Below, piece by piece: positions 1 through 64,000 of a stretch of 64,000 nt of DNA. Every line of letters begins with the position of its first letter. The first letter of the stretch is position 1. The notes beneath the pieces were generated by a model, which did not search any database, had not been told where the DNA came from, and was given only the letters and a program-made list of their open reading frames with translations. The DNA is from Ardenticatenaceae bacterium (GTDB taxonomy: Bacteria > Chloroflexota > Anaerolineae > Promineifilales > Promineifilaceae): positions 1-64,000 of the forward strand of contig JACKBR010000026.1 of the NCBI GenBank assembly GCA_020634495.1. The letters are read 5' to 3'. The translations under genes and the position numbers were made by a program.

Positions 1-539
1 CGCTCTTTCACCAACAAATAGACACCAAAAGCAATAACGCCCAGCGGCAGCAGCGGGTTAAAGCTGCCAAAAATGATTAGCTCAAAGAAAACCACCAGCC
101 CCATCGCCAACAGCACCATCAGCCGCATAAAATTGTAGCCATTATGGTGCACGCGGTGCGCTGGTTCAAAGCGACGCATGTACATGAGTCCCCAGGCAGC
201 AGCCGCTAAAACCAGTGGCCAACTGTAAGCCCACGCTTCAAAATGGTTGGTCAGGTTCATGACAAACAGCAGGGTAGCTACGGTAACGAGCATCGCCCCC
301 GGCACCGCTAAAAAGGCCAACCGGCTGGGGCGTTCCGGCGCTGCGTTGTAGCTTGGCCACAGCAGCACAAGCCCTGGGGCCAGCACAAAGCCAGGCCACA
401 AAACTTCGATGAGCTGGAAATGAAACAGGTTGCTAACCAGCAAGGCGATGCCGATGGCAATAACGCCATAGGCGGGTAGAGCCTGCCTGTGCTGCAATTT
501 TCTTGTTTCTTCAACCTTGAGGATTGATTCTTTTGACAT
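1..539 (-). CDS. Multi-pass membrane protein, 3' end cut by window edge
   Basis: The minus-strand frame from the ATG at 539 is open to base 1 (179 codons seen). A good Shine-Dalgarno (AAAGGAGAG) lies just upstream, so the start is well supported. After a polar N-terminus of about 20 residues, the protein is a series of hydrophobic stretches separated by short loops, with one basic loop containing MYMRRFEPAHR, so at least five membrane segments are likely. No catalytic motif is visible in the part present. It resembles small bacterial integral membrane proteins of unknown function; I do not recognise a family with confidence. The stop codon lies outside the window. Confidence 0.6.
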   Translation of the reverse strand, partial: MSKESILKVEETRKLQHRQALPAYGVIAIGIALLVSNLFHFQLIEVLWPGFVLAPGLVLLWPSYNAAPERPSRLAFLAVPGAMLVTVATLLFVMNLTNHFEAWAYSWPLVLAAAAWGLMYMRRFEPAHRVHHNGYNFMRLMVLLAMGLVVFFELIIFGSFNPLLPLGVIAFGVYLLVKE

Positions 540-824
540 CTCTCACTCTCCTTTCCAAAGTTTGGTTATGCCTGCTTTACGCATCGGGTAAAGGTGAGTT
601 GCAGCCAGGGACGCATTTTTGAGGGCATTTACCATACCTACACATTCTCTACACATTACGGCCGTTTTCCCCAAAATCCCATCATAATAATTCCTCAATA
701 ATTTAGTAAGAAGCATGTAACGCAATCGGAATCAGCCAGTAATACCTCTGCCTTATCGTAAGCAGCGTTATTTCAGAACTTGCAGAATGCAAAAGGTAGG
801 TTCAAACAAAAGGAGATAAAACTC

Positions 825-1988
825 ATGCAACTATCAAAATACTTATCTGGCACAATTTCTCGAAAACGCAAAAAAACGCGCATCATTGCCCTGTTTCTAC
901 TGGCCACGCTCATCATTTTTGGCGGCAGCAGCCAGGTCTTTGCCCGTGGCAACGAGGCCAACGCTGTCTATGTGATGAACAACAACGCTGACGACAACGC
1001 AGTGCTGGTTTTTGAACGAGCCAACGATGGCACACTCGCCGAAGCAGGATCGTTTTCTACGGGCGGACTGGGCAGTGGCGGCGGGTTGGGTTCACAAGGC
1101 GCACTCGTTCTAAGCGATAACGGCCGTTGGCTGTTTGCGGTCAATGCAGGCAGCGACGAAGTTTCGGTTTTTGCTGTCGATGGCACCAGCCTCCACCTGG
1201 CACACACCATCGCTTCTGGTGGTGACCAGCCCATCAGCCTGACCGCGCATGGCAATCTTCTCTACGTGCTAAACGCAGGCAGTGGCGGCAACATCACCGG
1301 ATTTTACCTGGGCAGAAACGGCCGTCTCACCGCCATCCCCGCCTCCACCCAATATCTAAGCAATGGCGGTGTGGGTGATGCCCCAGGCCCAGCCCAAATT
1401 TCCTTTCGACCAGACGGCCGTCAGCTTGTCGTCACCGAAAAAGCAACCGACCAAATATTGACCTTTGACGTGCGTCGCTCTGGCCAGGCCAAACCGGCTG
1501 TGGTAAACGCCTCCGAAGGCGTGACCCCCTTTGGCTTTGATTTCACACCGGGTGGAACACTGCTTGTGAGTGAGGCGTTTGGCGGCGCAGCAGAAGCCAG
1601 CACCGCATCGTCTTACAGCTTTAGCCACGGCCAGCTTGAAACCATCAGCAGTGCAGTAGCTACCAATCAAACGGCCGCTTGCTGGTTAATCGTCACCCCC
1701 GATGGCAAATATGCCTACACCACCAACACCGGCAGCAGCACGGTAACCGGCTTCCAGGTAAACCCCAACGGCAGCATCGAGCTGCTAAATGCCTCTGGCG
1801 TTTCTGGCGAAACTGGCGATGGCAGCCGACCCATTGACGCTATTTTCAGCAGCAACGGCCAGACGCTGTACGTCTTAAGCGGCGGCACCAGCACCGTCAC
1901 AGCCTTCCACGTTACTGCCGATGGCAGTCTGACGAATTTGGGGAATGTCTCGGTTCCCGCTGGCTCTGTCGGCGTGACTGCAAACTAA
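825..1988 (+). CDS. Secreted seven-bladed beta-propeller, lactonase-like protein
   Basis: 387 aa from the ATG at 825, chosen because AAAGGAGA sits 7 nt upstream; an earlier in-frame ATG at 787 lacks this. The N-terminus has a basic stretch (RKRKK), a hydrophobic core and an Ala-rich cleavage site near residue 40 (QVFA), so it is exported. The rest is repeating blades of the YVTN / 6-phosphogluconolactonase-like type (motifs such as GRWLFAVNAGSDEVSVF and GKYAYTTNTGSSTVTGF). The family includes 6-phosphogluconolactonases and many surface proteins with no known enzyme activity. Export argues against a role in the pentose phosphate pathway. It stands alone and is followed by a hairpin terminator. 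Confidence 0.8.
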   Translation: MQLSKYLSGTISRKRKKTRIIALFLLATLIIFGGSSQVFARGNEANAVYVMNNNADDNAVLVFERANDGTLAEAGSFSTGGLGSGGGLGSQGALVLSDNGRWLFAVNAGSDEVSVFAVDGTSLHLAHTIASGGDQPISLTAHGNLLYVLNAGSGGNITGFYLGRNGRLTAIPASTQYLSNGGVGDAPGPAQISFRPDGRQLVVTEKATDQILTFDVRRSGQAKPAVVNASEGVTPFGFDFTPGGTLLVSEAFGGAAEASTASSYSFSHGQLETISSAVATNQTAACWLIVTPDGKYAYTTNTGSSTVTGFQVNPNGSIELLNASGVSGETGDGSRPIDAIFSSNGQTLYVLSGGTSTVTAFHVTADGSLTNLGNVSVPAGSVGVTAN

Positions 1989-2039
1989 CCATCTATCCGC
2001 AAAAGGTAAAGAAAGTTGTAAGCAGTTCTGAAAAACAAA

Positions 2040-2081
2040 ATAAGGCGTCCAAAGAGTTTCTTGTGGACGCCTTATTTTTAT
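2040..2081. terminator. Bidirectional hairpin terminator
   Basis: 12-bp inverted repeat (ATAAGGCGTCCA at 2040-2051, TGGACGCCTTAT at 2064-2075) followed by TTTTTA on the plus strand and preceded by an A-run. It lies between two convergent genes, so it can stop transcription from both sides. Confidence 0.85.
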
Positions 2082-2129
2082 TTAGCTTTCTAACATTGAG
2101 TAAAGCCGCAGCTTACCCAACCTTGTGCC

Positions 2130-3317
2130 TTAAACAGGTTCGGCAACGGGTTCAGCTGGCAAGAAAGAAATTTCCAAGACGCCATCCTGCAAAGAACCGC
2201 TGCCCGCCCGTCGCTTGGCCAAAACGGTTGGCAAAATCATCTCACGCTTAAAGTTGCCAATGGTGATGAACATCTCGTCGCCCCGTTTACGCAGTTTCAC
2301 ATCCCCCCCGGTTACAAAGGGCATGGGCAGCCGCATGATGTAACGGCCGTCTTCCTGTTCCACAATTTCTTGCAGAGCGCCCCGGTAAAAAATATCCCCC
2401 GGATCAGACTTGCCAAAACAATCCTGCGCCAGCTGGGAGAGCGCCTCAACGCCAACAACCTCATGGGCGTAGTAAGGTGCCCGCCACAGCGGCAGCGGCC
2501 GGAAATTGTTCTCAATCATCTCTAAATATTTGGCTTGCAAAGCGCGGCGCTGGGCATAAAACGGCCCTTCGTTGTCAGATTCCGGCAAAATGCGGTTGAT
2601 GACGATGCTGTCTACCGGATAGTTGAACAGGCCCAGGTAGCTAACGGCCCGTTCGGCTTCGCGCACGACCATTTTTTCGGGTTGCAGCACCACGCGGTAG
2701 CTGCTAATTTCTGGATTACTCAGGGTTTCCCGCAGTTCGCCGGTAGCCGCATCTAATTTTTCTAGCGCTTCCAGCACTTCGGCGGGGCCTTGCAGCAGTC
2801 GTCCGGCAAACGGCCGTAACGCCTTCACCACATTGCTACGACCCCGGCTTAAATGGCCCGCATACCAACGAAACGTGTCTGGCATGGTCAACAGGCGAAT
2901 GGTTTCGCCAGTGGGAGCCGCATCAATAATCACGCGATCAAAATTGCGCTCCCTGGCCTGCTTGTTGATGTGCAGCAAGCTCACAATTTCATCCATGCCC
3001 GGAAAAGCAGACAGCTCATCGGCCACCACATTGTCAATCTTGTTGCCATCCCGCAGCATACCAGAGACAAAATGTTGCAGCGTACCCCAATAGTTATGAA
3101 TATCGGCCACAACGCTAATTTCTTGAGCCCACAAATTGGGAGCTACTTCTACGGGGGTGGCAGCCAAAGGCACATTTAATGAATCGGCTAAACTGTGGGC
3201 GATGTCGGTGCTGGCCACCAGGGTTTTGTAGCCTAACTCGGCGCTGCGAACGGCCGTTGCCGCCGCCACGGTTGTCTTACCAACGCCCCCCTTCCCCAAA
3301 TACAAAATAATGCGCAT
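2130..3317 (-). CDS. ArsA/Get3-family ATPase
   Basis: 395 aa. The start at 3317 follows AGGAGA and places the deviant Walker A motif GKGGVGKTT at residues 8-16, the usual position; an upstream extension is out of family. The family switch motif appears as IIDAAPTGETIRLL (ArsA/Get3 have DTAPTGHTLR). The last 80 or so residues match the small HSP20-like domain often fused to bacterial ArsA homologues. Family members are dimeric ATPases driving arsenite efflux (ArsA) or tail-anchored protein insertion (Get3). No arsB, arsR or arsD lies nearby and no arsenite-binding Cys cluster is evident, so a chaperone-like role is at least as likely as arsenite export. Confidence 0.85.
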   Translation of the reverse strand: MRIILYLGKGGVGKTTVAAATAVRSAELGYKTLVASTDIAHSLADSLNVPLAATPVEVAPNLWAQEISVVADIHNYWGTLQHFVSGMLRDGNKIDNVVADELSAFPGMDEIVSLLHINKQARERNFDRVIIDAAPTGETIRLLTMPDTFRWYAGHLSRGRSNVVKALRPFAGRLLQGPAEVLEALEKLDAATGELRETLSNPEISSYRVVLQPEKMVVREAERAVSYLGLFNYPVDSIVINRILPESDNEGPFYAQRRALQAKYLEMIENNFRPLPLWRAPYYAHEVVGVEALSQLAQDCFGKSDPGDIFYRGALQEIVEQEDGRYIMRLPMPFVTGGDVKLRKRGDEMFITIGNFKREMILPTVLAKRRAGSGSLQDGVLEISFLPAEPVAEPV

Positions 3318-3463
3318 AGGTTCTCCTAAACAATTCATTACAGTGAAATCATACGCTAGATTATACGTCACTTTAGGGAAGGTGTTGCAAATGAAGTGCT
3401 GGCCTGTGGGCAAGTAGTCGGGCTGCCGGTTTGTGGTCTGCCCGACTACTTGCCACTCATCAA

Positions 3464-5116
3464 CTATTTACTTAGCTCCAGCGTGAGGAAAAGGGCATCG
3501 GGATCATCAGCAGAAAATTCCAGGAACCCTTCGTTATTGTAGTAGCCTTCTAAACCCGCCACGCCGGGGTATTCTACCCCGCGCAGCAGCGGTTCCGGCA
3601 AGAAGAAATATCCTTTCTGGTCAGTTTCGGCAAAAGCATACACTTCGGCGTCTGTCGGATTGTCTAACCAGGCGTCTAAATCTGTGCCTGGCTGCAAAAT
3701 GAAGATGACCGCGCCGCTGAGCGGTTTGCCGCTGTCGGCGTCTAAAATTTCACCTTCCACCTGCACGCCATCCTGGCTATTGCTGGTTGTTCCACTGCTG
3801 CTGCTGGTGCTGCCAGATGTTCCGCTGCCTACGGCCGTTTCCGCACTGCCCACAAAATCAAGATCGCCACCAGCGTAAATTTCTACCGCATAATCGCCAT
3901 TTGGAATCGGATCGCCATAGTTGTGGAAGTAGAACGGGGTGCAGCTGCCGGATGCCCCTTCGTTCCATTCCAAAACGGCCGTGCTGAGCAATTCTTCACC
4001 CAGCCACCAGGCCACCAGCACCTGCTCGCCATCAGCCAGGCCATTGTATTCAAAAATGGCGACGGCAAAAGTGGTGTTGCTGGGGTAACTTTCTCTGGGG
4101 CCAATCGCACAGCCATCGTCATCACTATAATCCTCGGCCCAGGTTACAAAGGTGAATGTTTCCTGGCCGGTGCCCTGCACCACAAAGGGACTTTCGTAGT
4201 TGCTGTTGGCTTGGGCGGCAGCCAGCAGCGGCAGAGCATAGTTGATTGCCCGCAAGCGGTTAATCGCCCCGCCGATGGCCTCCTGTCCAAAAGAAGGCAC
4301 GCCAATAATCTGCCCGGCGGCGTTGACGCCCAGCCCACCGGAATTTCCCGGAGAAATGGTGGCATCTGTTTTAATCCAGGCGCGGTCGCCCACCCGGCTT
4401 TGGCTTTCAAAGCCAGCCACGTTGCCCCTGGTAAAGGTGATGGTTTCGCCGCCTGCACCGGGATAACCCAAAATGCGGATTTCATCGCCCAGGCCAATCG
4501 TGTCAGAGTCACCCACCTCCACAAACGGGAGGCTGAGGTCGCTGGCGTCTAGTTCGTTGCCGTCTAAATCGGCCGTAATTTTAATGACAGCCAGATCAAG
4601 TGCGCCATCGGCGGCGGCCAGTTCAGCAAGGTAGGCTTCCGCTGGCGGGCGGTCGGCGGAATTGCTGAGGGCCACCACGAGCTGGTCTGGTTCTTCGCCA
4701 AAGAGCATTTCTGGATCGTTGTAGAGGGTGGCCAGCCCCGGCGATGTGGGAGCAGCCACATGGGCGTTGGTCAGGATGATGCCATCGGCTGAGATGATCG
4801 TGCCGGAGCCTGTCCAGATGGTTTGGAGACGGCCGTTGTTCACCTGCTTGGCAAAAATTTGCACCGTGGCCGCCTGCAAGCGCTCGATGGGCGTGGCGCT
4901 GGCGGCATTGTCTGCTTCGGGGTCAACGGCCGCTGGGGTTGGCGCAGCCTCATCCGTGGGTGGGGGTTCGTCGCCATCGTCATCGTCGGTGTCGCGCACG
5001 CGAGGCGTGGGCGTGGCTTCTAAAGCAGCCCCTAACTGGCAGGCCAGCGAGGTGAAAGAAAAAAGGAGCAGCAGCAAAAAAAGGTGCGCAAGCGGGGAAT
5101 TCTGGATTCGTTTCAT
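3464..5116 (-). CDS. HtrA-like serine protease lipoprotein with C-terminal beta-sandwich
   Basis: 550 aa. The signal peptide ends in a lipobox (FTSLAC, Cys26), followed by a Pro/Thr/Asp-rich linker to about residue 75. The trypsin-like domain has the catalytic triad in family order: His119 in LTNAHV, Asp174 in DLAVIKI and Ser259 in SPGNSGG. No PDZ domain is obvious. After about residue 320 there is an immunoglobulin-like region, a Ser/Thr-rich spacer and a carboxypeptidase-regulatory-like domain (EGEILDADSGKPLSGAVIF). It should act as a cell-surface quality-control or processing protease. Its start is 3 nt from the stop of the upstream gene (5120-5692), forming a unit with that gene and the PrsW-like protease. 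Confidence 0.85.
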   Translation of the reverse strand: MKRIQNSPLAHLFLLLLLFSFTSLACQLGAALEATPTPRVRDTDDDDGDEPPPTDEAAPTPAAVDPEADNAASATPIERLQAATVQIFAKQVNNGRLQTIWTGSGTIISADGIILTNAHVAAPTSPGLATLYNDPEMLFGEEPDQLVVALSNSADRPPAEAYLAELAAADGALDLAVIKITADLDGNELDASDLSLPFVEVGDSDTIGLGDEIRILGYPGAGGETITFTRGNVAGFESQSRVGDRAWIKTDATISPGNSGGLGVNAAGQIIGVPSFGQEAIGGAINRLRAINYALPLLAAAQANSNYESPFVVQGTGQETFTFVTWAEDYSDDDGCAIGPRESYPSNTTFAVAIFEYNGLADGEQVLVAWWLGEELLSTAVLEWNEGASGSCTPFYFHNYGDPIPNGDYAVEIYAGGDLDFVGSAETAVGSGTSGSTSSSSGTTSNSQDGVQVEGEILDADSGKPLSGAVIFILQPGTDLDAWLDNPTDAEVYAFAETDQKGYFFLPEPLLRGVEYPGVAGLEGYYNNEGFLEFSADDPDALFLTLELSK

Positions 5117-5119
5117 GCC

Positions 5120-5692
5120 CTACTCTCCTCCGTCATAGGAAACTGACTGAACAAATTTTTGGAAATTGGGCAGCACATTGGCCAATGTTTCGCTGTTTGA
5201 TTCCAGGGACAACACCATCACCCGATCGTTTTGGGCAAAGTAATAATCGACGCCCTCAATGATGGCGGGTAAGCCAGGAGAGTCCACATCGGCGCGGGCA
5301 AAGCTGACTTTATAGGCATCTTGCCCGCCAAACACAATGGGGGCGGCTTCCAGCACGCGGTAGGTGCTGTCTAGCCTGGTGCGGGCAATGCTGCGATTCC
5401 CGGCCAAAACTTCCATGTCGGTGGCGGCTGGCAGGCTGGTCACGCGGTAAAGCTGATCCAGGGATTGTGGATTGCGCACGACGAATACCAGATCGCCAGC
5501 GCCTTCTTGCACCAGCCAGCCATCGGGAACGGCCGCATGGATGCCATTTAGGCTTACCTGGCGGGTGGCGTTTTGCACGGCCGTTTTTACCCACCAGCCT
5601 AAAGCCAGGCAAACCAGCAGCAAAATGGCCACATACACGGCGGAGCGCCGCTCATGGGCACGTCTATTTTGGGGCACGCTAACGGGAGTCAT
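5120..5692 (-). CDS. Single-pass membrane protein of unknown function
   Basis: 190 aa. One membrane segment at residues 19-35 (VYVAILLLVCLALGWWV) follows a basic N-terminus (RRAHERR), predicting a cytoplasmic N-terminus and an outside domain of about 150 residues. The outside part has alternating hydrophobic strands and no recognisable catalytic residues; the phrase ISxNGIxxxVPDGW-like resembles surface domains that accompany proteases and chaperones, but no family can be named. It is translationally packed between the PrsW-like gene (TAA directly abutting this ATG) and the HtrA-like protease, so it probably works with them, perhaps as a substrate or adaptor. Confidence 0.6.
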   Translation of the reverse strand: MTPVSVPQNRRAHERRSAVYVAILLLVCLALGWWVKTAVQNATRQVSLNGIHAAVPDGWLVQEGAGDLVFVVRNPQSLDQLYRVTSLPAATDMEVLAGNRSIARTRLDSTYRVLEAAPIVFGGQDAYKVSFARADVDSPGLPAIIEGVDYYFAQNDRVMVLSLESNSETLANVLPNFQKFVQSVSYDGGE

Positions 5693-6535
5693 TTAGTCAC
5701 CTCCATGCACGGCTAAATCGTGCTGGATGGAGCGGGAGAGGAACCAGGTGACAATGCCAGCCAGCACAGCAGCCAACAGCAGCCCAACCCAGCTGTTGGC
5801 GGTGCTTAAACTGCCCTGGCTCAAATTGCCGCGTAAAAAGTAGAAGAGGCTGTTGAGGGCAGCGGCGATAACCAAACCCAAAGGCATCCACCAAAGCGGC
5901 CGTTTCTCAAACTTCATCCGTCCCAAAAAGTAGCCCACCACACCGGCAAAGCTGGCCTGGGCCAGGGTAGTGAGCACCATACGAATGGCCCCGGAACCCA
6001 AATCGACACCGCCGGAGCTCACCACAAAATGAATGTTTAGCACGACGGCAAAACCAACGGCAACGGCCGTTGTGTAAATAATGCCATCAATCGCTTCATC
6101 AAAATCGGCGGCGTAGTAAACTGAATAGCGAACGGCCGCATACTTCAAATATTCCTGCACCATGCCCACGATTAAAAAGCCGCCCAGCAGCTGCGCCCAG
6201 GCGGGACTGCTGCTCAGCCAGGCAGGCACATCAAACACACCCTCTACCAGCGGAATGCCCAAAGCGCTGGCCAGCAAGCCACCCAAGATCACCATTTGCA
6301 AAATGAGATGCTTTGGTTCCGGCTCTAGCCGGTCTCGCCGGTAAAAGAAAGCCAGCCAAACAACCGCTGGCACCAGGGCCATCAAAATGCCGGTAATGAC
6401 CAGCGAGGTAGGGGTAAATTGAGGCTGTAACCATGCTTCGAGGCCAAAAATAACGAGCACAAACAAAACGAGCAGCACAATTGAGGCAATGTCTGCCTGC
6501 CACAAACCACTGCGTTGTCGCCAAGGTCCATTCAT
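5693..6535 (-). CDS. PrsW-family intramembrane metalloprotease
   Basis: 280 aa from the ATG at 6535, chosen because GGAGG lies 8 nt upstream; a longer form from 6607 lacks a ribosome site. About eight membrane segments. The PrsW signature elements are present: QEYLKYAAVR (Glu128, Lys131), FDEAIDGIIYTTAVAVGFA (Asp146, Glu147) and a downstream His in NIHF (His169). PrsW cleaves membrane-anchored anti-sigma factors or other single-pass proteins in characterised species. The directly following gene encodes a single-pass protein and the third an exported serine protease, an arrangement consistent with a membrane stress or proteolysis unit. The first Glu of the usual EExxK is Gln here (QEYLK), so full activity is not certain. 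Confidence 0.75.
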   Translation of the reverse strand: MNGPWRQRSGLWQADIASIVLLVLFVLVIFGLEAWLQPQFTPTSLVITGILMALVPAVVWLAFFYRRDRLEPEPKHLILQMVILGGLLASALGIPLVEGVFDVPAWLSSSPAWAQLLGGFLIVGMVQEYLKYAAVRYSVYYAADFDEAIDGIIYTTAVAVGFAVVLNIHFVVSSGGVDLGSGAIRMVLTTLAQASFAGVVGYFLGRMKFEKRPLWWMPLGLVIAAALNSLFYFLRGNLSQGSLSTANSWVGLLLAAVLAGIVTWFLSRSIQHDLAVHGGD

Positions 6536-6821
6536 GAAGCCACCTCCTAAATATTGGGGTTGTCGCCTTAATACATTTTCTATGGAACGGCCGTTGGCGT
6601 CAACCATTGTGCACTATACAGCTTAACCGATCCAAAACCGATCCTGAAAAGTGACAAATGTCAATTGTAGGGCGTCGGCCACATACTTATAATTCGGCTT
6701 GTGTTCGCGCTTTCCATGCAAATGCCAATCTGAGATTTTCCTAATTTCAAATTTGGTTTTTTCACAACCGTGCCGGGAAACGGCCGTTTTAACATCAACC
6801 TTATCACAGGAGAAAAACACA

Positions 6822-8756
6822 ATGAAACGTGCTGGTTTGTTACTCGTTATGACCCTTGCATCACTGTTTTTTATTCACGCAGCTTATGAGCCCACGCCAA
6901 CAATAGCTGGCAGCAATCCGCTAACAACCGCGTTGCTTTCAGATCACAGCCTAACCGAAGCCGATACCTTCATAAGCAATTACAGTTACGATCTCGTGAC
7001 TCACAATGATGTGGCCCATGTCTACTGGCAAGAAAGCGGGAATGGAACAGAGGGCACGGATCTGTTTTACCGGCAATTGCCTGGTGGCAGCACAATTCGT
7101 CTCTCTGATCCGGCACTGTCTGAGGGGGATGTAAATACATTTTTGCATGATACGGCCGTTGCCCCAGACGGCACCTTCCACATGATTTGGCTGGAAGACA
7201 CCGGCACAAGCGAAGCAAACGACCTCTTTTACTGGAGTGCCGCCACAGGCACTGTATTGCTCAGCAATCGTACAGAAACCGAAGGCTTCGTTAAATTTAA
7301 TTCCACCACACTTCATTTAATAATGGATACAAACGGCAATCCCCATACCTTTTGGTACGAGGACACCGGCACTAGCGAAGGTTACGATCTTTTCTATTGG
7401 AGCAAATCAACGGGAACTGTTCTGCTAACAGACCGCAGCCAAACAGAAGGAAGCGATGTTAACTTTGGCCCAAATAGACTCGCCACCGGTGAAGACGGCA
7501 CGGCACACGTTACCTGGGCAGAAGTTGGCAACGACAGCTCAACTTCAACCTACTTTTATTGGAACTCAACATTAGCAACACCTATTATTTTGCCTGGCAT
7601 ACAATCTTCGATTGTCGCAGGCAATGTCGCCCACATCATTTGGGGCGGACAGTCAGAAGGGCCGCTTTTCTATTGGAACTCTGCCACGCAAAGCAGCCAA
7701 ACCATCCCCTCCTCCTCTGATCCCGGCGGCTATGTGTTCGCCCGCATGGTTGCCGATTCAACAAACACGGTTCATGTTTTGTGGTCTGAAGGAGCCAGCA
7801 ATATCTGCTTATCCCATTGGGATTCTACCAACCAGACTTCCAGTGAGTTAGTAACAGGGGAGGTTTGCCTTTTCCCATGGAATATCTATGTAGACAACAC
7901 AGACAGCTTACACACTGTCGTTGGCGACCAACCCTCTGGAATCAAACGATACCGCTACTGGAATGATAACCTGGCAAATCCAATTCCAGTATTTTCAGGT
8001 AATTCCAGCAGCGACGGCACGATGACCGGAATCGAAGGAACCAATGAGGTTCATATAACCTGGATCGATTCGCCTGGCCCTGGCCCCGATAGTAATTTTT
8101 ATCATTGGGACAACGTCAACCAAACAGTAAACACACTCTCTGAAGCGGTAGGGGCTAACATTCAGGCTGAGCCGAGCAGCAATGGCATCCTTTATTTGCT
8201 TTGGGATGAATCTGTTAACGGTAGCCCCCAAAACTTCTTTTGGAACTCCGAGACAAATGCCACGCAAAACCTATTTACAGAGTTGGGCATTAGTTCCATT
8301 CCATTTGGCGACAAAGAAATGACCATGGAATTCTTGCAAAGTGGCCTTCCATACTTTACCTGGTATGGCACGCCCACTGTTGGCCCAGATGGATTTTACC
8401 TTTGGGACAGCGCCCAAGATGAAATCCACCTGGTAGGGGAAAGCGAACCTTGTTTAGAGATTGGCGACTCTTTTAGCAACGACTCGGACACTTTTGGCAA
8501 CATTTATCTTGCCTGGCAGGATACGGCAACAAAAACCAACTATTGGTGGAGTAAAGCAACAGGCCAGGTTGATCTAAGCCTAACCTCAGCGGCAGAAACA
8601 AACTGCAATACGCCAGTTACAGCGGTTAGTGACAACGGCAGCGTTTTTGTGATGTGGATTGAAGCGAGTGATGTTGCTGGTGAAGGTCAAGATGTTTACG
8701 CAGGCTGGGTTGAAAGGTCTACGAACTCAACTTTTATTTCGTTTATTGTTAGATAG
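6822..8756 (+). CDS. Large secreted repeat protein, probable beta-propeller
   Basis: 644 aa from the ATG at 6822, preceded by CAGGAGAAA. The signal peptide covers about the first 21 residues. The mature protein consists of about 12 imperfect repeats of 40-50 residues built around W(Y/L)EDTGTSE..DLFYWS and ATGTVLLTDR, each with aromatic and Asp/Gly-rich turns, as in propeller blades that report extracellular sensor or lectin-like modules. No C-terminal anchor or sorting signal is seen. No enzyme motif is visible. It is monocistronic and ends just before a bidirectional terminator. Function unknown; adhesion or ligand binding would be a guess. Confidence 0.65.
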   Translation: MKRAGLLLVMTLASLFFIHAAYEPTPTIAGSNPLTTALLSDHSLTEADTFISNYSYDLVTHNDVAHVYWQESGNGTEGTDLFYRQLPGGSTIRLSDPALSEGDVNTFLHDTAVAPDGTFHMIWLEDTGTSEANDLFYWSAATGTVLLSNRTETEGFVKFNSTTLHLIMDTNGNPHTFWYEDTGTSEGYDLFYWSKSTGTVLLTDRSQTEGSDVNFGPNRLATGEDGTAHVTWAEVGNDSSTSTYFYWNSTLATPIILPGIQSSIVAGNVAHIIWGGQSEGPLFYWNSATQSSQTIPSSSDPGGYVFARMVADSTNTVHVLWSEGASNICLSHWDSTNQTSSELVTGEVCLFPWNIYVDNTDSLHTVVGDQPSGIKRYRYWNDNLANPIPVFSGNSSSDGTMTGIEGTNEVHITWIDSPGPGPDSNFYHWDNVNQTVNTLSEAVGANIQAEPSSNGILYLLWDESVNGSPQNFFWNSETNATQNLFTELGISSIPFGDKEMTMEFLQSGLPYFTWYGTPTVGPDGFYLWDSAQDEIHLVGESEPCLEIGDSFSNDSDTFGNIYLAWQDTATKTNYWWSKATGQVDLSLTSAAETNCNTPVTAVSDNGSVFVMWIEASDVAGEGQDVYAGWVERSTNSTFISFIVR

Positions 8757-8799
8757 ACGGCCGTTTTGCCGCTTACTGTAAAAAATCGAAATGAATAAA

Positions 8800-8836
8800 G
8801 GGGATGGTTCATGGCTATACGGCCGTAACCATCCCC
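8800..8836. terminator. Bidirectional terminator overlapping GNAT gene end
   Basis: 10-bp inverted repeat GGGGATGGTT (8800-8809) / AACCATCCCC (8827-8836), followed on the plus strand by a CCCCCTCTTTTTC tract. The loop contains ACGGCCGT and the stop codon of the minus-strand acetyltransferase, so the last codons of that gene form part of the hairpin. Confidence 0.75.
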
Positions 8837-9384
8837 ACCCCCTCTTTTTCTCGCGTTAAATCAATGACAATCTCTGATTCCGTGCCCTCAATGGTGCGCT
8901 GCATCGCGTACGGCAGTTGATCAAATAGATGCCAAATGGCCGTGTTGTCATTTTGAATGGTGCCAACCACCGCCTCCGCGCCCGTCATTTGAGCCAACTC
9001 CAGCACCATCGGCAGCAGCCGCTGGCCAATGCCCTGTCCCTGGCGGTCATCCCGCACCGACATGGCCACTTCGGCCGTTGTCTCGGACAGCCACACAATG
9101 CGCGCCACCCCCACGGCCGCTTCCCCTTCCCCTGGCAGCGTCGAAAAAGCAATCAACCCCAGCTGCTCCTCAGGAACGGCCGTAGCAATCTTCTCTGCCT
9201 CCGCCCACACCTGCTCTGGCGTCACGTGATCCGTCGGCTGGTGAAACCGCCGGTAGCGGCTCTCCGGCCCCATGTGCTCAAATAAATCAACCAAATGGTG
9301 AGCATCCTTTGAGCGCAGCAAGCGCACCCAAACCTCAATGCCATCTTTGGTTCTGAACCGTTTCCTTAAATGCACAGCTCCCAT
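8815..9384 (-). CDS. GNAT-family N-acetyltransferase
   Basis: 189 aa from the ATG at 9384 (GGAGG 8 nt upstream; a second ATG at 9390 is too close to it). The acetyl-CoA binding motif A is clear: VRDDRQGQGIGQRLL near residues 128-142. The N-terminal part (LVDLFEHMGPESRYRRFHQP) resembles the acetyltransferase domain found fused to or acting with acyl-CoA synthetases (Pat-like), so protein lysine acetylation is possible, but the substrate cannot be read from sequence. A palindrome directly upstream suggests its own repressor or autoregulation. Confidence 0.8.
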   Translation of the reverse strand: MGAVHLRKRFRTKDGIEVWVRLLRSKDAHHLVDLFEHMGPESRYRRFHQPTDHVTPEQVWAEAEKIATAVPEEQLGLIAFSTLPGEGEAAVGVARIVWLSETTAEVAMSVRDDRQGQGIGQRLLPMVLELAQMTGAEAVVGTIQNDNTAIWHLFDQLPYAMQRTIEGTESEIVIDLTREKEGVGMVTAV

Positions 9385-9402
9385 TACCATTACCTCCACA
9401 AA

Positions 9403-9421
9403 TATAACGCACCGCGTTATA
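9403..9421. promoter_or_regulatory. Palindromic operator candidate upstream of GNAT gene
   Basis: 8-bp arms TATAACGC (9403-9410) and GCGTTATA (9414-9421) around ACC, about 18 bases upstream of the acetyltransferase start. Size and position suit a dimeric repressor. The remainder of the 332-nt divergent spacer to 9716 shows one ACGGCCGT and no gene. Confidence 0.45.
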
Positions 9422-9716
9422 AGCAGTAGAATATCACAGAAAATCGCGTAGATCAATAACGCTAATGTAGAAATTAACTCTCGCCATTTAGTCAATTTTG
9501 CCTAACAGCAGCGCTAAATCATCAACAAAACGGCCGTTTCCCCCAACCCTGCAACCTTTGCCAAACCCATGCGTATAAACCAATGTATCGCACAAAGCGA
9601 ACGTTCTTGCCCGCGTGGCATCATAAAACAATCAAACAAGGAACTGTGTCATCTGCAAGCGCAAATTGCGCAAATCTGCGAGTAAACCAATCTTTGCAAG
9701 GAAGGTATAAGCAATA

Positions 9717-12371
9717 ATGAGCCCGAAAAAGCAAACCGATAAATATCAGGAACTCAAAACATCATTAGAAACACTCCCCCACATTAGCCCCGCCCAGGTC
9801 GAGCACTGGATTCATATGCAAAAAGTGATTGACCAAACTCGTGACTATCTCATCCGCGCCGTGCCCCAGGCACAGCAAAGCGTGGATGAAGCCCAGAAAA
9901 TTCTGGCCCAGCGCACCTACACCCTCGTCTTTTTTGGCGGCACGGGCGTAGGCAAAAGCACCCTCATCAATGGCTTGCTGGGGCGCAATTTGCTACCAAC
10001 CGGGGCAGTAACGGCCGTTACCGGCACTATCGTCTACATTGAACAAGCCCAGGAAGGTGAAGCAGAATCCCTCGTCCTCACCTACTGGACCCAAGACGAG
10101 TTTGCCCAGCGCGTACGCCGCCTTTGCCAACTCGGTGAGATCGACGGCTTCGACATCATCAACGACGGCGAGCGCGAACAGGCCCGCGAAGCCATCCAGC
10201 AAATCATGGCCGACGGAGCCGAAAACGCCAAAACCGAACGCGATGAATACCTGGAAATCCTCATCGACTGCATCGACTCCTACGAACACAACAAATCAAT
10301 GTACACCGAAGGCCCACCCGCGCCACGCAGCCTGGCCCTGGACAATGAAGACTCTCTCAAACACCTGCGCGAAGACGGCTTCAAAGGCAGCCAGCAGCGT
10401 CAAATTCGGCTCATCAAATCGGCCACCTTCAAAATTCAACCACGTGCTGGGCAAGAGAATCTGCTCATGAACGGCTACCTGCGCATTGTCGATGTGCCCG
10501 GTTTGGGCGCAGGCATGAAGCTGCACGAAGCCATCACCCTGGAAGAAATGAAGCGCGAAGACGCCATGATCGTCCTCGTCACCGATGCGGGACGCCAGCG
10601 TGTCGATGAACTGAAATCGCTTTCGGCCGTCAACTGGATTAAAGAGAATCGCCTCTTCGGCTTGAGCGGTGGCGATTTGGACGAAGCGGCCAGCAAAATC
10701 TTCCTGGCCGTGAACGGCGGCAACATTCGCCAGGCGTTTGACCGCCTGAACTCTGGTCTACCGGAAGCCGAGCTGGAAGTAAAAGAAGTGACCCGATACA
10801 TTGCGCCCAACTACTGGGAACGGTACCGGGATCGCGGCCACAATCGGCCCTACTTTTTAGTTATGGCCCCGCCCGCGCTGTACGTGCAGGACCCGGACAA
10901 CGCCCCAGAAGAGTTCGCCAGCGAAACCGAGCGCATTCTAAAAGTGTTCCGCGACCAACTGGGTCAGGTTAACGCCAGCGATCCGCTCGATCCGGAAACG
11001 GCCGCTTCCCTACTAAAACTCAGTGAAGTGCCCCTGCTGCGCGAAAAATTGATTACCTTCATTAAAACCGAGCGCGTGCGCAGCCAGCTGCGCGAAGCCG
11101 CCACTCGCATTCGCAACAGCCTCCAAGCGCTGCGCTTCTACTATGAAAAACAGCTCGCGGGGCGCGGCGTGCATCCGCCATTTGCCAACAGTTGGGAACA
11201 GCTGCAAGAGCGCCGCTTTGAAAACGTGATCATTCGCCAGCAAAAAGAGCTGCCGCGGGCCTTCCACAGCGCCCTGCTGGAGCTGAACAACCGCACCAAC
11301 AGCGATTCCCGCTTCCGCAATATCCTGCGCCCCACGCTGAATGGCATCAAAGGCATGGTGCAAGACGCCGTGCAGCGCGAAGTAGAAACGCTGCTAGAAA
11401 ACTACGGCACCGAATATTGGGACGACCGCGATGTGACCTACGACAACCTGATCTGGGGCAGCAGCGGCATCGAAATTCCGATCAAGCGCATTCTGTTCCA
11501 GGTAGAGCTGATCATGCAGGATTCCGTCTCCAAATTTATGCCCGAAGCGGCCGAAATCATCGCCGCTGAGCTGGAGCGCACCCTGGAAGCGCATGAAATC
11601 CACAGCCGCCTGCGCCGCGCCGCCTATGAACAGGAATACAGTTACGCCATTCCCGGCGAAACGGCCGATGGCCTGAACCTCGATGAAGCGTTCAACGTTC
11701 TGGTAGAGCGGGTAGGGCACAACTTCCGCCACGTTTGCCAGCAGGCAACCATGTACGAACTAATGAAGCCGGAACGGTCTGTACACCACCGCCTGGACGA
11801 AGGCGAGCGCGAACTGTCGCTAAACACCAACGAGCGGCTGCTGGACGTGGCTCTAAACGGGGTTGAATCGGTGCGGCGCGAAATGGCCGCCAACATGCCA
11901 GCGGTTAACAACACCCAGGCCGCTGCGCCTGCCGCTGTTGCCGACGAACCAGAAATCAACATCTCCATCCTGGACGAGCCAGCCCAACCCGCCGACGATT
12001 TAGGCATTAGCCTGATTGGCGAATCAGGCGCGGTCACACCGCAGGCCGATCTGGAAATGAGCTATGCCGACAAACTGGATAACGTCGCCGTAAAGGTGAA
12101 CCGCATCTTTGGTGAAATTCTCAACGACCTGTTCAACGACGATGACCTGCTGCCCCGGCTGCGCCGCCTCTTCTGGCTGGAAGCCACCAAGGCCGAGCGG
12201 GACTTCAACACCCATATCGTCAAGCCGATGCTGAAGCAGCACGACCGCAATCTGCAAAAGCCAGAACTGCGCGAAGCGATGGAAATGGACCTGGAAAACG
12301 TGTCCGATCTCGAAGAGCTGATGCGCGTCTGGGACGGGCTGCACAAGTTGGAAACGAGTCTGGCAATATAA
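9717..12371 (+). CDS. Dynamin-like large GTPase
   Basis: 884 aa, starting at the ATG at 9717 with AAGGAAGG upstream. The G domain has the P-loop GGTGVGKST (residues 74-82), a threonine-rich switch I region (TGAVTAVTG), and the G3 motif DVPG (259-262). The G4 position reads FLAVNGGN rather than NKxD, so guanine specificity is not assured. A long helical, charged C-terminal half (about residues 430-884) follows, interrupted by an Ala/Pro linker near 725-760, as in bacterial dynamin-like proteins that self-assemble on membranes. No transmembrane segment. It opens the plus-strand ubiquitin-like cluster; 113 nt containing a palindromic repeat separate it from the next gene. The role is inferred to be membrane remodelling or a GTP-dependent scaffold for the conjugation enzymes. 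Confidence 0.75.
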   Translation: MSPKKQTDKYQELKTSLETLPHISPAQVEHWIHMQKVIDQTRDYLIRAVPQAQQSVDEAQKILAQRTYTLVFFGGTGVGKSTLINGLLGRNLLPTGAVTAVTGTIVYIEQAQEGEAESLVLTYWTQDEFAQRVRRLCQLGEIDGFDIINDGEREQAREAIQQIMADGAENAKTERDEYLEILIDCIDSYEHNKSMYTEGPPAPRSLALDNEDSLKHLREDGFKGSQQRQIRLIKSATFKIQPRAGQENLLMNGYLRIVDVPGLGAGMKLHEAITLEEMKREDAMIVLVTDAGRQRVDELKSLSAVNWIKENRLFGLSGGDLDEAASKIFLAVNGGNIRQAFDRLNSGLPEAELEVKEVTRYIAPNYWERYRDRGHNRPYFLVMAPPALYVQDPDNAPEEFASETERILKVFRDQLGQVNASDPLDPETAASLLKLSEVPLLREKLITFIKTERVRSQLREAATRIRNSLQALRFYYEKQLAGRGVHPPFANSWEQLQERRFENVIIRQQKELPRAFHSALLELNNRTNSDSRFRNILRPTLNGIKGMVQDAVQREVETLLENYGTEYWDDRDVTYDNLIWGSSGIEIPIKRILFQVELIMQDSVSKFMPEAAEIIAAELERTLEAHEIHSRLRRAAYEQEYSYAIPGETADGLNLDEAFNVLVERVGHNFRHVCQQATMYELMKPERSVHHRLDEGERELSLNTNERLLDVALNGVESVRREMAANMPAVNNTQAAAPAAVADEPEINISILDEPAQPADDLGISLIGESGAVTPQADLEMSYADKLDNVAVKVNRIFGEILNDLFNDDDLLPRLRRLFWLEATKAERDFNTHIVKPMLKQHDRNLQKPELREAMEMDLENVSDLEELMRVWDGLHKLETSLAI

Positions 12372-12384
12372 ATTTAATCGAACA

Positions 12385-12472
12385 CCTACCCCCACCCTAA
12401 CCCTCCCCCTGGCAGGGGGAAGGAATTGGCTCCTCTCCCTTTGAGGGAGAGGGCTGGGGTGAGGGTGAAAAG
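12385..12472. repeat. GC-rich palindromic intergenic repeat
   Basis: Imperfect nested inverted repeat made of CCCCACCCTAACCCT and AGGGCTGGGGTGAGGGT arms, with inner CCCCCTGGCAGGGGG and CTCTCCCTTTGAGGGAGAG hairpins. Similar (CCCTCACCCCAGCCCTCTCCC)-type elements are widespread in bacterial spacers. It could fold in the mRNA between the GTPase gene and the next cistron. Confidence 0.7.
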
Positions 12473-12484
12473 TAGGAACGTCTC

Positions 12485-13681
12485 ATGACAGACCTTGCCA
12501 CACAACCTTTGCTACAAAAACTAGATGACGCGCATCTGCCTGTTTTCGCCTTGCGGCTGACCGAGTGGCTTATTGCTGACCTGAATAAAAGTGATGAGAG
12601 CGTGCCCGATTTCACAGAATCGCGGGCCAAGGCGCTGCTGCGGGCTGCCGCTGTGGTGGATGACCCCACCCTGCACGATTTTGCGCGGTTGGTTGAAGGG
12701 GGCGGTACGGCCGTTCGCCTGGCCCTCCACAATTTACTGCAAGAAACTGGCCTCATTGAAGATGAAGAAGTTGGAGCTTTAGCAATTACAGTCTCCAGTC
12801 TCCAATCTCCAGTCTCCAATCCAGTCTCCTGGCTCTCACTGAGCATCGCCGCCCACGCCTATAAAAGCGGTTACCCGCTCTACCAGCTTGACCCCGCCTC
12901 GCCACCAGGCGAGTACAGCCCCGCCGGACAGCTCATCAAACGGGCTGCCACATTTTTGCGGCAGCAAATCCAGCGCAGCGCCACCGAGCGAGACAAGCTG
13001 GGCAAAAAGCTGGCCTACAACCCTGGCGACGGCACGCCGACGCTGGACAGATTGCCCAACAACCAACCAATCGCTCCCGTGCCGCCCCACTTCCGCCCGC
13101 CGATTCCGGTGCGCTATCCAGAAGTGGCCAGGGAAACTCTGCACGTCAACGAAAACGAAAATATGCAAAACCAGCGACCGGCCACCCGCAACGCTCCCAT
13201 CACCATTACCAACGATGACATCATGCCAGCGGGGCGGCAGCCGGTGCGGATGCCAGAAATTCGCATCCAGGCAGACCAGGTGCCGCAGCAACGGCCAACA
13301 CAACCTGCCCAACCGCGTTCCCGACCCAGCAGCAGTGGTGAAAATTTGGGAACGGCCGTTCGCCAACGATTCAGCCGCGACAAAGAGCCCCTGCGCAGCA
13401 CCCGGCTCCGCGTTATCGTGCAGGATGTGCAGGATGGCCCTGGACTGTACGGCATACAGGTGCAGGTGCGCTGCCAGGGCATCAAGGCCCACGTGGCTGG
13501 CACCACCAACCGCGACGGCGTCTTCCTGTGTGAACTGCCCGTGCGCGCCCGTTCTGGCCTCACCTACGATGTAGACATTACCTGGCCCCGCGACCTGGGC
13601 GGCGAGGTGGAACGCAAATCGGTCACGCTGAACGTGGACCGTACTGAATTTAAGCTGCCTTTTTTCCGGCGTTTATCCTAA
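12485..13681 (+). CDS. Unknown protein with C-terminal beta-sandwich, ubiquitin-like cluster
   Basis: 398 aa, start preceded by AGGAAC. The N-terminal 110 residues are helical (LLQKLDDAHLPVFALRLTEW...), then comes a short stretch TVSSLQSPVSNPVSW encoded by an inserted dispersed repeat. A second helical part follows (to about 175), then a Pro/Gln/Arg-rich linker (about 190-295) and a 100-residue all-beta domain (RLRVIVQDVQDGPGLYGIQV ... TNRDGVFLCELPVR) that resembles carboxypeptidase-regulatory or Ig-like folds. No catalytic motif or membrane segment. Its position between the dynamin-like GTPase and E1 suggests an adaptor or substrate of the system. I do not recognise a named family for the N-terminal part. 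Confidence 0.65.
   Translation: MTDLATQPLLQKLDDAHLPVFALRLTEWLIADLNKSDESVPDFTESRAKALLRAAAVVDDPTLHDFARLVEGGGTAVRLALHNLLQETGLIEDEEVGALAITVSSLQSPVSNPVSWLSLSIAAHAYKSGYPLYQLDPASPPGEYSPAGQLIKRAATFLRQQIQRSATERDKLGKKLAYNPGDGTPTLDRLPNNQPIAPVPPHFRPPIPVRYPEVARETLHVNENENMQNQRPATRNAPITITNDDIMPAGRQPVRMPEIRIQADQVPQQRPTQPAQPRSRPSSSGENLGTAVRQRFSRDKEPLRSTRLRVIVQDVQDGPGLYGIQVQVRCQGIKAHVAGTTNRDGVFLCELPVRARSGLTYDVDITWPRDLGGEVERKSVTLNVDRTEFKLPFFRRLS
12788..12832 (+). repeat. CTCCAGTCTCCAAT-type repeat inside a coding region
   Basis: A 45-bp run of TCTCCAGTCTCCAAT-like units lying in frame within the 398-aa gene, where it adds a Ser/Pro/Asn-rich loop. The same unit forms a hairpin array at 18987-19048, between the two RING-like genes. 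Confidence 0.75.
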
Positions 13682-13689
13682 AAAAAGTA

Positions 13690-13770
13690 TGCCAGTCTGC
13701 GAGTTTGCAAGTCTGCGAGTAGCATTCAAACATCACAACTCGCAAACTTGCCACTCGCATACTCGCAAAC
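13690..13770. repeat. CTCGCAAACTTGC-type palindromic array
   Basis: Units GTCTGCGAGTTTGCAA and CTGCGAGT on the left are mirrored by ACTCGCAAACTTGCC and ACTCGCATACTCGCAAAC on the right, giving a long imperfect hairpin in the 106-nt spacer before the E1-like gene. Confidence 0.7.
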
Positions 13771-13787
13771 CAAAAAATTAATAACAC

Positions 13788-14978
13788 ATGACCGAAACAA
13801 CCGAACCCATCATCATTACCGACCCAGACAGCGACCGTTACCACACCTTCGGCTACATCAGCTGGTGGCAGCAGGAGGTGGTGCGCAATGCCACCATTTT
13901 GGTCGTTGGCGCAGGAGCGTTGGGCAATGAAGTGCTTAAAAATCTGGCCCTCATGGGCATTGGCAATCTGCTCATTGCCGATTTCGACACCATCGAAGAC
14001 AGCAATCTGAGCCGCTCTGTGCTGTTCCGCGCTTCGGATCGGGGCCGCCGCAAAGTGGATGCCGCGGCTGAGCGCGTCAAAGAGCTCAACCCGGACGTCA
14101 ACGTGAAGACCTGGCACGGCAACATCAATTATGAGATGGGGCTGGGCGTTTTTCGCCACGTAGACGCCATCGTTGGCTGCCTGGACAACCGGGAAGCGCG
14201 CCTCTCTATCAATCGTTTTAGCTGGCAAATAAATCGGCCGTGGGTTGATGGCGCAATTCAAGAGCTAATGGGTATCGTGCGTGTCTTCTGGCCTGGCCAG
14301 GGGGCCTGTTATGAATGTACCCTCACTGACCTGGACTACCAGATTATTAATTTGCGCTATTCCTGCCCACTGCTGGCCCGGCAAAACATTTTGCAGGGCA
14401 AGGTTCCCACCACGCCAACCAGCGCCTCCATCGTGGCCGCCTTCCAAACACAAGAAGCGTTGAAGCTAATTCACAACATGGAGGTTCAGCCCGGCAAAGG
14501 GTTGATGATCAATGGTCTGACCAACAACATTTACACCACAGAATATCCAGTTAAGGAAGGCTGCATGAGCCATGCGCGGCTGGAGCCAATTGTAGAGCTG
14601 GAGGAGTGTACGGCCGTATCCACCACCCTCTCTGATTTACTAGCCATCGCCAAAGAAAAGCTGGCCGACGATGCCGTCCTGGAATTTGATGGCGAAATTG
14701 TCACCACCATGCACTGCCTGGACTGCGGCGAAGCGTTCCCCATCTTCCGCAAAATGGCCCGCCTGTACGAAAACGAATCCACCTGCCCCAACTGCGGTGG
14801 ACGGCGCGAGATGAACATGACCCACCGCATTGACGGCAGCGAAGATTTCCTGGCGCGCACCCTGGCAGAAACAGACGTGCCGCCATTGGGCATCATTCGT
14901 GCCCGCAGCGCCAGCCAGAAAAAGAGCATTTATCTGGAGCTAACTGGCGACAAAGAAACATTTTTTAACTTTGCCTGA
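13788..14978 (+). CDS. E1-like ubiquitin-activating (ThiF/MoeB-fold) enzyme
   Basis: 396 aa. The adenylation domain has the nucleotide loop VVGAGALGNEVLKNL (GAGALG 41-46), Asp64-Asp67 (ADFDTIEDSNLSR), the Arg76 finger position, and CLDN (131-134), all hallmarks of ThiF/MoeB/E1 enzymes. A CxxC (174-177, CYEC) and the candidate catalytic Cys193 in YSCPLL follow. The crossover helix TQEALKLIHN is conserved. Beyond residue 300 it carries an extra zinc-ribbon with CLDC (310-313) and CPNC (333-336), which I do not associate with ordinary ThiF or MoeB. It should adenylate the C-terminal Gly of the ubiquitin-like protein encoded next and pass it to the E2. No thi or moe genes are nearby, which argues against a cofactor role. 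Confidence 0.88.
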   Translation: MTETTEPIIITDPDSDRYHTFGYISWWQQEVVRNATILVVGAGALGNEVLKNLALMGIGNLLIADFDTIEDSNLSRSVLFRASDRGRRKVDAAAERVKELNPDVNVKTWHGNINYEMGLGVFRHVDAIVGCLDNREARLSINRFSWQINRPWVDGAIQELMGIVRVFWPGQGACYECTLTDLDYQIINLRYSCPLLARQNILQGKVPTTPTSASIVAAFQTQEALKLIHNMEVQPGKGLMINGLTNNIYTTEYPVKEGCMSHARLEPIVELEECTAVSTTLSDLLAIAKEKLADDAVLEFDGEIVTTMHCLDCGEAFPIFRKMARLYENESTCPNCGGRREMNMTHRIDGSEDFLARTLAETDVPPLGIIRARSASQKKSIYLELTGDKETFFNFA

Positions 14979-15115
14979 GGGTTGCAACCCACACTGGCAA
15001 ACTACGTAATAATAAATGATTTACCAAGTTGATTTGACTATAACAAACCACAGTGCACTATCCAGACGTGTGGCTCGATGGCAATTCAACCAATTAGAAT
15101 GGAGGCTATCATAAA

Positions 15116-15382
15116 ATGGCAAGCATAAAAACAATTATCTACGATCCCACCGGCTCAAAGAAGACCCCGGTAGAACTTCCCGACGACGTTCCCATGCGGC
15201 GTTTGATTCCTGCCCTGGTTAGCAAAATGGGACTTCCCACCAGCCAGGGTGCAAATCCCATCACCTACCGGTTGGATCATCAATCCTCCGGCAAGCGGCT
15301 AAGCGACGATGAATCCCTGGCCGATGCTGGTGTGGTTGAAGATGATATTTTGAATCTCTTCCCAGAAGTCACCGCTGGCTAG
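15116..15382 (+). CDS. Ubiquitin-like (beta-grasp, YukD-like) protein
   Basis: 88 aa; GGAGG lies 11 nt before the ATG. The sequence pattern is that of a beta-grasp modifier: strand (IKTIIYDP), hairpin, strand (KTPVELPDD), helix (MRRLIPALVSKMGLP), strand (ITYRLDHQ), then the ubiquitin-like turn SGKRLSDDESLADAGVVEDDILNLFPEV. The closest recalled class is YukD/EsaB-like Ubls, which have a similar KxLxDxxSLxDxGVxDGDxLxL region. The chain ends in TAG, i.e. with a bare Gly and no tail, so it could be activated without processing. The 137-nt gap from E1 and two hairpins after it suggest separately tuned, probably higher, expression. Confidence 0.85.
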   Translation: MASIKTIIYDPTGSKKTPVELPDDVPMRRLIPALVSKMGLPTSQGANPITYRLDHQSSGKRLSDDESLADAGVVEDDILNLFPEVTAG

Positions 15383-15390
15383 GCATTTAC

Positions 15391-15475
15391 CCTCACCCAA
15401 AGTTCTTGGGTGAGGCAACCCTTAATTCCAACCATAACTTGCGTGATTGCTTCGCCTGGCTGCCAACGGCCAGGC
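15391..15475 (+). promoter_or_regulatory. Two intercistronic hairpins between Ubl and E2 genes
   Basis: A 10-bp perfect stem CCTCACCCAA / TTGGGTGAGG (15391-15400, 15406-15415) and a 7-bp stem GCCTGGC / GCCAGGC (15454-15460, 15469-15475) occupy the spacer. Neither is followed by a T-run, so RNA stabilisation or partial termination is more likely than full termination. This would give more Ubl than E2. Confidence 0.5.
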
Positions 15476-15499
15476 TCAATCCCAACCAACTACAAAGCT

Positions 15500-16033
15500 A
15501 TGTCTTTTAATATTCGGGAAACCAGATTGCGCAACGACCACGAGCGAATTCGTGCCCTGGTCAACCGCAGCGAGTTTATTCACATTCTAACCACAGAAGG
15601 CGATCCAGTAGAAAAATATCTCATCCGCTTTACCTGCAAAGGGGTGGAAAAGATTAATTCTGCTGGTAAGCCACTCTTGCGTGAGGCACATGAAGTGAGT
15701 ATTTATCTTCACGCTGAATACCCACTGAAGCAACCTCAACTTAAGTGGCACACCCCTATTTTTCATCCCAACATTCATGTGACGGGGGCGGTGTGCATTG
15801 GGGCCTGGTGGCCAGCCAAAACGCTAGATGAGCTGCTGCTCACGCTGGGTGAAATGGTGCAGTACAAGAATTACGATCCAAAAGACCCGATGAACTCGAA
15901 GGCGGCTGCCTGGGCGCTGCGACACAAGCAGATCTTCCCCATTGACCGGCGCAGTCTGAAAGGACAATCACTGGAAGATTTGATTGTGCTTGGGGAGGAA
16001 GAATCGGATGAACTCGGCATCAACATTCTCTAG
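15500..16033 (+). CDS. E2-like ubiquitin-conjugating (UBC-fold) enzyme
   Basis: 177 aa from the ATG at 15500; an upstream in-frame extension from 15410 runs through the hairpins and is not credible. The UBC fold is unusually canonical: a YPLKQPQLKWHTPIFHPN segment with the HPN motif at 89-91, the active-site region GAVCIGAWWPAKTL with Cys99, and DPKDPMNSKAAAWA matching the eukaryotic DPxxPxNxxAA helix. This Cys should accept the Ubl from the E1 and transfer it to lysine with or without a RING partner. Many bacterial E2 relatives lack the HPN Asn, so this one looks catalytically complete. Its last 26 bases overlap the next gene, implying coupled translation. Confidence 0.9.
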   Translation: MSFNIRETRLRNDHERIRALVNRSEFIHILTTEGDPVEKYLIRFTCKGVEKINSAGKPLLREAHEVSIYLHAEYPLKQPQLKWHTPIFHPNIHVTGAVCIGAWWPAKTLDELLLTLGEMVQYKNYDPKDPMNSKAAAWALRHKQIFPIDRRSLKGQSLEDLIVLGEEESDELGINIL

Positions 16034-17231
16034 CGGCCGTTCTGCGCCACAACCGCAACCTGAACCAGAACCTATGATTGGCCAGCCCGAAATGGAGAGC
16101 CTACGGGAACGGCCGTTCACCAATTTTACCGCCAACACCCACCTGCATGGCCAGCTACCCGCTGCCAATCAGGTTGTCGTCAGCCACCGGCAGCAAGCTA
16201 TTCGCCAGATTCGGGCGCACAGCATTAGCAACTTGCGCTCAGAGCTGGGCGGGGTGCTGCTTGGCCATGCTTACCGCGACGGGGGAAAACTTCTGGTGGA
16301 AGTGATCGCCGCCCTGCCTGCCCGCAACGACGATCATGGCCCAATTCATTTTACCTTTACCGCCGATGCCTGGAGCCAGATTCACCACGAGCGTGCCCAA
16401 AAATTCCCAGATTTGGAGATTGTGGGCTGGTTCCACACCCATCCCGGCCTGGGGGTTTTTTACTCCAGCGATGACGTGGTGGTGCATACGGCCGCATTCA
16501 CTTTACCCTGGCATGTCGGCCTGGTGGTGGATCCGCTGGGCAATGAAGCCAGCTACTTTGGCTGGCAAGATGGCCAGCTGGCCCCCATCGGCGGCTATTT
16601 TGAGCAGCTCGATGAGCAAGAGACGCCCGTTGCTCCCTGGCGTGTGGCCAAAACAGAAGTGTGGGCCACCCGAACCACAGAGCAATTTTACGCCTCTTAT
16701 GAATCTGCTGAAGGCGAAGGTGGGTTCTTCCCGGCAACCTTCAACCAGGAACGGCCGTTTGCCCTTTCCAACACAGCCACATTGGCAATTCTGGGCTTTG
16801 TCTTAGGGTTTTTTTTGCTTTTTGGCTGGGTCGTGGCCCTCAACCGGCAGATTAACAGCCTGGAGAGCGTCATTACCAGCCTGGCAGACGAAACCTCGAT
16901 CAATGCGGTAAGCTGCGGTAACCCACAGCTGCGCATTTTGGCCCCGGTTGCCCAAAGCCAGATTGCTGCTGGGCAGGACGTGCCCATTTTTGGTACGGCC
17001 GTTCACCCAGAAGCCGCCCGTTACCAAATTGAGTACCGGCTGGCTGGGGGAGAAAGCTGGGAATTGGCTGGCGTGCAGCGCCGCCAAACCGCCCTTGGCC
17101 TCCTGGTCAATTGGGACACCAGCGAGCTGTTCCCTGGCCTTTACGACCTGCGTCTGAAAGCGGTAGACCGGCAAAACATTTCGCTGCCCGGCACACCTTC
17201 TTGCCAAATCGCGGTTGAATTGACACCTTAA
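16008..17231 (+). CDS. Membrane-anchored JAB/JAMM isopeptidase
   Basis: 407 aa from the ATG at 16008, where GGGGAGGAAG lies 6 nt upstream inside the E2 coding end. The JAMM motif is complete: Glu79 (RSELGGVLLG), then His143-Thr-His145-Pro, Ser153 and Asp156 (HTHPGLGVFYSSDD). Fold and motif match zinc deubiquitinases of the Rpn11/AMSH type. A single membrane helix spans about residues 257-278 (AILGFVLGFFLLFGWVVAL), followed by a short coiled segment and a beta-sandwich domain (about 305-405) predicted on the other side of the membrane. It probably removes Ubl from membrane-associated targets. The N-terminal 50 residues are Pro/Glu-rich. Confidence 0.9.
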   Translation: MNSASTFSSGRSAPQPQPEPEPMIGQPEMESLRERPFTNFTANTHLHGQLPAANQVVVSHRQQAIRQIRAHSISNLRSELGGVLLGHAYRDGGKLLVEVIAALPARNDDHGPIHFTFTADAWSQIHHERAQKFPDLEIVGWFHTHPGLGVFYSSDDVVVHTAAFTLPWHVGLVVDPLGNEASYFGWQDGQLAPIGGYFEQLDEQETPVAPWRVAKTEVWATRTTEQFYASYESAEGEGGFFPATFNQERPFALSNTATLAILGFVLGFFLLFGWVVALNRQINSLESVITSLADETSINAVSCGNPQLRILAPVAQSQIAAGQDVPIFGTAVHPEAARYQIEYRLAGGESWELAGVQRRQTALGLLVNWDTSELFPGLYDLRLKAVDRQNISLPGTPSCQIAVELTP

Positions 17232-17290
17232 CCTGAATGGTTGCCCATCCACACAAACCCTCCGAGAGGCTTTGTGATCTGGAATTATTT

Positions 17291-18439
17291 ATGACTGACA
17301 CAACAACCCATTACGTGGCCATTATTCAAATTCATTTACCTGAACATGAAACGGCCGTTTCCGCCAATATTCGCCTGACGCCTACAGAGCTGGTGCCGCT
17401 AGACGGCCACCACAAAATGCTGCACGACTGCACCCTGGCCGAATTACAAGATTTTGCGGACCAAACCGAAGCAGAAATTTGGCAAACCTACCGGCAAATC
17501 AAGCTGGCAGATTTGGCCAAAGATGGCACTGTGAAAATGGCAATGGATGTGGTGGATGCCGCTGGCGAGCCGGTAGCGCCCTCGCGGGAATGGCTGGCAA
17601 AAATGGTGGTAGAAACGGCCGTTTCTGCCCAAATTGACGAACTGCCAGACGCTCCACCAGCCGCCGAAGAAGATTCACCGGAAACAGAACCGGCCACCGC
17701 AGAAATGGAGGCAATCCCCACTGAGGAGATTGAACAGGAACCGGCAGAAGCGGAGCCGGAGACCGAACCCGAACCGCCACCCGTCGAGCCTGCTGCTGAA
17801 CCGGCAGATGCGCTGGACAACATTGTTGTTTCAGAGCCAGAACCGGTGCATGAAGAGCGCGAAGCGCCCGAAGAAACGGCGCAAAAGACGGTCATTGCTC
17901 CCAGCCAGGCCAGAGTGCGGCTGGCCGGACGCCATCTGCCGGTGGGTGATCCCACCCCGGCGGCGGTAGACATCACCATAGAAGAACCAGCTTTACGCGC
18001 TGCCCAGGCCCACGCCCTGAGTAGCCTAAACCGGGAGGTGGCCGGGGTGCTCATCGGCCCACGTCCAGAAAAACAGCCAGACGGCCGTTACCGGGTACAC
18101 ATCCTGGACACGATCATCGCCAAGTACACGGTAATGCACGGAGCCAGCGTCACCTACACCCCGGAAAGCTGGCGCTACATGCGCGACAAACTTCACGAGC
18201 GGTATCCTGATGAAACGGCCGTTATCGTCGGCTGGTACCATACCCACCCCGGTTTTGGCATCTTTTTATCCGGGATGGATTTATTTATTCACCAAAACTT
18301 CTTTACCCAGATTTGGCACGTCGCCTTTGTGCTGGATCCCCGTGCCCAAACCAGCGGCTTTTTTAGCTGGGACCGGCAAAAAACTCAGGTCTCCCGGCAT
18401 AATTTTTACTGGCCAGAGTGGGCCGATGGGAGTTGGTAA
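17291..18439 (+). CDS. Second JAB/JAMM isopeptidase
   Basis: 382 aa from the ATG at 17291; an earlier in-frame ATG at 17237 adds an unconserved-looking stretch. Residues 1-110 form a separate alpha/beta domain (MTDTTTHYVAIIQIHLPEHE...), followed by an 80-residue Glu/Pro/Ala linker. The C-terminal JAMM domain has Glu249 (NREVAGVLIG), His317-Thr-His319-Pro, Ser327 and Asp330 (HTHPGFGIFLSGMD). No membrane segment, so this is the soluble partner of the anchored JAMM enzyme encoded just upstream. Two active-looking deconjugases in one cluster suggest different targets, or Ubl chain editing versus substrate release. Confidence 0.88.
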   Translation: MTDTTTHYVAIIQIHLPEHETAVSANIRLTPTELVPLDGHHKMLHDCTLAELQDFADQTEAEIWQTYRQIKLADLAKDGTVKMAMDVVDAAGEPVAPSREWLAKMVVETAVSAQIDELPDAPPAAEEDSPETEPATAEMEAIPTEEIEQEPAEAEPETEPEPPPVEPAAEPADALDNIVVSEPEPVHEEREAPEETAQKTVIAPSQARVRLAGRHLPVGDPTPAAVDITIEEPALRAAQAHALSSLNREVAGVLIGPRPEKQPDGRYRVHILDTIIAKYTVMHGASVTYTPESWRYMRDKLHERYPDETAVIVGWYHTHPGFGIFLSGMDLFIHQNFFTQIWHVAFVLDPRAQTSGFFSWDRQKTQVSRHNFYWPEWADGSW

Positions 18440-18563
18440 CTTTCAGTAATCGGTATACAGTGTTCAGTAACCAGATAGTCCGAAATGAGTGCTGTTTACT
18501 GTTTACTGACAACTGATTACGGTATGTGTATAATGCCCTTAACGGAAGACTGATTACTGAAAA
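18440..18563. repeat. CAGTAATCAGTAAAC-type palindromic array
   Basis: Units TTCAGTAATCGG, GTTCAGTAACCAG, CTGTTTACTGTTTACTG, AACTGATTACGG and CTGATTACTGA form an imperfect mirror array filling the whole spacer between the second JAMM gene and the RING-like gene. The same family recurs at 51655-51740. Confidence 0.7.
18506..18534 (+). promoter_or_regulatory. Sigma70-type promoter for the RING-like gene
   Basis: CTGACA (18506-18511), a 17-nt spacer and TATAAT (18529-18534): five of six and six of six matches. It lies inside the repeat array and 29 nt before the RING-like start, so the E3-like genes can be transcribed apart from the rest. Confidence 0.65.
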
Positions 18564-18986
18564 ATGGACGAACAGGAAATGCCCCCCCTCACCATTACGA
18601 ATAATGACATTCAGGCAGCCAACCAGCTGAGCCTGCACTGTCCCATTTGTGCCAATCCGGTAGAAAAGTTTGTAGAGGATCGGGAATTGCAGCCGGTGAT
18701 TTGCGGCAAATGCGGCACGCTCTATCACAAAACATGTTGGGAGCTGGGCGGGGGCAAATGTGCAGTGTTGGGCTGTGGCCATACCAGGTTCAAACTGTAC
18801 GGCGCACCCACCAGCCCAGTTTTAAGCATCAAATACTCCGATTTGCCACGGCCGTCGGCAAACGGCCGTTCCAGCCAGACCAAACACTTAAAGGAAGAAC
18901 AGCGCCGCCAGGTAGAACAACTGCGACGTCCAAGCCTGCTGCAAAGGCTGTTCAAATGGCTTTTGGACCAAATACGAATTGGTTAA
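18564..18986 (+). CDS. RING-like zinc finger protein, candidate E3 ligase
   Basis: 140 aa. Eight metal ligands are arranged as in cross-braced RING/PHD-type fingers: Cys26-x2-Cys29, Cys47-x2-Cys50-x4-His55-x2-Cys58, Cys66-x4-Cys71. This matches the prokaryotic RING families known from comparative genomics to sit beside E1, E2, Ubl and JAB genes. The remaining 65 residues are basic and helical (KHLKEEQRRQVEQLRRPSL) and end in an amphipathic stretch LLQRLFKWLLDQIRIG that could bind the membrane. The likely role is to bring the charged E2 to a target. It has its own promoter in the upstream repeat. Confidence 0.82.
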   Translation: MDEQEMPPLTITNNDIQAANQLSLHCPICANPVEKFVEDRELQPVICGKCGTLYHKTCWELGGGKCAVLGCGHTRFKLYGAPTSPVLSIKYSDLPRPSANGRSSQTKHLKEEQRRQVEQLRRPSLLQRLFKWLLDQIRIG

Positions 18987-19048
18987 TAAGAGATTGGAGA
19001 CTGGAGATTAGAGATTAAATCTCCAGTCTCCAGTCTCCAATCCCCAAC
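18987..19048. repeat. CTCCAGTCTCCAAT-type hairpin array
   Basis: GAGATTGGAGACTGGAGATT on the left pairs with AATCTCCAGTCTCC and a second AGTCTCCAAT unit on the right, a near-perfect hairpin directly before the second RING-like gene. Sister copy at 12788-12832. Confidence 0.75.
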
Positions 19049-19055
19049 CTCCCCC

Positions 19056-19544
19056 ATGCTCACCTCCATCACCATCACCAAGCAATCCCCATTTTTGGGT
19101 GAAGAGTGTGCCCTGTGCAAAAATCCGTTTGCGCCGGGGGATACGGTCATTGTTTGCCCCGCAGACAGCAGCCGCCACCACACGCACTGCTGGCGCGCCA
19201 ACGGCAACAAATGTGCCGCTTACGGCTGCCGGGGGCACGGCGACATTGAAGAGGAAACTCCTGCGCCACAACCTCAACCGACACCCCCGCCGAACAATCC
19301 AACCACAACCCGGCCCGCAACAACTGCACCGGCAAACGGCCGTTTGCAACAAGCAGCGCGACGGTTTGGCTGTGGGCAAGGCTGTTTGCTCATCGCCGTT
19401 GCCATCGCCATTATTTTTTTCTCAATTGGCTGTTTTGGCCTGTGGGCCATTGCCGACTACATCATGCTGGAAGTGCTGGGATGGCAGTACCGCGTCCCTG
19501 AGGCTGGCGCTTTTTTACCCCACGTTTTGCATCTAGTAATTTAA
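19056..19544 (+). CDS. Membrane-anchored RING-like zinc finger protein
   Basis: 162 aa. The N-terminal finger parallels that of the preceding gene: Cys18-x2-Cys21, Cys34, His41/42-His44-Cys45 and Cys53-x4-Cys58, with the shared end motif W(R/E)xxGxKCAxxGC. One expected Cys (position 37) is Asp, so the second metal site may use an extra His. A Pro/Thr-rich linker (about 65-95) leads to a membrane helix at about 112-137 (CLLIAVAIAIIFFSIGCFGLW) and a short tail. This should hold E3-like activity at the membrane beside the anchored JAMM enzyme. No Shine-Dalgarno is visible; the start is chosen as the first ATG after the repeat. Confidence 0.75.
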   Translation: MLTSITITKQSPFLGEECALCKNPFAPGDTVIVCPADSSRHHTHCWRANGNKCAAYGCRGHGDIEEETPAPQPQPTPPPNNPTTTRPATTAPANGRLQQAARRFGCGQGCLLIAVAIAIIFFSIGCFGLWAIADYIMLEVLGWQYRVPEAGAFLPHVLHLVI

Positions 19545-19549
19545 AAGCG

Positions 19550-19622
19550 GAACACAGAGTTGCGCAGAGAAACCACAGAGGAGCACAGAGAAAAATCTGC
19601 GCCAATCTGCGTAATCTGTGGA
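19550..19622. repeat. CACAGAG-type spacer repeat
   Basis: Units GGAACACAGAGTTGCGCAGAG, CCACAGAGGAGCACAGAG and ATCTGCGCCAATCTGCGTAATCTGTGG lie between the convergent RING-like and photolyase genes. A related array is at 35740-35806. No T-run terminator seen here. Confidence 0.6.
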
Positions 19623-19637
19623 TAAATTCAAAGCTTT

Positions 19638-21080
19638 CTACCGGGGGGCTGCTTCGCGGGCGTTTTTGTAGGCGGCCAGGGCACGCTCGCGCGCTTCGTG
19701 GTGGGCTACAATGGGCGCGGGATACTTCTGCCCAATGCGGCTGCCGCATGAACTTTGGACGGATTCTGGCATCTGCCACGGCTCGTGGATGAATTTTTGG
19801 GGGACGTCAGCCAATTCTGGCAGCCATTTGCGGATGTAACGGCCGTCTGGATCAAACTTTTTAGCCTGCGCTGTAGGATTAAAGATGCGAAAGTATGGCG
19901 CGGCATCCGTGCCGGTTCCCGCCGCCCACTGCCAGCCACCGTTGTTGGCGGCCGGATCGCCATCCAGCAAATGCTGCATGAAGAATTTCTCGCCCCAGCG
20001 CCAGTCGATGAGCAAATCTTTAACCAAAAATGAAGCAACAACCATGCGGGCGCGGTTGTGCATCCAGCCCGTTGTGGTGAGCTGGCGCATGGCTGCATCA
20101 ACGAGAGGGTATCCGGTACGGCCGTTGCCCCAGGCCCTAAACTCAGCTTCATCATTGCGCCAGGCAATGGCGTCGTATTCTGGCCGAAAATTGCCCCGCA
20201 AAACATGGGGAAAATGGGCCAAAATGTGGCTGTAAAACTCGCGCCAGATCAATTCGCTAAGCCACGTTTCGGCCCCTTGGCGGGCTGCTTTGCTGCTGGC
20301 ATTTTCCAGACAGGAAACGGCCGTCGCCACCGCCTGCCTCGCTGAGATCATGCCAAAGCGCAAATAAGGCGAAAGCTGGGAGGTGCCCGGCACAGCCACA
20401 AAGTCTCGCGCCTGCGCGTACCGGCCAATCGCTTCCTGGGCAAATTCGCGCAAACGTCGCTGTGCTTCGGCTTCGCCAGGCACAAATGGGACGCTGTCTG
20501 GCAGGGCTAGGCTGGCAGGCAAAGGTTCAGATTGAATGGCTTCGGGGATGAGCAGCTTTTCTGGCGCAGGCAAAATGTCGGTGAGTTTGGGCAACGGCCG
20601 TTTCAGCCAGGCATTTTTCTTGAACGGGGTAAATACAGTGTACGGCTCGCCATCCGGTTTGAGCACCGTGCCGGGCGGGTGAACCACCAGGCCCGCTTCC
20701 AGATGCAGCGGCAATTCTTGGGCAATTTGGCCGTCACGGCGGCGGGCATAGCGGCTAAAATCTTCCTCGGCAAAAATGGCGGATGCGCCTGTTTCTGCTA
20801 GCAGCGCAGACAACACTTTTTGGGGACGGCCGTAGCGTACAATGAGCCGGCTGCCCCGCTGGCGCAAATCGGCATCGAGTTGGCGCAGCCCAGCCCACAA
20901 AAAAGCGGTGCGCTTTTGGCCCACATAGGCCGACTTTTCAAAAAAAGGATCAACAATAAAAAGGGGGATGACCTGCCTGGCGGTGGCCAGCGCAGCAGCC
21001 AGAGCCTGGTTATCTGTCAGACGCAAATCACGACGAATCCACCAAACGGCCGTTTCCTGCAACGATTCTGTAGTAGCCAT
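19638..21080 (-). CDS. phrB: Class I CPD photolyase / cryptochrome family
   Basis: 480 aa, about the length of E. coli PhrB. Flavoprotein that repairs cyclobutane pyrimidine dimers using blue light. The N-terminal antenna domain begins [17 protein letters not shown], and the FAD domain contains [29 protein letters not shown] and [25 protein letters not shown], all diagnostic of the family; WxW-tryptophan positions look intact. The start at 21080 was chosen because it precedes the conserved strand closely; longer forms to 21140 exist. It is monocistronic and convergent with the ubiquitin-like cluster, marking that cluster's right border. Confidence 0.92.
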
Positions 21081-21219
21081 AGACAAGGAGTATACACAAC
21101 TATCCATGTTTTGCACAGTATTTATCCAATATTCGCCCACCCCACCCGGCGGCTCTTTCTTTGGATAAACGGCCGTTTTTCGTTAAACTTCCAGCACATT
21201 CCCAAAAAGGACGGTTCGC

Positions 21220-22725
21220 ATGAGCACAAATTTTCAAAAGCTACTCGAAAAAGTTTACGAAATCCACGATATTGAAAAAGCAACAGGTGTCTTAAGCTGG
21301 GACAAAGAAACCAATATGCCCAAGGCTGGCACAGAGATGCGCATCAAGCAAATGACCACGTTGCGCAGGCTTAGCCACGCCATGTTTACCTCGGATGAAA
21401 TGGGGGAGTTGATTGAAACGGCCGCTGCTGAAATAAATGGCGCTCCTTACGCAGGCAACGAAGCCAGCCTCATTCGCTACTTGCGCCGCAGCTATGCCGA
21501 ATCCCGCCAGCTGCCCCCAGAATTTGTCCGACGGGTCAGCGAGGTAAGCGGCAAAGCCAATCCCGCCTGGGTAGAAGCGCGGGCCAACAATGATTTTGCC
21601 CACTTCCGGCCCCATCTGGAAGAAGTGATCAAGCTGGTGCAAGAAATGGCCGAACTGTACGGCTATGAGGACGAAAAATACGATCCGCTGCTGGACAAAT
21701 TTGAACACGGCATGAAAACGGCCGAAGTCCGGGCCATCTTCAACGCGGCCAAAGAGGAACTTATCCCCCTGCGCCAGGCAATTGCAGAACGGGGCACGGC
21801 CGTTGATGACCGCATTGTCCACCAACCATTCCCCATCGATAAGCAAAAAGAATTCGCCCATTACATCGCCGACGCGGTGGGCTATGACTTTAGTCGCGGG
21901 CATTTGGGCACGGTGGTGCATCCCTTTGCCACCAGCTTCAGCCGCAACGATGCCCGCATCACCACCCGCTGGTATCCTGACTTTTTAAACCCCTCCCTGT
22001 TCGGCACACTGCACGAATCTGGCCATGCCATGTACGAGCAAGGCACGCATCCAGACCTGGTTCGCACGCCGCTGGCCCGCGGCACCTCCAGCGGCATCCA
22101 CGAATCCCAATCCCGCATGATTGAAAATATCGTCGGGCGCAGCCTGGGCTTTTGGCAGGCGCATTATGCCAAATTGCAGGAATTGTTCCCAGAGCAGCTG
22201 GGCGGGCATGACGTGATGGCCTTTTACCGGGCCGTCAACAAGGTACAGCCTTCTTACATCCGGGTAGAAGCGGATGAACTCACCTACAATTTCCACATTA
22301 TTTTGCGGTTTGAGCTGGAGCAGGCGATGCTCAACGGCGAGTTGGCTGTGGCCGATTTGCCTACGGCCTGGAATGACAAAATGCAGGAGCTGTTGGGCGT
22401 TGTGCCCCCCACCGATTCGGAAGGCTGTTTGCAGGACATACACTGGACGCGGCCTGGATTTGGCTACTTTCCCACGTATGCGCTGGGCAATCTGTACGCG
22501 GCGCAATTTTATGAAACGGCCGTTGCCCAAAATCCCACCATCGCCGAAGAAATGGCCCAGGGCAAGACCCAGGCCCTGGTAGCCTGGCTACGCGAAAATA
22601 TTCACCAACACGGCCGTAAATTCACCCCGTCTGAATTGGTGCAGCAAATCACAGGTGGCCCGCTCACGCATAAACCATTTATGCGCTACGTCACCCAAAA
22701 GTTTAGCCAGATTTACGAACTTTAG
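21220..22725 (+). CDS. M32 family (Taq-type) metallocarboxypeptidase
   Basis: 501 aa, the normal family length. Zinc-dependent, releases C-terminal amino acids from peptides in the cytoplasm. The active-site HExxH is at about residues 266-270 (HESGHAMYEQG), followed by the family segments GIHESQSRMIEN and VRVEADELTYNFHI-like (RVEADELTYNFHIILRFE), and the C-terminal GYFPTYALGNLYAAQF. Start follows AAAAAGGACGG. No operon partner; ends at a strong terminator. Confidence 0.92.
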   Translation: MSTNFQKLLEKVYEIHDIEKATGVLSWDKETNMPKAGTEMRIKQMTTLRRLSHAMFTSDEMGELIETAAAEINGAPYAGNEASLIRYLRRSYAESRQLPPEFVRRVSEVSGKANPAWVEARANNDFAHFRPHLEEVIKLVQEMAELYGYEDEKYDPLLDKFEHGMKTAEVRAIFNAAKEELIPLRQAIAERGTAVDDRIVHQPFPIDKQKEFAHYIADAVGYDFSRGHLGTVVHPFATSFSRNDARITTRWYPDFLNPSLFGTLHESGHAMYEQGTHPDLVRTPLARGTSSGIHESQSRMIENIVGRSLGFWQAHYAKLQELFPEQLGGHDVMAFYRAVNKVQPSYIRVEADELTYNFHIILRFELEQAMLNGELAVADLPTAWNDKMQELLGVVPPTDSEGCLQDIHWTRPGFGYFPTYALGNLYAAQFYETAVAQNPTIAEEMAQGKTQALVAWLRENIHQHGRKFTPSELVQQITGGPLTHKPFMRYVTQKFSQIYEL

Positions 22726-22734
22726 AAGGGAAAG

Positions 22735-22795
22735 AGGAGTGGCAGTCCTGGCCATCAAAAAAGCGAAATCTTTTTTAACCAGGACTACCACTCCT
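22735..22795. terminator. Long hairpin terminator, bidirectional
   Basis: Arms AGGAGTGGCAGTCCTGG (22735-22751) and CCAGGACTACCACTCCT (22779-22795) with an inner AAAAAAG...CTTTTTT stem between the convergent carboxypeptidase and small membrane-protein genes. Confidence 0.8.
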
Positions 22796-22801
22796 TAAGT
22801 T

Positions 22802-23191
22802 TTAGACGAAGCTAGGTATCAGTAAAGTAACACCCACAAAAACCAAAGCTAAGATCACAATAATCAGAATTAGATTGTTGCGGAACAGCTTGGCGCTGTC
22901 CTCAGATTTACGCCAGGCGGCGTTGCTATGTGCCAGCAGCACGACGATAAACATTGTTCCCACATGCTCCAGCCGCACACGGCTGTCAAAACCCAATGAG
23001 ATGAGCAAGATTAAGCCCAGCAAAAAGTTCAGGTCAATCAAACCAACCAGCCCAGACATCAGGCCACGATCCATACGGCCGTATTCTTTCTTTTGAATCA
23101 ACCCAAGGGCAAATTTAACGATTACTACAATGGCCAAAATGGCTACTAGCCAGCGCATTTCACCATGAATTGTACGAATTATCTCCACCAA
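22802..23191 (-). CDS. Small four-helix membrane protein
   Basis: 129 aa with four predicted membrane helices (about residues 13-30, 47-64, 76-90 and 106-126). Conserved-looking polar residues within helices (His9, His77, His87 and a KSEDSAKLFR loop) recall small heme- or quinone-interacting membrane proteins, but no family is certain. GGAGAAAT lies 8 nt before the start. It follows two CNNM/CorC genes on the same strand by 11 nt, so it may be cotranscribed with them. Confidence 0.55.
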   Translation of the reverse strand: MVEIIRTIHGEMRWLVAILAIVVIVKFALGLIQKKEYGRMDRGLMSGLVGLIDLNFLLGLILLISLGFDSRVRLEHVGTMFIVVLLAHSNAAWRKSEDSAKLFRNNLILIIVILALVFVGVTLLIPSFV

Positions 23192-23202
23192 TTTCTCCTT
23201 TA

Positions 23203-24660
23203 TTATTGGTTTTCATCGTCGGGGGGAACGGCCGTTTCCTCTTCAACCGGCTTATTCGGGTCAGGGAACTCAATTAAAACCCGTGACACAGCCCGCCCCT
23301 CAACCGCTAAAACCCGAATTTGAATTTTTTCATTATAAACAACCTCATCCCCCACGGCTGGCGGCCTGCCCAGTTTAGAAATAACCAAACCACCCACCGT
23401 TTCCACATCTGGCAAATCCTCCTCTTCACCCCAAAAACCATCATCAAAATCATCAACCAGATATTCACCCTCAGCTTCAATGACGCCGGGGCCAAGCTCT
23501 ACATACGGCTCCTTTTCCAGGTCGAACTCATCACGCACCTCGCCCACAACCTCTTCCACCAAATCTTCAAGCGTCACAATGCCATCCATGCCGCCAAACT
23601 CATCCAGCACAATGGCCATGTGCAGCTTCTGGCGCTTAAATGCCGCCAGCAAAGTCTGCACAGGCAAATCTTCCGGCACGGCTGGGGCAGAGCGCAAAAT
23701 CAGCCGCAGGTCAAACCGGCTTTCAGAACGCAAGGTTTGTTTCACCAAATCCTTCAGGTGCAAAATGCCCACGATATGGTCGCGGTCACCGTCATACACC
23801 GGGAAGCGGCTATGGCGGCTCTCGGTAACCGTTTTTAGAATTTCTTGCCGCGAAACATCAAGCGGAATCGCTTCCACCTTGGTACGCGGGGTCATCACCT
23901 GGGAAACCGTCCGGTCGCTGAAATCAAAGATGTTTAGAATCATTTCTTGCTCTTCAGCGTTCAGCAGGCCGCCCTCCGTACTTTCCGTCACGATCAGCTC
24001 TAGCTCTTCTGGGGAAAGCACGCGCTCGTGCCCCTCGGCTGGCGGCACCCGAAACAGCCGCAGCATCGACACCCCAATGCGGTTTAAAACCTTTACCGGT
24101 AAGCTCAAAATCCAACGCGCAACGGTCATTGGCCGGCTGAGGAGCAGCACCATGCGCGGCGCGTCTGACAAGGCCAACGACTTGGGCACCATCTCACCCA
24201 CCACAACGTGCAAATAAGTTAGCAACCCAAGCGCAACCACATAGCCAATGCTCTCAACCAGTTCATGCGATGGCTCAAACCACAATCCTTCCAGATACGG
24301 TTCAATAAAATGGGCAATTTGGGGTTCGCCGTACATGGCCAAGCCCAGTGAGGCAATGGTAATCCCCAACTGCGCAGTGGCGATGTATTGATCTTGCTTT
24401 TGTCGGGATTCAACCGTGTTCAGAACACCTCGCGCCCGGTTTATGCCCTCATCTACCATTTGCTCAAGCTGGGTCGGCCGTACGCCAATAATTGAAAATT
24501 CGGCCATCACAAACAGGCCATTCAGCAACACCAGCAGAATAATGACCAGCAGCGCCACAAGCAGGGCACCAACGGAGGAACCGGTTGCTTCTTGCACAGC
24601 GGCCGTTGCCAACACGCCAAAACCTGGTAAAGCGAGGGAGAGCAGGAGGTACTTAGTCAT
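23203..24660 (-). CDS. CNNM/CorC-family (hemolysin C-like) membrane protein
   Basis: 485 aa from the ATG at 24660 (GGGAGG 9 nt upstream). N-terminal DUF21 membrane domain with three to four helices (VIILLVLLNGLFVMAEFSIIG), then two CBS domains (about 215-335; VMTPRTKVEAIPL, HIVGILHLKDL) and a C-terminal CorC/HlyC domain (VEEVVGEVRDEFD). The family takes part in magnesium or cobalt export and resistance; several members bind Mg-ATP in the CBS pair. It overlaps the stop of the upstream paralogue by 8 nt. The two may form a heteromer, since tandem CNNM pairs are common. Confidence 0.88.
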   Translation of the reverse strand: MTKYLLLSLALPGFGVLATAAVQEATGSSVGALLVALLVIILLVLLNGLFVMAEFSIIGVRPTQLEQMVDEGINRARGVLNTVESRQKQDQYIATAQLGITIASLGLAMYGEPQIAHFIEPYLEGLWFEPSHELVESIGYVVALGLLTYLHVVVGEMVPKSLALSDAPRMVLLLSRPMTVARWILSLPVKVLNRIGVSMLRLFRVPPAEGHERVLSPEELELIVTESTEGGLLNAEEQEMILNIFDFSDRTVSQVMTPRTKVEAIPLDVSRQEILKTVTESRHSRFPVYDGDRDHIVGILHLKDLVKQTLRSESRFDLRLILRSAPAVPEDLPVQTLLAAFKRQKLHMAIVLDEFGGMDGIVTLEDLVEEVVGEVRDEFDLEKEPYVELGPGVIEAEGEYLVDDFDDGFWGEEEDLPDVETVGGLVISKLGRPPAVGDEVVYNEKIQIRVLAVEGRAVSRVLIEFPDPNKPVEEETAVPPDDENQ

Positions 24661-26059
24661 GATCGGCAACCTCCCATTCTATAAATGGCTCTTCAGCGCT
24701 TTGGGTTGGCGGCAGTTTTAAGGAGACCTCAGAAACGCCGGGGTCAGACATCGCTTCCACCCGAACAACTATCTCGCCAAAAGTCACTTTATCACCCACC
24801 GCAGGCAAACGGCCGAGTTCACTAAAGACCAGGCCACCCAGGGTATCGGCATTCTCTTCTGGCAAATTTAGCTCCAGGTATTCATTCACGTCCGTCACCA
24901 GCAAATCAGCTCTAAGGTAGATACGGCCGTCCTTGTCCTTGGCAATTAAAGCCGTTTCATTGTCAAATTCATCTTGCAGCTCGCCAAAAATCTCCTCAAT
25001 GAGGTCTTCAAACGTAATCAACCCCACTGTGCCCCCATATTCATCAAACACCACCGCCAAATATTTGCGGCGGCTGTTTAACCGCTTCCATAAATCCGAA
25101 ACGGGCATCGTTTCTGGCACAAACACCACTTCACGCAAAATTGAAGAGACATCTTCACTATTTTGATTGTGGAGCCGGAATAAATCTTTAACGTGAACAA
25201 ATCCCACAATATCGTCAATCGATTCACGGAAAAGCGGAATGCGCGAAAAGCCAGCATCTAAAGAAATCTGCATCAGCTCAGTTACCTTGCTGTTTAGGGG
25301 CGCGGTAATGAGCTTTGTACGATGCAGCATAACCTGCTTGGCGGTCAGGTCGCGCAAGCGAAACGTGTTGCGCAGCAAACGACGTTCCTCGTCACTTAGC
25401 AAATCCTGCTCATGACTCTCGGTAACCAGCAGCTCGATCTCTTCAGGCGAATGGGCGTGACCGTTTTTCTCCTTCATGGAACGGCCCAGAAGCCGCAATA
25501 TCAAGTTGCCGCTGCCGTTAAACAAAGCAATCAGGCCCGTGTAGGTAATCACAAACTGTGTAATCCGCATTGGAATCGTCACGGCCAAGGCCACTGACTC
25601 CGGGTATTGAATGGCGACCGATTTGGGGAACAGCTCACCAATAATGACCTGCAAAATTGTAATTGCTATGAGCACTAAAGTGACCGCAATTGAGGTCGCG
25701 GCAGGCTCTGCCCAACCCACGGCCGATTCCACACCAATTGAATTCAGCGCCGGTTCCAAAAGCGTGAGCAGCCGCACCAGAGGCGCTTCCAAATGTTGGG
25801 CGATAACACTTTGGCCGTACGCGCCCACCACCAGGGAAGAAATTGTGATACCAATCTGGCAAGTCGCCACATATCGATCTAACTTCTTACTGTCTTGCAG
25901 AATAGGCAGCAAAAGCTGCGCCATCCGGTTACCCTGGCCTGCCAGTTGGCTAACCCGCGTACGGCGAGACGAAACTGTAGCAAACTCGGCCGCTACATAA
26001 AGGGCATTAAAAAAAATCATGATGGCTACAACAGCCACAATCGTTAATACAGTTAACAT
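24653..26059 (-). CDS. CNNM/CorC-family membrane protein, tandem paralogue
   Basis: 468 aa with the same order as its downstream neighbour: DUF21 domain (MIFFNALYVAAEFATVSSRR), CBS pair (VMLHRTKLITAPL, IVGFVHVKDLF) and CorC/HlyC domain (IEEIFGELQDEFDNE). Identity to the paralogue appears moderate, implying an old duplication. The ATG at 26059 has only an A-rich region upstream, no Shine-Dalgarno, and sits behind a 355-nt leader with hairpins. Expected function is divalent cation homeostasis at the inner membrane. Confidence 0.88.
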   Translation of the reverse strand: MLTVLTIVAVVAIMIFFNALYVAAEFATVSSRRTRVSQLAGQGNRMAQLLLPILQDSKKLDRYVATCQIGITISSLVVGAYGQSVIAQHLEAPLVRLLTLLEPALNSIGVESAVGWAEPAATSIAVTLVLIAITILQVIIGELFPKSVAIQYPESVALAVTIPMRITQFVITYTGLIALFNGSGNLILRLLGRSMKEKNGHAHSPEEIELLVTESHEQDLLSDEERRLLRNTFRLRDLTAKQVMLHRTKLITAPLNSKVTELMQISLDAGFSRIPLFRESIDDIVGFVHVKDLFRLHNQNSEDVSSILREVVFVPETMPVSDLWKRLNSRRKYLAVVFDEYGGTVGLITFEDLIEEIFGELQDEFDNETALIAKDKDGRIYLRADLLVTDVNEYLELNLPEENADTLGGLVFSELGRLPAVGDKVTFGEIVVRVEAMSDPGVSEVSLKLPPTQSAEEPFIEWEVADHD

Positions 26060-26414
26060 TTTTTATTTCTTACGCAAAAGGCCTACCCAAAGAGGTAGGC
26101 GAACAGATGACCAATCGGGCGGATTAGCTTTCATTAATAATTTGCTCAGGCACACCAGGGAAATAGGGTGAGGAGGATCAGGCGGCTCAGTATTAGAGTC
26201 GGTCAACACATCCCCCTATTAGCAAACGAAGGCTGAAGCTTTGCAGGCAAAACACCGCAAAAGAAATCCCGTAGGATTGTCGTGTTATTTTACTAAAACT
26301 TGATGGTTTGGAGTTGCCTGTTCTCGTTTTTGGTTGCATCAAAAAATTATCTCAAAATTTACTGGCAAAAATTATAGAACAGGGGGGAGCAACGGTCAAA
26401 CCAGAGATGGTTTT
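26060..26414 (-). promoter_or_regulatory. Long structured leader upstream of CNNM pair
   Basis: No gene fits this 355-nt stretch. Read on the minus strand, AATAGGG (near 26219) pairs with CCCTATT (near 26166) enclosing about 45 nt, and GCCTACC/GGTAGGC (26081-26100) forms a loop-closed hairpin about 22 nt before the CNNM start, followed by CTTTTG. Position and gene function fit a metal-sensing leader RNA, but I could not match it to the M-box or yybP-ykoY consensus, so this is only a candidate. Confidence 0.35.
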
Positions 26415-26642
26415 TCAACGATGAAAGATGCGGATCATAATGTTTAGCAAAATTGTTCCCAGCAAACTGACTAAAATCATGGTTGTTAGGGGAAAAGTGA
26501 TGCGGTAATTGTCTCCTTCAATTTCAAAGTTGCCGGGCAGGTTACTGAGCCCTGGGAAATATTTGGCAGCAATCAACACCAGAATGCCAGCCAGGGCAAT
26601 GGTTCCCCCAATAATGAGCAATAAACGGCCGAATTCCACCAT
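26415..26642 (-). CDS. DUF2905 small membrane protein
   Basis: 75 aa, two membrane helices (about 5-25 and 48-70) flanking the family signature GLSNLPGNFEIEGDNYRITFP; homologues read G(R/K)LPGDixixxxnxxxyfP. Start has GGGAGAT upstream. It follows ruvB by 19 nt on the same strand, a gene pairing that recurs in many bacteria. Function unknown. Confidence 0.85.
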   Translation of the reverse strand: MVEFGRLLLIIGGTIALAGILVLIAAKYFPGLSNLPGNFEIEGDNYRITFPLTTMILVSLLGTILLNIMIRIFHR

Positions 26643-26661
26643 CTCCCTTTCCTACCTTCCG

Positions 26662-27744
26662 CTACGCCTCATCCACACCGTCTGCCGGTGGAGAAAATAA
26701 ACTGCGCTGGTTTGGCTTGTCTGGCACAGCCTGCTGCGGCAACGGCAGCCCAAGATGGGCATAAGCATGTGGCGTGGCCACGCGCCCGCGTGAAGTGCGC
26801 TCTAAAAAGCCTAATTGCAACAAATACGGCTCTACCACATCCATAATGGTGTCTGGCTCTTCACTAATGGAAGCGCCAATGGTATCCAGGCCAACCGGCC
26901 CACCGCCAAATTTTTCAATAATGGCCCGCAGCACCCGGCGATCTAAATCGTCCAGGCCAAGGCCATCAATTTCTAGCAGATTAAGGGCAGCAACGGCCGT
27001 TTCCCCCGTAATTGCCCCATCAGCCCGCACCTCGGCAAAATCTCGCACCCGGCGCAGCAGCCGCAGTGCCACACGCGGTGTCCCCCGCGAACGACGCGCA
27101 ATCTCTGTAGCCCCCGCAGGCTCGGTTGGCACCTGCAAAATGCTGGCCCCACGCATTACAATTGATTCAATCGCCGCCTGCTCGTAAAAATCCATGCGGT
27201 AGAGCGCCCCAAAGCGAGCTCGCAGCGGTGCGGTAAGCAAAGCCAGCCGCGTCGTTGCGCCAATGACCGTAAATTTGGGCAGCTTCAAACGCACATTTTT
27301 GGCCCCAGGCCCTTTGCCCACCACAATATCCAGCACAAAATCTTCCATTGCCGGATACAAAATCTCTTCCACCGCCCGCCCCAGGCGATGCACCTCGTCA
27401 ATAAACAGAATGTCGCCAGCGCGCATGTTGGTGAGAATGGCAGCCAAATCTCCGGCGCGCTCGATGGCTGGCCCAGCAGTAATGCGAATATTGACGTTCA
27501 TTTCGTTGGCCACCACATGGGCCAGCGTGGTTTTACCCAGGCCAGGCGGCCCATGAAACAGCACATGGTCTAACGATTCCTGACGCCCTTTGGCCGCTTC
27601 AATGAGGATCGTTAAATTTGCTTTCAGCCGTTCCTGTCCGGTAAAGTCGGCTAGCTGCTGGGGGCGCAAGAGGCCATCCAAACGGCCGTCTTCCCGCTTT
27701 TTCCCTGGTGCGATGTGTCTTTTACTGGTCGTTTCGTCTTTCAT
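26662..27744 (-). CDS. ruvB: Holliday junction branch-migration ATPase RuvB
   Basis: 360 aa, normal length with a slightly long tail. Hexameric AAA+ motor that drives branch migration with RuvA. Visible: [18 protein letters not shown] at the start of the large domain, Walker [10 protein letters not shown], Walker [10 protein letters not shown], the beta-hairpin region, sensor IGATTR, and the C-terminal winged helix ([20 protein letters not shown]). ruvA and ruvC are not adjacent. Gene order ruvB-DUF2905 is a known association. Confidence 0.96.
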
Positions 27745-27849
27745 AAATTATCTATTGCCAACAATCTGTATGCGTGGGATTATACGATAACTAAGCCTGA
27801 ATGCGTAACGGCCGTCACTAAAAAGCCGCCAAAATGCGTCAGGATTAAT

Positions 27850-27923
27850 CATTGAATGATGCGTGAAACGGGACGCGGAAATGAAACGAGATCGCGTTTC
27901 ACGCATTACGCATCATCATTGAG
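27850..27923. repeat. ATGCGTGAAACG-type palindromic repeat
   Basis: ATGATGCGTGAAACG is mirrored by CGTTTCACGCATTACGCATCATCAT about 30 nt later, giving a hairpin just before the upp ribosome site. Another family of the dispersed spacer palindromes in this window. Confidence 0.65.
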
Positions 27924-27933
27924 GAGGAGAGGA

Positions 27934-28554
27934 ATGGTTTTTGAGTCAAAACATCCGCTGGTCAAACACAAGCTGTCCCTTATGCGCCATGTAGAGACGA
28001 AACCGAAAAAATTTCGGGAACTGATTCGAGAAGTCGCTATGCTGCTTTGCTATGAAGCCACTGCCGACCTAGCCACTAGCGATATTGAAGTACCCACGCC
28101 CATGGGCAAGGCTTCCGGCCAGGATTTAAGCGAAAAAATTGGTCTGATTCCCATCTTGCGCGCCGGTTTAGGCATGGTCGATGGCATTTGGGAAATGATG
28201 CCCGGTGCCGAAGTGTGGCACATTGGCCTGTACCGAGATGAAGAAACGCTCCAGCCTGTTTCCTACTACAATAAGTTACCAACTTTCCCCACAGTCCAGG
28301 TTTGCCTGGTGCTCGATCCCATGCTGGCCACTGGCGGTTCTGCCATTGCCACGGTGGATATTTTGAAGAAGTGGGGCGCACAGCGCATCAAGTTCATGGG
28401 ACTGCTGGCCGCGCCAGAAGGGATTGCTGCTTTGCAAAAAGCGCATCCAGACGTGCCCATCCACATCGCCCAAATTGATTCGCATCTCAACGATATTGGC
28501 TTTATTGTGCCTGGCTTGGGCGATGCAGGCGACCGCCAGTTTGGCACGGCCTAA
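27934..28554 (+). CDS. upp: Uracil phosphoribosyltransferase
   Basis: 206 aa from the ATG at 27934, behind GAGGAGGAGAGG; the in-frame ATG at 27856 runs through a repeat and is rejected. Converts uracil and PRPP to UMP (pyrimidine salvage). The family signature is visible: [12 protein letters not shown] near the N-terminus, the PRPP loop [11 protein letters not shown], and the uracil-binding C-terminus [25 protein letters not shown]. It is followed by a polyisoprenyl-phosphate transferase gene 27 nt later. Confidence 0.96.
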
Positions 28555-28581
28555 GGGAACGGCAATCCGGTTTCTCCGCGT

Positions 28582-29697
28582 ATGATTTTTTTGCTCATCT
28601 TTTTAGTTGTGCTGGGAACGGCCGTTATTCTTACACCAGTTACCCGCATGGCGGCCTTGCGTTGGGGCATTGTGGCCCGGCCAGGTGGCCGTCGGCAGCA
28701 CGAAGGGTTGGTTCCCAAATTGGGCGGCATTCCCATTATGCTGGCCTATTTGCTGGGTATTGGCCTCATTTATTGGCTGCTGCCCCCAGAGGCTGGCTCT
28801 AATGACGCCCTCCGCCTGCGCGGGGTCATTTTGGGCAGTATTGTCCTTTTCCTGGGCGCACTGCTCGATGACCGGCTTGATTTGCCACCGCGCTGGCAGT
28901 TTGTTTTTCAAATTATTGCCGCCGTTATCGCCATGAGCCACATCATTTTTATTGAGCGGTTCACCAATCCTTTGCCAACCACAGCGTTCTGGCAAAATGG
29001 GTTTGTCTCCCTCTTTTTTAGCCTGGATGCGAACAATATTGTGGTGATACGGCCGTTTCTCGTCTACATCATCTCCCTCTTTTGGGTCTTAGGCATGATC
29101 AACGCGGTGAACTGGCTGGATGGCCTGGATGGGCTGGCCAGCGGCGTGGGGGCCATTGCCGCCCTGATGTTTGCCCTGCACAGTTACCGCCTGCTGCTGC
29201 CTACGGGACAAACGGCCGTTACCCTTTTTCCCCTGGCCCTGGCTGCCGCTTTGCTTGGTTTTTTGCGCTTCAATTTTGCCCCGGCCACCATCTTTTTAGG
29301 CACAACCGGGGCGTGGCTGTTGGGCTACAATTTGGCCACGCTCTCCATTTTGGCCCCGGCCAAGTTGTCTACCGCACTGCTGGTCATGGCGGTGCCCATT
29401 TTGGATGTGGCCTGGCAAATTTTTGACCGCTTACGGCGCGGCCAGCATCCTTACCAGGGAGACCGAGGGCATTTGCATTTTCGGCTGCTCGACAGGGGCA
29501 TTCCGGTGCGCAGCATTGTGTTGGGGTATTACAGCACGGCGATTGCTTTTGGGTTGGTGGCCATTTTTGTACAAAATCGGTTGCTAAAAATTGGGCTGTG
29601 GCTGCTGCTGGCAACGGCCGTACTCATCCTGTTAACCTGGCTCACCACCCGTACCAATCGCACCTTGTCCACCCCTGGACATAGGAATAAACTGTAA
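28582..29697 (+). CDS. WecA/TagO/MraY-type polyprenyl-phosphate sugar-1-phosphate transferase
   Basis: 371 aa with about ten membrane helices. Glycosyltransferase family 4: transfers a sugar-1-phosphate from a UDP-sugar to undecaprenyl phosphate to start cell-envelope glycan synthesis. Motifs: RPGGRRQHEGLVPKLGG, the catalytic LLDDRLDLPPRWQ, NAVNWLDGLDGLASG, and DRGHLHFRLLDRG near the C-terminus. The last motif favours the WecA/TagO branch over MraY, as does isolation from peptidoglycan genes. Confidence 0.9.
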   Translation: MIFLLIFLVVLGTAVILTPVTRMAALRWGIVARPGGRRQHEGLVPKLGGIPIMLAYLLGIGLIYWLLPPEAGSNDALRLRGVILGSIVLFLGALLDDRLDLPPRWQFVFQIIAAVIAMSHIIFIERFTNPLPTTAFWQNGFVSLFFSLDANNIVVIRPFLVYIISLFWVLGMINAVNWLDGLDGLASGVGAIAALMFALHSYRLLLPTGQTAVTLFPLALAAALLGFLRFNFAPATIFLGTTGAWLLGYNLATLSILAPAKLSTALLVMAVPILDVAWQIFDRLRRGQHPYQGDRGHLHFRLLDRGIPVRSIVLGYYSTAIAFGLVAIFVQNRLLKIGLWLLLATAVLILLTWLTTRTNRTLSTPGHRNKL

Positions 29698-29846
29698 CCA
29701 AATTTACACAACTGGCGCAGAAACCGTTACAGTGTAACAATAATTGACAGATAAACTTGTTATAGTCCCAGAGTACTATTCAGGTGGTTTTAAATACAGT
29801 AATGTAAATGGATACAGTAGTGTAGATGTATAAGGAAGATTTTCCA

Positions 29847-30029
29847 ATGAAACCGATTCACATTGTTAGTCATCAAAACGGGAACATGCAATCCACAAAA
29901 AAAGCTGCAACCAATTCTGAATCATTGTCTCAACAAATTGAAAGTTTGCGTCTGGTTTTGCGCCGCATGAAAACCAACGAGACCGCCAAGCGAGATTCGT
30001 TTATAAGCCAAAAGCTCCGGGGGCTGTAA
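29847..30029 (+). CDS. Small basic protein of unknown function
   Basis: 60 aa. AAGGAAG lies 8 nt before the ATG at 29847. The sequence is polar and basic, with a likely helix SLSQQIESLRLVLRRMKTN; no membrane segment or metal motif. A good terminator 28 nt after the stop and a 150-nt AT-rich leader make it a credible independent gene. No family recognised. Confidence 0.55.
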   Translation: MKPIHIVSHQNGNMQSTKKAATNSESLSQQIESLRLVLRRMKTNETAKRDSFISQKLRGL

Positions 30030-30056
30030 ACTTTATCGCCCTTTATAATTTATTTG

Positions 30057-30087
30057 TAAAAAGCCAGGTGATTCCTGGCTTTTTTTG
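30057..30087. terminator. Rho-independent terminator
   Basis: AAAAAGCCAGG-TGATT-CCTGGCTTTTTTT: 9-bp stem, 5-nt loop and T7 tail on the plus strand, A-run on the other side; serves the small gene and the convergent esterase gene. Confidence 0.88.
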
Positions 30088-30089
30088 AT

Positions 30090-31034
30090 CTACGGTGGGC
30101 ACATTGGGTAATCAGTCCGAGCAAATGACCAGGATTCGGCATACCACGCCAGGTATTCTGGCAAGTGGGCCTGCCAGTAGCTATCTTCATGGCGGCCTTC
30201 GTTGAGTACCCAGGTGTGGGGAATGGGCGGAACGGCCGTTTCCATGTCTAGATGCAGTTCACGAATATTGTTAATCACGTAATCATTGGCCCCAATGTCC
30301 AAATAAATCCGCAAATCGCCCAAATCCTGGCTTAGCCCCGTTTGTTGTGGATTAACCGCTGGCCAGGCCACCTGATCCAGCAACGCCGCACTGTGTCCCC
30401 CCACGCTGGCAAACTGTTCTGGAAACCGAAACGCAATTTCCAAAGCCCAATAGCCGCCGCGAGACATTCCGCCAATGGCCCGTCCCGCCGGATCGCCCCA
30501 GGCACAGTACGTTTGCTCCACATAGGGAATTAAATCATTCATGATAACGCTCTCGTAAGAGCCAGGCCCGCCAGAGCTGTTGGTTGCGATCCAACCGCCA
30601 TCTGGCATGACAATGAGCAGCGGGGGCAAAGTTTCGGCCACAATGCCTGCTTCGGCCGCTTCATCAATGCCCAACGTGTCCCAAATGGCGTCTGTGTGAA
30701 TGTTGCCGGGCAGGAGGTAGAGCGTGGGGTAGGTACGGCCGTCTACACCGTAACAGGGCGGTAGATACACGCGATAAGACATGGGGCCAGCGGTGGCGCT
30801 GGGGAACGTGCCCGTTTCGATGCGACCAGGTTGGGCACAGGGTGTGGCGGTGGGTGGCAGTGTTGCGGTTGGGATGGGGGTGGGAACGGCCGTAGCGGTC
30901 GCTGGGGCTGTAGGAATTACTGTAGGTTGGTTGGTAGGCTGGGGAACGGCCGTTGGCTGCGGCCCTGTTTCGGTGCAGCCAGGCAAGCCAACGACAAGCA
31001 AAATCAGGCCAATTGCCAGCCGCCAGGGAACCAT
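30090..31034 (-). CDS. Lipoprotein esterase of the esterase D / Fes-like family
   Basis: 314 aa. Signal peptide with lipobox VGLPGC (Cys20), then a Pro/Thr-rich stalk to about residue 65. The alpha/beta hydrolase domain has the YPTLYLLPGN strand, the nucleophile elbow GGMSRGGYWAL (Ser about 199), and a C-terminal His in NEGRHEDSYW. The family hydrolyses esters such as acyl or siderophore esters and includes mycolyltransferase-like enzymes; the substrate here is unknown. Surface-anchored. It follows the 144-aa gene by 5 nt on the same strand. Confidence 0.8.
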   Translation of the reverse strand: MVPWRLAIGLILLVVGLPGCTETGPQPTAVPQPTNQPTVIPTAPATATAVPTPIPTATLPPTATPCAQPGRIETGTFPSATAGPMSYRVYLPPCYGVDGRTYPTLYLLPGNIHTDAIWDTLGIDEAAEAGIVAETLPPLLIVMPDGGWIATNSSGGPGSYESVIMNDLIPYVEQTYCAWGDPAGRAIGGMSRGGYWALEIAFRFPEQFASVGGHSAALLDQVAWPAVNPQQTGLSQDLGDLRIYLDIGANDYVINNIRELHLDMETAVPPIPHTWVLNEGRHEDSYWQAHLPEYLAWYAESWSFARTDYPMCPP

Positions 31035-31039
31035 CTAAC

Positions 31040-31474
31040 TTACCAGGGATATTTGCGTGGCGGATCGGCCAGCAGCTTTTTATAAGCACCCTGCCACAGG
31101 GAGGCCTCGCGAGTCATGGTTTTAATTTGGATACCCGTAAAGTTAGGATACAAATCAGCCATAAGCTCCGGCACCAAATCCCATGCTTCATGGCGGATCA
31201 CATCTTCTAGATTAGCGGCGATTTCGGCCGTCCATTTCCAATCGCGCATAAAACGCTCCGCCTTCATCCAATAATCCCGCTTTTCCCACGCTTTGGCCGA
31301 CTGCTCAACGCCATCGGTAATTTCCCACAGCAGCAGGGTGATCATCGCTGCCATGTCTCGCGCTTCGGCATCCATTTGCAGTTTTTGCATCAGCTGTCGC
31401 AACATTTCGGCAATGCTGCGCATGTGGCGGTTACGAATTTTGGTTGGGCTATCTACATGAACAATTCGACTCAT
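31040..31474 (-). CDS. Hypothetical helical protein
   Basis: 144 aa, almost wholly alpha-helical and rich in Met, Trp, Glu and Lys (MLRQLMQKLQMDAEARDMAAM; WEKRDYWMKAERFMRDWKW). No membrane segment, no cofactor motif. The start is preceded by GGGAAAATT. It is adjacent to the lipoprotein esterase gene downstream, but a functional link is not evident. Confidence 0.55.
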   Translation of the reverse strand: MSRIVHVDSPTKIRNRHMRSIAEMLRQLMQKLQMDAEARDMAAMITLLLWEITDGVEQSAKAWEKRDYWMKAERFMRDWKWTAEIAANLEDVIRHEAWDLVPELMADLYPNFTGIQIKTMTREASLWQGAYKKLLADPPRKYPW

Positions 31475-31561
31475 AATTTTCCCTGTCTCAAAAAACCTCG
31501 CACAGGCTTCTCATGCGGCATTGGTTTTGCCTAAACCTGCGGAAGGCTGATTTTCTGAACA

Positions 31562-33244
31562 TCAACTATTTTCTTCGGCTGGGCAGCTAATGGTAACATC
31601 TCGATAAAGCAGGAACCAGCTGGCAAATGTCTGGTAGCGGTCACGCGGTTCATAAATGGGGCCAATTTCGGCCTGGTTCACCTCGCTGCTGAGGGCGTAG
31701 GTGTAAACATGCTGGTAAAGGGTGATGGCTGGCACCTGTGACGCATAAATGCTAAGGAACGTGTTGTAATACGGCCGTCTCTCCCCCAAACCCCACACCT
31801 GCCGCCCGGCTTCCAGCGCTTCACTGGCCCGGCGATTGTTCCAGCCGCCATAATTTTGCCCGCGCACAATCGCCTCCTGGCTCCAAAAATCATACAGGTC
31901 AGGATCGACGGACGGCTTAATGTCTACCAGCGCCACATCAAAATCGCGGGCTGCCAACTTCTCGCGCAAATCGGTGATGGAAACGGCCGTTTCCACCACA
32001 ACCGCCACGCCCAAGTTCTGCCATTGAGCCAGCACCGCCTGAGCCAGCCGCTGCTGGACATCATTGTTCAAAACCAGCAGCCGCAGTTCAAACAATTCGC
32101 CTTCCTGCTGGCGCACCGTGCCGCCTTCTGGCAATGTCCAACCCGCGCTGTTCAACAATTCATCAGCATTGGCGCTGTTTACACCCGCTGCGGCAAAAAC
32201 CGCCTGATCGTAAGCCCAAGAATCTGGCAAATAGGGGCCGGTTAGCGGCACTCCCTGGCCGTTTAACGCCTGGTCGATAATCTGATCCCGATTAATGCCA
32301 GCGGCTAAAGCCTTGCGCACATCTGCTTGCCTGAGCGGAGCAAAGCCCGTATCGCTTTGGTTAAAGATAAGCTGGGTATATTGTGGGGCGACGGTGGTAA
32401 AAAGGCGGGCCTGAGAAACGGCCGAAATTTCTGGAAGCATCAGATCAGACACCGAACTGATTGCCTGAATATCGCCATTGGCAAAGGCCGTGAGCAAGCT
32501 CTCCTCATCGGGATAAAAGCGGAAATCCAAGGCAGAAAGCTGCGTGCCTTCACGCCAGTAAAGCGGATTCGGCGAGAGGCGCAGGCTGCGGGTGCTGGCC
32601 CAATCTTGCCCCGGAGCCACCTGCCAGGGGCCGCTGCCCACGGGCTGCGTGTTAAATGGCTGGCTGGCCAGTTCTGCCACCGGGACGTCTTGGAGCAAAT
32701 GGGCCGGTAAAATGCCCCGCAGAGTAGCTTCTAAGAAGGGTGCATATGGTTCTGTCAGGACAAATTCAATGGTGCGCTCGTCGATGGGGTTGATGGTTAC
32801 GCTTTGCCACAGGGCTTTGGTCGCCTCAGCGGCGGGCAGCGCGTCTTGCTGCAACAGGCCGTAGGTGAAGGCCACGTCTGCCGTCGTAATCGGTTGACCA
32901 TCGTGCCAAAACAGGCCGGTGCGTAGGGTGAATTGGAGGGAACGGCCGTCTTCACTCACGGTCCAGTTTTCAGCCAACGCCGGAATAAATCGACCGGCAT
33001 GGTCGTACTGCACCAGGCCGTCAAACAGCAAATTTACCAGCGCCTCGTCAACCGGGAAACCATCGCTTAGCACCGGGTTCAACCGCTGTGGCGTTCCCAC
33101 CATGCCCTCAGCAAAAACGCCGCCGGAGGCCGGAACGCGGGTCACGCACAATCCGGCAGACTGCACCTGAAAGGAAAGGATGGCCAAAATTAGACCAAAT
33201 CCCACCACAGCCAATAAAAGTTGCCAACGTAAATGCAGCTTCAT
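31562..33244 (-). CDS. ABC transporter substrate-binding protein, peptide/nickel (SBP_bac_5) type
   Basis: 560 aa from the ATG at 33244; a longer in-frame form to 33289 runs through an inverted repeat. One N-terminal membrane/signal segment (LLLAVVGFGLILAILSF), then the family pattern: PQRLNPVLSDGFPVDEALVNLLFDGLV, ALAENWTVSEDGRSLQFTLR, GLFWHDGQPITTADVAFTY. There is no clear lipobox Cys, so it may stay anchored by an uncleaved helix. No permease or ATPase is adjacent, so it would have to serve a transporter encoded elsewhere or act as a sensor. The 87-nt gap upstream of 31562 holds nothing notable. Confidence 0.85.
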   Translation of the reverse strand: MKLHLRWQLLLAVVGFGLILAILSFQVQSAGLCVTRVPASGGVFAEGMVGTPQRLNPVLSDGFPVDEALVNLLFDGLVQYDHAGRFIPALAENWTVSEDGRSLQFTLRTGLFWHDGQPITTADVAFTYGLLQQDALPAAEATKALWQSVTINPIDERTIEFVLTEPYAPFLEATLRGILPAHLLQDVPVAELASQPFNTQPVGSGPWQVAPGQDWASTRSLRLSPNPLYWREGTQLSALDFRFYPDEESLLTAFANGDIQAISSVSDLMLPEISAVSQARLFTTVAPQYTQLIFNQSDTGFAPLRQADVRKALAAGINRDQIIDQALNGQGVPLTGPYLPDSWAYDQAVFAAAGVNSANADELLNSAGWTLPEGGTVRQQEGELFELRLLVLNNDVQQRLAQAVLAQWQNLGVAVVVETAVSITDLREKLAARDFDVALVDIKPSVDPDLYDFWSQEAIVRGQNYGGWNNRRASEALEAGRQVWGLGERRPYYNTFLSIYASQVPAITLYQHVYTYALSSEVNQAEIGPIYEPRDRYQTFASWFLLYRDVTISCPAEENS

Positions 33245-33251
33245 AAATAAT

Positions 33252-33345
33252 AAAACGTGAAGCGAAGGCCAAGAAAGCCAACGGTTCACGTTTCTAGCAA
33301 ATAGAAGTTGGGTAATTGCGCAATTGGGTAATTGCTCAATTACAT
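33252..33345. repeat. Inverted repeat plus CAATTGGGTAATTG-type repeat
   Basis: AAACGTGA (33252-33259) and TCACGTTT (33286-33293) form a hairpin arm pair; next to it TTGGGTAATTGCGCAATTGGGTAATTG and CAATTAC units form a small palindromic array between secG and the substrate-binding protein gene. The latter family recurs at 47605-47675. Confidence 0.6.
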
Positions 33346-33346
33346 C

Positions 33347-33601
33347 TTAAGCTGCCTGGCCCCAAGCCAAAAAGGACAAAACGGTGCAAACAAAAAAGGC
33401 GACGGAACAAGCAATGGTCACTTTGTGCATGGTCGCCTCTACACCACGACGGGTGCGGAAGCTGCTGTCGCCCCCCCCGCCACCGCCCAAGAAGCCACCT
33501 AAATCGGAGCCTTTGGTTTGCAGTAAAACCAAAATTGTTAAGGCAATCGCCAATATAATTTCAGCAATCCCAAAATAGGGAGCCAATGGTTGCAAATTCA
33601 T
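33347..33601 (-). CDS. secG: Protein-export translocase subunit SecG
   Basis: 84 aa, two membrane helices (about 9-29 and 62-80) around a Gly-rich loop. The family signature is clear: ILVLLQTKGSDLGGFLGGGG, then RGVEATMHKVT. SecG is the auxiliary membrane subunit of SecYEG. Start preceded by GAGGAAGAAATAG. Confidence 0.92.
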   Translation of the reverse strand: MNLQPLAPYFGIAEIILAIALTILVLLQTKGSDLGGFLGGGGGGDSSFRTRRGVEATMHKVTIACSVAFFVCTVLSFLAWGQAA

Positions 33602-33960
33602 CTATTTCTTCCTCTATGTTCAATTTTTAGGCAGTGCGGACTGCCATTCTTGTCTTGCAAAAAACCAAGTGAGAATTATAACAGCCAGATGGGGGTGCGT
33701 CGAATTAGAGAACGGCAGTGTTGCTTTCAAACCCTTAATCTAATCAGACACTTATTCATAAAACGGCGGCGGTTCTGGGCCAGTCCGTTTGCGACCAAGC
33801 AGGTAACCAGAATGAACACCGATGGCCTCGCCGCTTTTAGCACATCCAACTAAAATGATAATTCAATGAAATTTCCTGGCCAAAATTGGCTGACTCTTTT
33901 TTCCCTGGAAAAGTTTGAGTATTATTCTGCCGCTGAACTTCATAAAGGTGAGTCGTGCAG
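33602..33960. other. Intergenic stretch without a supported gene
   Basis: 359 nt between secG and the broken ABC ATPase gene. Frames read through it in several phases, but none has a start with a ribosome site or recognisable protein content. It contains no ACGGCCGT, no clear terminator hairpin, and the AT-rich second half probably holds the promoter of the downstream ABC unit. Confidence 0.5.
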
Positions 33961-34932
33961 ATGAATAATGCTGAAAACCCAATAATGATTGAAGCGGATA
34001 ATTTAACGAAACAGTCATGGGGCAATAAACGGCCGTTTCCAACCCCACCTTCTCCCTGCGAACCGGGGGGAAGTGTTGGGCTTAATGGGCCAAACGGTGC
34101 AGGCAAACCACCACCATGCGCATCCTCACTGGCTACATGCCGCCCACGTCTGGGGATGCCTACATCGCTGGCTACCACACCGTGAACGAAAGTTTGCAGG
34201 CCAGGCAGCGGCTGGAGCTATCTGCCAGAAACCGTGCCGCTTTACCCGGAGATGACCGTGGAAGGCTACCTGCACTTCATGGGAAGGTGCGCGGCTGGAT
34301 GATGTGTGGAGCGTGTCGATGACGTTTTGGAAGCGGTTGATCTGCTGGATCGGGCTGAAAGCTTCATCGGCAGCCTGTCCGAGGATGCGCCAGCGGTGGG
34401 CATTGCCCAGGCGCTGCTGCACGATCCCGATGTGCTCATCCTGGACGAGCCAACCATTGGCCTGGACCCCGCCAAATTGTGGAAATTCGCCAGATTATTG
34501 CCGATGTGGGCCGCCAGCGCACCGTGCTGCTCAGCACCCATATCCTGGCCGAGGTGGGTTTGCAGCCGGGTGATCATGATTATGAACGGCCGTATCTACG
34601 CCGATCTCCCCATGAGCCAGATCAAACAAGGTAGCAACCAACTCACCCTGCAACTGGCCCACGCCGATGAACAAACCAGCACCATTTTGCAGGGATGCGG
34701 GGTAACGGCTGTTTCAGCAGCAGCTCCACCAATTTTTACTCTCGGTAGATGGGCAAGATGAAACAAAAATAGCTGGCAGAAACGGCCGTTAAGCAAATTG
34801 GGGCTTGCTGGAACTCGCCACGCATCATCTTAGCCTGGAAACCTCTTCCTCGACAAGCTCAAAGAAGCCCAGGCCACTGCCCCTCCCCTGGAAGCGCCTG
34901 AAGCAGAAGAAATCGAGGAGGTCAAACTATAG
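33961..34932 (+). pseudogene. Frameshifted ABC transporter ATPase (GldA/CcmA-like)
   Basis: Pieces of one ATPase lie in order but in changing frames. The P-loop GLNGPNGAGK is in frame 1. Right after it one A is missing in the Lys-Thr codons, and MRILTGYMPPTSGDAYIAGYHT continues in frame 0. An extra base near 34216 returns to frame 1 (YLPETVPLYPEMTVEGYLHFMG). Further single-base losses occur near 34285 and 34310, then VGIAQALLHDPDVLILDEPTIGLDP (Walker B) is intact, another shift follows near 34488, and the tail EAPEAEEIEEVKL ends at 34932. At least six shifts, several at short homopolymers. It precedes an intact permease and GldG-like gene, so the transporter has lost its motor, unless the sequence here is faulty. 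Confidence 0.85.
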
Positions 34933-35000
34933 AGAATCCACAGGTTTTTCTTTGCGCTCTCTGCGCCTTTGCGGTGAATCTTCTTCAAACGAGGTGCCCC

Positions 35001-35735
35001 ATGACTAACATCTGGACCATCGCCCGCCGCGAGCTAGGCGCAATTTTTGTGCAGCCCCTGGCCTACATCTTCGGCGTCATCATCATTGCCCTCACTGGCT
35101 ACATTTTTGCCTCTGAACTATTCTTTTTAGCAACCCAACCCGGCTCATTGCCCATCAATGTGCAAAACGTGCTGGGCCTGTACACCTTCCTTTATCTGTT
35201 TGCCATGCCCGCCCTCACCATGCGCTTGCTATCCGAAGAACAGCGCAGCGGCACGATGGAACTGCTCATGACCCTGCCCCTGCGCGACGGCGAAGTGGTG
35301 CTGGGCAAATTCCTGGCGGGCTTCATCTTTTATCTGATGACCACGGCGCTGACTCTCGTCTTCCCGTTTATTTTGTTTGCTTTTGGCAATCCCGATCCTG
35401 GCCCCATTTGGACCGCTTATTTAGGTGTGATTTTATACGGCGCGGCGCTGTTGGGAATTGGCATTTTGGCATCTGCCTTGTCAGAAAATCAAATGGTGGC
35501 TTTTATTTTGGCTTTGGGGCTGACGCTGATTCTTTATTTGTTGGTGATTCCGGCGCAGTCGTTTTCCTTGGGGGAAACGGCCGTAACCATCCTCAACGAA
35601 CTTTCCCTGGCCAACCATCAAGATAATTTCTTCCAGGGTCTGATTGTGGTCAAAGACATTGTGTACTACGTGGCGGTAACGGCCGTTTCCCTTTTTGCCG
35701 CCACCCGCATTTTAGAAAGCCGCCGCTGGCGTTGA
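35001..35735 (+). CDS. ABC-2 type permease, GldF-like
   Basis: 244 aa from the ATG at 35001 (GAGG 7 nt upstream). Six membrane helices and the ABC-2 hallmarks RRELGAIFVQPLAYIFGVI at the N-terminus and RLLSEEQRSGTMELLMTLPL in the first cytoplasmic loop. It is the membrane partner of the broken ATPase upstream and of the GldG-like gene downstream; this trio is associated with gliding machinery in Bacteroidota and with uncharacterised export in many other phyla. The preceding 45 nt carry a CTCTGCGCCTTTGCGG-type repeat. Confidence 0.85.
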   Translation: MTNIWTIARRELGAIFVQPLAYIFGVIIIALTGYIFASELFFLATQPGSLPINVQNVLGLYTFLYLFAMPALTMRLLSEEQRSGTMELLMTLPLRDGEVVLGKFLAGFIFYLMTTALTLVFPFILFAFGNPDPGPIWTAYLGVILYGAALLGIGILASALSENQMVAFILALGLTLILYLLVIPAQSFSLGETAVTILNELSLANHQDNFFQGLIVVKDIVYYVAVTAVSLFAATRILESRRWR

Positions 35736-35739
35736 GATT

Positions 35740-35806
35740 CGCCACAGAGATCACAGAGGTTTTAGAGGATTTTCTCTTTTTCCTCTGTGATCTCTGTGGC
35801 AAAAAA
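35740..35806. repeat. CACAGAGATCACAGAGG-type palindrome
   Basis: GCCACAGAGATCACAGAGG and CCTCTGTGATCTCTGTGGC are exact reverse complements around GTTTTAGAGGATTTTCTCTTTTT, giving a 19-bp hairpin between the permease and GldG-like genes. Could act as a partial terminator (T-run in the loop) or as an mRNA stabiliser. Confidence 0.75.
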
Positions 35807-35811
35807 TATCT

Positions 35812-37377
35812 ATGAAGCAGAAACTAGATCGAATTGCCCCATTTTTCCCAATTTTGGCCCTGCTCCTGATCGTTGGCGGAGGGGTGGCTTATTTTGTAAC
35901 CCGGCGCTGGGATTGGCTGCCCAACTTGCTGCTGGCCAGCAGCGGGCTGCTGCTAGTTCTGTTTGCCATTTTGTGGCCCGATGCCGCCCGCGAACGGCTG
36001 GGCGGGCGCGGTGGGCGGTACGGTGGCTCGCTGCTGCTGATTTTGCTGTTTACGGCCGTATTCGCCCTGCTCTATTACGTTGCCTACCAAAACAACGATT
36101 GGCGCTATGACACCACCGCCGACAACGCCTTCACTCCCTTGCCAGAAACCATAAATTTGCTGGAATCGCTAGACGAACCGATTCACGTGTTGGGTTTTTA
36201 CACCCCCGAAACCGCCTTCCAGCGCAGCGAGGCCGAGTCTAATCTGCAAGCAATGCAAGCCTACACCAACCAGCTCAGCTACGAATTTGTCGATCCCAAC
36301 GAAAACCCCTTGCTGGCCGAGCAGTACGACCTCTCCTTTGCGGGCACGCTGGTTTTTACCCGCGACGATGGCAGCTTTGCCAAGGCATCGACGCTAACCG
36401 ACCGCGATTTGCACACGGCCTTGGTGCGCGTTATTAACCCCACCGTTAAAACTGCTTATTTTGTCACCGGGCACGGCGAACGGGATTGGGAAGATTTTGG
36501 AACAGATGGCATTGCAACGGCCGTAACCCTCATTGAAGAATCTGGCTTTACCGTGCAGCCGCTCAACCTGTTTGTCAGCGGCAGCGTGCCAGACAATGCC
36601 AGCGCGGTGTTCCTTATCGACCAGCAAGCCCCGCTGGCCGCAGAAGAGCTGGCCGCGCTCACCAGCTACGTAGACAACGGCGGCTCCCTTTTTATTGCCC
36701 GCGACGCGGTAGACACGGAAGGCCGGGCCGCCGCCGAAGCCGATGGCTTGCTGCCCTGGCTGCAAGAAAGCTGGGGAATCACCCTGCGCAACGACCTGAT
36801 CATTGACGCCTCGCTGGCCCAGGCGGGGCAAACCATTGGCCTGACGTTTGTGGGGGCAGCGTACGGCAACAGCCCCATCACCCAGGATTTAGACCAGTTT
36901 GGCACGATTTTTGATGTGGCCCGCTCCATCACCACCGAACTGCCAGCGGCGGTAACGGCCGTAAATCTCATCACCACCAGCGACCTGGCCTGGGGCGAAA
37001 CCAACTTTGAGCGCATGGCCACCGCTGGCGAAGTAGCCCCCGACGAGGGCGAAGACGCCATAGGCAGCCTGACCGTTGCCCTAAGCGCCCAAAACAGCGC
37101 CAGCGGCGCACGCCTGGTCATCTTCGGCGACACCGACTTTTTGAACAATTCGTTTATTCAGCAGGGGGGCAACAGCTTCCTATTTGAAAATGCGGCCAAC
37201 TGGCTGGTAAATGATGTGGTGTCCATCGACCTGGCTCCGCGTGCCTCCATTACCCGCGAAGTAACCATGACCCAAAGTCAGCTAAGTTTGTTGCAGCTGG
37301 TGAGCGTATGTTTTGCGCCGGGGCTGTTGGCGCTGGTGGGCATTGGGGTATGGTATTCGCGCCGAAAACGGCCGTAA
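35812..37377 (+). CDS. GldG-like ABC auxiliary protein
   Basis: 521 aa. Two or three N-terminal membrane helices (LALLLIVGGGVAYFV; LLLASSGLLLVLFAILW; SLLLILLFTAVFALLYYVAY), a large outside domain of the ABC_transp_aux type (ITxxDxDxxPLPETINLLESLDEPIHVLGFYTP..., GHGERDWE, LFIARDAV), and a C-terminal helix followed by RRKRP. It is the third member of the GldA-GldF-GldG style transporter; function outside gliding bacteria is unknown. The family does not need catalytic residues. Confidence 0.82.
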   Translation: MKQKLDRIAPFFPILALLLIVGGGVAYFVTRRWDWLPNLLLASSGLLLVLFAILWPDAARERLGGRGGRYGGSLLLILLFTAVFALLYYVAYQNNDWRYDTTADNAFTPLPETINLLESLDEPIHVLGFYTPETAFQRSEAESNLQAMQAYTNQLSYEFVDPNENPLLAEQYDLSFAGTLVFTRDDGSFAKASTLTDRDLHTALVRVINPTVKTAYFVTGHGERDWEDFGTDGIATAVTLIEESGFTVQPLNLFVSGSVPDNASAVFLIDQQAPLAAEELAALTSYVDNGGSLFIARDAVDTEGRAAAEADGLLPWLQESWGITLRNDLIIDASLAQAGQTIGLTFVGAAYGNSPITQDLDQFGTIFDVARSITTELPAAVTAVNLITTSDLAWGETNFERMATAGEVAPDEGEDAIGSLTVALSAQNSASGARLVIFGDTDFLNNSFIQQGGNSFLFENAANWLVNDVVSIDLAPRASITREVTMTQSQLSLLQLVSVCFAPGLLALVGIGVWYSRRKRP

Positions 37378-37384
37378 CGCCCTG

Positions 37385-39349
37385 CTATTCTGGCTGTTTG
37401 ACGGGTAGCACAATGTGGAAACGACTGCCGGGGAGCAAATCTTCGTCGTAGCCATCGCTTTCTACCCAGATACGGCCGTTGTGCGCCATCACAATTCCCC
37501 TGGCAATGGCCAGACCCAGGCCAGCCCCGCCCCCCTTAAAACTCGTCTTGCCAGAGGAGTGCAGCATCACTTCACCCGTCTGGTAAAACTTCTCAAAAAT
37601 AAGCTCGTGAAGTTCTGGAGCAATGCCCACGCCGCTGTCGGCAATAATAATTTCCACTTCGCTGCCGTTGGCTGTGGTTTGGCTACGGCCGTTTACCATC
37701 ACCCGGCCCCCATCTGGCGTGTACTTAATGGCATTCACCAACACCTGGTAAAACACCTTTTGCAACGCCTCAACATCCCCCTCAATCTCTGGCAATCTTT
37801 CCAGGCCATCCAAATCAAGCACAATGCTGCGATCCGCCAGCGACTGCTTAAACCGCTTGGCAATTTGCCGCAGCAAAAACAGCAAATCAACCGGGGCCAG
37901 ATACAAATCTAGCGAGCTGCTGTCTATTTTGGCCACGTCCAGCATACTTTGCACCACTTCCTCCATCCGCGCCACGCCGCGCTCAATGCCCTGCGTCCAT
38001 TTTTTGAAAAAGGCATTGGCCTGAATCGCCTCATCCTCCAGCAGCATTTGGGCGTTAAAGTTCACAATGGTCAGCGGCGTGCGCAGCTCATGAGACGCGA
38101 TGGTGATAAAGTCGGTTTTGGTCTTATCTAGGCGCTCCAGCTGGCCGTAAGCACCTTGCAGCGCCTGGGTGCGTTCGGCCACTTTTTGCTCAAGCTGCTG
38201 GTTAAATCGCTTAATTTCGGCATAAAGCTGGGCATTTTCCAGGGCAATGGCCACCTGATCGGCCAATAGCTGGAAGTTGGGAATCTCGTTGGGCAAGAAA
38301 GCGGCCGTTTTGTCACCTTGCAAATCGAGCACGCCAAGCACTTTGTCGCCCATTTTTAGGGGCAGCAACATTTCTGATTGGGCGTTGGGCGCTTTTTCGT
38401 TGGGGTCATAGCGAAAATCACGGGTAATGTCATCAATGCACAACGGCCGTCCATTGGCCAACACCCAGCCAACCAGCCCTTTCAACCCGGCTTTTAGCTT
38501 TAAGCCACCTTCCGGCACAGCCCCGCCGGCCTCCGCCACCGCCTCAATTGCCAGTTGGTTTTTATTGGGCAAAAAGACACCCACGTAATACGCCTCGTAC
38601 CGCTGCCAGATGAGCGTGGCAATCTGGTCTAGCAGGCTGTCTAGCTCCAAAATGGAGGTAATGCGCTGCCCGACGGCAAAGCTGGTTTGCTGCTGCACGG
38701 TGCGCTGCACCAGTTCGCGCCGCTGCCGCCGCTCCACAAAGCGGTAAATTTCGGCCTGCTGCAAAGCGTGCAGGCGCACCCAATGGGCCACCAGCCCGGT
38801 GAAGGTGGCCACAAAAATCATCACGCCAAAATAGAGCCATTCTTCGTGATTAGGATGCTGCCGGAAAATGGCGGCCCAGGCCAACCAGCAAAAAATCTGC
38901 ATAAACAGGTACCAGCGCAGGGAGGTAAACATGACGCCCGCCCCAAACAAAAACAGAGCCAAATTGGCTGATTGGTTGGGCACAGGATTGTAAACAAAGC
39001 GCAGCAAAATGGTGAGCAAAATAACGCTGGCGACTACGGCCGTTCCCCCCTCGGCATATTTGGCTGGCACAAACCCCCGCAGCAGCAGCACAAAGGCCAC
39101 CAGCAGAAAAATACCGCTGGCCACAGCCACCAACACCATTACCTCCTGCCCGGTTTCGTCGAGCAAATAGTATTGAATGGCCGCATACACAAAAAACATA
39201 ATGGCGAAACTGCCGTAGATAAAAGGCAACCCATCCATCTGCGTTTTGTGCAATGCCTCAACAATCTGTTCTTCTGGAACGCCCAGGCGCTCCAGCCGCA
39301 CTAAATTATTGAACCGCTGCCGAAAAAGCTGGAAAAACGATGGCTTCAT
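37385..39349 (-). CDS. Membrane sensor histidine kinase with GAF domain
   Basis: 654 aa from the ATG at 39349. Six or so N-terminal membrane helices (residues about 40-190), a GAF domain (about 230-375: LDSLLDQIATLIWQRYEAYYVGVF), a coiled coil (about 378-410), the dimerisation H-box ITIASHELRTPLTIV (phosphoacceptor His near 420), and the ATPase domain with N-box NAIKYTPDGG, G1 DSGVGIAPE and G2 GGAGLGLAIARG. No response regulator is adjacent, so its partner is elsewhere. It is convergent with the GldG-like gene, with a gap of only 7 nt. Confidence 0.92.
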   Translation of the reverse strand: MKPSFFQLFRQRFNNLVRLERLGVPEEQIVEALHKTQMDGLPFIYGSFAIMFFVYAAIQYYLLDETGQEVMVLVAVASGIFLLVAFVLLLRGFVPAKYAEGGTAVVASVILLTILLRFVYNPVPNQSANLALFLFGAGVMFTSLRWYLFMQIFCWLAWAAIFRQHPNHEEWLYFGVMIFVATFTGLVAHWVRLHALQQAEIYRFVERRQRRELVQRTVQQQTSFAVGQRITSILELDSLLDQIATLIWQRYEAYYVGVFLPNKNQLAIEAVAEAGGAVPEGGLKLKAGLKGLVGWVLANGRPLCIDDITRDFRYDPNEKAPNAQSEMLLPLKMGDKVLGVLDLQGDKTAAFLPNEIPNFQLLADQVAIALENAQLYAEIKRFNQQLEQKVAERTQALQGAYGQLERLDKTKTDFITIASHELRTPLTIVNFNAQMLLEDEAIQANAFFKKWTQGIERGVARMEEVVQSMLDVAKIDSSSLDLYLAPVDLLFLLRQIAKRFKQSLADRSIVLDLDGLERLPEIEGDVEALQKVFYQVLVNAIKYTPDGGRVMVNGRSQTTANGSEVEIIIADSGVGIAPELHELIFEKFYQTGEVMLHSSGKTSFKGGGAGLGLAIARGIVMAHNGRIWVESDGYDEDLLPGSRFHIVLPVKQPE

Positions 39350-39539
39350 GACCTGAAACAACTCTCCAAGGAATACGTGGTCTGATTATACCTGAGGACC
39401 GTTATAATTTGCAGTCGCCATTTTTGACAATTCGTGTTTCAATTAGGCAAAGTGCTCAGAGATTCAGAGATTGGAGGCTGTAGACCACACATCGTTTATC
39501 TCCACTCTCCCTAAAACATGACCGCAAGGAGAAAGCAGA

Positions 39540-41357
<1,818 letters not shown>

Positions 41358-41403
41358 TTGGAAGAATAGTGGCCAACCAGCCGAAGACATAGTCCATACT
41401 TTT

Positions 41404-41431
41404 TTGTCAACGGCCGTTTCCCGTGTACAAT
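41404..41431 (+). promoter_or_regulatory. Promoter of the MFS transporter gene
   Basis: TTGTCA (41404-41409), 16-nt spacer and TACAAT (41426-41431), 37 nt before the ATG. The spacer consists largely of ACGGCCGTTTCCCGTG, so the iterated palindrome sits between the -35 and -10 boxes. Confidence 0.6.
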
Positions 41432-41468
41432 CATCTGCCAACAACACCCAACACAAAGAGGAAACTTC

Positions 41469-42785
41469 ATGACCACTGTTCCCATACCGACCCAGGCAAC
41501 TCCTGCCACGCGGCGCGAGCGATGGGCCTGGTATCTTTACGACTTTGGCAACTCCGCTTATGCGGCCGTGGTGCTGCTGGCCGTCTACTCTGCTTATTTT
41601 CAGGGCGTCGTTGTCGGTGGAGCCGAAGGGTCCCGGCTGTGGGGGCTGGCTGTGGGCATCGCCATGCTGGTTGTGGCCATTACCTCCCCAGTCCTTGGCA
41701 CCATTGCCGATTTTTCTGGCTCTAAAAAAAGGTTCTTGCTTTTCTACACCATCATGGCCTGCGTATTTACCGCAGGTCTTTTCTTTGCCGAAGCGGGCAA
41801 CGTGGCCATTGGCATGGGCTTTTTTATTTTGGCCGAAATTGGCTACCGCAGCGCCCAGGTGTTTTACAACGCGCTGCTGCCAGAAATTGCCGAACCGCAT
41901 GAAATTGGTCGCGTTTCTGGCAACGGCTGGGCCATTGGCACATTGGGGGGCATCCTTTGCCTGGTCATCATTTTGCCACTCATCGTTATTATTGAAGGGA
42001 ATTTCATCATTCGCGTCTCTTTGGTGATTACGGCCGTATTCTTCGCCATTTCCGCCGTGCCCATCTTCCTGTGGCTGCCAGAACGTGCCAAAGGCAACAG
42101 CCTGCCACCGGGCGAAAACTATTTTAGCGTTGCCCTAAAACAACTTAGGCAAACCATTAAAACCGCCCGACAATTTAAAGAATTTCTCAAATTTATGGCC
42201 GCCTTCCTCATCTTTAATGATGGCGTAATCATGGCTCTAAATTTTGCCGCCATCATTGGCGCTGTGCTTTATGGCATGGATCAGCAGCAGCTCATTATTT
42301 TTGTTATCATCGTGCAGGTTAGCAATGTAGGCGGGGCCTACGCTTTTGGCTCCTGGGTAGACAAATTAGGCGGCAAACGCTCCCTGGCCCTTTCCATTGC
42401 AACCATGATCGCCGCAATCATCTGGCTCTATCTAAACACCAGCGCCACTGGCTTCTACCTTTTGGGGATTTTGGCCGGGTTTGCCATGGCTGGCATTCAA
42501 TCCGTCAGCCGCACAATGGTGAGCTTTTTTGCCCCACCCGGCCGCAGCGCCGAATTTTATGGCTTTTTTGCGGTGGCTGGGCGCACGTCCTCTTTCATTG
42601 GCCCGACGGTGTACGGCATTATCGCCGCTGAAGCTGCCTTCTGGTATCAGGCCCAAGGCCACTCAATTAATTCGGCCGAACAACTGGGCCAAAAACTGGC
42701 AATCTTATCTATTGGTGTCTTTTTACTTGTTGGCCTTGTTATCCTCAGCTTTGTCAACGAGAAAAAAGCGCGAGCTTATCAATAA
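41469..42785 (+). CDS. MFS transporter, Atg22/UMF1-like
   Basis: 438 aa with twelve predicted helices. The N-terminal signature RRERWAWYLYDFGNSAYAAVV is typical of the UMF1/Atg22-like MFS branch, as is the helix 4-5 region RSAQVFYNALLPEIAEPHEIGRVSGNGWA. Substrates in bacteria are unknown; in yeast Atg22 exports amino acids from the vacuole. AGAGGAAAC lies upstream. It probably shares a transcript with the acyl-CoA synthetase-like gene 37 nt downstream. Confidence 0.9.
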   Translation: MTTVPIPTQATPATRRERWAWYLYDFGNSAYAAVVLLAVYSAYFQGVVVGGAEGSRLWGLAVGIAMLVVAITSPVLGTIADFSGSKKRFLLFYTIMACVFTAGLFFAEAGNVAIGMGFFILAEIGYRSAQVFYNALLPEIAEPHEIGRVSGNGWAIGTLGGILCLVIILPLIVIIEGNFIIRVSLVITAVFFAISAVPIFLWLPERAKGNSLPPGENYFSVALKQLRQTIKTARQFKEFLKFMAAFLIFNDGVIMALNFAAIIGAVLYGMDQQQLIIFVIIVQVSNVGGAYAFGSWVDKLGGKRSLALSIATMIAAIIWLYLNTSATGFYLLGILAGFAMAGIQSVSRTMVSFFAPPGRSAEFYGFFAVAGRTSSFIGPTVYGIIAAEAAFWYQAQGHSINSAEQLGQKLAILSIGVFLLVGLVILSFVNEKKARAYQ

Positions 42786-42822
42786 TGTTTTATCTTAACC
42801 ATTTCCCATGAAAGGAGAAGCC

Positions 42823-44403
42823 ATGATCTTTAAGAGTCCTTATCCCGATGTTGAGATTCCAGATATTTCTCTAACCGAATTTGTTCTGGAAGAAACCAAA
42901 AAGTTTGGCGACAAACCGGCGCTCATCGATGGGCCAAGCGGCCGTACGATTACCTATGCCCAATTAGGTGGCGCAATTCGGCTGGTGGCTTCTAGTCTTG
43001 CCAAACGTGGTTTTGGTAAGGGCGATGTGTTTGCCATTTATAGCCCCAATCTTCCCGAATATGCCATCGCCTTTCATGCAGTGGCTCTGCTAGGCGGCGT
43101 TGTCACAACGGTTAACCCGCTTTATACGGCCGAAGAGTTAGCCCACCAGCTAAACGACGCCGGGGCAAAATATTTGCTGACGATTTCAATGTTTTTAGAG
43201 AATGCAAAAACGGCCGCTTCCCACGCCAGCATTGAAGAAATTTTCACCTTTGATGTTGCTGAAGGAGCCACCCCCTTCGCCAGCCTGCTGCAAAGCGACG
43301 GCAGCTTGCCAGAAGTAACCATCGATCCCGCTGAAGACCTGGTTGTGCTGCCCTACTCCAGCGGAACCACTGGCTATCCCAAAGGCGTCATGCTTACCCA
43401 CCGCAACCTGGTGGCAAACCTTTTGCAAATTGGAGGCATTACCGGGGTTGACATCACCAATGAAAGCGACATCATCATGGGAATTCTGCCCTTTTTCCAT
43501 ATTTATGGCATGGTTGTCATCATGAACTTCAGCCTGTCACGAGGGGCCACCATCGTAACCATGCCCCGATTTGAGCTGGTACAATTTTTAGAGCTGGTGC
43601 AAAAGCATAAAGTCACCCGCGTAAACCTGGTGCCCCCCATTTTGGTGGGCCTGGCAAAACATCCCATCGTTGATCAATACGATACATCTTCTCTTATTGA
43701 ATTATTTTCTGGAGCAGCGCCCCTGGGTCAGGCATTGGCCAAAGAAGTAAGCGGCCGTTTGAACTGCCGTGTTGTGCAAGGCTATGGCCTGACGGAAACC
43801 AGCCCCGTCACCCATGTTTACAATGAAAGCCTGACCGAAACGGACAAACTTTCATCCGTTGGGCCAGCTGTGCCCAACACAGAAGTGATGGTTGTTGATG
43901 TAGATTCTGGCGAACCCGTTGGTCGCAATCACAATGGTGAAATTTGGATTCGTGGGCCGCAGGTTATGAAAGGCTACCTGAATAACCCAGATGCCACGGC
44001 CGGTACCCTGGATGAAGATGGCTGGCTGCACACGGGCGATATTGGCTACATTGATGATGACGAATTTGTCTTTATTGTTGATCGGCTCAAAGAGCTGATT
44101 AAGTTCAAAGGATTCCAGGTTGCTCCCGCCGAGCTAGAGGCGCTGCTGTTGTCGCATCCGGCCGTGGCCGACGTGGCCGTCATTCCCAGCCCTGATGAAG
44201 AGGCTGGCGAAGTTCCCAAGGCATTCATTGTGCTAAAGGCTGAAGCAACGGCCGAAGGCATTATGGAATGGGTTGCGGAGCGCGTTTCGCCCCAAAAGAA
44301 GGTGCGTCGTGTTGAATTTGTAGACGAGGTACCGAAATCACTTTCTGGCAAGATTTTGCGCCGCGTGCTGGTTGAGCAAGAACGAGCAAAATTAGGACAT
44401 TAA
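42823..44403 (+). CDS. AMP-dependent acyl-CoA synthetase, 4-coumarate-CoA ligase-like
   Basis: 526 aa from the ATG at 42823 (AAAGGAG 7 nt upstream; the in-frame ATG at 42808 leaves that ribosome site inside the gene). ANL-superfamily motifs in order: P-loop LPYSSGTTGYPKGVMLTHRN, VQGYGLTETSPVTH, the TGDIGYIDDDEFVFIVDRLKELIKF hinge region, and the catalytic Lys in PKSLSGKILRR. It activates a carboxylic acid with ATP and CoA. The order (plant-type 4CL-like) suggests medium-chain or aromatic acids, but this cannot be read from the sequence. Confidence 0.92.
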   Translation: MIFKSPYPDVEIPDISLTEFVLEETKKFGDKPALIDGPSGRTITYAQLGGAIRLVASSLAKRGFGKGDVFAIYSPNLPEYAIAFHAVALLGGVVTTVNPLYTAEELAHQLNDAGAKYLLTISMFLENAKTAASHASIEEIFTFDVAEGATPFASLLQSDGSLPEVTIDPAEDLVVLPYSSGTTGYPKGVMLTHRNLVANLLQIGGITGVDITNESDIIMGILPFFHIYGMVVIMNFSLSRGATIVTMPRFELVQFLELVQKHKVTRVNLVPPILVGLAKHPIVDQYDTSSLIELFSGAAPLGQALAKEVSGRLNCRVVQGYGLTETSPVTHVYNESLTETDKLSSVGPAVPNTEVMVVDVDSGEPVGRNHNGEIWIRGPQVMKGYLNNPDATAGTLDEDGWLHTGDIGYIDDDEFVFIVDRLKELIKFKGFQVAPAELEALLLSHPAVADVAVIPSPDEEAGEVPKAFIVLKAEATAEGIMEWVAERVSPQKKVRRVEFVDEVPKSLSGKILRRVLVEQERAKLGH

Positions 44404-44421
44404 CGCTTTTTTTGAATGACT

Positions 44422-44463
44422 ACCGGACAGATTTCTTTGCCTCTTTTCCGAAATCTGTCCGGT
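44422..44463 (+). terminator. Strong hairpin after the acyl-CoA synthetase gene
   Basis: 14-bp perfect arms ACCGGACAGATTTC (44422-44435) and GAAATCTGTCCGGT (44450-44463), loop TTTGCCTCTTTTCC, followed by only a short T-run; likely a terminator. Confidence 0.65.
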
Positions 44464-44491
44464 TTGCCAATGTCATTTTATAGAATCCCTT

Positions 44492-44971
44492 ATGAATGAA
44501 TTATCGCAAGTTGGACCTGCTTTTTTAGAGATGGCGCACCAAATTGTGTGGGCCACTGTTTCGACTGTTGACAGCAACGGCCGTCCCCGTTCTCGCATTT
44601 TGCACCCCATTTGGCAGTGGGATGGCCAGGCATTGGTGGGCTGGATTGCTACCAGCCCCACGCCCGTTAAACGCGCCCACCTGGAGCACAGCCCCTACGT
44701 CTCGGTCAATTACTGGACACCTAATCACGACACCTGCGTGGCCGAGTGCCGCGCCAGCTGGATTTTGGACGACGAAGGCCGCAAGATGGTATGGGACACG
44801 TTTTTGAACGGCCCAAAGCCCGTTGGCTATGATCCCACCCTCATTCCTGCCTGGACCAGCCCCACCGTTGATGCCTTTGCCGGGCTGAAGCTGGAGCCGT
44901 GGCGGCTGCGCGTTTTCCCCGGCACGGTGCTGCTGGGCCAGGGTGGCCAGGTTCTTGCCTGGCAAGGGTAA
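44492..44971 (+). CDS. Pyridoxamine 5'-phosphate oxidase-like FMN-binding protein
   Basis: 159 aa. Split-barrel flavin fold: IVWATVSTVDSNGRPRSRILHPIW is the classic first strand pair, then VGWIATSPTPVKRAHLEHSPYVSVNYW. The family covers FMN- or F420-dependent oxidoreductases acting on small redox substrates. Length fits the general-stress/Rv1155-like group rather than PdxH, which is longer. No Shine-Dalgarno is visible. It precedes the OsmC-family gene by 33 nt, so both may belong to one redox unit. Confidence 0.82.
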   Translation: MNELSQVGPAFLEMAHQIVWATVSTVDSNGRPRSRILHPIWQWDGQALVGWIATSPTPVKRAHLEHSPYVSVNYWTPNHDTCVAECRASWILDDEGRKMVWDTFLNGPKPVGYDPTLIPAWTSPTVDAFAGLKLEPWRLRVFPGTVLLGQGGQVLAWQG

Positions 44972-45004
44972 TCGGTTCATTTTTGCAATTCAAAGAGAGG
45001 CAGC

Positions 45005-45490
45005 ATGGCTACTGACGTTGTTTACACATCGCAAGTTCGCATTGAGCGGGTGAAAGGGCCGCTGCGGCGAGCCTATCTACCCCAAGAGCCAGACCCTGTT
45101 TTCTTCGGGGTTCACTCTGAGGTGGCGGAACATTATGGCGTTGACCAAAATGTGCATGAGCCTCATGCCACCACGCTCGATTATGTGATTGCTGCGGCGG
45201 CTGGTTGACTGACCGGAACCTTTGGTGGCGCGCTGGAGGCGCGACAAATTCCGGCCGGAGACGGCTTTCTCAGTTCAGAAACACAGGGCGAAGTTGAAAA
45301 AGAAGGGAATGTGCTGGTCATCAAGCGCATCCATGTGGTTTACACGCTGAAAACAGGTGAAGAAAATCGGGAAACGGCCGTGCGCGTCCATGAATTCCAC
45401 GCCGACTTTTGCCCCGTCGCCCGCAGCATTCGCGGCTGCATCGACATCACCACGGAACTTCGCTTTGCTGAGGAACCAATCCAATCTTAA
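45005..45490 (+). CDS. OsmC-family peroxidase, probable selenoprotein (Sec68 encoded by TGA)
   Basis: 161 aa if the TGA at 45206-45208 is read as selenocysteine. Upstream of it the frame reads MATDVVYTSQVRIERVKG...HATTLDYVIAAAAG, and downstream, without any frame change, LTGTFGGALEARQIPAG...HADFCPVARSIRGCIDITTEL to a TAA at 45490. In the OsmC/Ohr family the first catalytic Cys sits at exactly this place (AAxxGCLxGTxxxALEARG) and the second is in xxCPVxxSL; here these are residue 68 (TGA) and Cys136. OsmC proteins reduce organic hydroperoxides. AGAGAGG precedes the start. A SECIS-like hairpin follows the TGA. A simple nonsense mutation is the alternative. Confidence 0.75.
45213..45254 (+). promoter_or_regulatory. 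Candidate bacterial SECIS element
   Basis: An outer stem CCGGAA/TTCCGG (45213-45218, 45249-45254), a TTT/AAA inner stem, and an apical 5-bp stem CGCGC/GCGCG (45229-45233, 45239-45243) with loop TGGAG. The loop starts 25 nt after the TGA and has G at its second position, both within the usual limits for bacterial SECIS hairpins read by SelB. Confidence 0.6.
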
Positions 45491-45503
45491 ATTTGATTAA
45501 TCT

Positions 45504-46274
45504 ATGGCTGTTGTTGAAATCTGCCTGAGCGGAATTGAGTCTGCCCTGGCGGCCCAGGCGGGCGGCGCTGACCGCATTGAGCTTTGTGAAAATTTGGCGC
45601 AAGGTGGCACGACCCCAAGCCTGGGCCTGATTAAGGCCGTACGAAATCGGCTACAGATTGGCGTTCAGGTCATGATTCGGCCCCGTGGCGGAGATTTTTG
45701 CTACACAGAGGCAGAATTTGAGGTCATGCGACAAGATGTCCAGCTGGCCAAAGAGGTGGGGGTAGACGGTATTGTTTTTGGCATTTTGCACCCGGACGGC
45801 ACCATTGATAAAACCCGCTGCCGGGAGTTGATAGCCCTGGGACGGCCGTTGTCCATCACCTTCCACCGCGCCTTTGATCTCACACCGGCCCCATTTGCGG
45901 CATTGTCCGATTTGTTGGCGCTGGGGGTGGATCGTCTTTTAACCTCAGGGCAGGCAGAAACGGCCGTTGCTGGCAAAACCTTGATTCGTCAGCTGCAAGC
46001 CAGGGCCGGGGAGCAAATAACCATCATGGCAGGCAGTGGCATTTCAGCAGAAAATGTGGCTGCGCTGCTGGCCGAAACGGCCGTTCCTGAAATTCATGCT
46101 GGCTCCAGCTGCACAGAAACAATCCCAGGCAACATGCACGTCCACTCACCTGGTTTTTCTCTGGGAACGGCTAAAAACGAACCCGAATTTGCCCGCCAGC
46201 AAGTGACCGCCAGGCGCGTTCGAGAACTGGTGTTAAAAGCCAGGCAGCCTTATGCGCCAGGCAGCACCTCATGA
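45504..46274 (+). CDS. cutC: CutC family protein (copper homeostasis / TIM-barrel)
   Basis: 256 aa. Family signature at the N-terminus (EICLSGIESALAAQAGGADRIELCENLAQGGTTPS), then VMIRPRGGDFCYT, GIVFGILHPDGTID, ITFHRAFDLTP and GVDRLLTSGQAETA. CutC was linked to copper tolerance in E. coli, although its exact biochemical role is unsettled. It starts 13 nt after the OsmC-family gene and overlaps the 3' end of the convergent aminotransferase gene by 25 nt, so transcription of the two must interfere. Confidence 0.92.
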   Translation: MAVVEICLSGIESALAAQAGGADRIELCENLAQGGTTPSLGLIKAVRNRLQIGVQVMIRPRGGDFCYTEAEFEVMRQDVQLAKEVGVDGIVFGILHPDGTIDKTRCRELIALGRPLSITFHRAFDLTPAPFAALSDLLALGVDRLLTSGQAETAVAGKTLIRQLQARAGEQITIMAGSGISAENVAALLAETAVPEIHAGSSCTETIPGNMHVHSPGFSLGTAKNEPEFARQQVTARRVRELVLKARQPYAPGSTS

Positions 46275-47575
46275 ACGGCTTCCACCAAAATTTGTACCAT
46301 CTCTTCCAGCTGTGGCTCTGTGACAATTAGCGGTGGGCCAAGCATAATCACATCCCCATTTTGACCATCGGCACAGCCCTGAGAATAGTAAACGATTAGC
46401 CCCTTATCAAACGCCCGCTGCCAGATATCCCAGGCCAAATGGCGCGCTGCGGGAAACGGGTCTTTACTCGTTTTGTCCTGCACAAACTCAATCCCCCAAA
46501 ACAGCCCGCGACCACGAATCTCGCCGACGTGTGGATGGCCGTCCAGCGCCGCCTGCAACATCTGGCCCAGCTTTGGACCCAAGCTGGCAGAGTTCTCCAC
46601 AAGCTTTTCTTGTTGCATGATGTGCAGCGTGGCTAAAGCGGCCGCACAGCCCACCGGATGATGGCTAAACGTGCCGCCGTGGTTCCAATCGCCCAATTTC
46701 TGGCGAATTAGCTCCACATCTTCCGTTTTAGCCGCCACAAACCCTAACGGGAAATAGCCTCCGGCCAACCCTTTGGAAGTTACCAGGATGTCTGGCTGCA
46801 CCTGCCAATGGTCCAGTCCCCACCATTTGCCCGTCCGCCCCATGCCCACCAATACTTCATCGGCAATCAGGAGCACACCGTATTTGTCGCAAATGCGGCG
46901 CACGGCGGGCCAATAATCATCTGGCGGGATTACCGCCCCCAGGCTGGCCCCGCTAATTGGCTCAGCAATGAAGGCGGCGACTGTTTCTGGCCCATAAGCC
47001 AGAATGGACTCTTCCAAACGACCGGCCAGCTCCTCGCCTGAGGCTTCAAAGCGGTAAGGGTATGGCGGTCGCACGTGCGGCATGTTGACCATCATGCCCA
47101 TGTAGGGGGTGCGCAAACCGGGACGGCCGCTTACGCCCAGCGCCCCCAATGTCATGCCGTGATAGCTGAGGGAACGGCAGGTCATGATGTCGCGTGTGGT
47201 CTGACCGCGTGCCTGCTGAATTTGCCGGGCCAGCTTGATGGCCCCCTCTACCACTTCTGAGCCGCTGCTGAGGTAAAAAAAGCGCGGATTGGGAATTGGC
47301 ACAATCTGGGCCAGCTCCGTGGAAAGCTGCTCGGTGGCCTCGTTGGTAAACATGATGGCATGGACGTAGGCGGCTTTTTGGGCTTGCTCGGTCATCGCGG
47401 CGACGATTTCGGAACGGCCGTGTCCCACATTCACCACCAGCGGCCCGCCAGAACCATCCAGGTAGCGTTTGCCACTTTCATCAAATAAATAAATGCCCTC
47501 CCCGTAAGCAATCTTGGGGCGGGCATGGCTCATCTTGCGATAAAACACGTGTCCGTACGGATGTGCATATTTCAT
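46250..47575 (-). CDS. Class III PLP-dependent aminotransferase
   Basis: 441 aa. Fold-type I enzyme of the omega-amino acid / 4-aminobutyrate aminotransferase group. Seen: the N-terminal FDESGKRYLDGSGGPLVVNVGHG, the cofactor loop SSGSEVVEGAIKLA, LLIADEVLVGMGRTGKWW with the Asp that pairs with the pyridine nitrogen, and the Schiff-base Lys in ILVTSKGLAGGYFPLG. Such enzymes deaminate omega-amines or amino acids. The next gene upstream on this strand encodes P5C dehydrogenase, so ornithine or GABA-like substrates feeding glutamate metabolism are plausible. Confidence 0.92.
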   Translation of the reverse strand: MKYAHPYGHVFYRKMSHARPKIAYGEGIYLFDESGKRYLDGSGGPLVVNVGHGRSEIVAAMTEQAQKAAYVHAIMFTNEATEQLSTELAQIVPIPNPRFFYLSSGSEVVEGAIKLARQIQQARGQTTRDIMTCRSLSYHGMTLGALGVSGRPGLRTPYMGMMVNMPHVRPPYPYRFEASGEELAGRLEESILAYGPETVAAFIAEPISGASLGAVIPPDDYWPAVRRICDKYGVLLIADEVLVGMGRTGKWWGLDHWQVQPDILVTSKGLAGGYFPLGFVAAKTEDVELIRQKLGDWNHGGTFSHHPVGCAAALATLHIMQQEKLVENSASLGPKLGQMLQAALDGHPHVGEIRGRGLFWGIEFVQDKTSKDPFPAARHLAWDIWQRAFDKGLIVYYSQGCADGQNGDVIMLGPPLIVTEPQLEEMVQILVEAVHEVLPGA

Positions 47576-47604
47576 TTTTTTGTTTAAGGAATTGGAGGCA
47601 CTGT

Positions 47605-47675
47605 AATTGAGTAATCAAGTAATTGATCGTTTATTCGCCAATTACCCAATTACCCAATTACTTTATTACTCCACT
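47605..47675. repeat. CAATTACCCAATTAC-type palindromic array
   Basis: GTAATTGAGTAATCAAG and TAATTGATCG on the left are mirrored by CAATTACCCAATTACCC and AATTACTTTATTAC on the right, between the aminotransferase and P5C dehydrogenase genes. Same family as the array near 33305. Confidence 0.65.
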
Positions 47676-47700
47676 CCTGCTCCTTGCATCAGCTGAATCA

Positions 47701-49269
47701 CTAATCAACAACCGTCTGGCTTTGTTCGTGCATGTACTGCTGAATGTAGTAGAAGCTGCCGGCTGCTTTGCCGGTGGAGCCGCTGCCTTTCCAACCGCCG
47801 AAGGATTGGTAGCCAGGCCAGGCACCAGTCGTAGCCCCGCTGGAGCGGTTCACGTAAAGCACGCCTGCCTCGATATTATTCAGCCACCATTGCACTTCGT
47901 TGTCGTCTTCACTAAAAAAGCCAGCGGTCAGACCATATTCCACGTCGTTGGCCTTGGCCATGGCCTCATTCAGGTCGGCAAATGGGGCAATCGTGACGAT
48001 TGGCAGGAACATTTCTTGTTTCCACAAGCGATGATCTTCTGGCAAATTGTCTACGATGGTGGGGGCCACAAAGTAGCCGTTGCCCACATCTTCCAACACC
48101 TCGCCACCAAACACAATGTCGCCATGTTCCCGCAAATCGGCCACAAACTCTTTATAGTCGTTGAAGGCTCCCTTGTTGGCCACTGGCCCCATCCAATTTT
48201 CCAGCTTGGAGGGATCGCCAACTTTAATTTGCGAGGTGAGATCGACCAGTTTGGTCATGAACGCATCTTTTACGTCTTTGTGTACGTAAACGCGGGAGCA
48301 AGCGGAACATTTTTGGCCTTGCAAGCCGAAGGCGGAGCGCATGACGCCCATGGCCGCTTTGTCAACATCGGCCTTATTGCTGATGATGGTGGGGTTCTTG
48401 CCGCCCATCTCGGCAATGACCGGGCGGGGGTAGCTGCTGTGGGCAAAGGTGCGCAAGATGTTCATGCCCACGTCGTAGCTGCCGGTGAAGGTGATGCCAT
48501 CCACATCGGGGTGGTCTACCAATGTTTGCCCAACAATACGGCCGCTTCCGGTAAGAAAGTTAAACACGCCATCGGGCACACCGGCATCGCGGAAGCATTC
48601 GGTGAGCAGCCAGGCGGTGTACGGCGTGTCGGTGGCGGGCTTGAGCACGACGCAGTTGCCCGCAACCAGGGCAGCTCCGGCAGGCCCTCCGGCCAAAGCG
48701 CCAGGGAAGTTAAACGGCGATATGACGGCCCAGACGCCGTACGGTTTGAGCACGCTGCGGTTGTGGTGCTTGTCGCTTTCAGACAGCAGCGGCCGGTTGA
48801 AATTATTGTTTTGTTCTACGGCATCGCAGTTGTAGCGAATGAGATCGGCCGTTTCTTCCACGTCACCCAGCGCTTCCAGCCGATTTTTGCCAATTTCCAG
48901 GCTCATTACCGCGCCCATGTGGAAGAGGCGCTCGCTGATAAGATCGGCTGCTTTGCGCATGATGGCCACGCGCTCCTGCCAGGGACGACCGCCCCAGGCG
49001 GGAAAAGCGGCTTTGGCAGCGGCAACGGCATCCTTGACGTCTTGTTCAGAACCGTATTGAAAATGGCCCATGACCATATCCAGATCAACCGGGCTGCGCT
49101 TCTCGAAGGTTTTTTCGGCCAACCGTTCCTGACCATTGATGAACATGGGGAAAGTTTTGCCAAAGCCAGCTTTGGCTTCCTCAACTGATTCGTCAAAATA
49201 TTGGTGCAGCAGAGGATCGGGGCTGGCCAGTGTGGAATAGGTTACTTTTATGTGTTTGCGTTCAGACAT
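47701..49269 (-). CDS. pruA: 1-Pyrroline-5-carboxylate (L-glutamate gamma-semialdehyde) dehydrogenase
   Basis: 522 aa, the length of monofunctional RocA/PruA. Oxidises glutamate semialdehyde to glutamate with NAD, the last step of proline and arginine breakdown. Motifs: PFNFPGALAGGPAGAALVAGN, EMGGKNPTIIS (Glu), GLQGQKCSACSRVYVHKDV (catalytic Cys), and the C-terminal SGATTGAWPGYQSFGGWKGSG. GGAGGCGA lies before the ATG. No proline dehydrogenase is adjacent. A perfect palindrome lies about 150 nt upstream. Confidence 0.95.
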   Translation of the reverse strand: MSERKHIKVTYSTLASPDPLLHQYFDESVEEAKAGFGKTFPMFINGQERLAEKTFEKRSPVDLDMVMGHFQYGSEQDVKDAVAAAKAAFPAWGGRPWQERVAIMRKAADLISERLFHMGAVMSLEIGKNRLEALGDVEETADLIRYNCDAVEQNNNFNRPLLSESDKHHNRSVLKPYGVWAVISPFNFPGALAGGPAGAALVAGNCVVLKPATDTPYTAWLLTECFRDAGVPDGVFNFLTGSGRIVGQTLVDHPDVDGITFTGSYDVGMNILRTFAHSSYPRPVIAEMGGKNPTIISNKADVDKAAMGVMRSAFGLQGQKCSACSRVYVHKDVKDAFMTKLVDLTSQIKVGDPSKLENWMGPVANKGAFNDYKEFVADLREHGDIVFGGEVLEDVGNGYFVAPTIVDNLPEDHRLWKQEMFLPIVTIAPFADLNEAMAKANDVEYGLTAGFFSEDDNEVQWWLNNIEAGVLYVNRSSGATTGAWPGYQSFGGWKGSGSTGKAAGSFYYIQQYMHEQSQTVVD

Positions 49270-49415
49270 AATCGCCTCCTTGGGAAATGTGAGTGAGTAA
49301 AAATCTTTTTATAACAAGCAGTTGGTCTTGCGGTAAACATCGTCTGGTTGATATGGAAAAGATCAGTGGGATTCAGTAATTCCGCCAAATGCAAAATTAC
49401 AAATGAGGGTTCTGT

Positions 49416-49438
49416 GTAATTCACAAATTGTGAATTAC
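49416..49438. promoter_or_regulatory. Perfect palindrome upstream of the P5C dehydrogenase gene
   Basis: 9-bp arms GTAATTCAC (49416-49424) and GTGAATTAC (49430-49438) around AAATT, the size of a dimeric regulator operator. It lies in a 299-nt spacer that otherwise holds no gene. It is 147 nt upstream of the start, so it would act as an upstream operator or activator site. Confidence 0.5.
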
Positions 49439-49568
49439 GTGAGTGAAAGCGTAGAAGTGGTTGTTTGCTATTTCAAAGTTCTTTTGCGCTTTCACATGGC
49501 CGTATTATACCTGCGATTTCCTGATCGGACAGCCAGAATTTCATCACACAATTTTCATGACTTCTCGC

Positions 49569-50150
49569 TTATTTTTTGCCGTTTGCCAGGAAACTTTTTA
49601 TGAGTTTCAGCTCAGGCAGAGAAAGGATAAAGGCGCAAGGCAAGGTGAGGGATTGCCAAAACTGCCGGGGCAACAAGTGGGGGTTGTGCTGGCAAATGAA
49701 CAGGGTGAGCACGGTTCCGTGGGCAACGATAGCCAGGGTATGGTCAGGGTTTGCTGCAACCTGACGCATGACTGCCTGGCTAAAGCGGGCGGCGGCGGCA
49801 ACGGCCGTTTCCCGACCAAACACCAATTCATCAGGACGGGCAAAAAAGTTGGTTACGGCCGTTTCAAAGTCTGCCCGGTTCTCAAAATAAGGCACACCCC
49901 GGCGGTCATGCTCCTGCAATCCAGGCGCTGGCTGCACCGGCAGCGCCCACACATCGGCCAACGCCTGGCCTGTTGCCTGGGCTTTGGCTTCCTCGCTGGT
50001 GATGATGCGGCTGGGCTGGTACGGTTTTAGCTGATGGGCAAGTTGGTGGGTGGCAGAACGGCCGTCGGCTGTCAACGGCCATTTATGGCTGGGAATAGTG
50101 GGATCGATGGAAACGGCCGCGTGACGCACCAGAATCAGTGAGGAGAGCAT
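49569..50150 (-). CDS. Histidine phosphatase family protein
   Basis: 193 aa from the ATG at 50150. Branch-1 histidine phosphatase (phosphoglycerate-mutase fold): phosphoacceptor His in LILVRHAAVS, a second set of catalytic residues in SEEAKAQATGQALAD and the C-terminal AIVAHGTVLT with the proton donor region. RHG reads RHA here, seen in some members. Substrates in the family range from phosphoserine to alpha-ribazole phosphate and nothing here decides. No ribosome site visible. Confidence 0.82.
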   Translation of the reverse strand: MLSSLILVRHAAVSIDPTIPSHKWPLTADGRSATHQLAHQLKPYQPSRIITSEEAKAQATGQALADVWALPVQPAPGLQEHDRRGVPYFENRADFETAVTNFFARPDELVFGRETAVAAAARFSQAVMRQVAANPDHTLAIVAHGTVLTLFICQHNPHLLPRQFWQSLTLPCAFILSLPELKLIKSFLANGKK

Positions 50151-50164
50151 GAAAATTATTGAGG

Positions 50165-50235
50165 CTCTGTTTTCATTTTCATTACAAAGGAACAAAGAAA
50201 CAAAGGATTCTTGGTTCCTCCTTCCCTTTGTCCCT
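50165..50235. repeat. AAAGGAACAAAGAAACAAAGG-type repeat
   Basis: AAAGGAACAAAGAAACAAAGGATTCTTGG is loosely mirrored by TTCCTCCTTCCCTTTGTCCC. Low-complexity spacer array between the phosphatase and first C39 peptidase genes. Confidence 0.45.
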
Positions 50236-50255
50236 TATGTATAAGTCTTGTTCTA

Positions 50256-51641
50256 CTAGCCGCCACCGGTGAGCGCATCCAGCGACCACTGGGCATAATA
50301 CGCATTGTGGTTCACTTCTAAAGCCGCCCGGTAATTGGTAATGGCCTCATCAATATTCCCCTGTGATTCCATAGCCAATCCTTTGTACCAATAAGTTTCT
50401 TCCACATTGCGGCCACCCTGCGTTTCCAAGGTGGCATCTGCCAGGGCAATCACATCCTCATTCCGCCCGATTTTCCAATACGCCAGGTACGGCCGGAACT
50501 GGTACCACAACATGCGCGGCGGCAAGCCAAGCTCACGCGCTTCATCATAAGCCTGTGCGCCACCCTGGTAAAATTGGGCTTCCCCTGTGCTGGCACCCAT
50601 TTCTGTGAGCGCCGTGCCCAGGTTGAACCAGGCAAACTCATTCCCAGGATCGGCATCAATTTCTGCCTGAGCCCGTTCGGCCACCATGCGCCACATTTCC
50701 ATCGGATCAGACAAAGTTGGCCCTAATATAGATTGCACTTCAGCTTCCTGCGAGGGGTAATAAACCACGTAAAAGGTGTAGTTAAACTGCTGCCAGAAAA
50801 ACTCAAATTCCTCGTAATCATCGGTACGGCCGCTGCCGTCCCACGGGCCTAAAAAGCTGTCCTGGCTGTAAAAAATCTGCTCCTCGTCATCATAGCCAAA
50901 AACTGTGAGGTAATGCCCCCACCAGCCCTGGCCAGGCAGTTCATACCCTTTTTCAATCACCACAGGATAACCCGCAGCAATAAACTGCTTGATTAATTCT
51001 AACGTGCCGCCGCTGTGCGCGCTGGCCATAAAGCTGCCACCCGTTCGCTCATTGACGTAATCGGCAATTTGCCAGGGGCTTACGTTGCGATCTTCGCTGC
51101 TTGGTTTTAGATAGTCGGCCACTTCTTCCTGGGTAATGTCATACCCTAAATAGTTTAATGTTTGGGTCAAGTTAGCCGGGCCACAATTATTGAAAGTCTG
51201 CCGAACAACGCCCATTCCTTCCAGGATGTGTGACGTTGGCAGCGGTTCCGGGGTTGGGGTGTTGGTGGGTGTGGGGATAGGGGTGTTGGTTGGTTTTGGT
51301 TCGGTTTCCTCGCTGGCTGTGTCGGGCAAGGTGGTTGGGGTTTCGGTTGGTTTTGGGGTGGCTGTCGGTTCAACCGTCGGCGGTGCAGCAATGAGTGCGT
51401 TTATATCTACCTGGGATTCAGAAGCAGAAACGGCCGCAACCGGCAGCGCTGTGGCCACTGGGGCAACTTGCTCAATGACCCCCTCCACAAGCCCACTTAG
51501 CGCCGGGCTGCGCTCTTGCAACGCCACCCGATAACGCCCAGGAATTGCACCCACGGCACCGGGCAAAACCAGCAACCCAACGATGAGCAAAATCTGCACA
51601 CCGACAACAATTAAAATCAAATTTTTTGTTCGCTTTTTCAT
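50256..51641 (-). CDS. Membrane-anchored C39-like cysteine peptidase with TPR tail (copy 1)
   Basis: 461 aa from the ATG at 51641 (GGAAGAG upstream). One N-terminal membrane helix (ILIVVGVQILLIVGLLVLPG), a long Pro/Thr-rich stalk (about 85-135), then a papain-like C39_2 domain: Cys153 in TFNNCGPANLTQTL, His243 in GWWGHYLTVFGY and Asp261 in SQDSF. The C-terminus (about 300-460) contains TPR-like helices (NEFAWFNLGTALTEMG; EETYWYKGLAMESQGNIDEAI). C39 relatives cleave leader peptides of bacteriocins or process surface proteins, but no ABC or precursor gene is nearby. A tandem paralogue follows. Confidence 0.8.
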   Translation of the reverse strand: MKKRTKNLILIVVGVQILLIVGLLVLPGAVGAIPGRYRVALQERSPALSGLVEGVIEQVAPVATALPVAAVSASESQVDINALIAAPPTVEPTATPKPTETPTTLPDTASEETEPKPTNTPIPTPTNTPTPEPLPTSHILEGMGVVRQTFNNCGPANLTQTLNYLGYDITQEEVADYLKPSSEDRNVSPWQIADYVNERTGGSFMASAHSGGTLELIKQFIAAGYPVVIEKGYELPGQGWWGHYLTVFGYDDEEQIFYSQDSFLGPWDGSGRTDDYEEFEFFWQQFNYTFYVVYYPSQEAEVQSILGPTLSDPMEMWRMVAERAQAEIDADPGNEFAWFNLGTALTEMGASTGEAQFYQGGAQAYDEARELGLPPRMLWYQFRPYLAYWKIGRNEDVIALADATLETQGGRNVEETYWYKGLAMESQGNIDEAITNYRAALEVNHNAYYAQWSLDALTGGG

Positions 51642-51654
51642 AGTCTCTTCCGCC

Positions 51655-51740
51655 TGTGAGTCAGTATCCAGTATCCAGTGATCAGTTATCAGTAAGAGCA
51701 TCTGACTACTGACCTACTGATCACTGACCTACTGATTACT
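51655..51740. repeat. CAGTATCCAGTGATCAG-type palindromic array
   Basis: Units TCAGTATCCAGTATCCAGTG, ATCAGTTATCAGTAAG, CTACTGACCTACTGATC and CTACTGATTACTG lie between the two C39 genes. The last unit reads into the stop codon of the upstream copy, whose final residues and TAG (51729-51731) come from the repeat. Sister array at 18440-18563. Confidence 0.7.
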
Positions 51741-53066
51741 GTCCAATTCGGCCAGCGCCACAACGGCTGGGGCAAAATTGGGGTTAAACGCAGCGGCCTT
51801 CTCCAAATTTTCGGCAGCAACGGCCGTTTCTCCGGTCGCAGCTAAGGCCAATCCTTTGTAATAAAATGATTCTTCAAAATACGGCCGATCTTTCAGCGTC
51901 ACATCAGCCAGCAAAATTACATCTTCATACCGTCCTACCTGGTAATACGCCTCGTAAGGACCAAATTGGTACCAGAGCATCCGCCAGGGCAAGCCAATCG
52001 CCCGCGCCTGATCAAAGGCGGCGCTGGCTCGTTCAAAATTGCCGTTGGCGTTGTAGCTGGTGCCCAGGTTAAACCAGAAAAAGGCATTCTCAGGCGAGGC
52101 AGCAGCATCGGTTTGAGCTTGCAGCAAGGAATGGGTCCACATGACGGTATCATCCATATCCTCGCCTACGATACGGGCTACCGTTTGGGCCTCTTCTGGT
52201 GGATAAACGGCAATGTAACTGCGGTTAAATTGGGGCCAATAGGTCTCCACGTCGGCATAGCTTAGTTTACGGCCGTTTCTATCCGCGTTTTCATTGGGCA
52301 CATCACTTGTGCCAAACCAGGAATCATAAACAAAAAACTGCTCGTTGGCGTCATCATAGGCCACCACCAATAAATAATGACCGTACCAACCTAACCAACG
52401 ATATTCACCAGGGGGATCGATGCCAATTTCTACAATGACAGGAATGCCATTGGCCACAAATTGCTTAAGCATCTCAATACGGCCGTTCACCCGTTCAATG
52501 GCCTGGAGCGGCGTCTGCTCATTCACATAGGCGGCCATTTCATCGGGGCTAACGTTGCGGTCTTCTGGGTTTGGCTTAAGCACAGCGGCCGTATCGGTTT
52601 GGGTTAAAAACAAGTCAAAGTAGCTCAAGGTCATCGCCATCGTTGCCGGGCCACAATTATTCCATTCCTGAAACTGATGCTGAATGCCTTCCAGTCGAGC
52701 GGCGGCGGGAATGGGTACGGCCGTTGCCGTTGGTATTTGCGTGGGAGTGGCGGTGGGAGGAACGGCCGTTTCTGCGGCAACGGCCGTTGGCTCAGGCGAA
52801 GAAAGCGCTGCCGTTGGCTCAATCACCTCAATGACAGGAGCAGCCAACGCTGTTGGCTCCGCCAGCAAACTATCAACGTTTAGCGGCTGGGCAACGGTGG
52901 GCAAAATGGCCACTTCCTGCTGAGGTGAGGCAATTGCCAGCAGCGGCGCTGGCAGCCAACGGGCCGCATACCGGGGTGGAATAGCTCGCAAGGCCGCCGG
53001 GAAAGCAAAAATGCCAGCCAGCAACAACACAACAACACCTAAGATATATTTCTTCCGTTTATCCAT
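51729..53066 (-). CDS. Membrane-anchored C39-like cysteine peptidase with TPR tail (copy 2)
   Basis: 445 aa from the ATG at 53066 (53069 is equally possible). Same plan as copy 1: helix YILGVVVLLLAGIFAFPAAL, Ala/Pro/Thr-rich stalk (about 70-120), C39_2 domain with Cys138 in EWNNCGPATMAMTL, His230 in GWYGHYLLVVAY and Asp248 in VYDSW, then TPR units (NAFFWFNLGTSYNANGNFERA). The pair is clearly paralogous but diverged, so each may have a different substrate. Both probably act outside the cell membrane. Confidence 0.8.
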   Translation of the reverse strand: MDKRKKYILGVVVLLLAGIFAFPAALRAIPPRYAARWLPAPLLAIASPQQEVAILPTVAQPLNVDSLLAEPTALAAPVIEVIEPTAALSSPEPTAVAAETAVPPTATPTQIPTATAVPIPAAARLEGIQHQFQEWNNCGPATMAMTLSYFDLFLTQTDTAAVLKPNPEDRNVSPDEMAAYVNEQTPLQAIERVNGRIEMLKQFVANGIPVIVEIGIDPPGEYRWLGWYGHYLLVVAYDDANEQFFVYDSWFGTSDVPNENADRNGRKLSYADVETYWPQFNRSYIAVYPPEEAQTVARIVGEDMDDTVMWTHSLLQAQTDAAASPENAFFWFNLGTSYNANGNFERASAAFDQARAIGLPWRMLWYQFGPYEAYYQVGRYEDVILLADVTLKDRPYFEESFYYKGLALAATGETAVAAENLEKAAAFNPNFAPAVVALAELDSNQ

Positions 53067-53287
53067 CATCAATTTAGAAAAACTTTCTCCTACAGCGCAG
53101 CTAAGTATAGCCAATGGCCCCAGCCAGCCAAGCACGCTGTCCCTTCGTTTACCCAACTCTTAAGTAATAAAACACCCATTGGAGGAAACGGCCGTTTGTG
53201 CCAAATGACTTTTATTACAGCAAATTTATGGGGATTGTCACTGGCAGTTGATTGGCATTTTCTGGCATAATTGTTATTAGTTTTTAA

Positions 53288-53337
53288 GCAAATCACAAAA
53301 GAAACTTAGATTTAAATGAAGTTTTCTTGTGATTTGC
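53288..53337 (+). promoter_or_regulatory. Long hairpin in the universal stress protein leader
   Basis: GCAAATCACAAAAGAAACTT (53288-53307) pairs with AAGTTTTCTTGTGATTTGC (53319-53337) with one or two mismatches. It lies 30 nt before the ATG and ahead of the ribosome site TTGGAGGCG, so it may be a leader hairpin or a large operator. Confidence 0.5.
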
Positions 53338-53366
53338 CCAATTAAGAAACGAGTTGGAGGCGAATC

Positions 53367-53861
53367 ATGTTTAACCATTTACTTGTTCCCTTAGATGGAT
53401 CGCACCTGGCCGAAGCGGCACTCCCCCCTTCTTTAGAGTTAGCCAGCAAATTCAACAGCGAAATTACTCTGGTGTGGGTCATTCAGCCACCCCACCTCAT
53501 CATGACAGCCGCCAACGGCAGCGTCTATGCCCAACTGCTCACCGAAATGCGCAATCAATCTGAAAAAGATGCCGAATCCTACCTGCGCGGGCATCAAGGC
53601 TCACTGCGGCAGCAAGGGTTGGTGGTACACACGAGAATTGTAGAAGGGGAAAACATAGCCGATGCTCTGCTCCAGGTCGCTGCAAATATAAACGCTGATG
53701 CCATTGTGATGAGTACGCATGGCCGAGGGGGAATCAGCCGCTGGGTCTTTGGCAGCGTCGCCGACAAAGTGCTTCGCTATGCGAATGTGCCAGTGCTGCT
53801 CATTCGCGCCAAGGAAGAAACGCTAGACTGGCAAGCAAAAGATCAACAGACGATTGTATAG
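53367..53861 (+). CDS. Universal stress protein (UspA family)
   Basis: 164 aa, single domain. ATP-binding-type UspA: VPLDGSHLAEAALPPSLELA at the N-terminus, and the nucleotide motif near the C-terminus as Ser116-x2-Gly119-x9-Gly129-Ser130 (STHGRGGISRWVFGS), where the first Gly is Ser. Cytoplasmic, usually a dimer, induced by stress. GGAGG 7 nt before the start. Confidence 0.92.
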   Translation: MFNHLLVPLDGSHLAEAALPPSLELASKFNSEITLVWVIQPPHLIMTAANGSVYAQLLTEMRNQSEKDAESYLRGHQGSLRQQGLVVHTRIVEGENIADALLQVAANINADAIVMSTHGRGGISRWVFGSVADKVLRYANVPVLLIRAKEETLDWQAKDQQTIV

Positions 53862-53872
53862 GAAAACCTGAC

Positions 53873-55318
53873 CTATTTTGACCGGCATGTGAGGCGCACC
53901 ACGCGCAGGGAATTTTCTGTCACCCGCACGCGCTCGTCCAGGTGCAGCCCCACAATCCATACTGGATGCTCATTTGTAGCCAGCACGGGCCACAACATTC
54001 TGTGCCCCCGCGCCACTTTGCGATCACTTAATAAATCTTGAATTGGCTGGCTGCGCCCCGCCATTCCCAACGGCCGAAAACGCTCACCTGGTGTAAACGG
54101 CCGTAGCCACAACGGTTCCCCTTCCCCCAAAGCGACAAACGCCTGCCAGACATCCGCATTTTGGCGCACCGCCGCCAACGACACCTCATGCTGAGGTTCA
54201 GCAACCATTTGCCAACCATCCACCAAATCTACCTGCCCCGGCACGGTCAGCAAAACAGGCTTTTCCCCCATCAGCTGCGGCACCTGAACGGGTCGCTCTG
54301 CAAAATCGCCAAAGCTAACCTCCTGAGCCGCAACCACCATCTTCAAACCGCCCGGCAGCATGGCTTCACTGCCAGACTGGGGCTGCAAGATCAGGCTGCG
54401 GGCCTGCTCAACCGTGGCAAAGCTGATTTCAGTGTGCAACGGCCGTAATTGTTGCACCACCTGCCGCAAAACCAGACGCTGCCAGGCAACCGGCAAATCA
54501 ATGAATAACGGCCGTTGCCAAATCAACCAGCCGTCGCCACGCGCTATCTCCAAATCGGGCCAAATCTTATCAAGCTGTGCCTGTTGGGCCGCCATCTCAT
54601 CAGACGTAATGATGGCTAATTCCTGCAACCGCTTAGAAATTTGGGGATTGTATGTTTTTAGCAGGGGCAGCAGCTCATGTCGGATGCGGTTGCGGGCAAA
54701 CTGCACATTCTCATTGCTGGGGTCGTGGCGTGGCTGCAAGTTGTGCCGGACGCAATAGGCGTCAATCTCTGCGCGGGTGATGTGGAGAAACGGCCGTAAC
54801 AACACCAAATCATCCCTGCCCGGCACCCGCCCTACCGGCAACATCCCGCGCAGCCCGGCACTGCCGCTGCCCCGCAGCAAATGCAGCAAGATCGTTTCTG
54901 CCTGATCATCCGCGTGATGGGCGACCGCAACGGCCGTTGCCCCTACCTTCTCTGCTTGCTGGGCCAAAAAATGATACCGCGCCTGCCGCCCAGCCGCTTC
55001 CAACGATAACCGATGCTGTTTGGCCAACTCAGAAACTTGAGCTTTCTCAGTTACAAAGGGAAGCTGCCAGGATACGGCCGTGTCTGCCACAAACCGCGCC
55101 TCGTCGTCCGCTTCTGGGCGCAAACCATGATTCAGGTGAGCCACCACCAGCTGGCCAGCGCCTAACTGCTGCCACAGCAAATGCAGCAGCGCCAGGGAAT
55201 CTGCGCCACCAGACACGCCTACAAGCAATTTAGTTTTAGAGGATGTGAGGGGGAACGGCCGTATCGACCGCAACACAGACTGCCATAATCGCCGATCTTC
55301 TTTATTTGGTTTCATCAT
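53873..55318 (-). CDS. tilS: tRNA(Ile)-lysidine synthetase
   Basis: 481 aa, within the family range. Adds lysine to C34 of the CAU-anticodon tRNA-Ile, making it read AUA. The PP-loop motif is SGGADSLALLHLL (about 35-47), followed by AHLNHGLRPEADDEARFV, HHADDQAETILLHLLRGSG and LLRPFLHITRAEIDAYC. The C-terminal TilS domain contains PFTPGERFRPLGM and KVARGHRMLWPVL. Start is one of two adjacent ATGs at 55315/55318. A tRNA gene lies 56 nt upstream on the same strand. Confidence 0.95.
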   Translation of the reverse strand: MMKPNKEDRRLWQSVLRSIRPFPLTSSKTKLLVGVSGGADSLALLHLLWQQLGAGQLVVAHLNHGLRPEADDEARFVADTAVSWQLPFVTEKAQVSELAKQHRLSLEAAGRQARYHFLAQQAEKVGATAVAVAHHADDQAETILLHLLRGSGSAGLRGMLPVGRVPGRDDLVLLRPFLHITRAEIDAYCVRHNLQPRHDPSNENVQFARNRIRHELLPLLKTYNPQISKRLQELAIITSDEMAAQQAQLDKIWPDLEIARGDGWLIWQRPLFIDLPVAWQRLVLRQVVQQLRPLHTEISFATVEQARSLILQPQSGSEAMLPGGLKMVVAAQEVSFGDFAERPVQVPQLMGEKPVLLTVPGQVDLVDGWQMVAEPQHEVSLAAVRQNADVWQAFVALGEGEPLWLRPFTPGERFRPLGMAGRSQPIQDLLSDRKVARGHRMLWPVLATNEHPVWIVGLHLDERVRVTENSLRVVRLTCRSK

Positions 55319-55344
55319 TCAGTTCTTACGGCTCAAAACAAAAA

Positions 55345-55361
55345 GGCCCAAAAAATGGGCC
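55345..55361 (-). terminator. Terminator after tRNA-Leu
   Basis: On the minus strand GGCCCA-TTTTT-TGGGCC followed by TTTTTG, 13 nt after the tRNA 3' end. Confidence 0.75.
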
Positions 55362-55374
55362 AATTGGTGTTGAG

Positions 55375-55457
55375 TAGGGCGGGTGGGATTCGAACCCACA
55401 CGGACTGACGTCCGGCAGATTTTAAGTCTGCTGCGTCTACCATTTCGCCACCGCCCC
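55375..55457 (-). tRNA. tRNA-Leu (UAA)
   Basis: 83 nt. Acceptor arms GGGGCGG and CCGCCCT with discriminator A, long class II variable arm, T arm GTGGGTTCGAATCCCAC, anticodon stem GCAGA/TCTGC and loop CTTAAAA with anticodon TAA (plus-strand 55422-55424). The CCA end is not encoded. Reads UUA codons. Confidence 0.95.
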
Positions 55458-55561
55458 ACACAGCTGCCCAATTGTACACGCAAGGGCCCCTAAGAAGCAA
55501 AGAAAAATCTACCACCTGAAAAAGTAGGCGGTCATCTACAATTGATGTGACATAAGTAGGT

Positions 55562-55590
55562 TTGACTCGATAATTTGCACCATGTATAAT
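55562..55590 (+). promoter_or_regulatory. Sigma70-type promoter of the DUF4388 gene
   Basis: TTGACT (55562-55567), 17-nt spacer and a perfect TATAAT (55585-55590). Start of transcription near 55597 gives a 110-nt leader before the ATG at 55709. No other gene lies between 55458 and 55708. Confidence 0.75.
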
Positions 55591-55708
55591 GCTCAGGTCA
55601 ATGGCTTACATAAAGACACGGTACCTGAAAGAAAGGCAAATTGAAACCCAGAAACTCAACAAAATTTGGTAATAGATCTGCCATCAAATACAGGCAGGAA
55701 GAACAACT

Positions 55709-56545
55709 ATGGCCCTAAAAGGCAACCTGCGCGATTTCTCAACAACTCAGTTATTAAACCTCATCAACCTGGCTAGAAAAACAGGCACACTTTCCATCCA
55801 GACAGATTCCGAGTCGGCTCGAATGTCTTTTCGTGAAGGCAAGCTTATCTATGCCCACATGGGCCATGACAATGGCAACCATCTTGCGCAAATATTGCAA
55901 AGCAGCGGCAAGCTCTCGCCTGAACAGGCCCAAGTTATCCAATCTCACGCCGAAGGCAAAAGTGATAAAGAGATCGGCCATTTGCTGGTTACGGCCCGCC
56001 GGGTTACCCAAAACGACATTATCCAAAGCGTGCGCCAAAATGTATTGGACACCGTGTACAAGCTGTTTACCTGGGGAGAGGGTGTCTTTCGTTTTGACGC
56101 CAACAAGCTGCCAAACAGCGGCTATATCACCATTCCTATTGATTTAGAAAGCGTGATTATGGAAGGCAGTCGCCGCCTGAAGGAATGGGAAATTTTACAG
56201 GATGAACTGCCGGATTTGGATGTATCGCTTCGTTTTACAGATCGGCCCGATGCGCGTCTAAGAAATATTAACCTTACGGTAGAGGAGTGGCGTGTGGTCT
56301 CTTTTGTCAATCCACGCAACTCTATTCGTCAAATTGCTAAGGCAAATAATCTTAGTGATTTTGAAATTCGCCGTATTGTGTATGGCATGTTGCAAGCCGG
56401 GCTGGTTGAGTTTGTTAATCAGCCGAAACCCGCTCCAGAAAAAAGAGACGCTGCTTCTCAGCAACAGAAAAGCCGTTCTGAACCATCACCAGCGGTTAAA
56501 CGCTCGGTTGTCGTTCGTTTGATTGACCGCATCCGGGGTCTGTAG
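55709..56545 (+). CDS. DUF4388 (PATAN-type) protein
   Basis: 278 aa. The N-terminal 110 residues carry the DUF4388 pattern: ALKGNLRDFSTTQLLNLINLARKTGTL, then ARMSFREGKLIYAHM. A middle region with TWGEGVFRFD and a C-terminal winged-helix-like segment (NPRNSIRQIAKANNLSDFEIRRIVYGM) follow. The domain is found in bacterial two-component and GTPase signalling proteins and probably mediates protein contacts. The next gene encodes an MglA-like GTPase, the standard partner. A basic tail RRSVVVRLIDRIRGL-like (VKRSVVVRLIDRIRGL) may bind membrane. Confidence 0.85.
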   Translation: MALKGNLRDFSTTQLLNLINLARKTGTLSIQTDSESARMSFREGKLIYAHMGHDNGNHLAQILQSSGKLSPEQAQVIQSHAEGKSDKEIGHLLVTARRVTQNDIIQSVRQNVLDTVYKLFTWGEGVFRFDANKLPNSGYITIPIDLESVIMEGSRRLKEWEILQDELPDLDVSLRFTDRPDARLRNINLTVEEWRVVSFVNPRNSIRQIAKANNLSDFEIRRIVYGMLQAGLVEFVNQPKPAPEKRDAASQQQKSRSEPSPAVKRSVVVRLIDRIRGL

Positions 56546-56664
56546 GTTGCTTAGTTTGGCGGTACGGCCGTAACCCAACAAACCACGCTGTCCCATTTAT
56601 CATGATTGGGAGCCAAAACAAATAATACTCAAAGTCATCGCACAAAGAAGAAGGTAGTAACTTT

Positions 56665-57207
56665 ATGCAAGCTGTCAAAATGGTAATCACTGGCCCGTTT
56701 TCAGCCGGGAAAACCCAGTTCATTGGGTCTGTAAGTGAAATTGATGTCGTCTCGACTGAGCGAAAAATTTCGAGCACTGCCGAACAAGTAAAAGAGAGCA
56801 CAACGGTGGCTATGGATTTCGGCCGTATTACCGTTGGCGACGATCTTGTACTCTATCTATTTGGCACACCAGGCCAACGCCGCTTTGATTTCATGTGGGA
56901 CATTTTGTCTCAAGGTATGTTGGGCTTTGTGGTCATGGTAGACAGCACCAAGCCAGAAACGTTCCGGGAAGCCAAACGAATTTTGGAAACTTTTGAGAGT
57001 TACGCATCTACCCCTTTTGTTGTCGCTGCTAATAAACAGGACATGGAAGATGCCTGGGAACCTGAAGATCTGCGAATCATCCTCCGCCTTAGACAAGATG
57101 TAAAAATCTTGCCCTGCACCGCCACCGATAAGGAAAGCGTTAAGAATGTTTTGCTAGAATTGCTTTATTCTATTTTAGACCAGCTAGATCAAGAAAACGG
57201 CGAATAA
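56665..57207 (+). CDS. MglA-like small GTPase
   Basis: 180 aa, single domain. P-loop GPFSAGKTQ (10-18), switch I with STTVAMDFGRI, G3 position FGTPGQRRF (Thr replaces Asp of DxxG), and NKQD as G4 in VAANKQDMED. The same TPGQ variant is usual in this bacterial Ras-like family. Cytoplasmic switch, perhaps controlling polarity or kinase activity; the preceding DUF4388 protein is the probable partner. Confidence 0.9.
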   Translation: MQAVKMVITGPFSAGKTQFIGSVSEIDVVSTERKISSTAEQVKESTTVAMDFGRITVGDDLVLYLFGTPGQRRFDFMWDILSQGMLGFVVMVDSTKPETFREAKRILETFESYASTPFVVAANKQDMEDAWEPEDLRIILRLRQDVKILPCTATDKESVKNVLLELLYSILDQLDQENGE

Positions 57208-57547
57208 CTGTTTAACGTGACCTTTACACCTCCTTTACCTGCTTTTCACAGTGTTGCTATCGGCTAAATGCTACTATTTTTGGTGTGCATATGTTCACGA
57301 AACAATGCCGTTCCAGCGCACCAATTTCTCACTGAAATGAGTCGCTAGGCAGCAGCTTCTTTTTCAAGATGTCGCATACACATTGTTAATAATATAAATC
57401 ATGCGTATGGCTTTTGTATTAAGGGCCATGAGCAAGCCGAATAGCCATTGTCATGCTTTTTTTGCTTAAGTAGGTAAATGGGGAAACGGCCGTTTACGAA
57501 TCACCAACATTGCCACCAGGCAAAATAACGGGGTATCTGAGGTTAGT
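57208..57547. other. 340-nt intergenic stretch, no gene seen
   Basis: AT-rich, no frame with a ribosome site, one ACGGCCGT near 57486. It holds no clear terminator hairpin. A promoter for the following hydrolase unit is expected here, but no convincing -35/-10 pair was found. Confidence 0.45.
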
Positions 57548-58366
57548 GTGAGTTCTATTGTCACCGAGCAAGGGATTCTGCATTACGAATCAATAGGACG
57601 GGGCCAACCCATCATTCTATTACACGGTTGGATCAATTCCTGGGACGTTTGGCGCGAGATGATGATACATCTGGCAAACACCAAACGCTTCCGCGTTTAT
57701 GCCCTGGATTTTTGGGGGTTTGGCGACTCTGCCAAAGCGTCACAAATACAATCCACCACCTTCCAAATTGATAGCTATGTTGAAATGGTAAATCAATTTA
57801 TGGACTCCCTGGGCATTCAAAAAGCACCTATCTTTGGCCATTCAATGGGGGGCACCGTTGCCCTACAAATCTCCTTAACCCACCCAGAGCGCGTAGACAA
57901 AGTAGCTCTGGTTGGCTCCCCAATAATTGGCCGGTCACTGCACCCATTTTTGCAACTAGCTGGTTACGGATCCATTGCCAAACTCGTCTGGCGCTATCCA
58001 ATTATGCTGCATTCCATTATGCGGATTTTGCTGGCAAAAGATTCCAAAAAAGTGCGCAATATGATCTTTCGAGATGTCCAGCGAACGACTATTGAGTCTT
58101 TTTTCCGCAGCATTGGTGACCTGCGCGATACCGATCTGCGCAACCAATTACCAACCTTAGACCTCCCAACTTTGGGGATATATGGAGCCAAAGATAAAAT
58201 TGTATCCCCGATGAATGCAGACCTGTTAAAAAGTGGCGTAAAATCTGTTGAGGTTCAGGTCATGAACCATTCCCGTCATTTTCCTATGACGGATGAACCA
58301 GAACGCTTTTTACAGACGATCAACACCTTCTTAAATAATAATCATTCAAACGGCCAGGTAGTTTAA
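57548..58366 (+). CDS. Alpha/beta hydrolase
   Basis: 272 aa, starting at a GTG with GAGG 6 nt upstream. The alpha/beta hydrolase fold is clear: oxyanion region ILLHGWINSWDVW, nucleophile elbow FGHSMGGTVALQ (Ser near 101), acid in GIYGAKDKIVSP, and His in MNHSRHFPMTDEPERF. The family includes esterases, C-C hydrolases and haloperoxidase-like enzymes; no feature decides the substrate. The neighbouring acyl-ACP-reductase-like gene suggests an acyl substrate. It opens a same-strand run, with the V4R gene starting 4 nt after its stop. Confidence 0.88.
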   Translation: MSSIVTEQGILHYESIGRGQPIILLHGWINSWDVWREMMIHLANTKRFRVYALDFWGFGDSAKASQIQSTTFQIDSYVEMVNQFMDSLGIQKAPIFGHSMGGTVALQISLTHPERVDKVALVGSPIIGRSLHPFLQLAGYGSIAKLVWRYPIMLHSIMRILLAKDSKKVRNMIFRDVQRTTIESFFRSIGDLRDTDLRNQLPTLDLPTLGIYGAKDKIVSPMNADLLKSGVKSVEVQVMNHSRHFPMTDEPERFLQTINTFLNNNHSNGQVV

Positions 58367-58370
58367 CGGC

Positions 58371-59009
58371 ATGACTCAGGAAATAATCCAACAAATTGAG
58401 TATTATTACCCAAATAAGATGGGCCGCATTGTCCTGGTAGCTATGGAAGAGATCATGGGACATCATGGCGTCAACGCCGTGCTAAATTTGGCCAAGCTCT
58501 CCCATTTGGTGAATAACTACCCACCCAACAATCTACAATTAGGCTTTACCTTCTCAGACTTTAGCGCCATCCAACAAACGCTTGACGATATGTATGGGGA
58601 AAGAGGCGGACGCGGTTTGGCATTACGTGCCGGCCGCGAAACGTGGAAATATGCCCTCAAAGAGTTTATGCCCGTGCTGGGCATTACAGATCTGGCTATG
58701 CGAATGCTGCCGTTGGGCATTAAGATCAAGATTGGTCTGGATGTTTTTGCCGAAACCTTCAACAAGTTTAGCGACCAGCAGGTACGCTTGGGCGAAGACG
58801 AAGATCATTATTTATGGATTATTGAACGGTGCCCTATTTGCTGGCAGCGCGTCTCTGAAACGCCCTGTTGCCATTTGGCAATTGGCCTGTTGGAGCAAGC
58901 GCTAGATTGGGTTAGCCGGGGTAGACGTTTTAAGGTCGAACAGATTAGCTGCATTGCTTCTGGGGATGGAACTTGCACGATGGCCATTGCTAAACAACCC
59001 GTTGTTTAA
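58371..59009 (+). CDS. V4R-domain protein (hydrocarbon-binding type)
   Basis: 212 aa. The C-terminal half carries the V4R pattern: Cys pair in WIIERCPICWQR, TPCCHLAIGLLEQALDW, and VEQISCIASGDGTCTMAIAK with the conserved Cys-xx-x-Gly-(D)-xx-Cys end. V4R domains bind small hydrophobic molecules and zinc, and occur in regulators such as XylR/DmpR and in bacteriochlorophyll 4-vinyl reductase. No DNA-binding or catalytic domain is attached, so this may be a sensor subunit for a lipid-like ligand. Confidence 0.75.
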   Translation: MTQEIIQQIEYYYPNKMGRIVLVAMEEIMGHHGVNAVLNLAKLSHLVNNYPPNNLQLGFTFSDFSAIQQTLDDMYGERGGRGLALRAGRETWKYALKEFMPVLGITDLAMRMLPLGIKIKIGLDVFAETFNKFSDQQVRLGEDEDHYLWIIERCPICWQRVSETPCCHLAIGLLEQALDWVSRGRRFKVEQISCIASGDGTCTMAIAKQPVV

Positions 59010-59023
59010 GTTTAGCCGCCTGT

Positions 59024-59029
59024 TATAAT
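59024..59029 (+). promoter_or_regulatory. Possible -10 box upstream of the beta-helix gene
   Basis: TATAAT at 59024-59029, 48 nt before the start, with TTGTTT 16 nt further upstream as a poor -35. Weak evidence only. Confidence 0.3.
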
Positions 59030-59076
59030 GTTTCATCATTTAGCCAACCAAGCAGTGCCTATAAAGAAATATTTTT

Positions 59077-60363
59077 ATGCGACGTATTATCATTAATGAG
59101 CCCAGCTTTATAGCGCCGTTTAATGAAACCGCCCGTGATTTGCGGGTGCAAAACAAACCGCTTTGGCTTTGGCAACGCGATCTGCTGGTGAAACATGCCA
59201 GTGAAGAGCGGGAATATCCAGACTGGGAAGTTGCCCGTCAGCTGGAGACGGAAGCGGTTGAGAGTCTGGTTCATCGTGACAATCTTTTCTTTAATCAGCT
59301 GCTGATTGATGAATTTATTGAAAAGGCTCAGGCTGGCGGACGGCCGGTTCGTTTGGCTTTTCGCAAGGATGATCCGGCGATTGTAAAGCATGTACGGCCG
59401 TTAACCCATTCACTCTTCATGCAAGGCAATCTGCTTTTGGCCGATATTTGGTATCTGCCAAAAGGTCTTGCCCAAAGTTTAGAAGCCAAGCCATTGGTTA
59501 TCGATACAGAGGCCAGAGAACGCGGCTATTACCACATTCCCCCTTACATGGCCACTGAGTTTGGCGACCTGGTCTATCAGCTGCCTAAGAAGGTATTTGT
59601 TTTAGTTGAAAACTGGGTGCACTTATTCATCGCCGATATTTTGTTGGGCGTGTTCACCCAAGGAGCCAATGTCGAAGATCGAATCGCCAAAAGCTGGCAG
59701 ATTAAGTTAAAAATATTGGCGCGTTCTGTTCTTGAACAAAAACGTGTGCTTTCCAGCTCCAAGCTGGTGAAAGTTGGCAAAAACGTGCATATTGACCCTA
59801 CGGCCGTTATTCACGGTTACACAGTCATTGGCGATAATGTCACCATTGGCGCTGGAGCCGTCATCGACAACTGCATTATTGGCAGTAACGTAACCATCTC
59901 GCAAGGATGCCAGCTGCTGCTTAGCGTGGTGAGCGATGGCTGCTTTTTGCCATTTCGGGCCGCGCTTTTTATGACCACCTTAATGGAAAACACCTCTGTG
60001 GCACAAAACACCTGCCTGCAACTTTGCGTGGTTGGCCGAGACTCTTTTATTGGGGCGGGCAATACTTTTACAGACTTTAACATATTAGGTGGCCCCTTAA
60101 AGACAATGAACCATGAGGGCAAATTAGAAGCCACAAACTTGCTCATTTTGGGAGGCTGCGTGGGGCACCATTGTCGCATCAGCTCCGGGGCAATTATTTA
60201 TGCAGCCCGCACCATTGAATCTGACGTGGTGCTGCTGGCCTCGGATGACCGGCAATTCATCACCAAAAATCTGACCTATGAGCATAGCGACCACCACCCG
60301 CATAAAGACCGCTATCATTACCCTCGGCTTTATCCCAGAAAAGGTGAGCCAGGTTCTTTTTAG
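59077..60363 (+). CDS. Left-handed beta-helix (hexapeptide repeat) protein
   Basis: 428 aa. Residues 1-215 are alpha/beta and begin MRRIIINEPSFIAPFNE; from about 230 to 390 the chain shows hexapeptide repeats (VGKNVHIDPTAVIHGYTVIGDNVTIGAGAVI ... IGSNVTISQGC) typical of acyl- and nucleotidyl-transferases such as GlmU. The N-terminal part has no clear GlmU-type nucleotide signature (LxxGxGxxM absent). No ribosome site is visible. Could be a sugar or lipid acyltransferase; function unassigned. Confidence 0.7.
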   Translation: MRRIIINEPSFIAPFNETARDLRVQNKPLWLWQRDLLVKHASEEREYPDWEVARQLETEAVESLVHRDNLFFNQLLIDEFIEKAQAGGRPVRLAFRKDDPAIVKHVRPLTHSLFMQGNLLLADIWYLPKGLAQSLEAKPLVIDTEARERGYYHIPPYMATEFGDLVYQLPKKVFVLVENWVHLFIADILLGVFTQGANVEDRIAKSWQIKLKILARSVLEQKRVLSSSKLVKVGKNVHIDPTAVIHGYTVIGDNVTIGAGAVIDNCIIGSNVTISQGCQLLLSVVSDGCFLPFRAALFMTTLMENTSVAQNTCLQLCVVGRDSFIGAGNTFTDFNILGGPLKTMNHEGKLEATNLLILGGCVGHHCRISSGAIIYAARTIESDVVLLASDDRQFITKNLTYEHSDHHPHKDRYHYPRLYPRKGEPGSF

Positions 60364-60440
60364 GCCTGACAGAAAGTCACTATGTAAGGGACAGAATTAC
60401 CATTGAACACGAATTCTTTCTCGGTACACTCAAATTTATT

Positions 60441-61586
60441 ATGCAGGATAGTTTTGCCTTTATCATTCACCCACTAAACCCCAAGCGCGACGTCAGTCGT
60501 AAATATCCTATGTTGGGCAAATTACCCGCCTGGCTCATTGAATTTCTCTCCATTTTTTACCCACCTGTTCTAGTTTCTAAAATTGAAGGCATTCAATCGT
60601 TGGAAAACGGCCGTTCCCTAAATGGTTGGTTCGTTGCCTGTCCACTCACACCCACGATGATGCTGCGTCTGCCGACTTCGCTGGTTTACCGCAAGATCAT
60701 CCAAACGGGCAAACTGGCTGAAAAACTTGGCGCTCGCATTTTGGGGCTGGGCGCTTTTACCTCAGTAGTGGGAGATGGTGGGATAACCATTGCCAGCCAT
60801 TTAAATATTCCCGTGACAACAGGAGATAGCTACACGGTGGCTCAGGCTGTACATGCTGTACAAGAAGCGGCCGTTTTATTAGACAAGCCATTGGCATCCT
60901 CTACCGTAGCGGTTGTCGGCGCGTCTGGGGCCATTGGCTCCATCTGTGCCCAGCTGCTGGCAGCGGAATGTGATGAGCTGATCTTGATTGGTCGCCGTAC
61001 AGAAAAACTGCAAGAAGTGGCTACGGCCGTTCGCCAACAAGGGTGCCAGCACGTTACTGTCACCGCCGACATGAATCAATTAGCCAAAGCCCATTTCATC
61101 ATCACAGTCACCAGCGCAGTAGACACAATCATTGAGCCACAGCATTTGCGGCGGGGGGCCGTAGTTTGTGACGTTTCTCGCCCGCGTGATGTCTCTAAAC
61201 AAGTAGCGGAACAACGCCCTGATGTGTTGGTGATTGAGGGTGGCATGGTTGAAGTGCCCGGTCAGGTAAATTTTAATTTTGACTTTGGTTTTCCTCCTAA
61301 AATGGCCTACGCCTGTATGGCAGAAACAATGGCGCTGGCTTTAGACGGAAATTACGCATCTTTCACGCTGGGTAAAGACATAAAATTGTCGCAAGTTCAG
61401 ACAATTGATACAATCGCCAAACGGCATGGTTTTAAGCTTGGCGGCTTTAGAAGTTTTGAACGCGCCGTCACAAGCTCCCAAATAGCGTTGGTAAAAGCCG
61501 CAAGTAAAACACCGGGCAACGCTAACAATGCCGGTCCGTATCTGAATCCAAATACCCACGTTATTGTGGACTCTGTAAATATTTAA
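60441..61586 (+). CDS. Acyl-ACP-reductase-like NAD(P)-dependent oxidoreductase
   Basis: 381 aa. An N-terminal segment with FIIHPLNPKRDVSRKYPML, then ARILGLGAFTSVVGDGG and VTTGDSYTVAQAVH, and a Rossmann site VAVVGASGAIGSICAQLL (about 155-172) followed by LILIGRRTEKL and VCDVSRPRDVSKQV. This order matches cyanobacterial long-chain acyl-ACP reductases (GFTSI, TTGNxHTA, VAVVGATGDIGSA), which make fatty aldehydes. The family Cys that forms the thioester is not readily placed, so a shikimate-dehydrogenase-like side branch is possible. Neighbouring hydrolase and V4R genes fit a lipid-aldehyde theme. Confidence 0.65.
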   Translation: MQDSFAFIIHPLNPKRDVSRKYPMLGKLPAWLIEFLSIFYPPVLVSKIEGIQSLENGRSLNGWFVACPLTPTMMLRLPTSLVYRKIIQTGKLAEKLGARILGLGAFTSVVGDGGITIASHLNIPVTTGDSYTVAQAVHAVQEAAVLLDKPLASSTVAVVGASGAIGSICAQLLAAECDELILIGRRTEKLQEVATAVRQQGCQHVTVTADMNQLAKAHFIITVTSAVDTIIEPQHLRRGAVVCDVSRPRDVSKQVAEQRPDVLVIEGGMVEVPGQVNFNFDFGFPPKMAYACMAETMALALDGNYASFTLGKDIKLSQVQTIDTIAKRHGFKLGGFRSFERAVTSSQIALVKAASKTPGNANNAGPYLNPNTHVIVDSVNI

Positions 61587-61605
61587 TCTGCCAAGGAACA
61601 AGCTC

Positions 61606-62499
61606 ATGAGCAACGGCCGTATTTTAATAGTTGAAGACGACTTTGATATTTCCAATATGCTGCGCATTTTCTTTACCGGGCAAGGCTATCATGTCGATGT
61701 TGCCGCCAGGGGAAACGATGCCCTGGAACTATGTCGCAAAAAGCTGCCCGACCTCATCGTGCTGGACATTATGCTGCCAGACATGAACGGGTACGAAGTG
61801 TGCAAAGTCATGCGGACCACAACCCGCACCAGCCATATCCCCATCATCTTCCTCACCCAAAAAGATGAGCGAAGCGACCGGATTGCCGGGCTAGAGCTGG
61901 GCGCAGATGATTACATCACCAAGCCCTTCGACATTGAAGAGCTCAAGCTCCGCGTTCGCACCGCCATAAACACCTACAAGCGGCACAACATGACCGATCC
62001 CATCACCGGGCTTCCCAGCAGCCGTCTCATTGAAGACCAGCTGCGGAACCTGATGCGCAGCAACGATTGGACCTATTTGCAAATTGGCATTGATCACATC
62101 GAACCGTTTAGCGACGAATATGGTTTTCTGGCGCGAGATGAAGTCCTTCGCTTTACGACCCTGCTGCTAAATGAGGTTGATGACGAGCTAGGTACGCTCG
62201 ATGATTTTATTGGGCACGCAACCAGCAATACTTTCGTGTTGGTTACCATGGCAGATAAATTACCAACGATTATTGATGAACTGCGCCAGCGGTTTGATGA
62301 AGGAATTCTTTCCCATTACAGCTTCATCGATCGGGAGCAAGGCGGCATTATGCAGCCAGACGGCCAACTGGTGCCTTTGATGAAGCTTTCAATTGGCGTT
62401 GTGTCAGACAAAACGCAGCGTTTTTCTGATATTCGTGAAATTACTGAAACGGCCGCAGAGCTGCGACGAATGGACAGAGATAAACAAGCCCAACAATAA
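61606..62499 (+). CDS. Response regulator with degenerate GGDEF-like domain
   Basis: 297 aa; AAGGAAC before the start. REC domain (1-125): acid pair in VEDDFDI, phosphoacceptor Asp in LIVLDIMLPDMNGYEV, Thr and Lys in FLTQKDE and YITKPFD, all intact. The C-terminal domain (about 140-295) has the diguanylate cyclase outline (DPITGLPSSRLIEDQL, FIGHATSNTFVLV) but with GHATSNTF where GGDEF should be, and SIGVV near the end, so it cannot make c-di-GMP. It may be a protein-contact or nucleotide-sensing output. The downstream sensor is the likely partner. Confidence 0.85.
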   Translation: MSNGRILIVEDDFDISNMLRIFFTGQGYHVDVAARGNDALELCRKKLPDLIVLDIMLPDMNGYEVCKVMRTTTRTSHIPIIFLTQKDERSDRIAGLELGADDYITKPFDIEELKLRVRTAINTYKRHNMTDPITGLPSSRLIEDQLRNLMRSNDWTYLQIGIDHIEPFSDEYGFLARDEVLRFTTLLLNEVDDELGTLDDFIGHATSNTFVLVTMADKLPTIIDELRQRFDEGILSHYSFIDREQGGIMQPDGQLVPLMKLSIGVVSDKTQRFSDIREITETAAELRRMDRDKQAQQ

Positions 62500-62589
62500 T
62501 CAATCATGCCGCATTTAGGTAACTGCCATTAGCAGTGCCAAATATTTGTGTAACGTAATAGAAGTAACGGCTGGGGTTTGACACTTATC

Positions 62590-64000
62590 ATGGAAAAAGA
62601 ATTGGCCTCGGCTATGATTTGGAGTTTGTTTGACAGCCTCCATGAAGGCATTCTCATAGCCGAGCCGGATGGCACGATAATCTATGTAAATGAAGCAGCG
62701 GGCGCTTTGCTCAATCTAGCACCTGATATTTCTTCATTGCAACTGCTTGACCATCTGATAGCCCCACCCCACAGCTGGCAAGATTGCCTGGTTCCCCCTT
62801 TTGATGACACCCTGACAACAGAAAACGGCCGTTTGCTCACGTTGCATTGTCATCCGCTGGAACTCAACCAGAATGCCCTCATTCAAATTGTTATTTCACC
62901 CCAGCCGCATGTGTCTGACCTGACCAATTCTGCCGAGGCATTGCAGCAGCTCACGGCGCTTACCCACGTCAGCAGTGAAACAGATATAAAAGAACAGCTC
63001 ACCTTGTTGGTGAATGGCCTACAAAAAACGGGCTGGAACCGGGTGGTGCTAAGCCTGCGCGATGAATCTTTCAGACCAACGGCCATGATTACGGCAGGGA
63101 TTTCTGAAGAAGAACAAGCTTTTTTGCAGAACAATCCTGTGCCACCCCAGGCATGGCTCGCCTTGTTTGAGGACGAAGCTTTGCAAAAGTATCGTCAGGG
63201 GAGCTGCTATTTTGTGCCAGGCAACAGTGCCTGGGCCAAGCAGCATTTAGGCGATATGGTGCTGCCAGATTACACGGCCGTTCAAAGAAACGGCAACACC
63301 TGGCATCCCAAAGACCTTCTCTGCGTGCCGCTTTATAACCAACAGCAGCAGCGCATTGGCCTTATTGGGCTAGACCAACCGGCAAATGGGTACCGGCCTA
63401 CCCCCATGGCCCGGCAAACGATTGAACTTTATGCGCAATTTGCTGCCGCCATTATTGAAAATGCGCAGCTTTTTCAGCAAGTCATCAATCGCAACCGCGA
63501 GTTTGAACTGCTGCTAAATAACAGCAATGCGCTCTCTAGCACGCTAGACAAGAAAACGATCTTAACAACGCTGGCAAAACAAGCCATCGAGGCAATTGGG
63601 GCAACTGGCTGCACCATTTACCAGTGGCTGCCAGCGCAAGATAAATTACTGATTATCGCCGATATGGCTCGCGATACGGGAACGGCCGTTTCCTCAACAG
63701 GTACGCAATTCCCCCTGCCCAACTCACCCAATCTGAAAAATCTTCTGCATAGCCAGCAGGTTTATACAATTCACCTGGACGACTCTGCTGAAATGGCTTT
63801 GCCAAAACCAGTTTGGGCCACGGCCGAAGACAACCTGTGTACACTCATTCCCCTGGTTCTTACCGGTGAAACCTATGGCTTTATGCGGCTGATGAGTGAA
63901 AACGGCCGTTTACAAAACATACACCAGCACGAAAACAAACTCCTGAGCGCCCTGGCCAACCAGGCGGCCACCGCGTTAGAAATTGCCCTCATTTTTGAAG
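62590..64000 (+). CDS. PAS/GAF sensor protein, 3' end cut by window edge
   Basis: 470 codons seen from the ATG at 62590, open to the window end. An N-terminal PAS-like domain (MIWSLFDSLHEGILIAEPDGTIIYVNEAA) is followed by a GAF domain (about 120-290), a coiled region (ENAQLFQQVINRNREFELLLNNSN) and a second GAF domain beginning ALSSTLDKKTILTTLAKQAIEAIG. The order and coiled coils point to a histidine kinase or diguanylate-cyclase-type sensor; the output domain lies beyond 64000. It follows the response regulator by 90 nt. Confidence 0.8.
   Translation, partial: MEKELASAMIWSLFDSLHEGILIAEPDGTIIYVNEAAGALLNLAPDISSLQLLDHLIAPPHSWQDCLVPPFDDTLTTENGRLLTLHCHPLELNQNALIQIVISPQPHVSDLTNSAEALQQLTALTHVSSETDIKEQLTLLVNGLQKTGWNRVVLSLRDESFRPTAMITAGISEEEQAFLQNNPVPPQAWLALFEDEALQKYRQGSCYFVPGNSAWAKQHLGDMVLPDYTAVQRNGNTWHPKDLLCVPLYNQQQQRIGLIGLDQPANGYRPTPMARQTIELYAQFAAAIIENAQLFQQVINRNREFELLLNNSNALSSTLDKKTILTTLAKQAIEAIGATGCTIYQWLPAQDKLLIIADMARDTGTAVSSTGTQFPLPNSPNLKNLLHSQQVYTIHLDDSAEMALPKPVWATAEDNLCTLIPLVLTGETYGFMRLMSENGRLQNIHQHENKLLSALANQAATALEIALIFE

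Follow-up and report, generated by a model that had tools for sequence, protein, structure and literature searches.

Ubiquitin-like protein (Ubl) cascades in bacteria have so far been read mainly as antiviral modules (PMC12687455, in the passages drawn on here); the locus described below encodes such a cascade beside a dynamin-like GTPase. The window, i.e., the whole analysed stretch of 64,000 nucleotides from an Ardenticatenaceae bacterium (contig JACKBR010000026.1), contains nine ORFs at 9717-19544, all on the plus strand and spaced by -26 to 137 bases with the starts chosen here. They encode, in order, a dynamin-like GTPase, an adaptor-like protein (bsw), E1, a YukD-type Ubl, E2, two JAMM peptidases (JAMM1 and JAMM2) and two RING proteins (RING1 and RING2), just as the initial annotation had claimed, so that the genes for Ubl, E1, E2, JAB and Prok-RING_1 proteins lie side by side on a single strand. 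The closest relatives are Anaerolineaceae/Anaerolineae records, in support of a Chloroflexota source, and catalytic residues are near-invariant across the window and related loci.

Of 22 Chloroflexota loci whose contigs are long enough, 12 have all nine genes in this order and 10 show it incompletely, and the Ubl-E2-JAMM1 block was found again in 45/46 loci. Since the gene order, initially proposed as a check, recurs in other genomes, the cluster is not a product of chance. Full-text literature searches found no experimental description of the nine-gene form, as had been supposed, and a genome paper on sponge Chloroflexi does not mention ubiquitin. PHROGs gave no match for the six cluster proteins tried, and the sole Rfam match was a tRNA.

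The conjugation and deconjugation genes

The E1-like adenylating enzyme (13788..14978, +; 396 aa) has a single ThiF/MoeB-type domain (Pfam ThiF, 2.2e-53) and a C-terminal zinc-ribbon-like region. Its GAGALG loop (residues 41-46, kept in 39-40 of 40 sequences per position) and Cys193 (42/42) are conserved, as are the HPN motif (89-91) and Cys99 of E2 (49/49), so that the residues pointed out at the outset hold across relatives. E2 (15500..16033, +; 177 aa) matches Pfam UQ_con at 1.3e-13 on a 207-aa frame from 15410; the open frame begins there with GTG, and the numbering of Cys99 fits an ATG at 15500. In a second system type in the class, loci L061, L062, L064, L065 and, in part, L067 have a Ubl fused to E2.

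The Ubl (15116..15382, +; 88 aa) is a YukD-type modifier (Pfam YukD, 5.3e-12) ending in VTAG, and TAG is read at this place in 49/49 sequences. It is the Gly-terminated beta-grasp protein seen initially, its end being a single Gly rather than GG. Short, differing tails follow this Gly in 4 of the 49 sequences and in 12 of 120 further database relatives, and these tailed Ubls look, from their sequences, like pro-forms needing trimming, such that the Gly appears to be exposed or exposable for conjugation. Conjugation of YukD-like Ubls has reportedly been suggested before. Averaged over 17 loci, identity is 0.91 for Ubl, compared with 0.77 for E1 and 0.76 for both GTPase and E2.

JAMM1 (16008..17231, +; 407 aa) matches Pfam Prok-JAB (1.9e-9) and JAB (7.9e-9) when read from 16020, and carries a hydrophobic stretch near residue 260 and a C-terminal Ig-like region (Big_7, E 0.12, below the cut-off). 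JAMM2 (17291..18439, +; 382 aa; Pfam JAB 4.1e-10 when read from 17288) consists of an N-terminal region, an acidic/Pro-rich linker and a C-terminal JAMM domain. Both contain the full motif attributed to them: the E, H, H, S and D residues are kept in 46/46 JAMM1 and 37-38/38 JAMM2 sequences, and the HxHx7SxxD pattern in 46/46 and 37/38, respectively. RING1 (18564..18986, +; 140 aa; Pfam Prok-RING_1 6.2e-7) has a C4HC3 finger lying between two copies of a linear motif described below, while RING2 (19056..19544, +; 162 aa; Prok-RING_1 6.9e-8) has a C3H2C3-like finger and one hydrophobic stretch near residue 111. The two cross-brace zinc fingers first recognized in the window persist among relatives, with Cys/His ligands kept in 34/34 RING1 and 26/26 RING2 sequences. 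Strongly hydrophobic stretches are present in 43/46 JAMM1 and 26/26 RING2 sequences and are probably transmembrane. A Pfam note reportedly mentions bacterial versions with membrane helices. The window thus encodes what is, at the level of sequence, the complete Ubl/E1/E2/RING/deconjugase set that had been predicted.

The dynamin-like GTPase, bsw and a shared linear motif

The GTPase (9717..12371, +; 884 aa) has the P-loop GGTGVGKST, whose residues are conserved in 18-19 of 19 sequences, and a mean column identity of 81% over 16 family members. Its place in the Dynamin superfamily is indicated by Pfam Dynamin_N (1e-11) and by its match to the cyanobacterial SynDLP (Slr0869), with a helical stalk seen only in a low-confidence model. 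SynDLP is the nearest solved relative both by profile search (7zw6, 2.6e-9) and by a fold search that used a weak model of mean pLDDT 61.7 (9em7, 1.1e-9); the GTPase here differs in co-occurring with a Ubl system. It probably bends membranes.

Its neighbour bsw (12485..13681, +; 398 aa; alignment of 20) gave nothing above the cut-off in Pfam. The model (pLDDT 76.5) contains a helical domain at ~18-177, a disordered linker at ~180-287 and a transthyretin/CnaB-like sandwich at 303-394, for which fold searches gave E values of 2e-4 to 2e-3. The earlier description of this gene product as a beta-sandwich protein accordingly suits the modelled C-terminus but not the rest, which is predicted to be helical or disordered.

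Among 13 genomes that have both genes and were checked for position, the GTPase lies apart from E2 in eight, and where distant from E2 it mostly stays next to bsw. Three genomes (G014, G242, and G243) keep E2 while missing both GTPase and bsw, and the GTPase had no match in any class genome carrying the second system type; the dynamin link is therefore not obligatory for a Ubl system. Synteny and co-occurrence are no proof of an action of Ubl on the GTPase.

Three unrelated cluster proteins have in common a short linear motif that is rare elsewhere: its strict form occurs in RING1 (34/34), bsw (23/26) and the CAP-domain protein of some species (12/13), and the motif is absent from the GTPase. 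In the window, bsw has a loose copy, IPVRYPEV (13103..13126, +), a strict copy, ITITNDDI (13199..13222, +), and a stretch, IRIQADQV (13259..13282, +), that fits the widest pattern but neither the strict nor the loose form, and RING1 has strict LTITNNDI (18588..18611, +) and loose LSIKYSDL (18822..18845, +). In 1.2 Mb of contig G084:C1 (3,989,163 bases), 24 strict matches were found in 993 ORFs, three of them being the single strict copies in the cluster's RING1, bsw and CAP protein; no ORF in this sample had two strict matches and no further client stood out, so the idea that the motif marks a larger set of clients was not retained.

An FHA-type reading of the motif as a TxxD phosphothreonine site was set aside, as widest-pattern matches can also have S, R, K, H, D or N at the Thr position. 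The GTPase and bsw were likewise rejected as its receptor: RING1 of loci L042-L044 keeps one copy, although their genomes (G242, G014 and G243, of which G242 and G243 were assigned by matching contig coordinates) are without both. Because the RING1 motif persists without these two proteins, the receptor is probably another component.

Inheritance, known systems and alternative roles

Prokaryotic RING/Ubl operons were reportedly predicted by Burroughs, Iyer and Aravind in 2011 (Mol Biosyst 7:2261). Like those operons, the present cluster combines E1, E2, JAB, RING and Ubl genes, and both its RINGs match Prok-RING_1; bacterial Ubl-E2-RING operons are thus already predicted, and this cluster is a variant of them. 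The RING/Ubl operons are described, in the part of PMC4197634 relied on here, as sporadic in Actinobacteria, Planctomycetes and Acidobacteria and often absent from close relatives. The present cluster differs from the operons of 2011, as known via a citing review, in belonging to Chloroflexota, in being near-universal in its family, and in adding a GTPase, bsw, a second JAMM and the shared motif. In the archaeon Caldiarchaeum subterraneum, Ub, E1, E2 and RING form one operon with a second E3 and a JAMM adjacent, and the JAMM cuts a nine-residue tail off the Ub precursor; that Ub ends in GG and dynamin goes unmentioned in the passages concerned (PMC6043591), whereas here the Ubl is YukD-type, its Gly is single and the tails are short.

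E2 and the GTPase are each present in 47/52 family genomes, with no genome lacking both, and bsw in 46/52. Across 199 class genomes, the ten that carry this E2 are also the ten with the GTPase, apart from a single 30% partial match to the latter in G205. The system is apparently single-copy, and its proteins diverge in step with the GNAT and M32 genes beside them (r 0.80-0.98), with only r 0.60 for E1 against a flanking CNNM gene. This pattern does not fit the frame of sporadic, defence-like systems in which the initial annotation had set the cluster, and the conserved set has more the look of a housekeeping pathway than of the patchy systems known to date from phage defence.

Family-wide presence and co-divergence, together with the very conserved Ubl, argue against antiphage defence of the Bil/Bub/CBASS-linked sort, in which phage or host proteins would be tagged during infection, and we regard this role as unlikely even though phage defence is given as the primary function of the bacterial cascades studied to date (PMC12687455, in part). 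Bub operons carry immune-type regulators, their protection being not demonstrated according to PMC13373217, and dynamin-like proteins also figure in PADLOC (LeoBC/LeoA, 2.3e-9). However, Ubl had no match in 72,556 plasmid records and E2 none in 50,697 phage records (both at E 1e-5), and PADLOC on ten flank genes of the window returned two matches, a trypsin-like protease and RuvB, each covering only part of the model. Bil and Bub operons likewise unite a Ubl with E1, E2 and a specific peptidase, of JAB type or other, and BilC trims BilA (PMC11354881 and PMC12687455, in the parts used). Yet BilD combines one inactive with one active adenylation domain and a Cys domain, and BilB carries a CEHH motif (PMC11354881, same limits); the E1 here differs from the former, and the E2 appears to differ from the latter. 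Compared with Bil as so described, this cluster has an E1 of one domain, an E2 of the HPN-Cys kind, RINGs, a GTPase and family-wide occurrence. The 396-aa E1 has one ThiF match and only a partial BilD match (8.9e-7), and BilB was not among the PADLOC matches listed. Type II CBASS and E1-E2-JAB modules are marked by a cGAS-like nucleotidyltransferase and an E1-E2 fusion, whereas E1 and E2 are separate here, and the families listed for the proteins of the cluster include no CD-NTase (for E1, 25 of 33 PADLOC matches).

Ubiquitin's most familiar use and the presence of two RING proteins would suit a proteolysis tag by which Ubl-marked membrane proteins are handed to a protease, and FtsH or Clp could serve as that protease. 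We consider this improbable, since proteasome-fold subunits were found in 0/52 family genomes by a search that was positive in 10/14 control genomes, and no ATP-dependent protease is among the gene families recurring in the cluster.

A sulfur-carrier or cofactor pathway (MoeB/ThiF-MoaD-like) in place of protein conjugation would agree with the ThiF/MoeB-like E1 and with operons in which JAB, E1-like and ThiS/MoaD-like genes also stand together (Iyer 2006, in part), but is very hard to reconcile with a canonical E2 (HPN, Cys99), two RINGs, two JAMMs, a single C-terminal Gly with pro-tails, and flank genes of which none checked belongs to sulfur metabolism. An unconjugated, YukD-like structural part of type VII secretion is scarcely credible as well: despite the YukD family match, an NCBIfam EccD hit (0.0017) far below the cut-off and WXG100 proteins in 21/52 family genomes, 31/52 have no WXG100 match whereas 47/52 have E2, so that no regular WXG100/ESX association is seen, and YukD is reported as unconjugated (Iyer 2006, in part) whereas the Gly end of this Ubl is invariant and pro-tails occur.

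A proposed membrane pathway

As the best explanation of the whole, which we hold to be about evenly balanced between right and wrong, the system would belong to the core genome of one Chloroflexota family. It would constitute a complete Ubl conjugation and deconjugation pathway working on the cytoplasmic side of the inner membrane. Pro-Ubl, where tailed, would be trimmed to its TAG end by a JAMM peptidase; the single-domain E1 would adenylate Ubl, hold it on Cys193 and hand it to Cys99 of E2, with soluble RING1 and membrane-anchored RING2 as putative E3s and with membrane-tethered JAMM1 and soluble JAMM2 removing the tag. The GTPase and its partner bsw might be the effector or main target, such that Ubl tagging switches a membrane-remodelling step, and RING1, bsw and, where present in a species, the CAP-domain protein may dock through their motif on a common receptor, perhaps Ubl. 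The enzyme set, pro-Ubl, membrane anchors, co-inheritance and motif are supported by sequence and not by assay.

More tentatively, and with doubt prevailing, we suggest that in this family Ubl tagging is a vertically inherited housekeeping pathway built on a membrane platform; conjugation of Ubl would control a dynamin of the fission type, and a new short docking motif, working in the manner of SUMO-interacting motifs, would hold the parts together. Concrete sites are offered by Cys193 and Cys99, the TAG terminus, the pro-tails and the motif. A strongly conserved, family-wide system with a canonical E2, two RINGs, two deconjugases and a dynamin would suggest that bacteria also use Ubl tagging for ordinary cell biology, and with it the link between ubiquitin and membranes known from eukaryotes would become testable in a bacterium.

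Organization of the cluster and its predicted enzyme chain

The initial annotation described nine consecutive plus-strand genes at 9717–19544, an arrangement that was borne out, with intergenic gaps of −26 to 137 bases. Searches against Pfam, PADLOC and NCBIfam assigned a dynamin-type GTPase, a ThiF-type E1, a YukD-type Ubl, an E2, two JAB/JAMM proteins and two Prok-RING_1 proteins; in the same three collections the adaptor-like gene 2 (bsw) matched no family above its cut-off. Two minus-strand genes flank the cluster, encoding a GNAT acetyltransferase (8815–9495) and a photolyase (19638–21140). Elsewhere in the window, the minus-strand stretch 2130–6607 includes an ArsA-type ATPase with an HSP20-like domain, close to a trypsin-like and a PrsW-family protease.

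Scanning the contigs of GTDB genomes with the E2 alignment yielded 48 loci, 46 of them titled Chloroflexi, Anaerolineae, Ardenticatenia, Promineifilum or similar, and the other two Armatimonadetes (L047) and Zipacnadia (L048); the nearest relatives of the window E2, at 95% identity, belong to Anaerolineaceae/Anaerolineae metagenome-assembled genomes, which points to a Chloroflexota source for the window. The conserved synteny proposed as a check on the cluster was recovered: Ubl-E2-JAMM1 occurs in the same order and on one strand in 45 of the 46 Chloroflexota-type loci, the contig of the 46th stopping within E2, and no opposite-strand match to a cluster gene was found in the 46 loci. In 39 of the 46 the ordered run extends to E1-Ubl-E2-JAMM1; GTPase-bsw-E1 stand in order in 21, while 18 keep genes one to eight and 15 the full nine, many contigs being short. 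Where the contig reaches 7 kb upstream and 4.5 kb downstream of E2 (22 loci), the nine-gene set is complete in 12. L028 and L036 are without a recognizable RING2 only, the GTPase and bsw are missing at the locus in L005, L006, L008, L012 and L043, and the GTPase, bsw and E1 are all absent at that place in L034, L041 and L046; L041 and L043 also have no recognizable RING2. In L047 and L048, which diverge most, E2, Ubl, E1 and JAMM are retained in a changed order, together with a trypsin-like gene whose product ends in a DLSDIDI.. tail in both; L048 encodes two E2s and a RING protein. Downstream of RING1 and adjoining the cluster, L042–L044 encode an M23-peptidase-like protein (in L043 at 4.7e-5, which does not reach the family cut-off); this subclade is without GTPase and bsw.

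The catalytic features read from the window sequence are conserved across the aligned homologs, namely E1 Cys193 (42/42), E2 HPN and Cys99 (49/49, with HPN-x7-Cys spacing in 47), the residues of both JAMM motifs (46/46 for JAMM1 and 37–38 of 38 for JAMM2) and the ligands of the two zinc fingers (34/34 for RING1 and 26/26 for RING2). The CxxC and zinc-ribbon cysteines of E1 appear to be dispensable in places, because they are kept in only 33–35 of 42–43 sequences. RING1 has a C4HC3 pattern, the arrangement given for prokaryotic RINGs, and RING2 is C3H2C3-like, resembling the C3H2C3 arrangement of the Caldiarchaeum E3 (both as described in PMC11354881). By hydropathy, membrane-spanning-type stretches occur in 43 of 46 JAMM1 and in all 26 RING2 sequences, and in the remaining families only in two of 38 JAMM2 sequences. 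The N-terminal region of JAMM2, about 100 residues (17291–17600), recurs in the family and has no Pfam match.

The proposed Gly-terminated Ubl was likewise upheld, with a TAG end in 49 of 49 sequences; a stop follows directly in 45, and four continue with LF, QGRRA, RS or A. Of 2722 database relatives, the 120 best, a set that may overlap with the 49, divide into 100 that end exactly in TAG, 12 with mutually different tails of 1–5 residues, and eight that end in AG with differing preceding residues. Sequencing error could account for single tails, but hardly for all of them. Ubiquitin-like precursors combine a conserved end with a free tail, and this is the pattern that the predicted tailed Ubls present. 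In CsUb of Caldiarchaeum, a nine-residue tail is removed by a JAMM (PMC6043591).

Taking the conserved residues together with what is known of these families, the most likely chain of events is that a JAMM would trim the Ubl precursor, E1 would adenylate the Ubl and form a thioester, and the Ubl would pass to E2 for RING-guided attachment near the membrane, from which a JAMM could take it off again. The dynamin-like GTPase and bsw might be the effector or target of this tagging, although we are much less sure of this link, for which the basis is co-occurrence, adjacency and a presumed membrane location.

Burroughs reportedly predicted bacterial operons of this general sort in 2011. Such a prediction also appears in Iyer 2006, and Bil and Bub have been studied experimentally (PMC13373217, PMC12687455); by its E1 architecture the window cluster is not a Bil system. 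The nine-gene form with a GTPase had been put forward as not experimentally described, and no paper on a dynamin-bearing form was found among open-access full texts. Thus, bacterial Ubl-conjugation operons in general are known, and it is the dynamin-bearing form that appears to be new.

The GTPase, bsw and a shared linear motif

In a search of 17 whole genomes, the GTPase was found in 13 of 15 Chloroflexota, once each, and was absent from G014 and G015; the Armatimonadetes genome gave a weak 36% match and the Zipacnadia genome none. It lies 12–20 kb from E2 on the same contig in four genomes (G004, G006, G007, and G011) and on a different contig in four others (G005, G008, G012, and G013). Six of the eight separated GTPase genes adjoin bsw (L052–L055, L057, L058); in G012 the contig ends at the GTPase (L060) and bsw is on another contig, and in G013 a distance of 1.9 kb separates the GTPase from the downstream bsw. 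The closest solved relative in a profile search is the cyanobacterial dynamin-like protein SynDLP (Slr0869; 7zw6, 2.6e-9), followed by mitofusin 2 (4e-4), and a fold search with a model of mean pLDDT 61.7 ranked SynDLP first (9em7, 1e-9), ahead of a pair of bacterial dynamins (2e-3) and of BDLP (4e-2). The C-terminal sandwich of bsw resembles 5-hydroxyisourate hydrolase and CnaB domains (E 6e-4 to 2e-3); its top fold match (2e-4) aligns poorly.

The pattern [ILV]x[IV][TS]xx[DE][ILV] is common to RING1, bsw and a CAP-domain protein encoded just before E1 in 13 loci (L011, L016–L020, L022, L023, L026, L029, L031, L032, and L045; CAP family 5.6e-10 in L017). The latter carries up to three copies in its N-terminus and, by eye, no signal peptide. 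The motif patterns were drawn up after examples had been seen; in its strict form the motif occurs in 34 of 34 RING1 proteins (40 matches; shuffled mean 0.2), 23 of 26 bsw proteins (26; 0.8) and 12 of 13 CAP proteins (22; 0.2). The GTPase, E1, E2, Ubl, JAMM1 and RING2 have no strict match and JAMM2 one among 38, and flanking ORFs reach about twice chance (22 of 294, with 23 matches vs. 10.7 shuffled). With any residue allowed at position 4, flanking ORFs are at chance (99 vs. 98.3), RING1 has 63 matches vs. 2.6 and bsw 55 vs. 4.6. Across 1.2 Mb sampled from genome G084, 993 ORFs gave 24 strict matches, three of which are RING1, bsw and the CAP protein, one each.

In the window bsw the copies sit in a linker modelled at low confidence, a placement that would be expected of a docking peptide, and the motif may resemble SUMO-interacting motifs. 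The receptor is likely to be Ubl, E1, E2 or a JAMM, because RING1 of L042–L044 retains its first copy in genomes without GTPase and bsw.

Second type of Ubl system found in the class

Other Ubl systems of the class (L061–L065 from genomes G199, G106, G134, G044, and G171, and L067) differ from the window-type cluster. Ubl is fused to the N-terminus of E2 in L061 (confirmed by Pfam), L062, L064, L065 and partly L067, the junction reading TAG in the first four, and the fusion links Ubl and E2 directly; L063 has no E2 frame among its listed ORFs. L061–L065 also encode JAMMs, an E1 extended by a long N-terminus (in L061 a GntR-type DNA-binding domain by Pfam) and a protein of several helices with a RING-like motif at its end (in L061 Prok-RING_1 scores 28.4 bits, slightly under the cut-off). 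A free Ubl with a TAG end is found in L061–L063 and L065, and in L061 an FHA and a VWA protein are encoded nearby. In G001, a second, distant E2-like match (L069; C2:49438–49839, 25% identity) lies inside a 553-residue open frame.

Distribution and inheritance

In the family of G001, bsw is present in 46 of 52 genomes, Prok-RING_1 is matched at least once in 48 (above cut-off in 41), and none of the 52 is without both E2 and GTPase; some of the absences may be gaps in the genomes. At the order level, E1 was found in 50 of 56 genomes (E up to 1e-60). Three genomes (G014, G242, and G243) keep E2 and have neither GTPase nor bsw, which looks like loss or late gain in a single divergent subclade, and three (G223, G226, and G236) have a GTPase match without a bsw match. 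Sampling the class evenly (199 genomes) gave E2 matches in 18, of which 10 are window-type (70–95% identity), six are at 44–49% and two are weaker. The GTPase, with up to four candidates scored per genome, was found in exactly the ten genomes with window-type E2, plus a 30% partial match in G205.

Pairwise distances of the cluster proteins intercorrelate (r 0.83–0.93, six pairs tried) and correlate with those of the flanking GNAT and M32 genes (r 0.80–0.98, 10–13 loci), less so with flanking CNNM (r 0.60); in 500 label shuffles none reached the observed r in any pair. Averaged over the 17 loci that retain parts one to eight intact, identity is highest for Ubl (0.91), followed by E1 (0.77), GTPase and E2 (0.76 each) and M32 (0.74), with the JAMMs, RINGs and bsw at 0.49–0.59. 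Searching the plasmid collection with Ubl and the phage collection with E2 gave no matches.

The sporadic, defence-like frame of the initial annotation is not supported by these patterns, since E2 and the GTPase each occur in 47 of 52 family genomes and the distances track those of flanking genes. A review citing the 2011 predictions (PMC4197634) describes bacterial and archaeal ubiquitylation operons as occurring sporadically and as frequently absent from close relatives, and compared with that description the Chloroflexota family of G001 is the opposite case. Judged from sequence distribution, the window-type Ubl cluster is a putative core system rather than a defence island.
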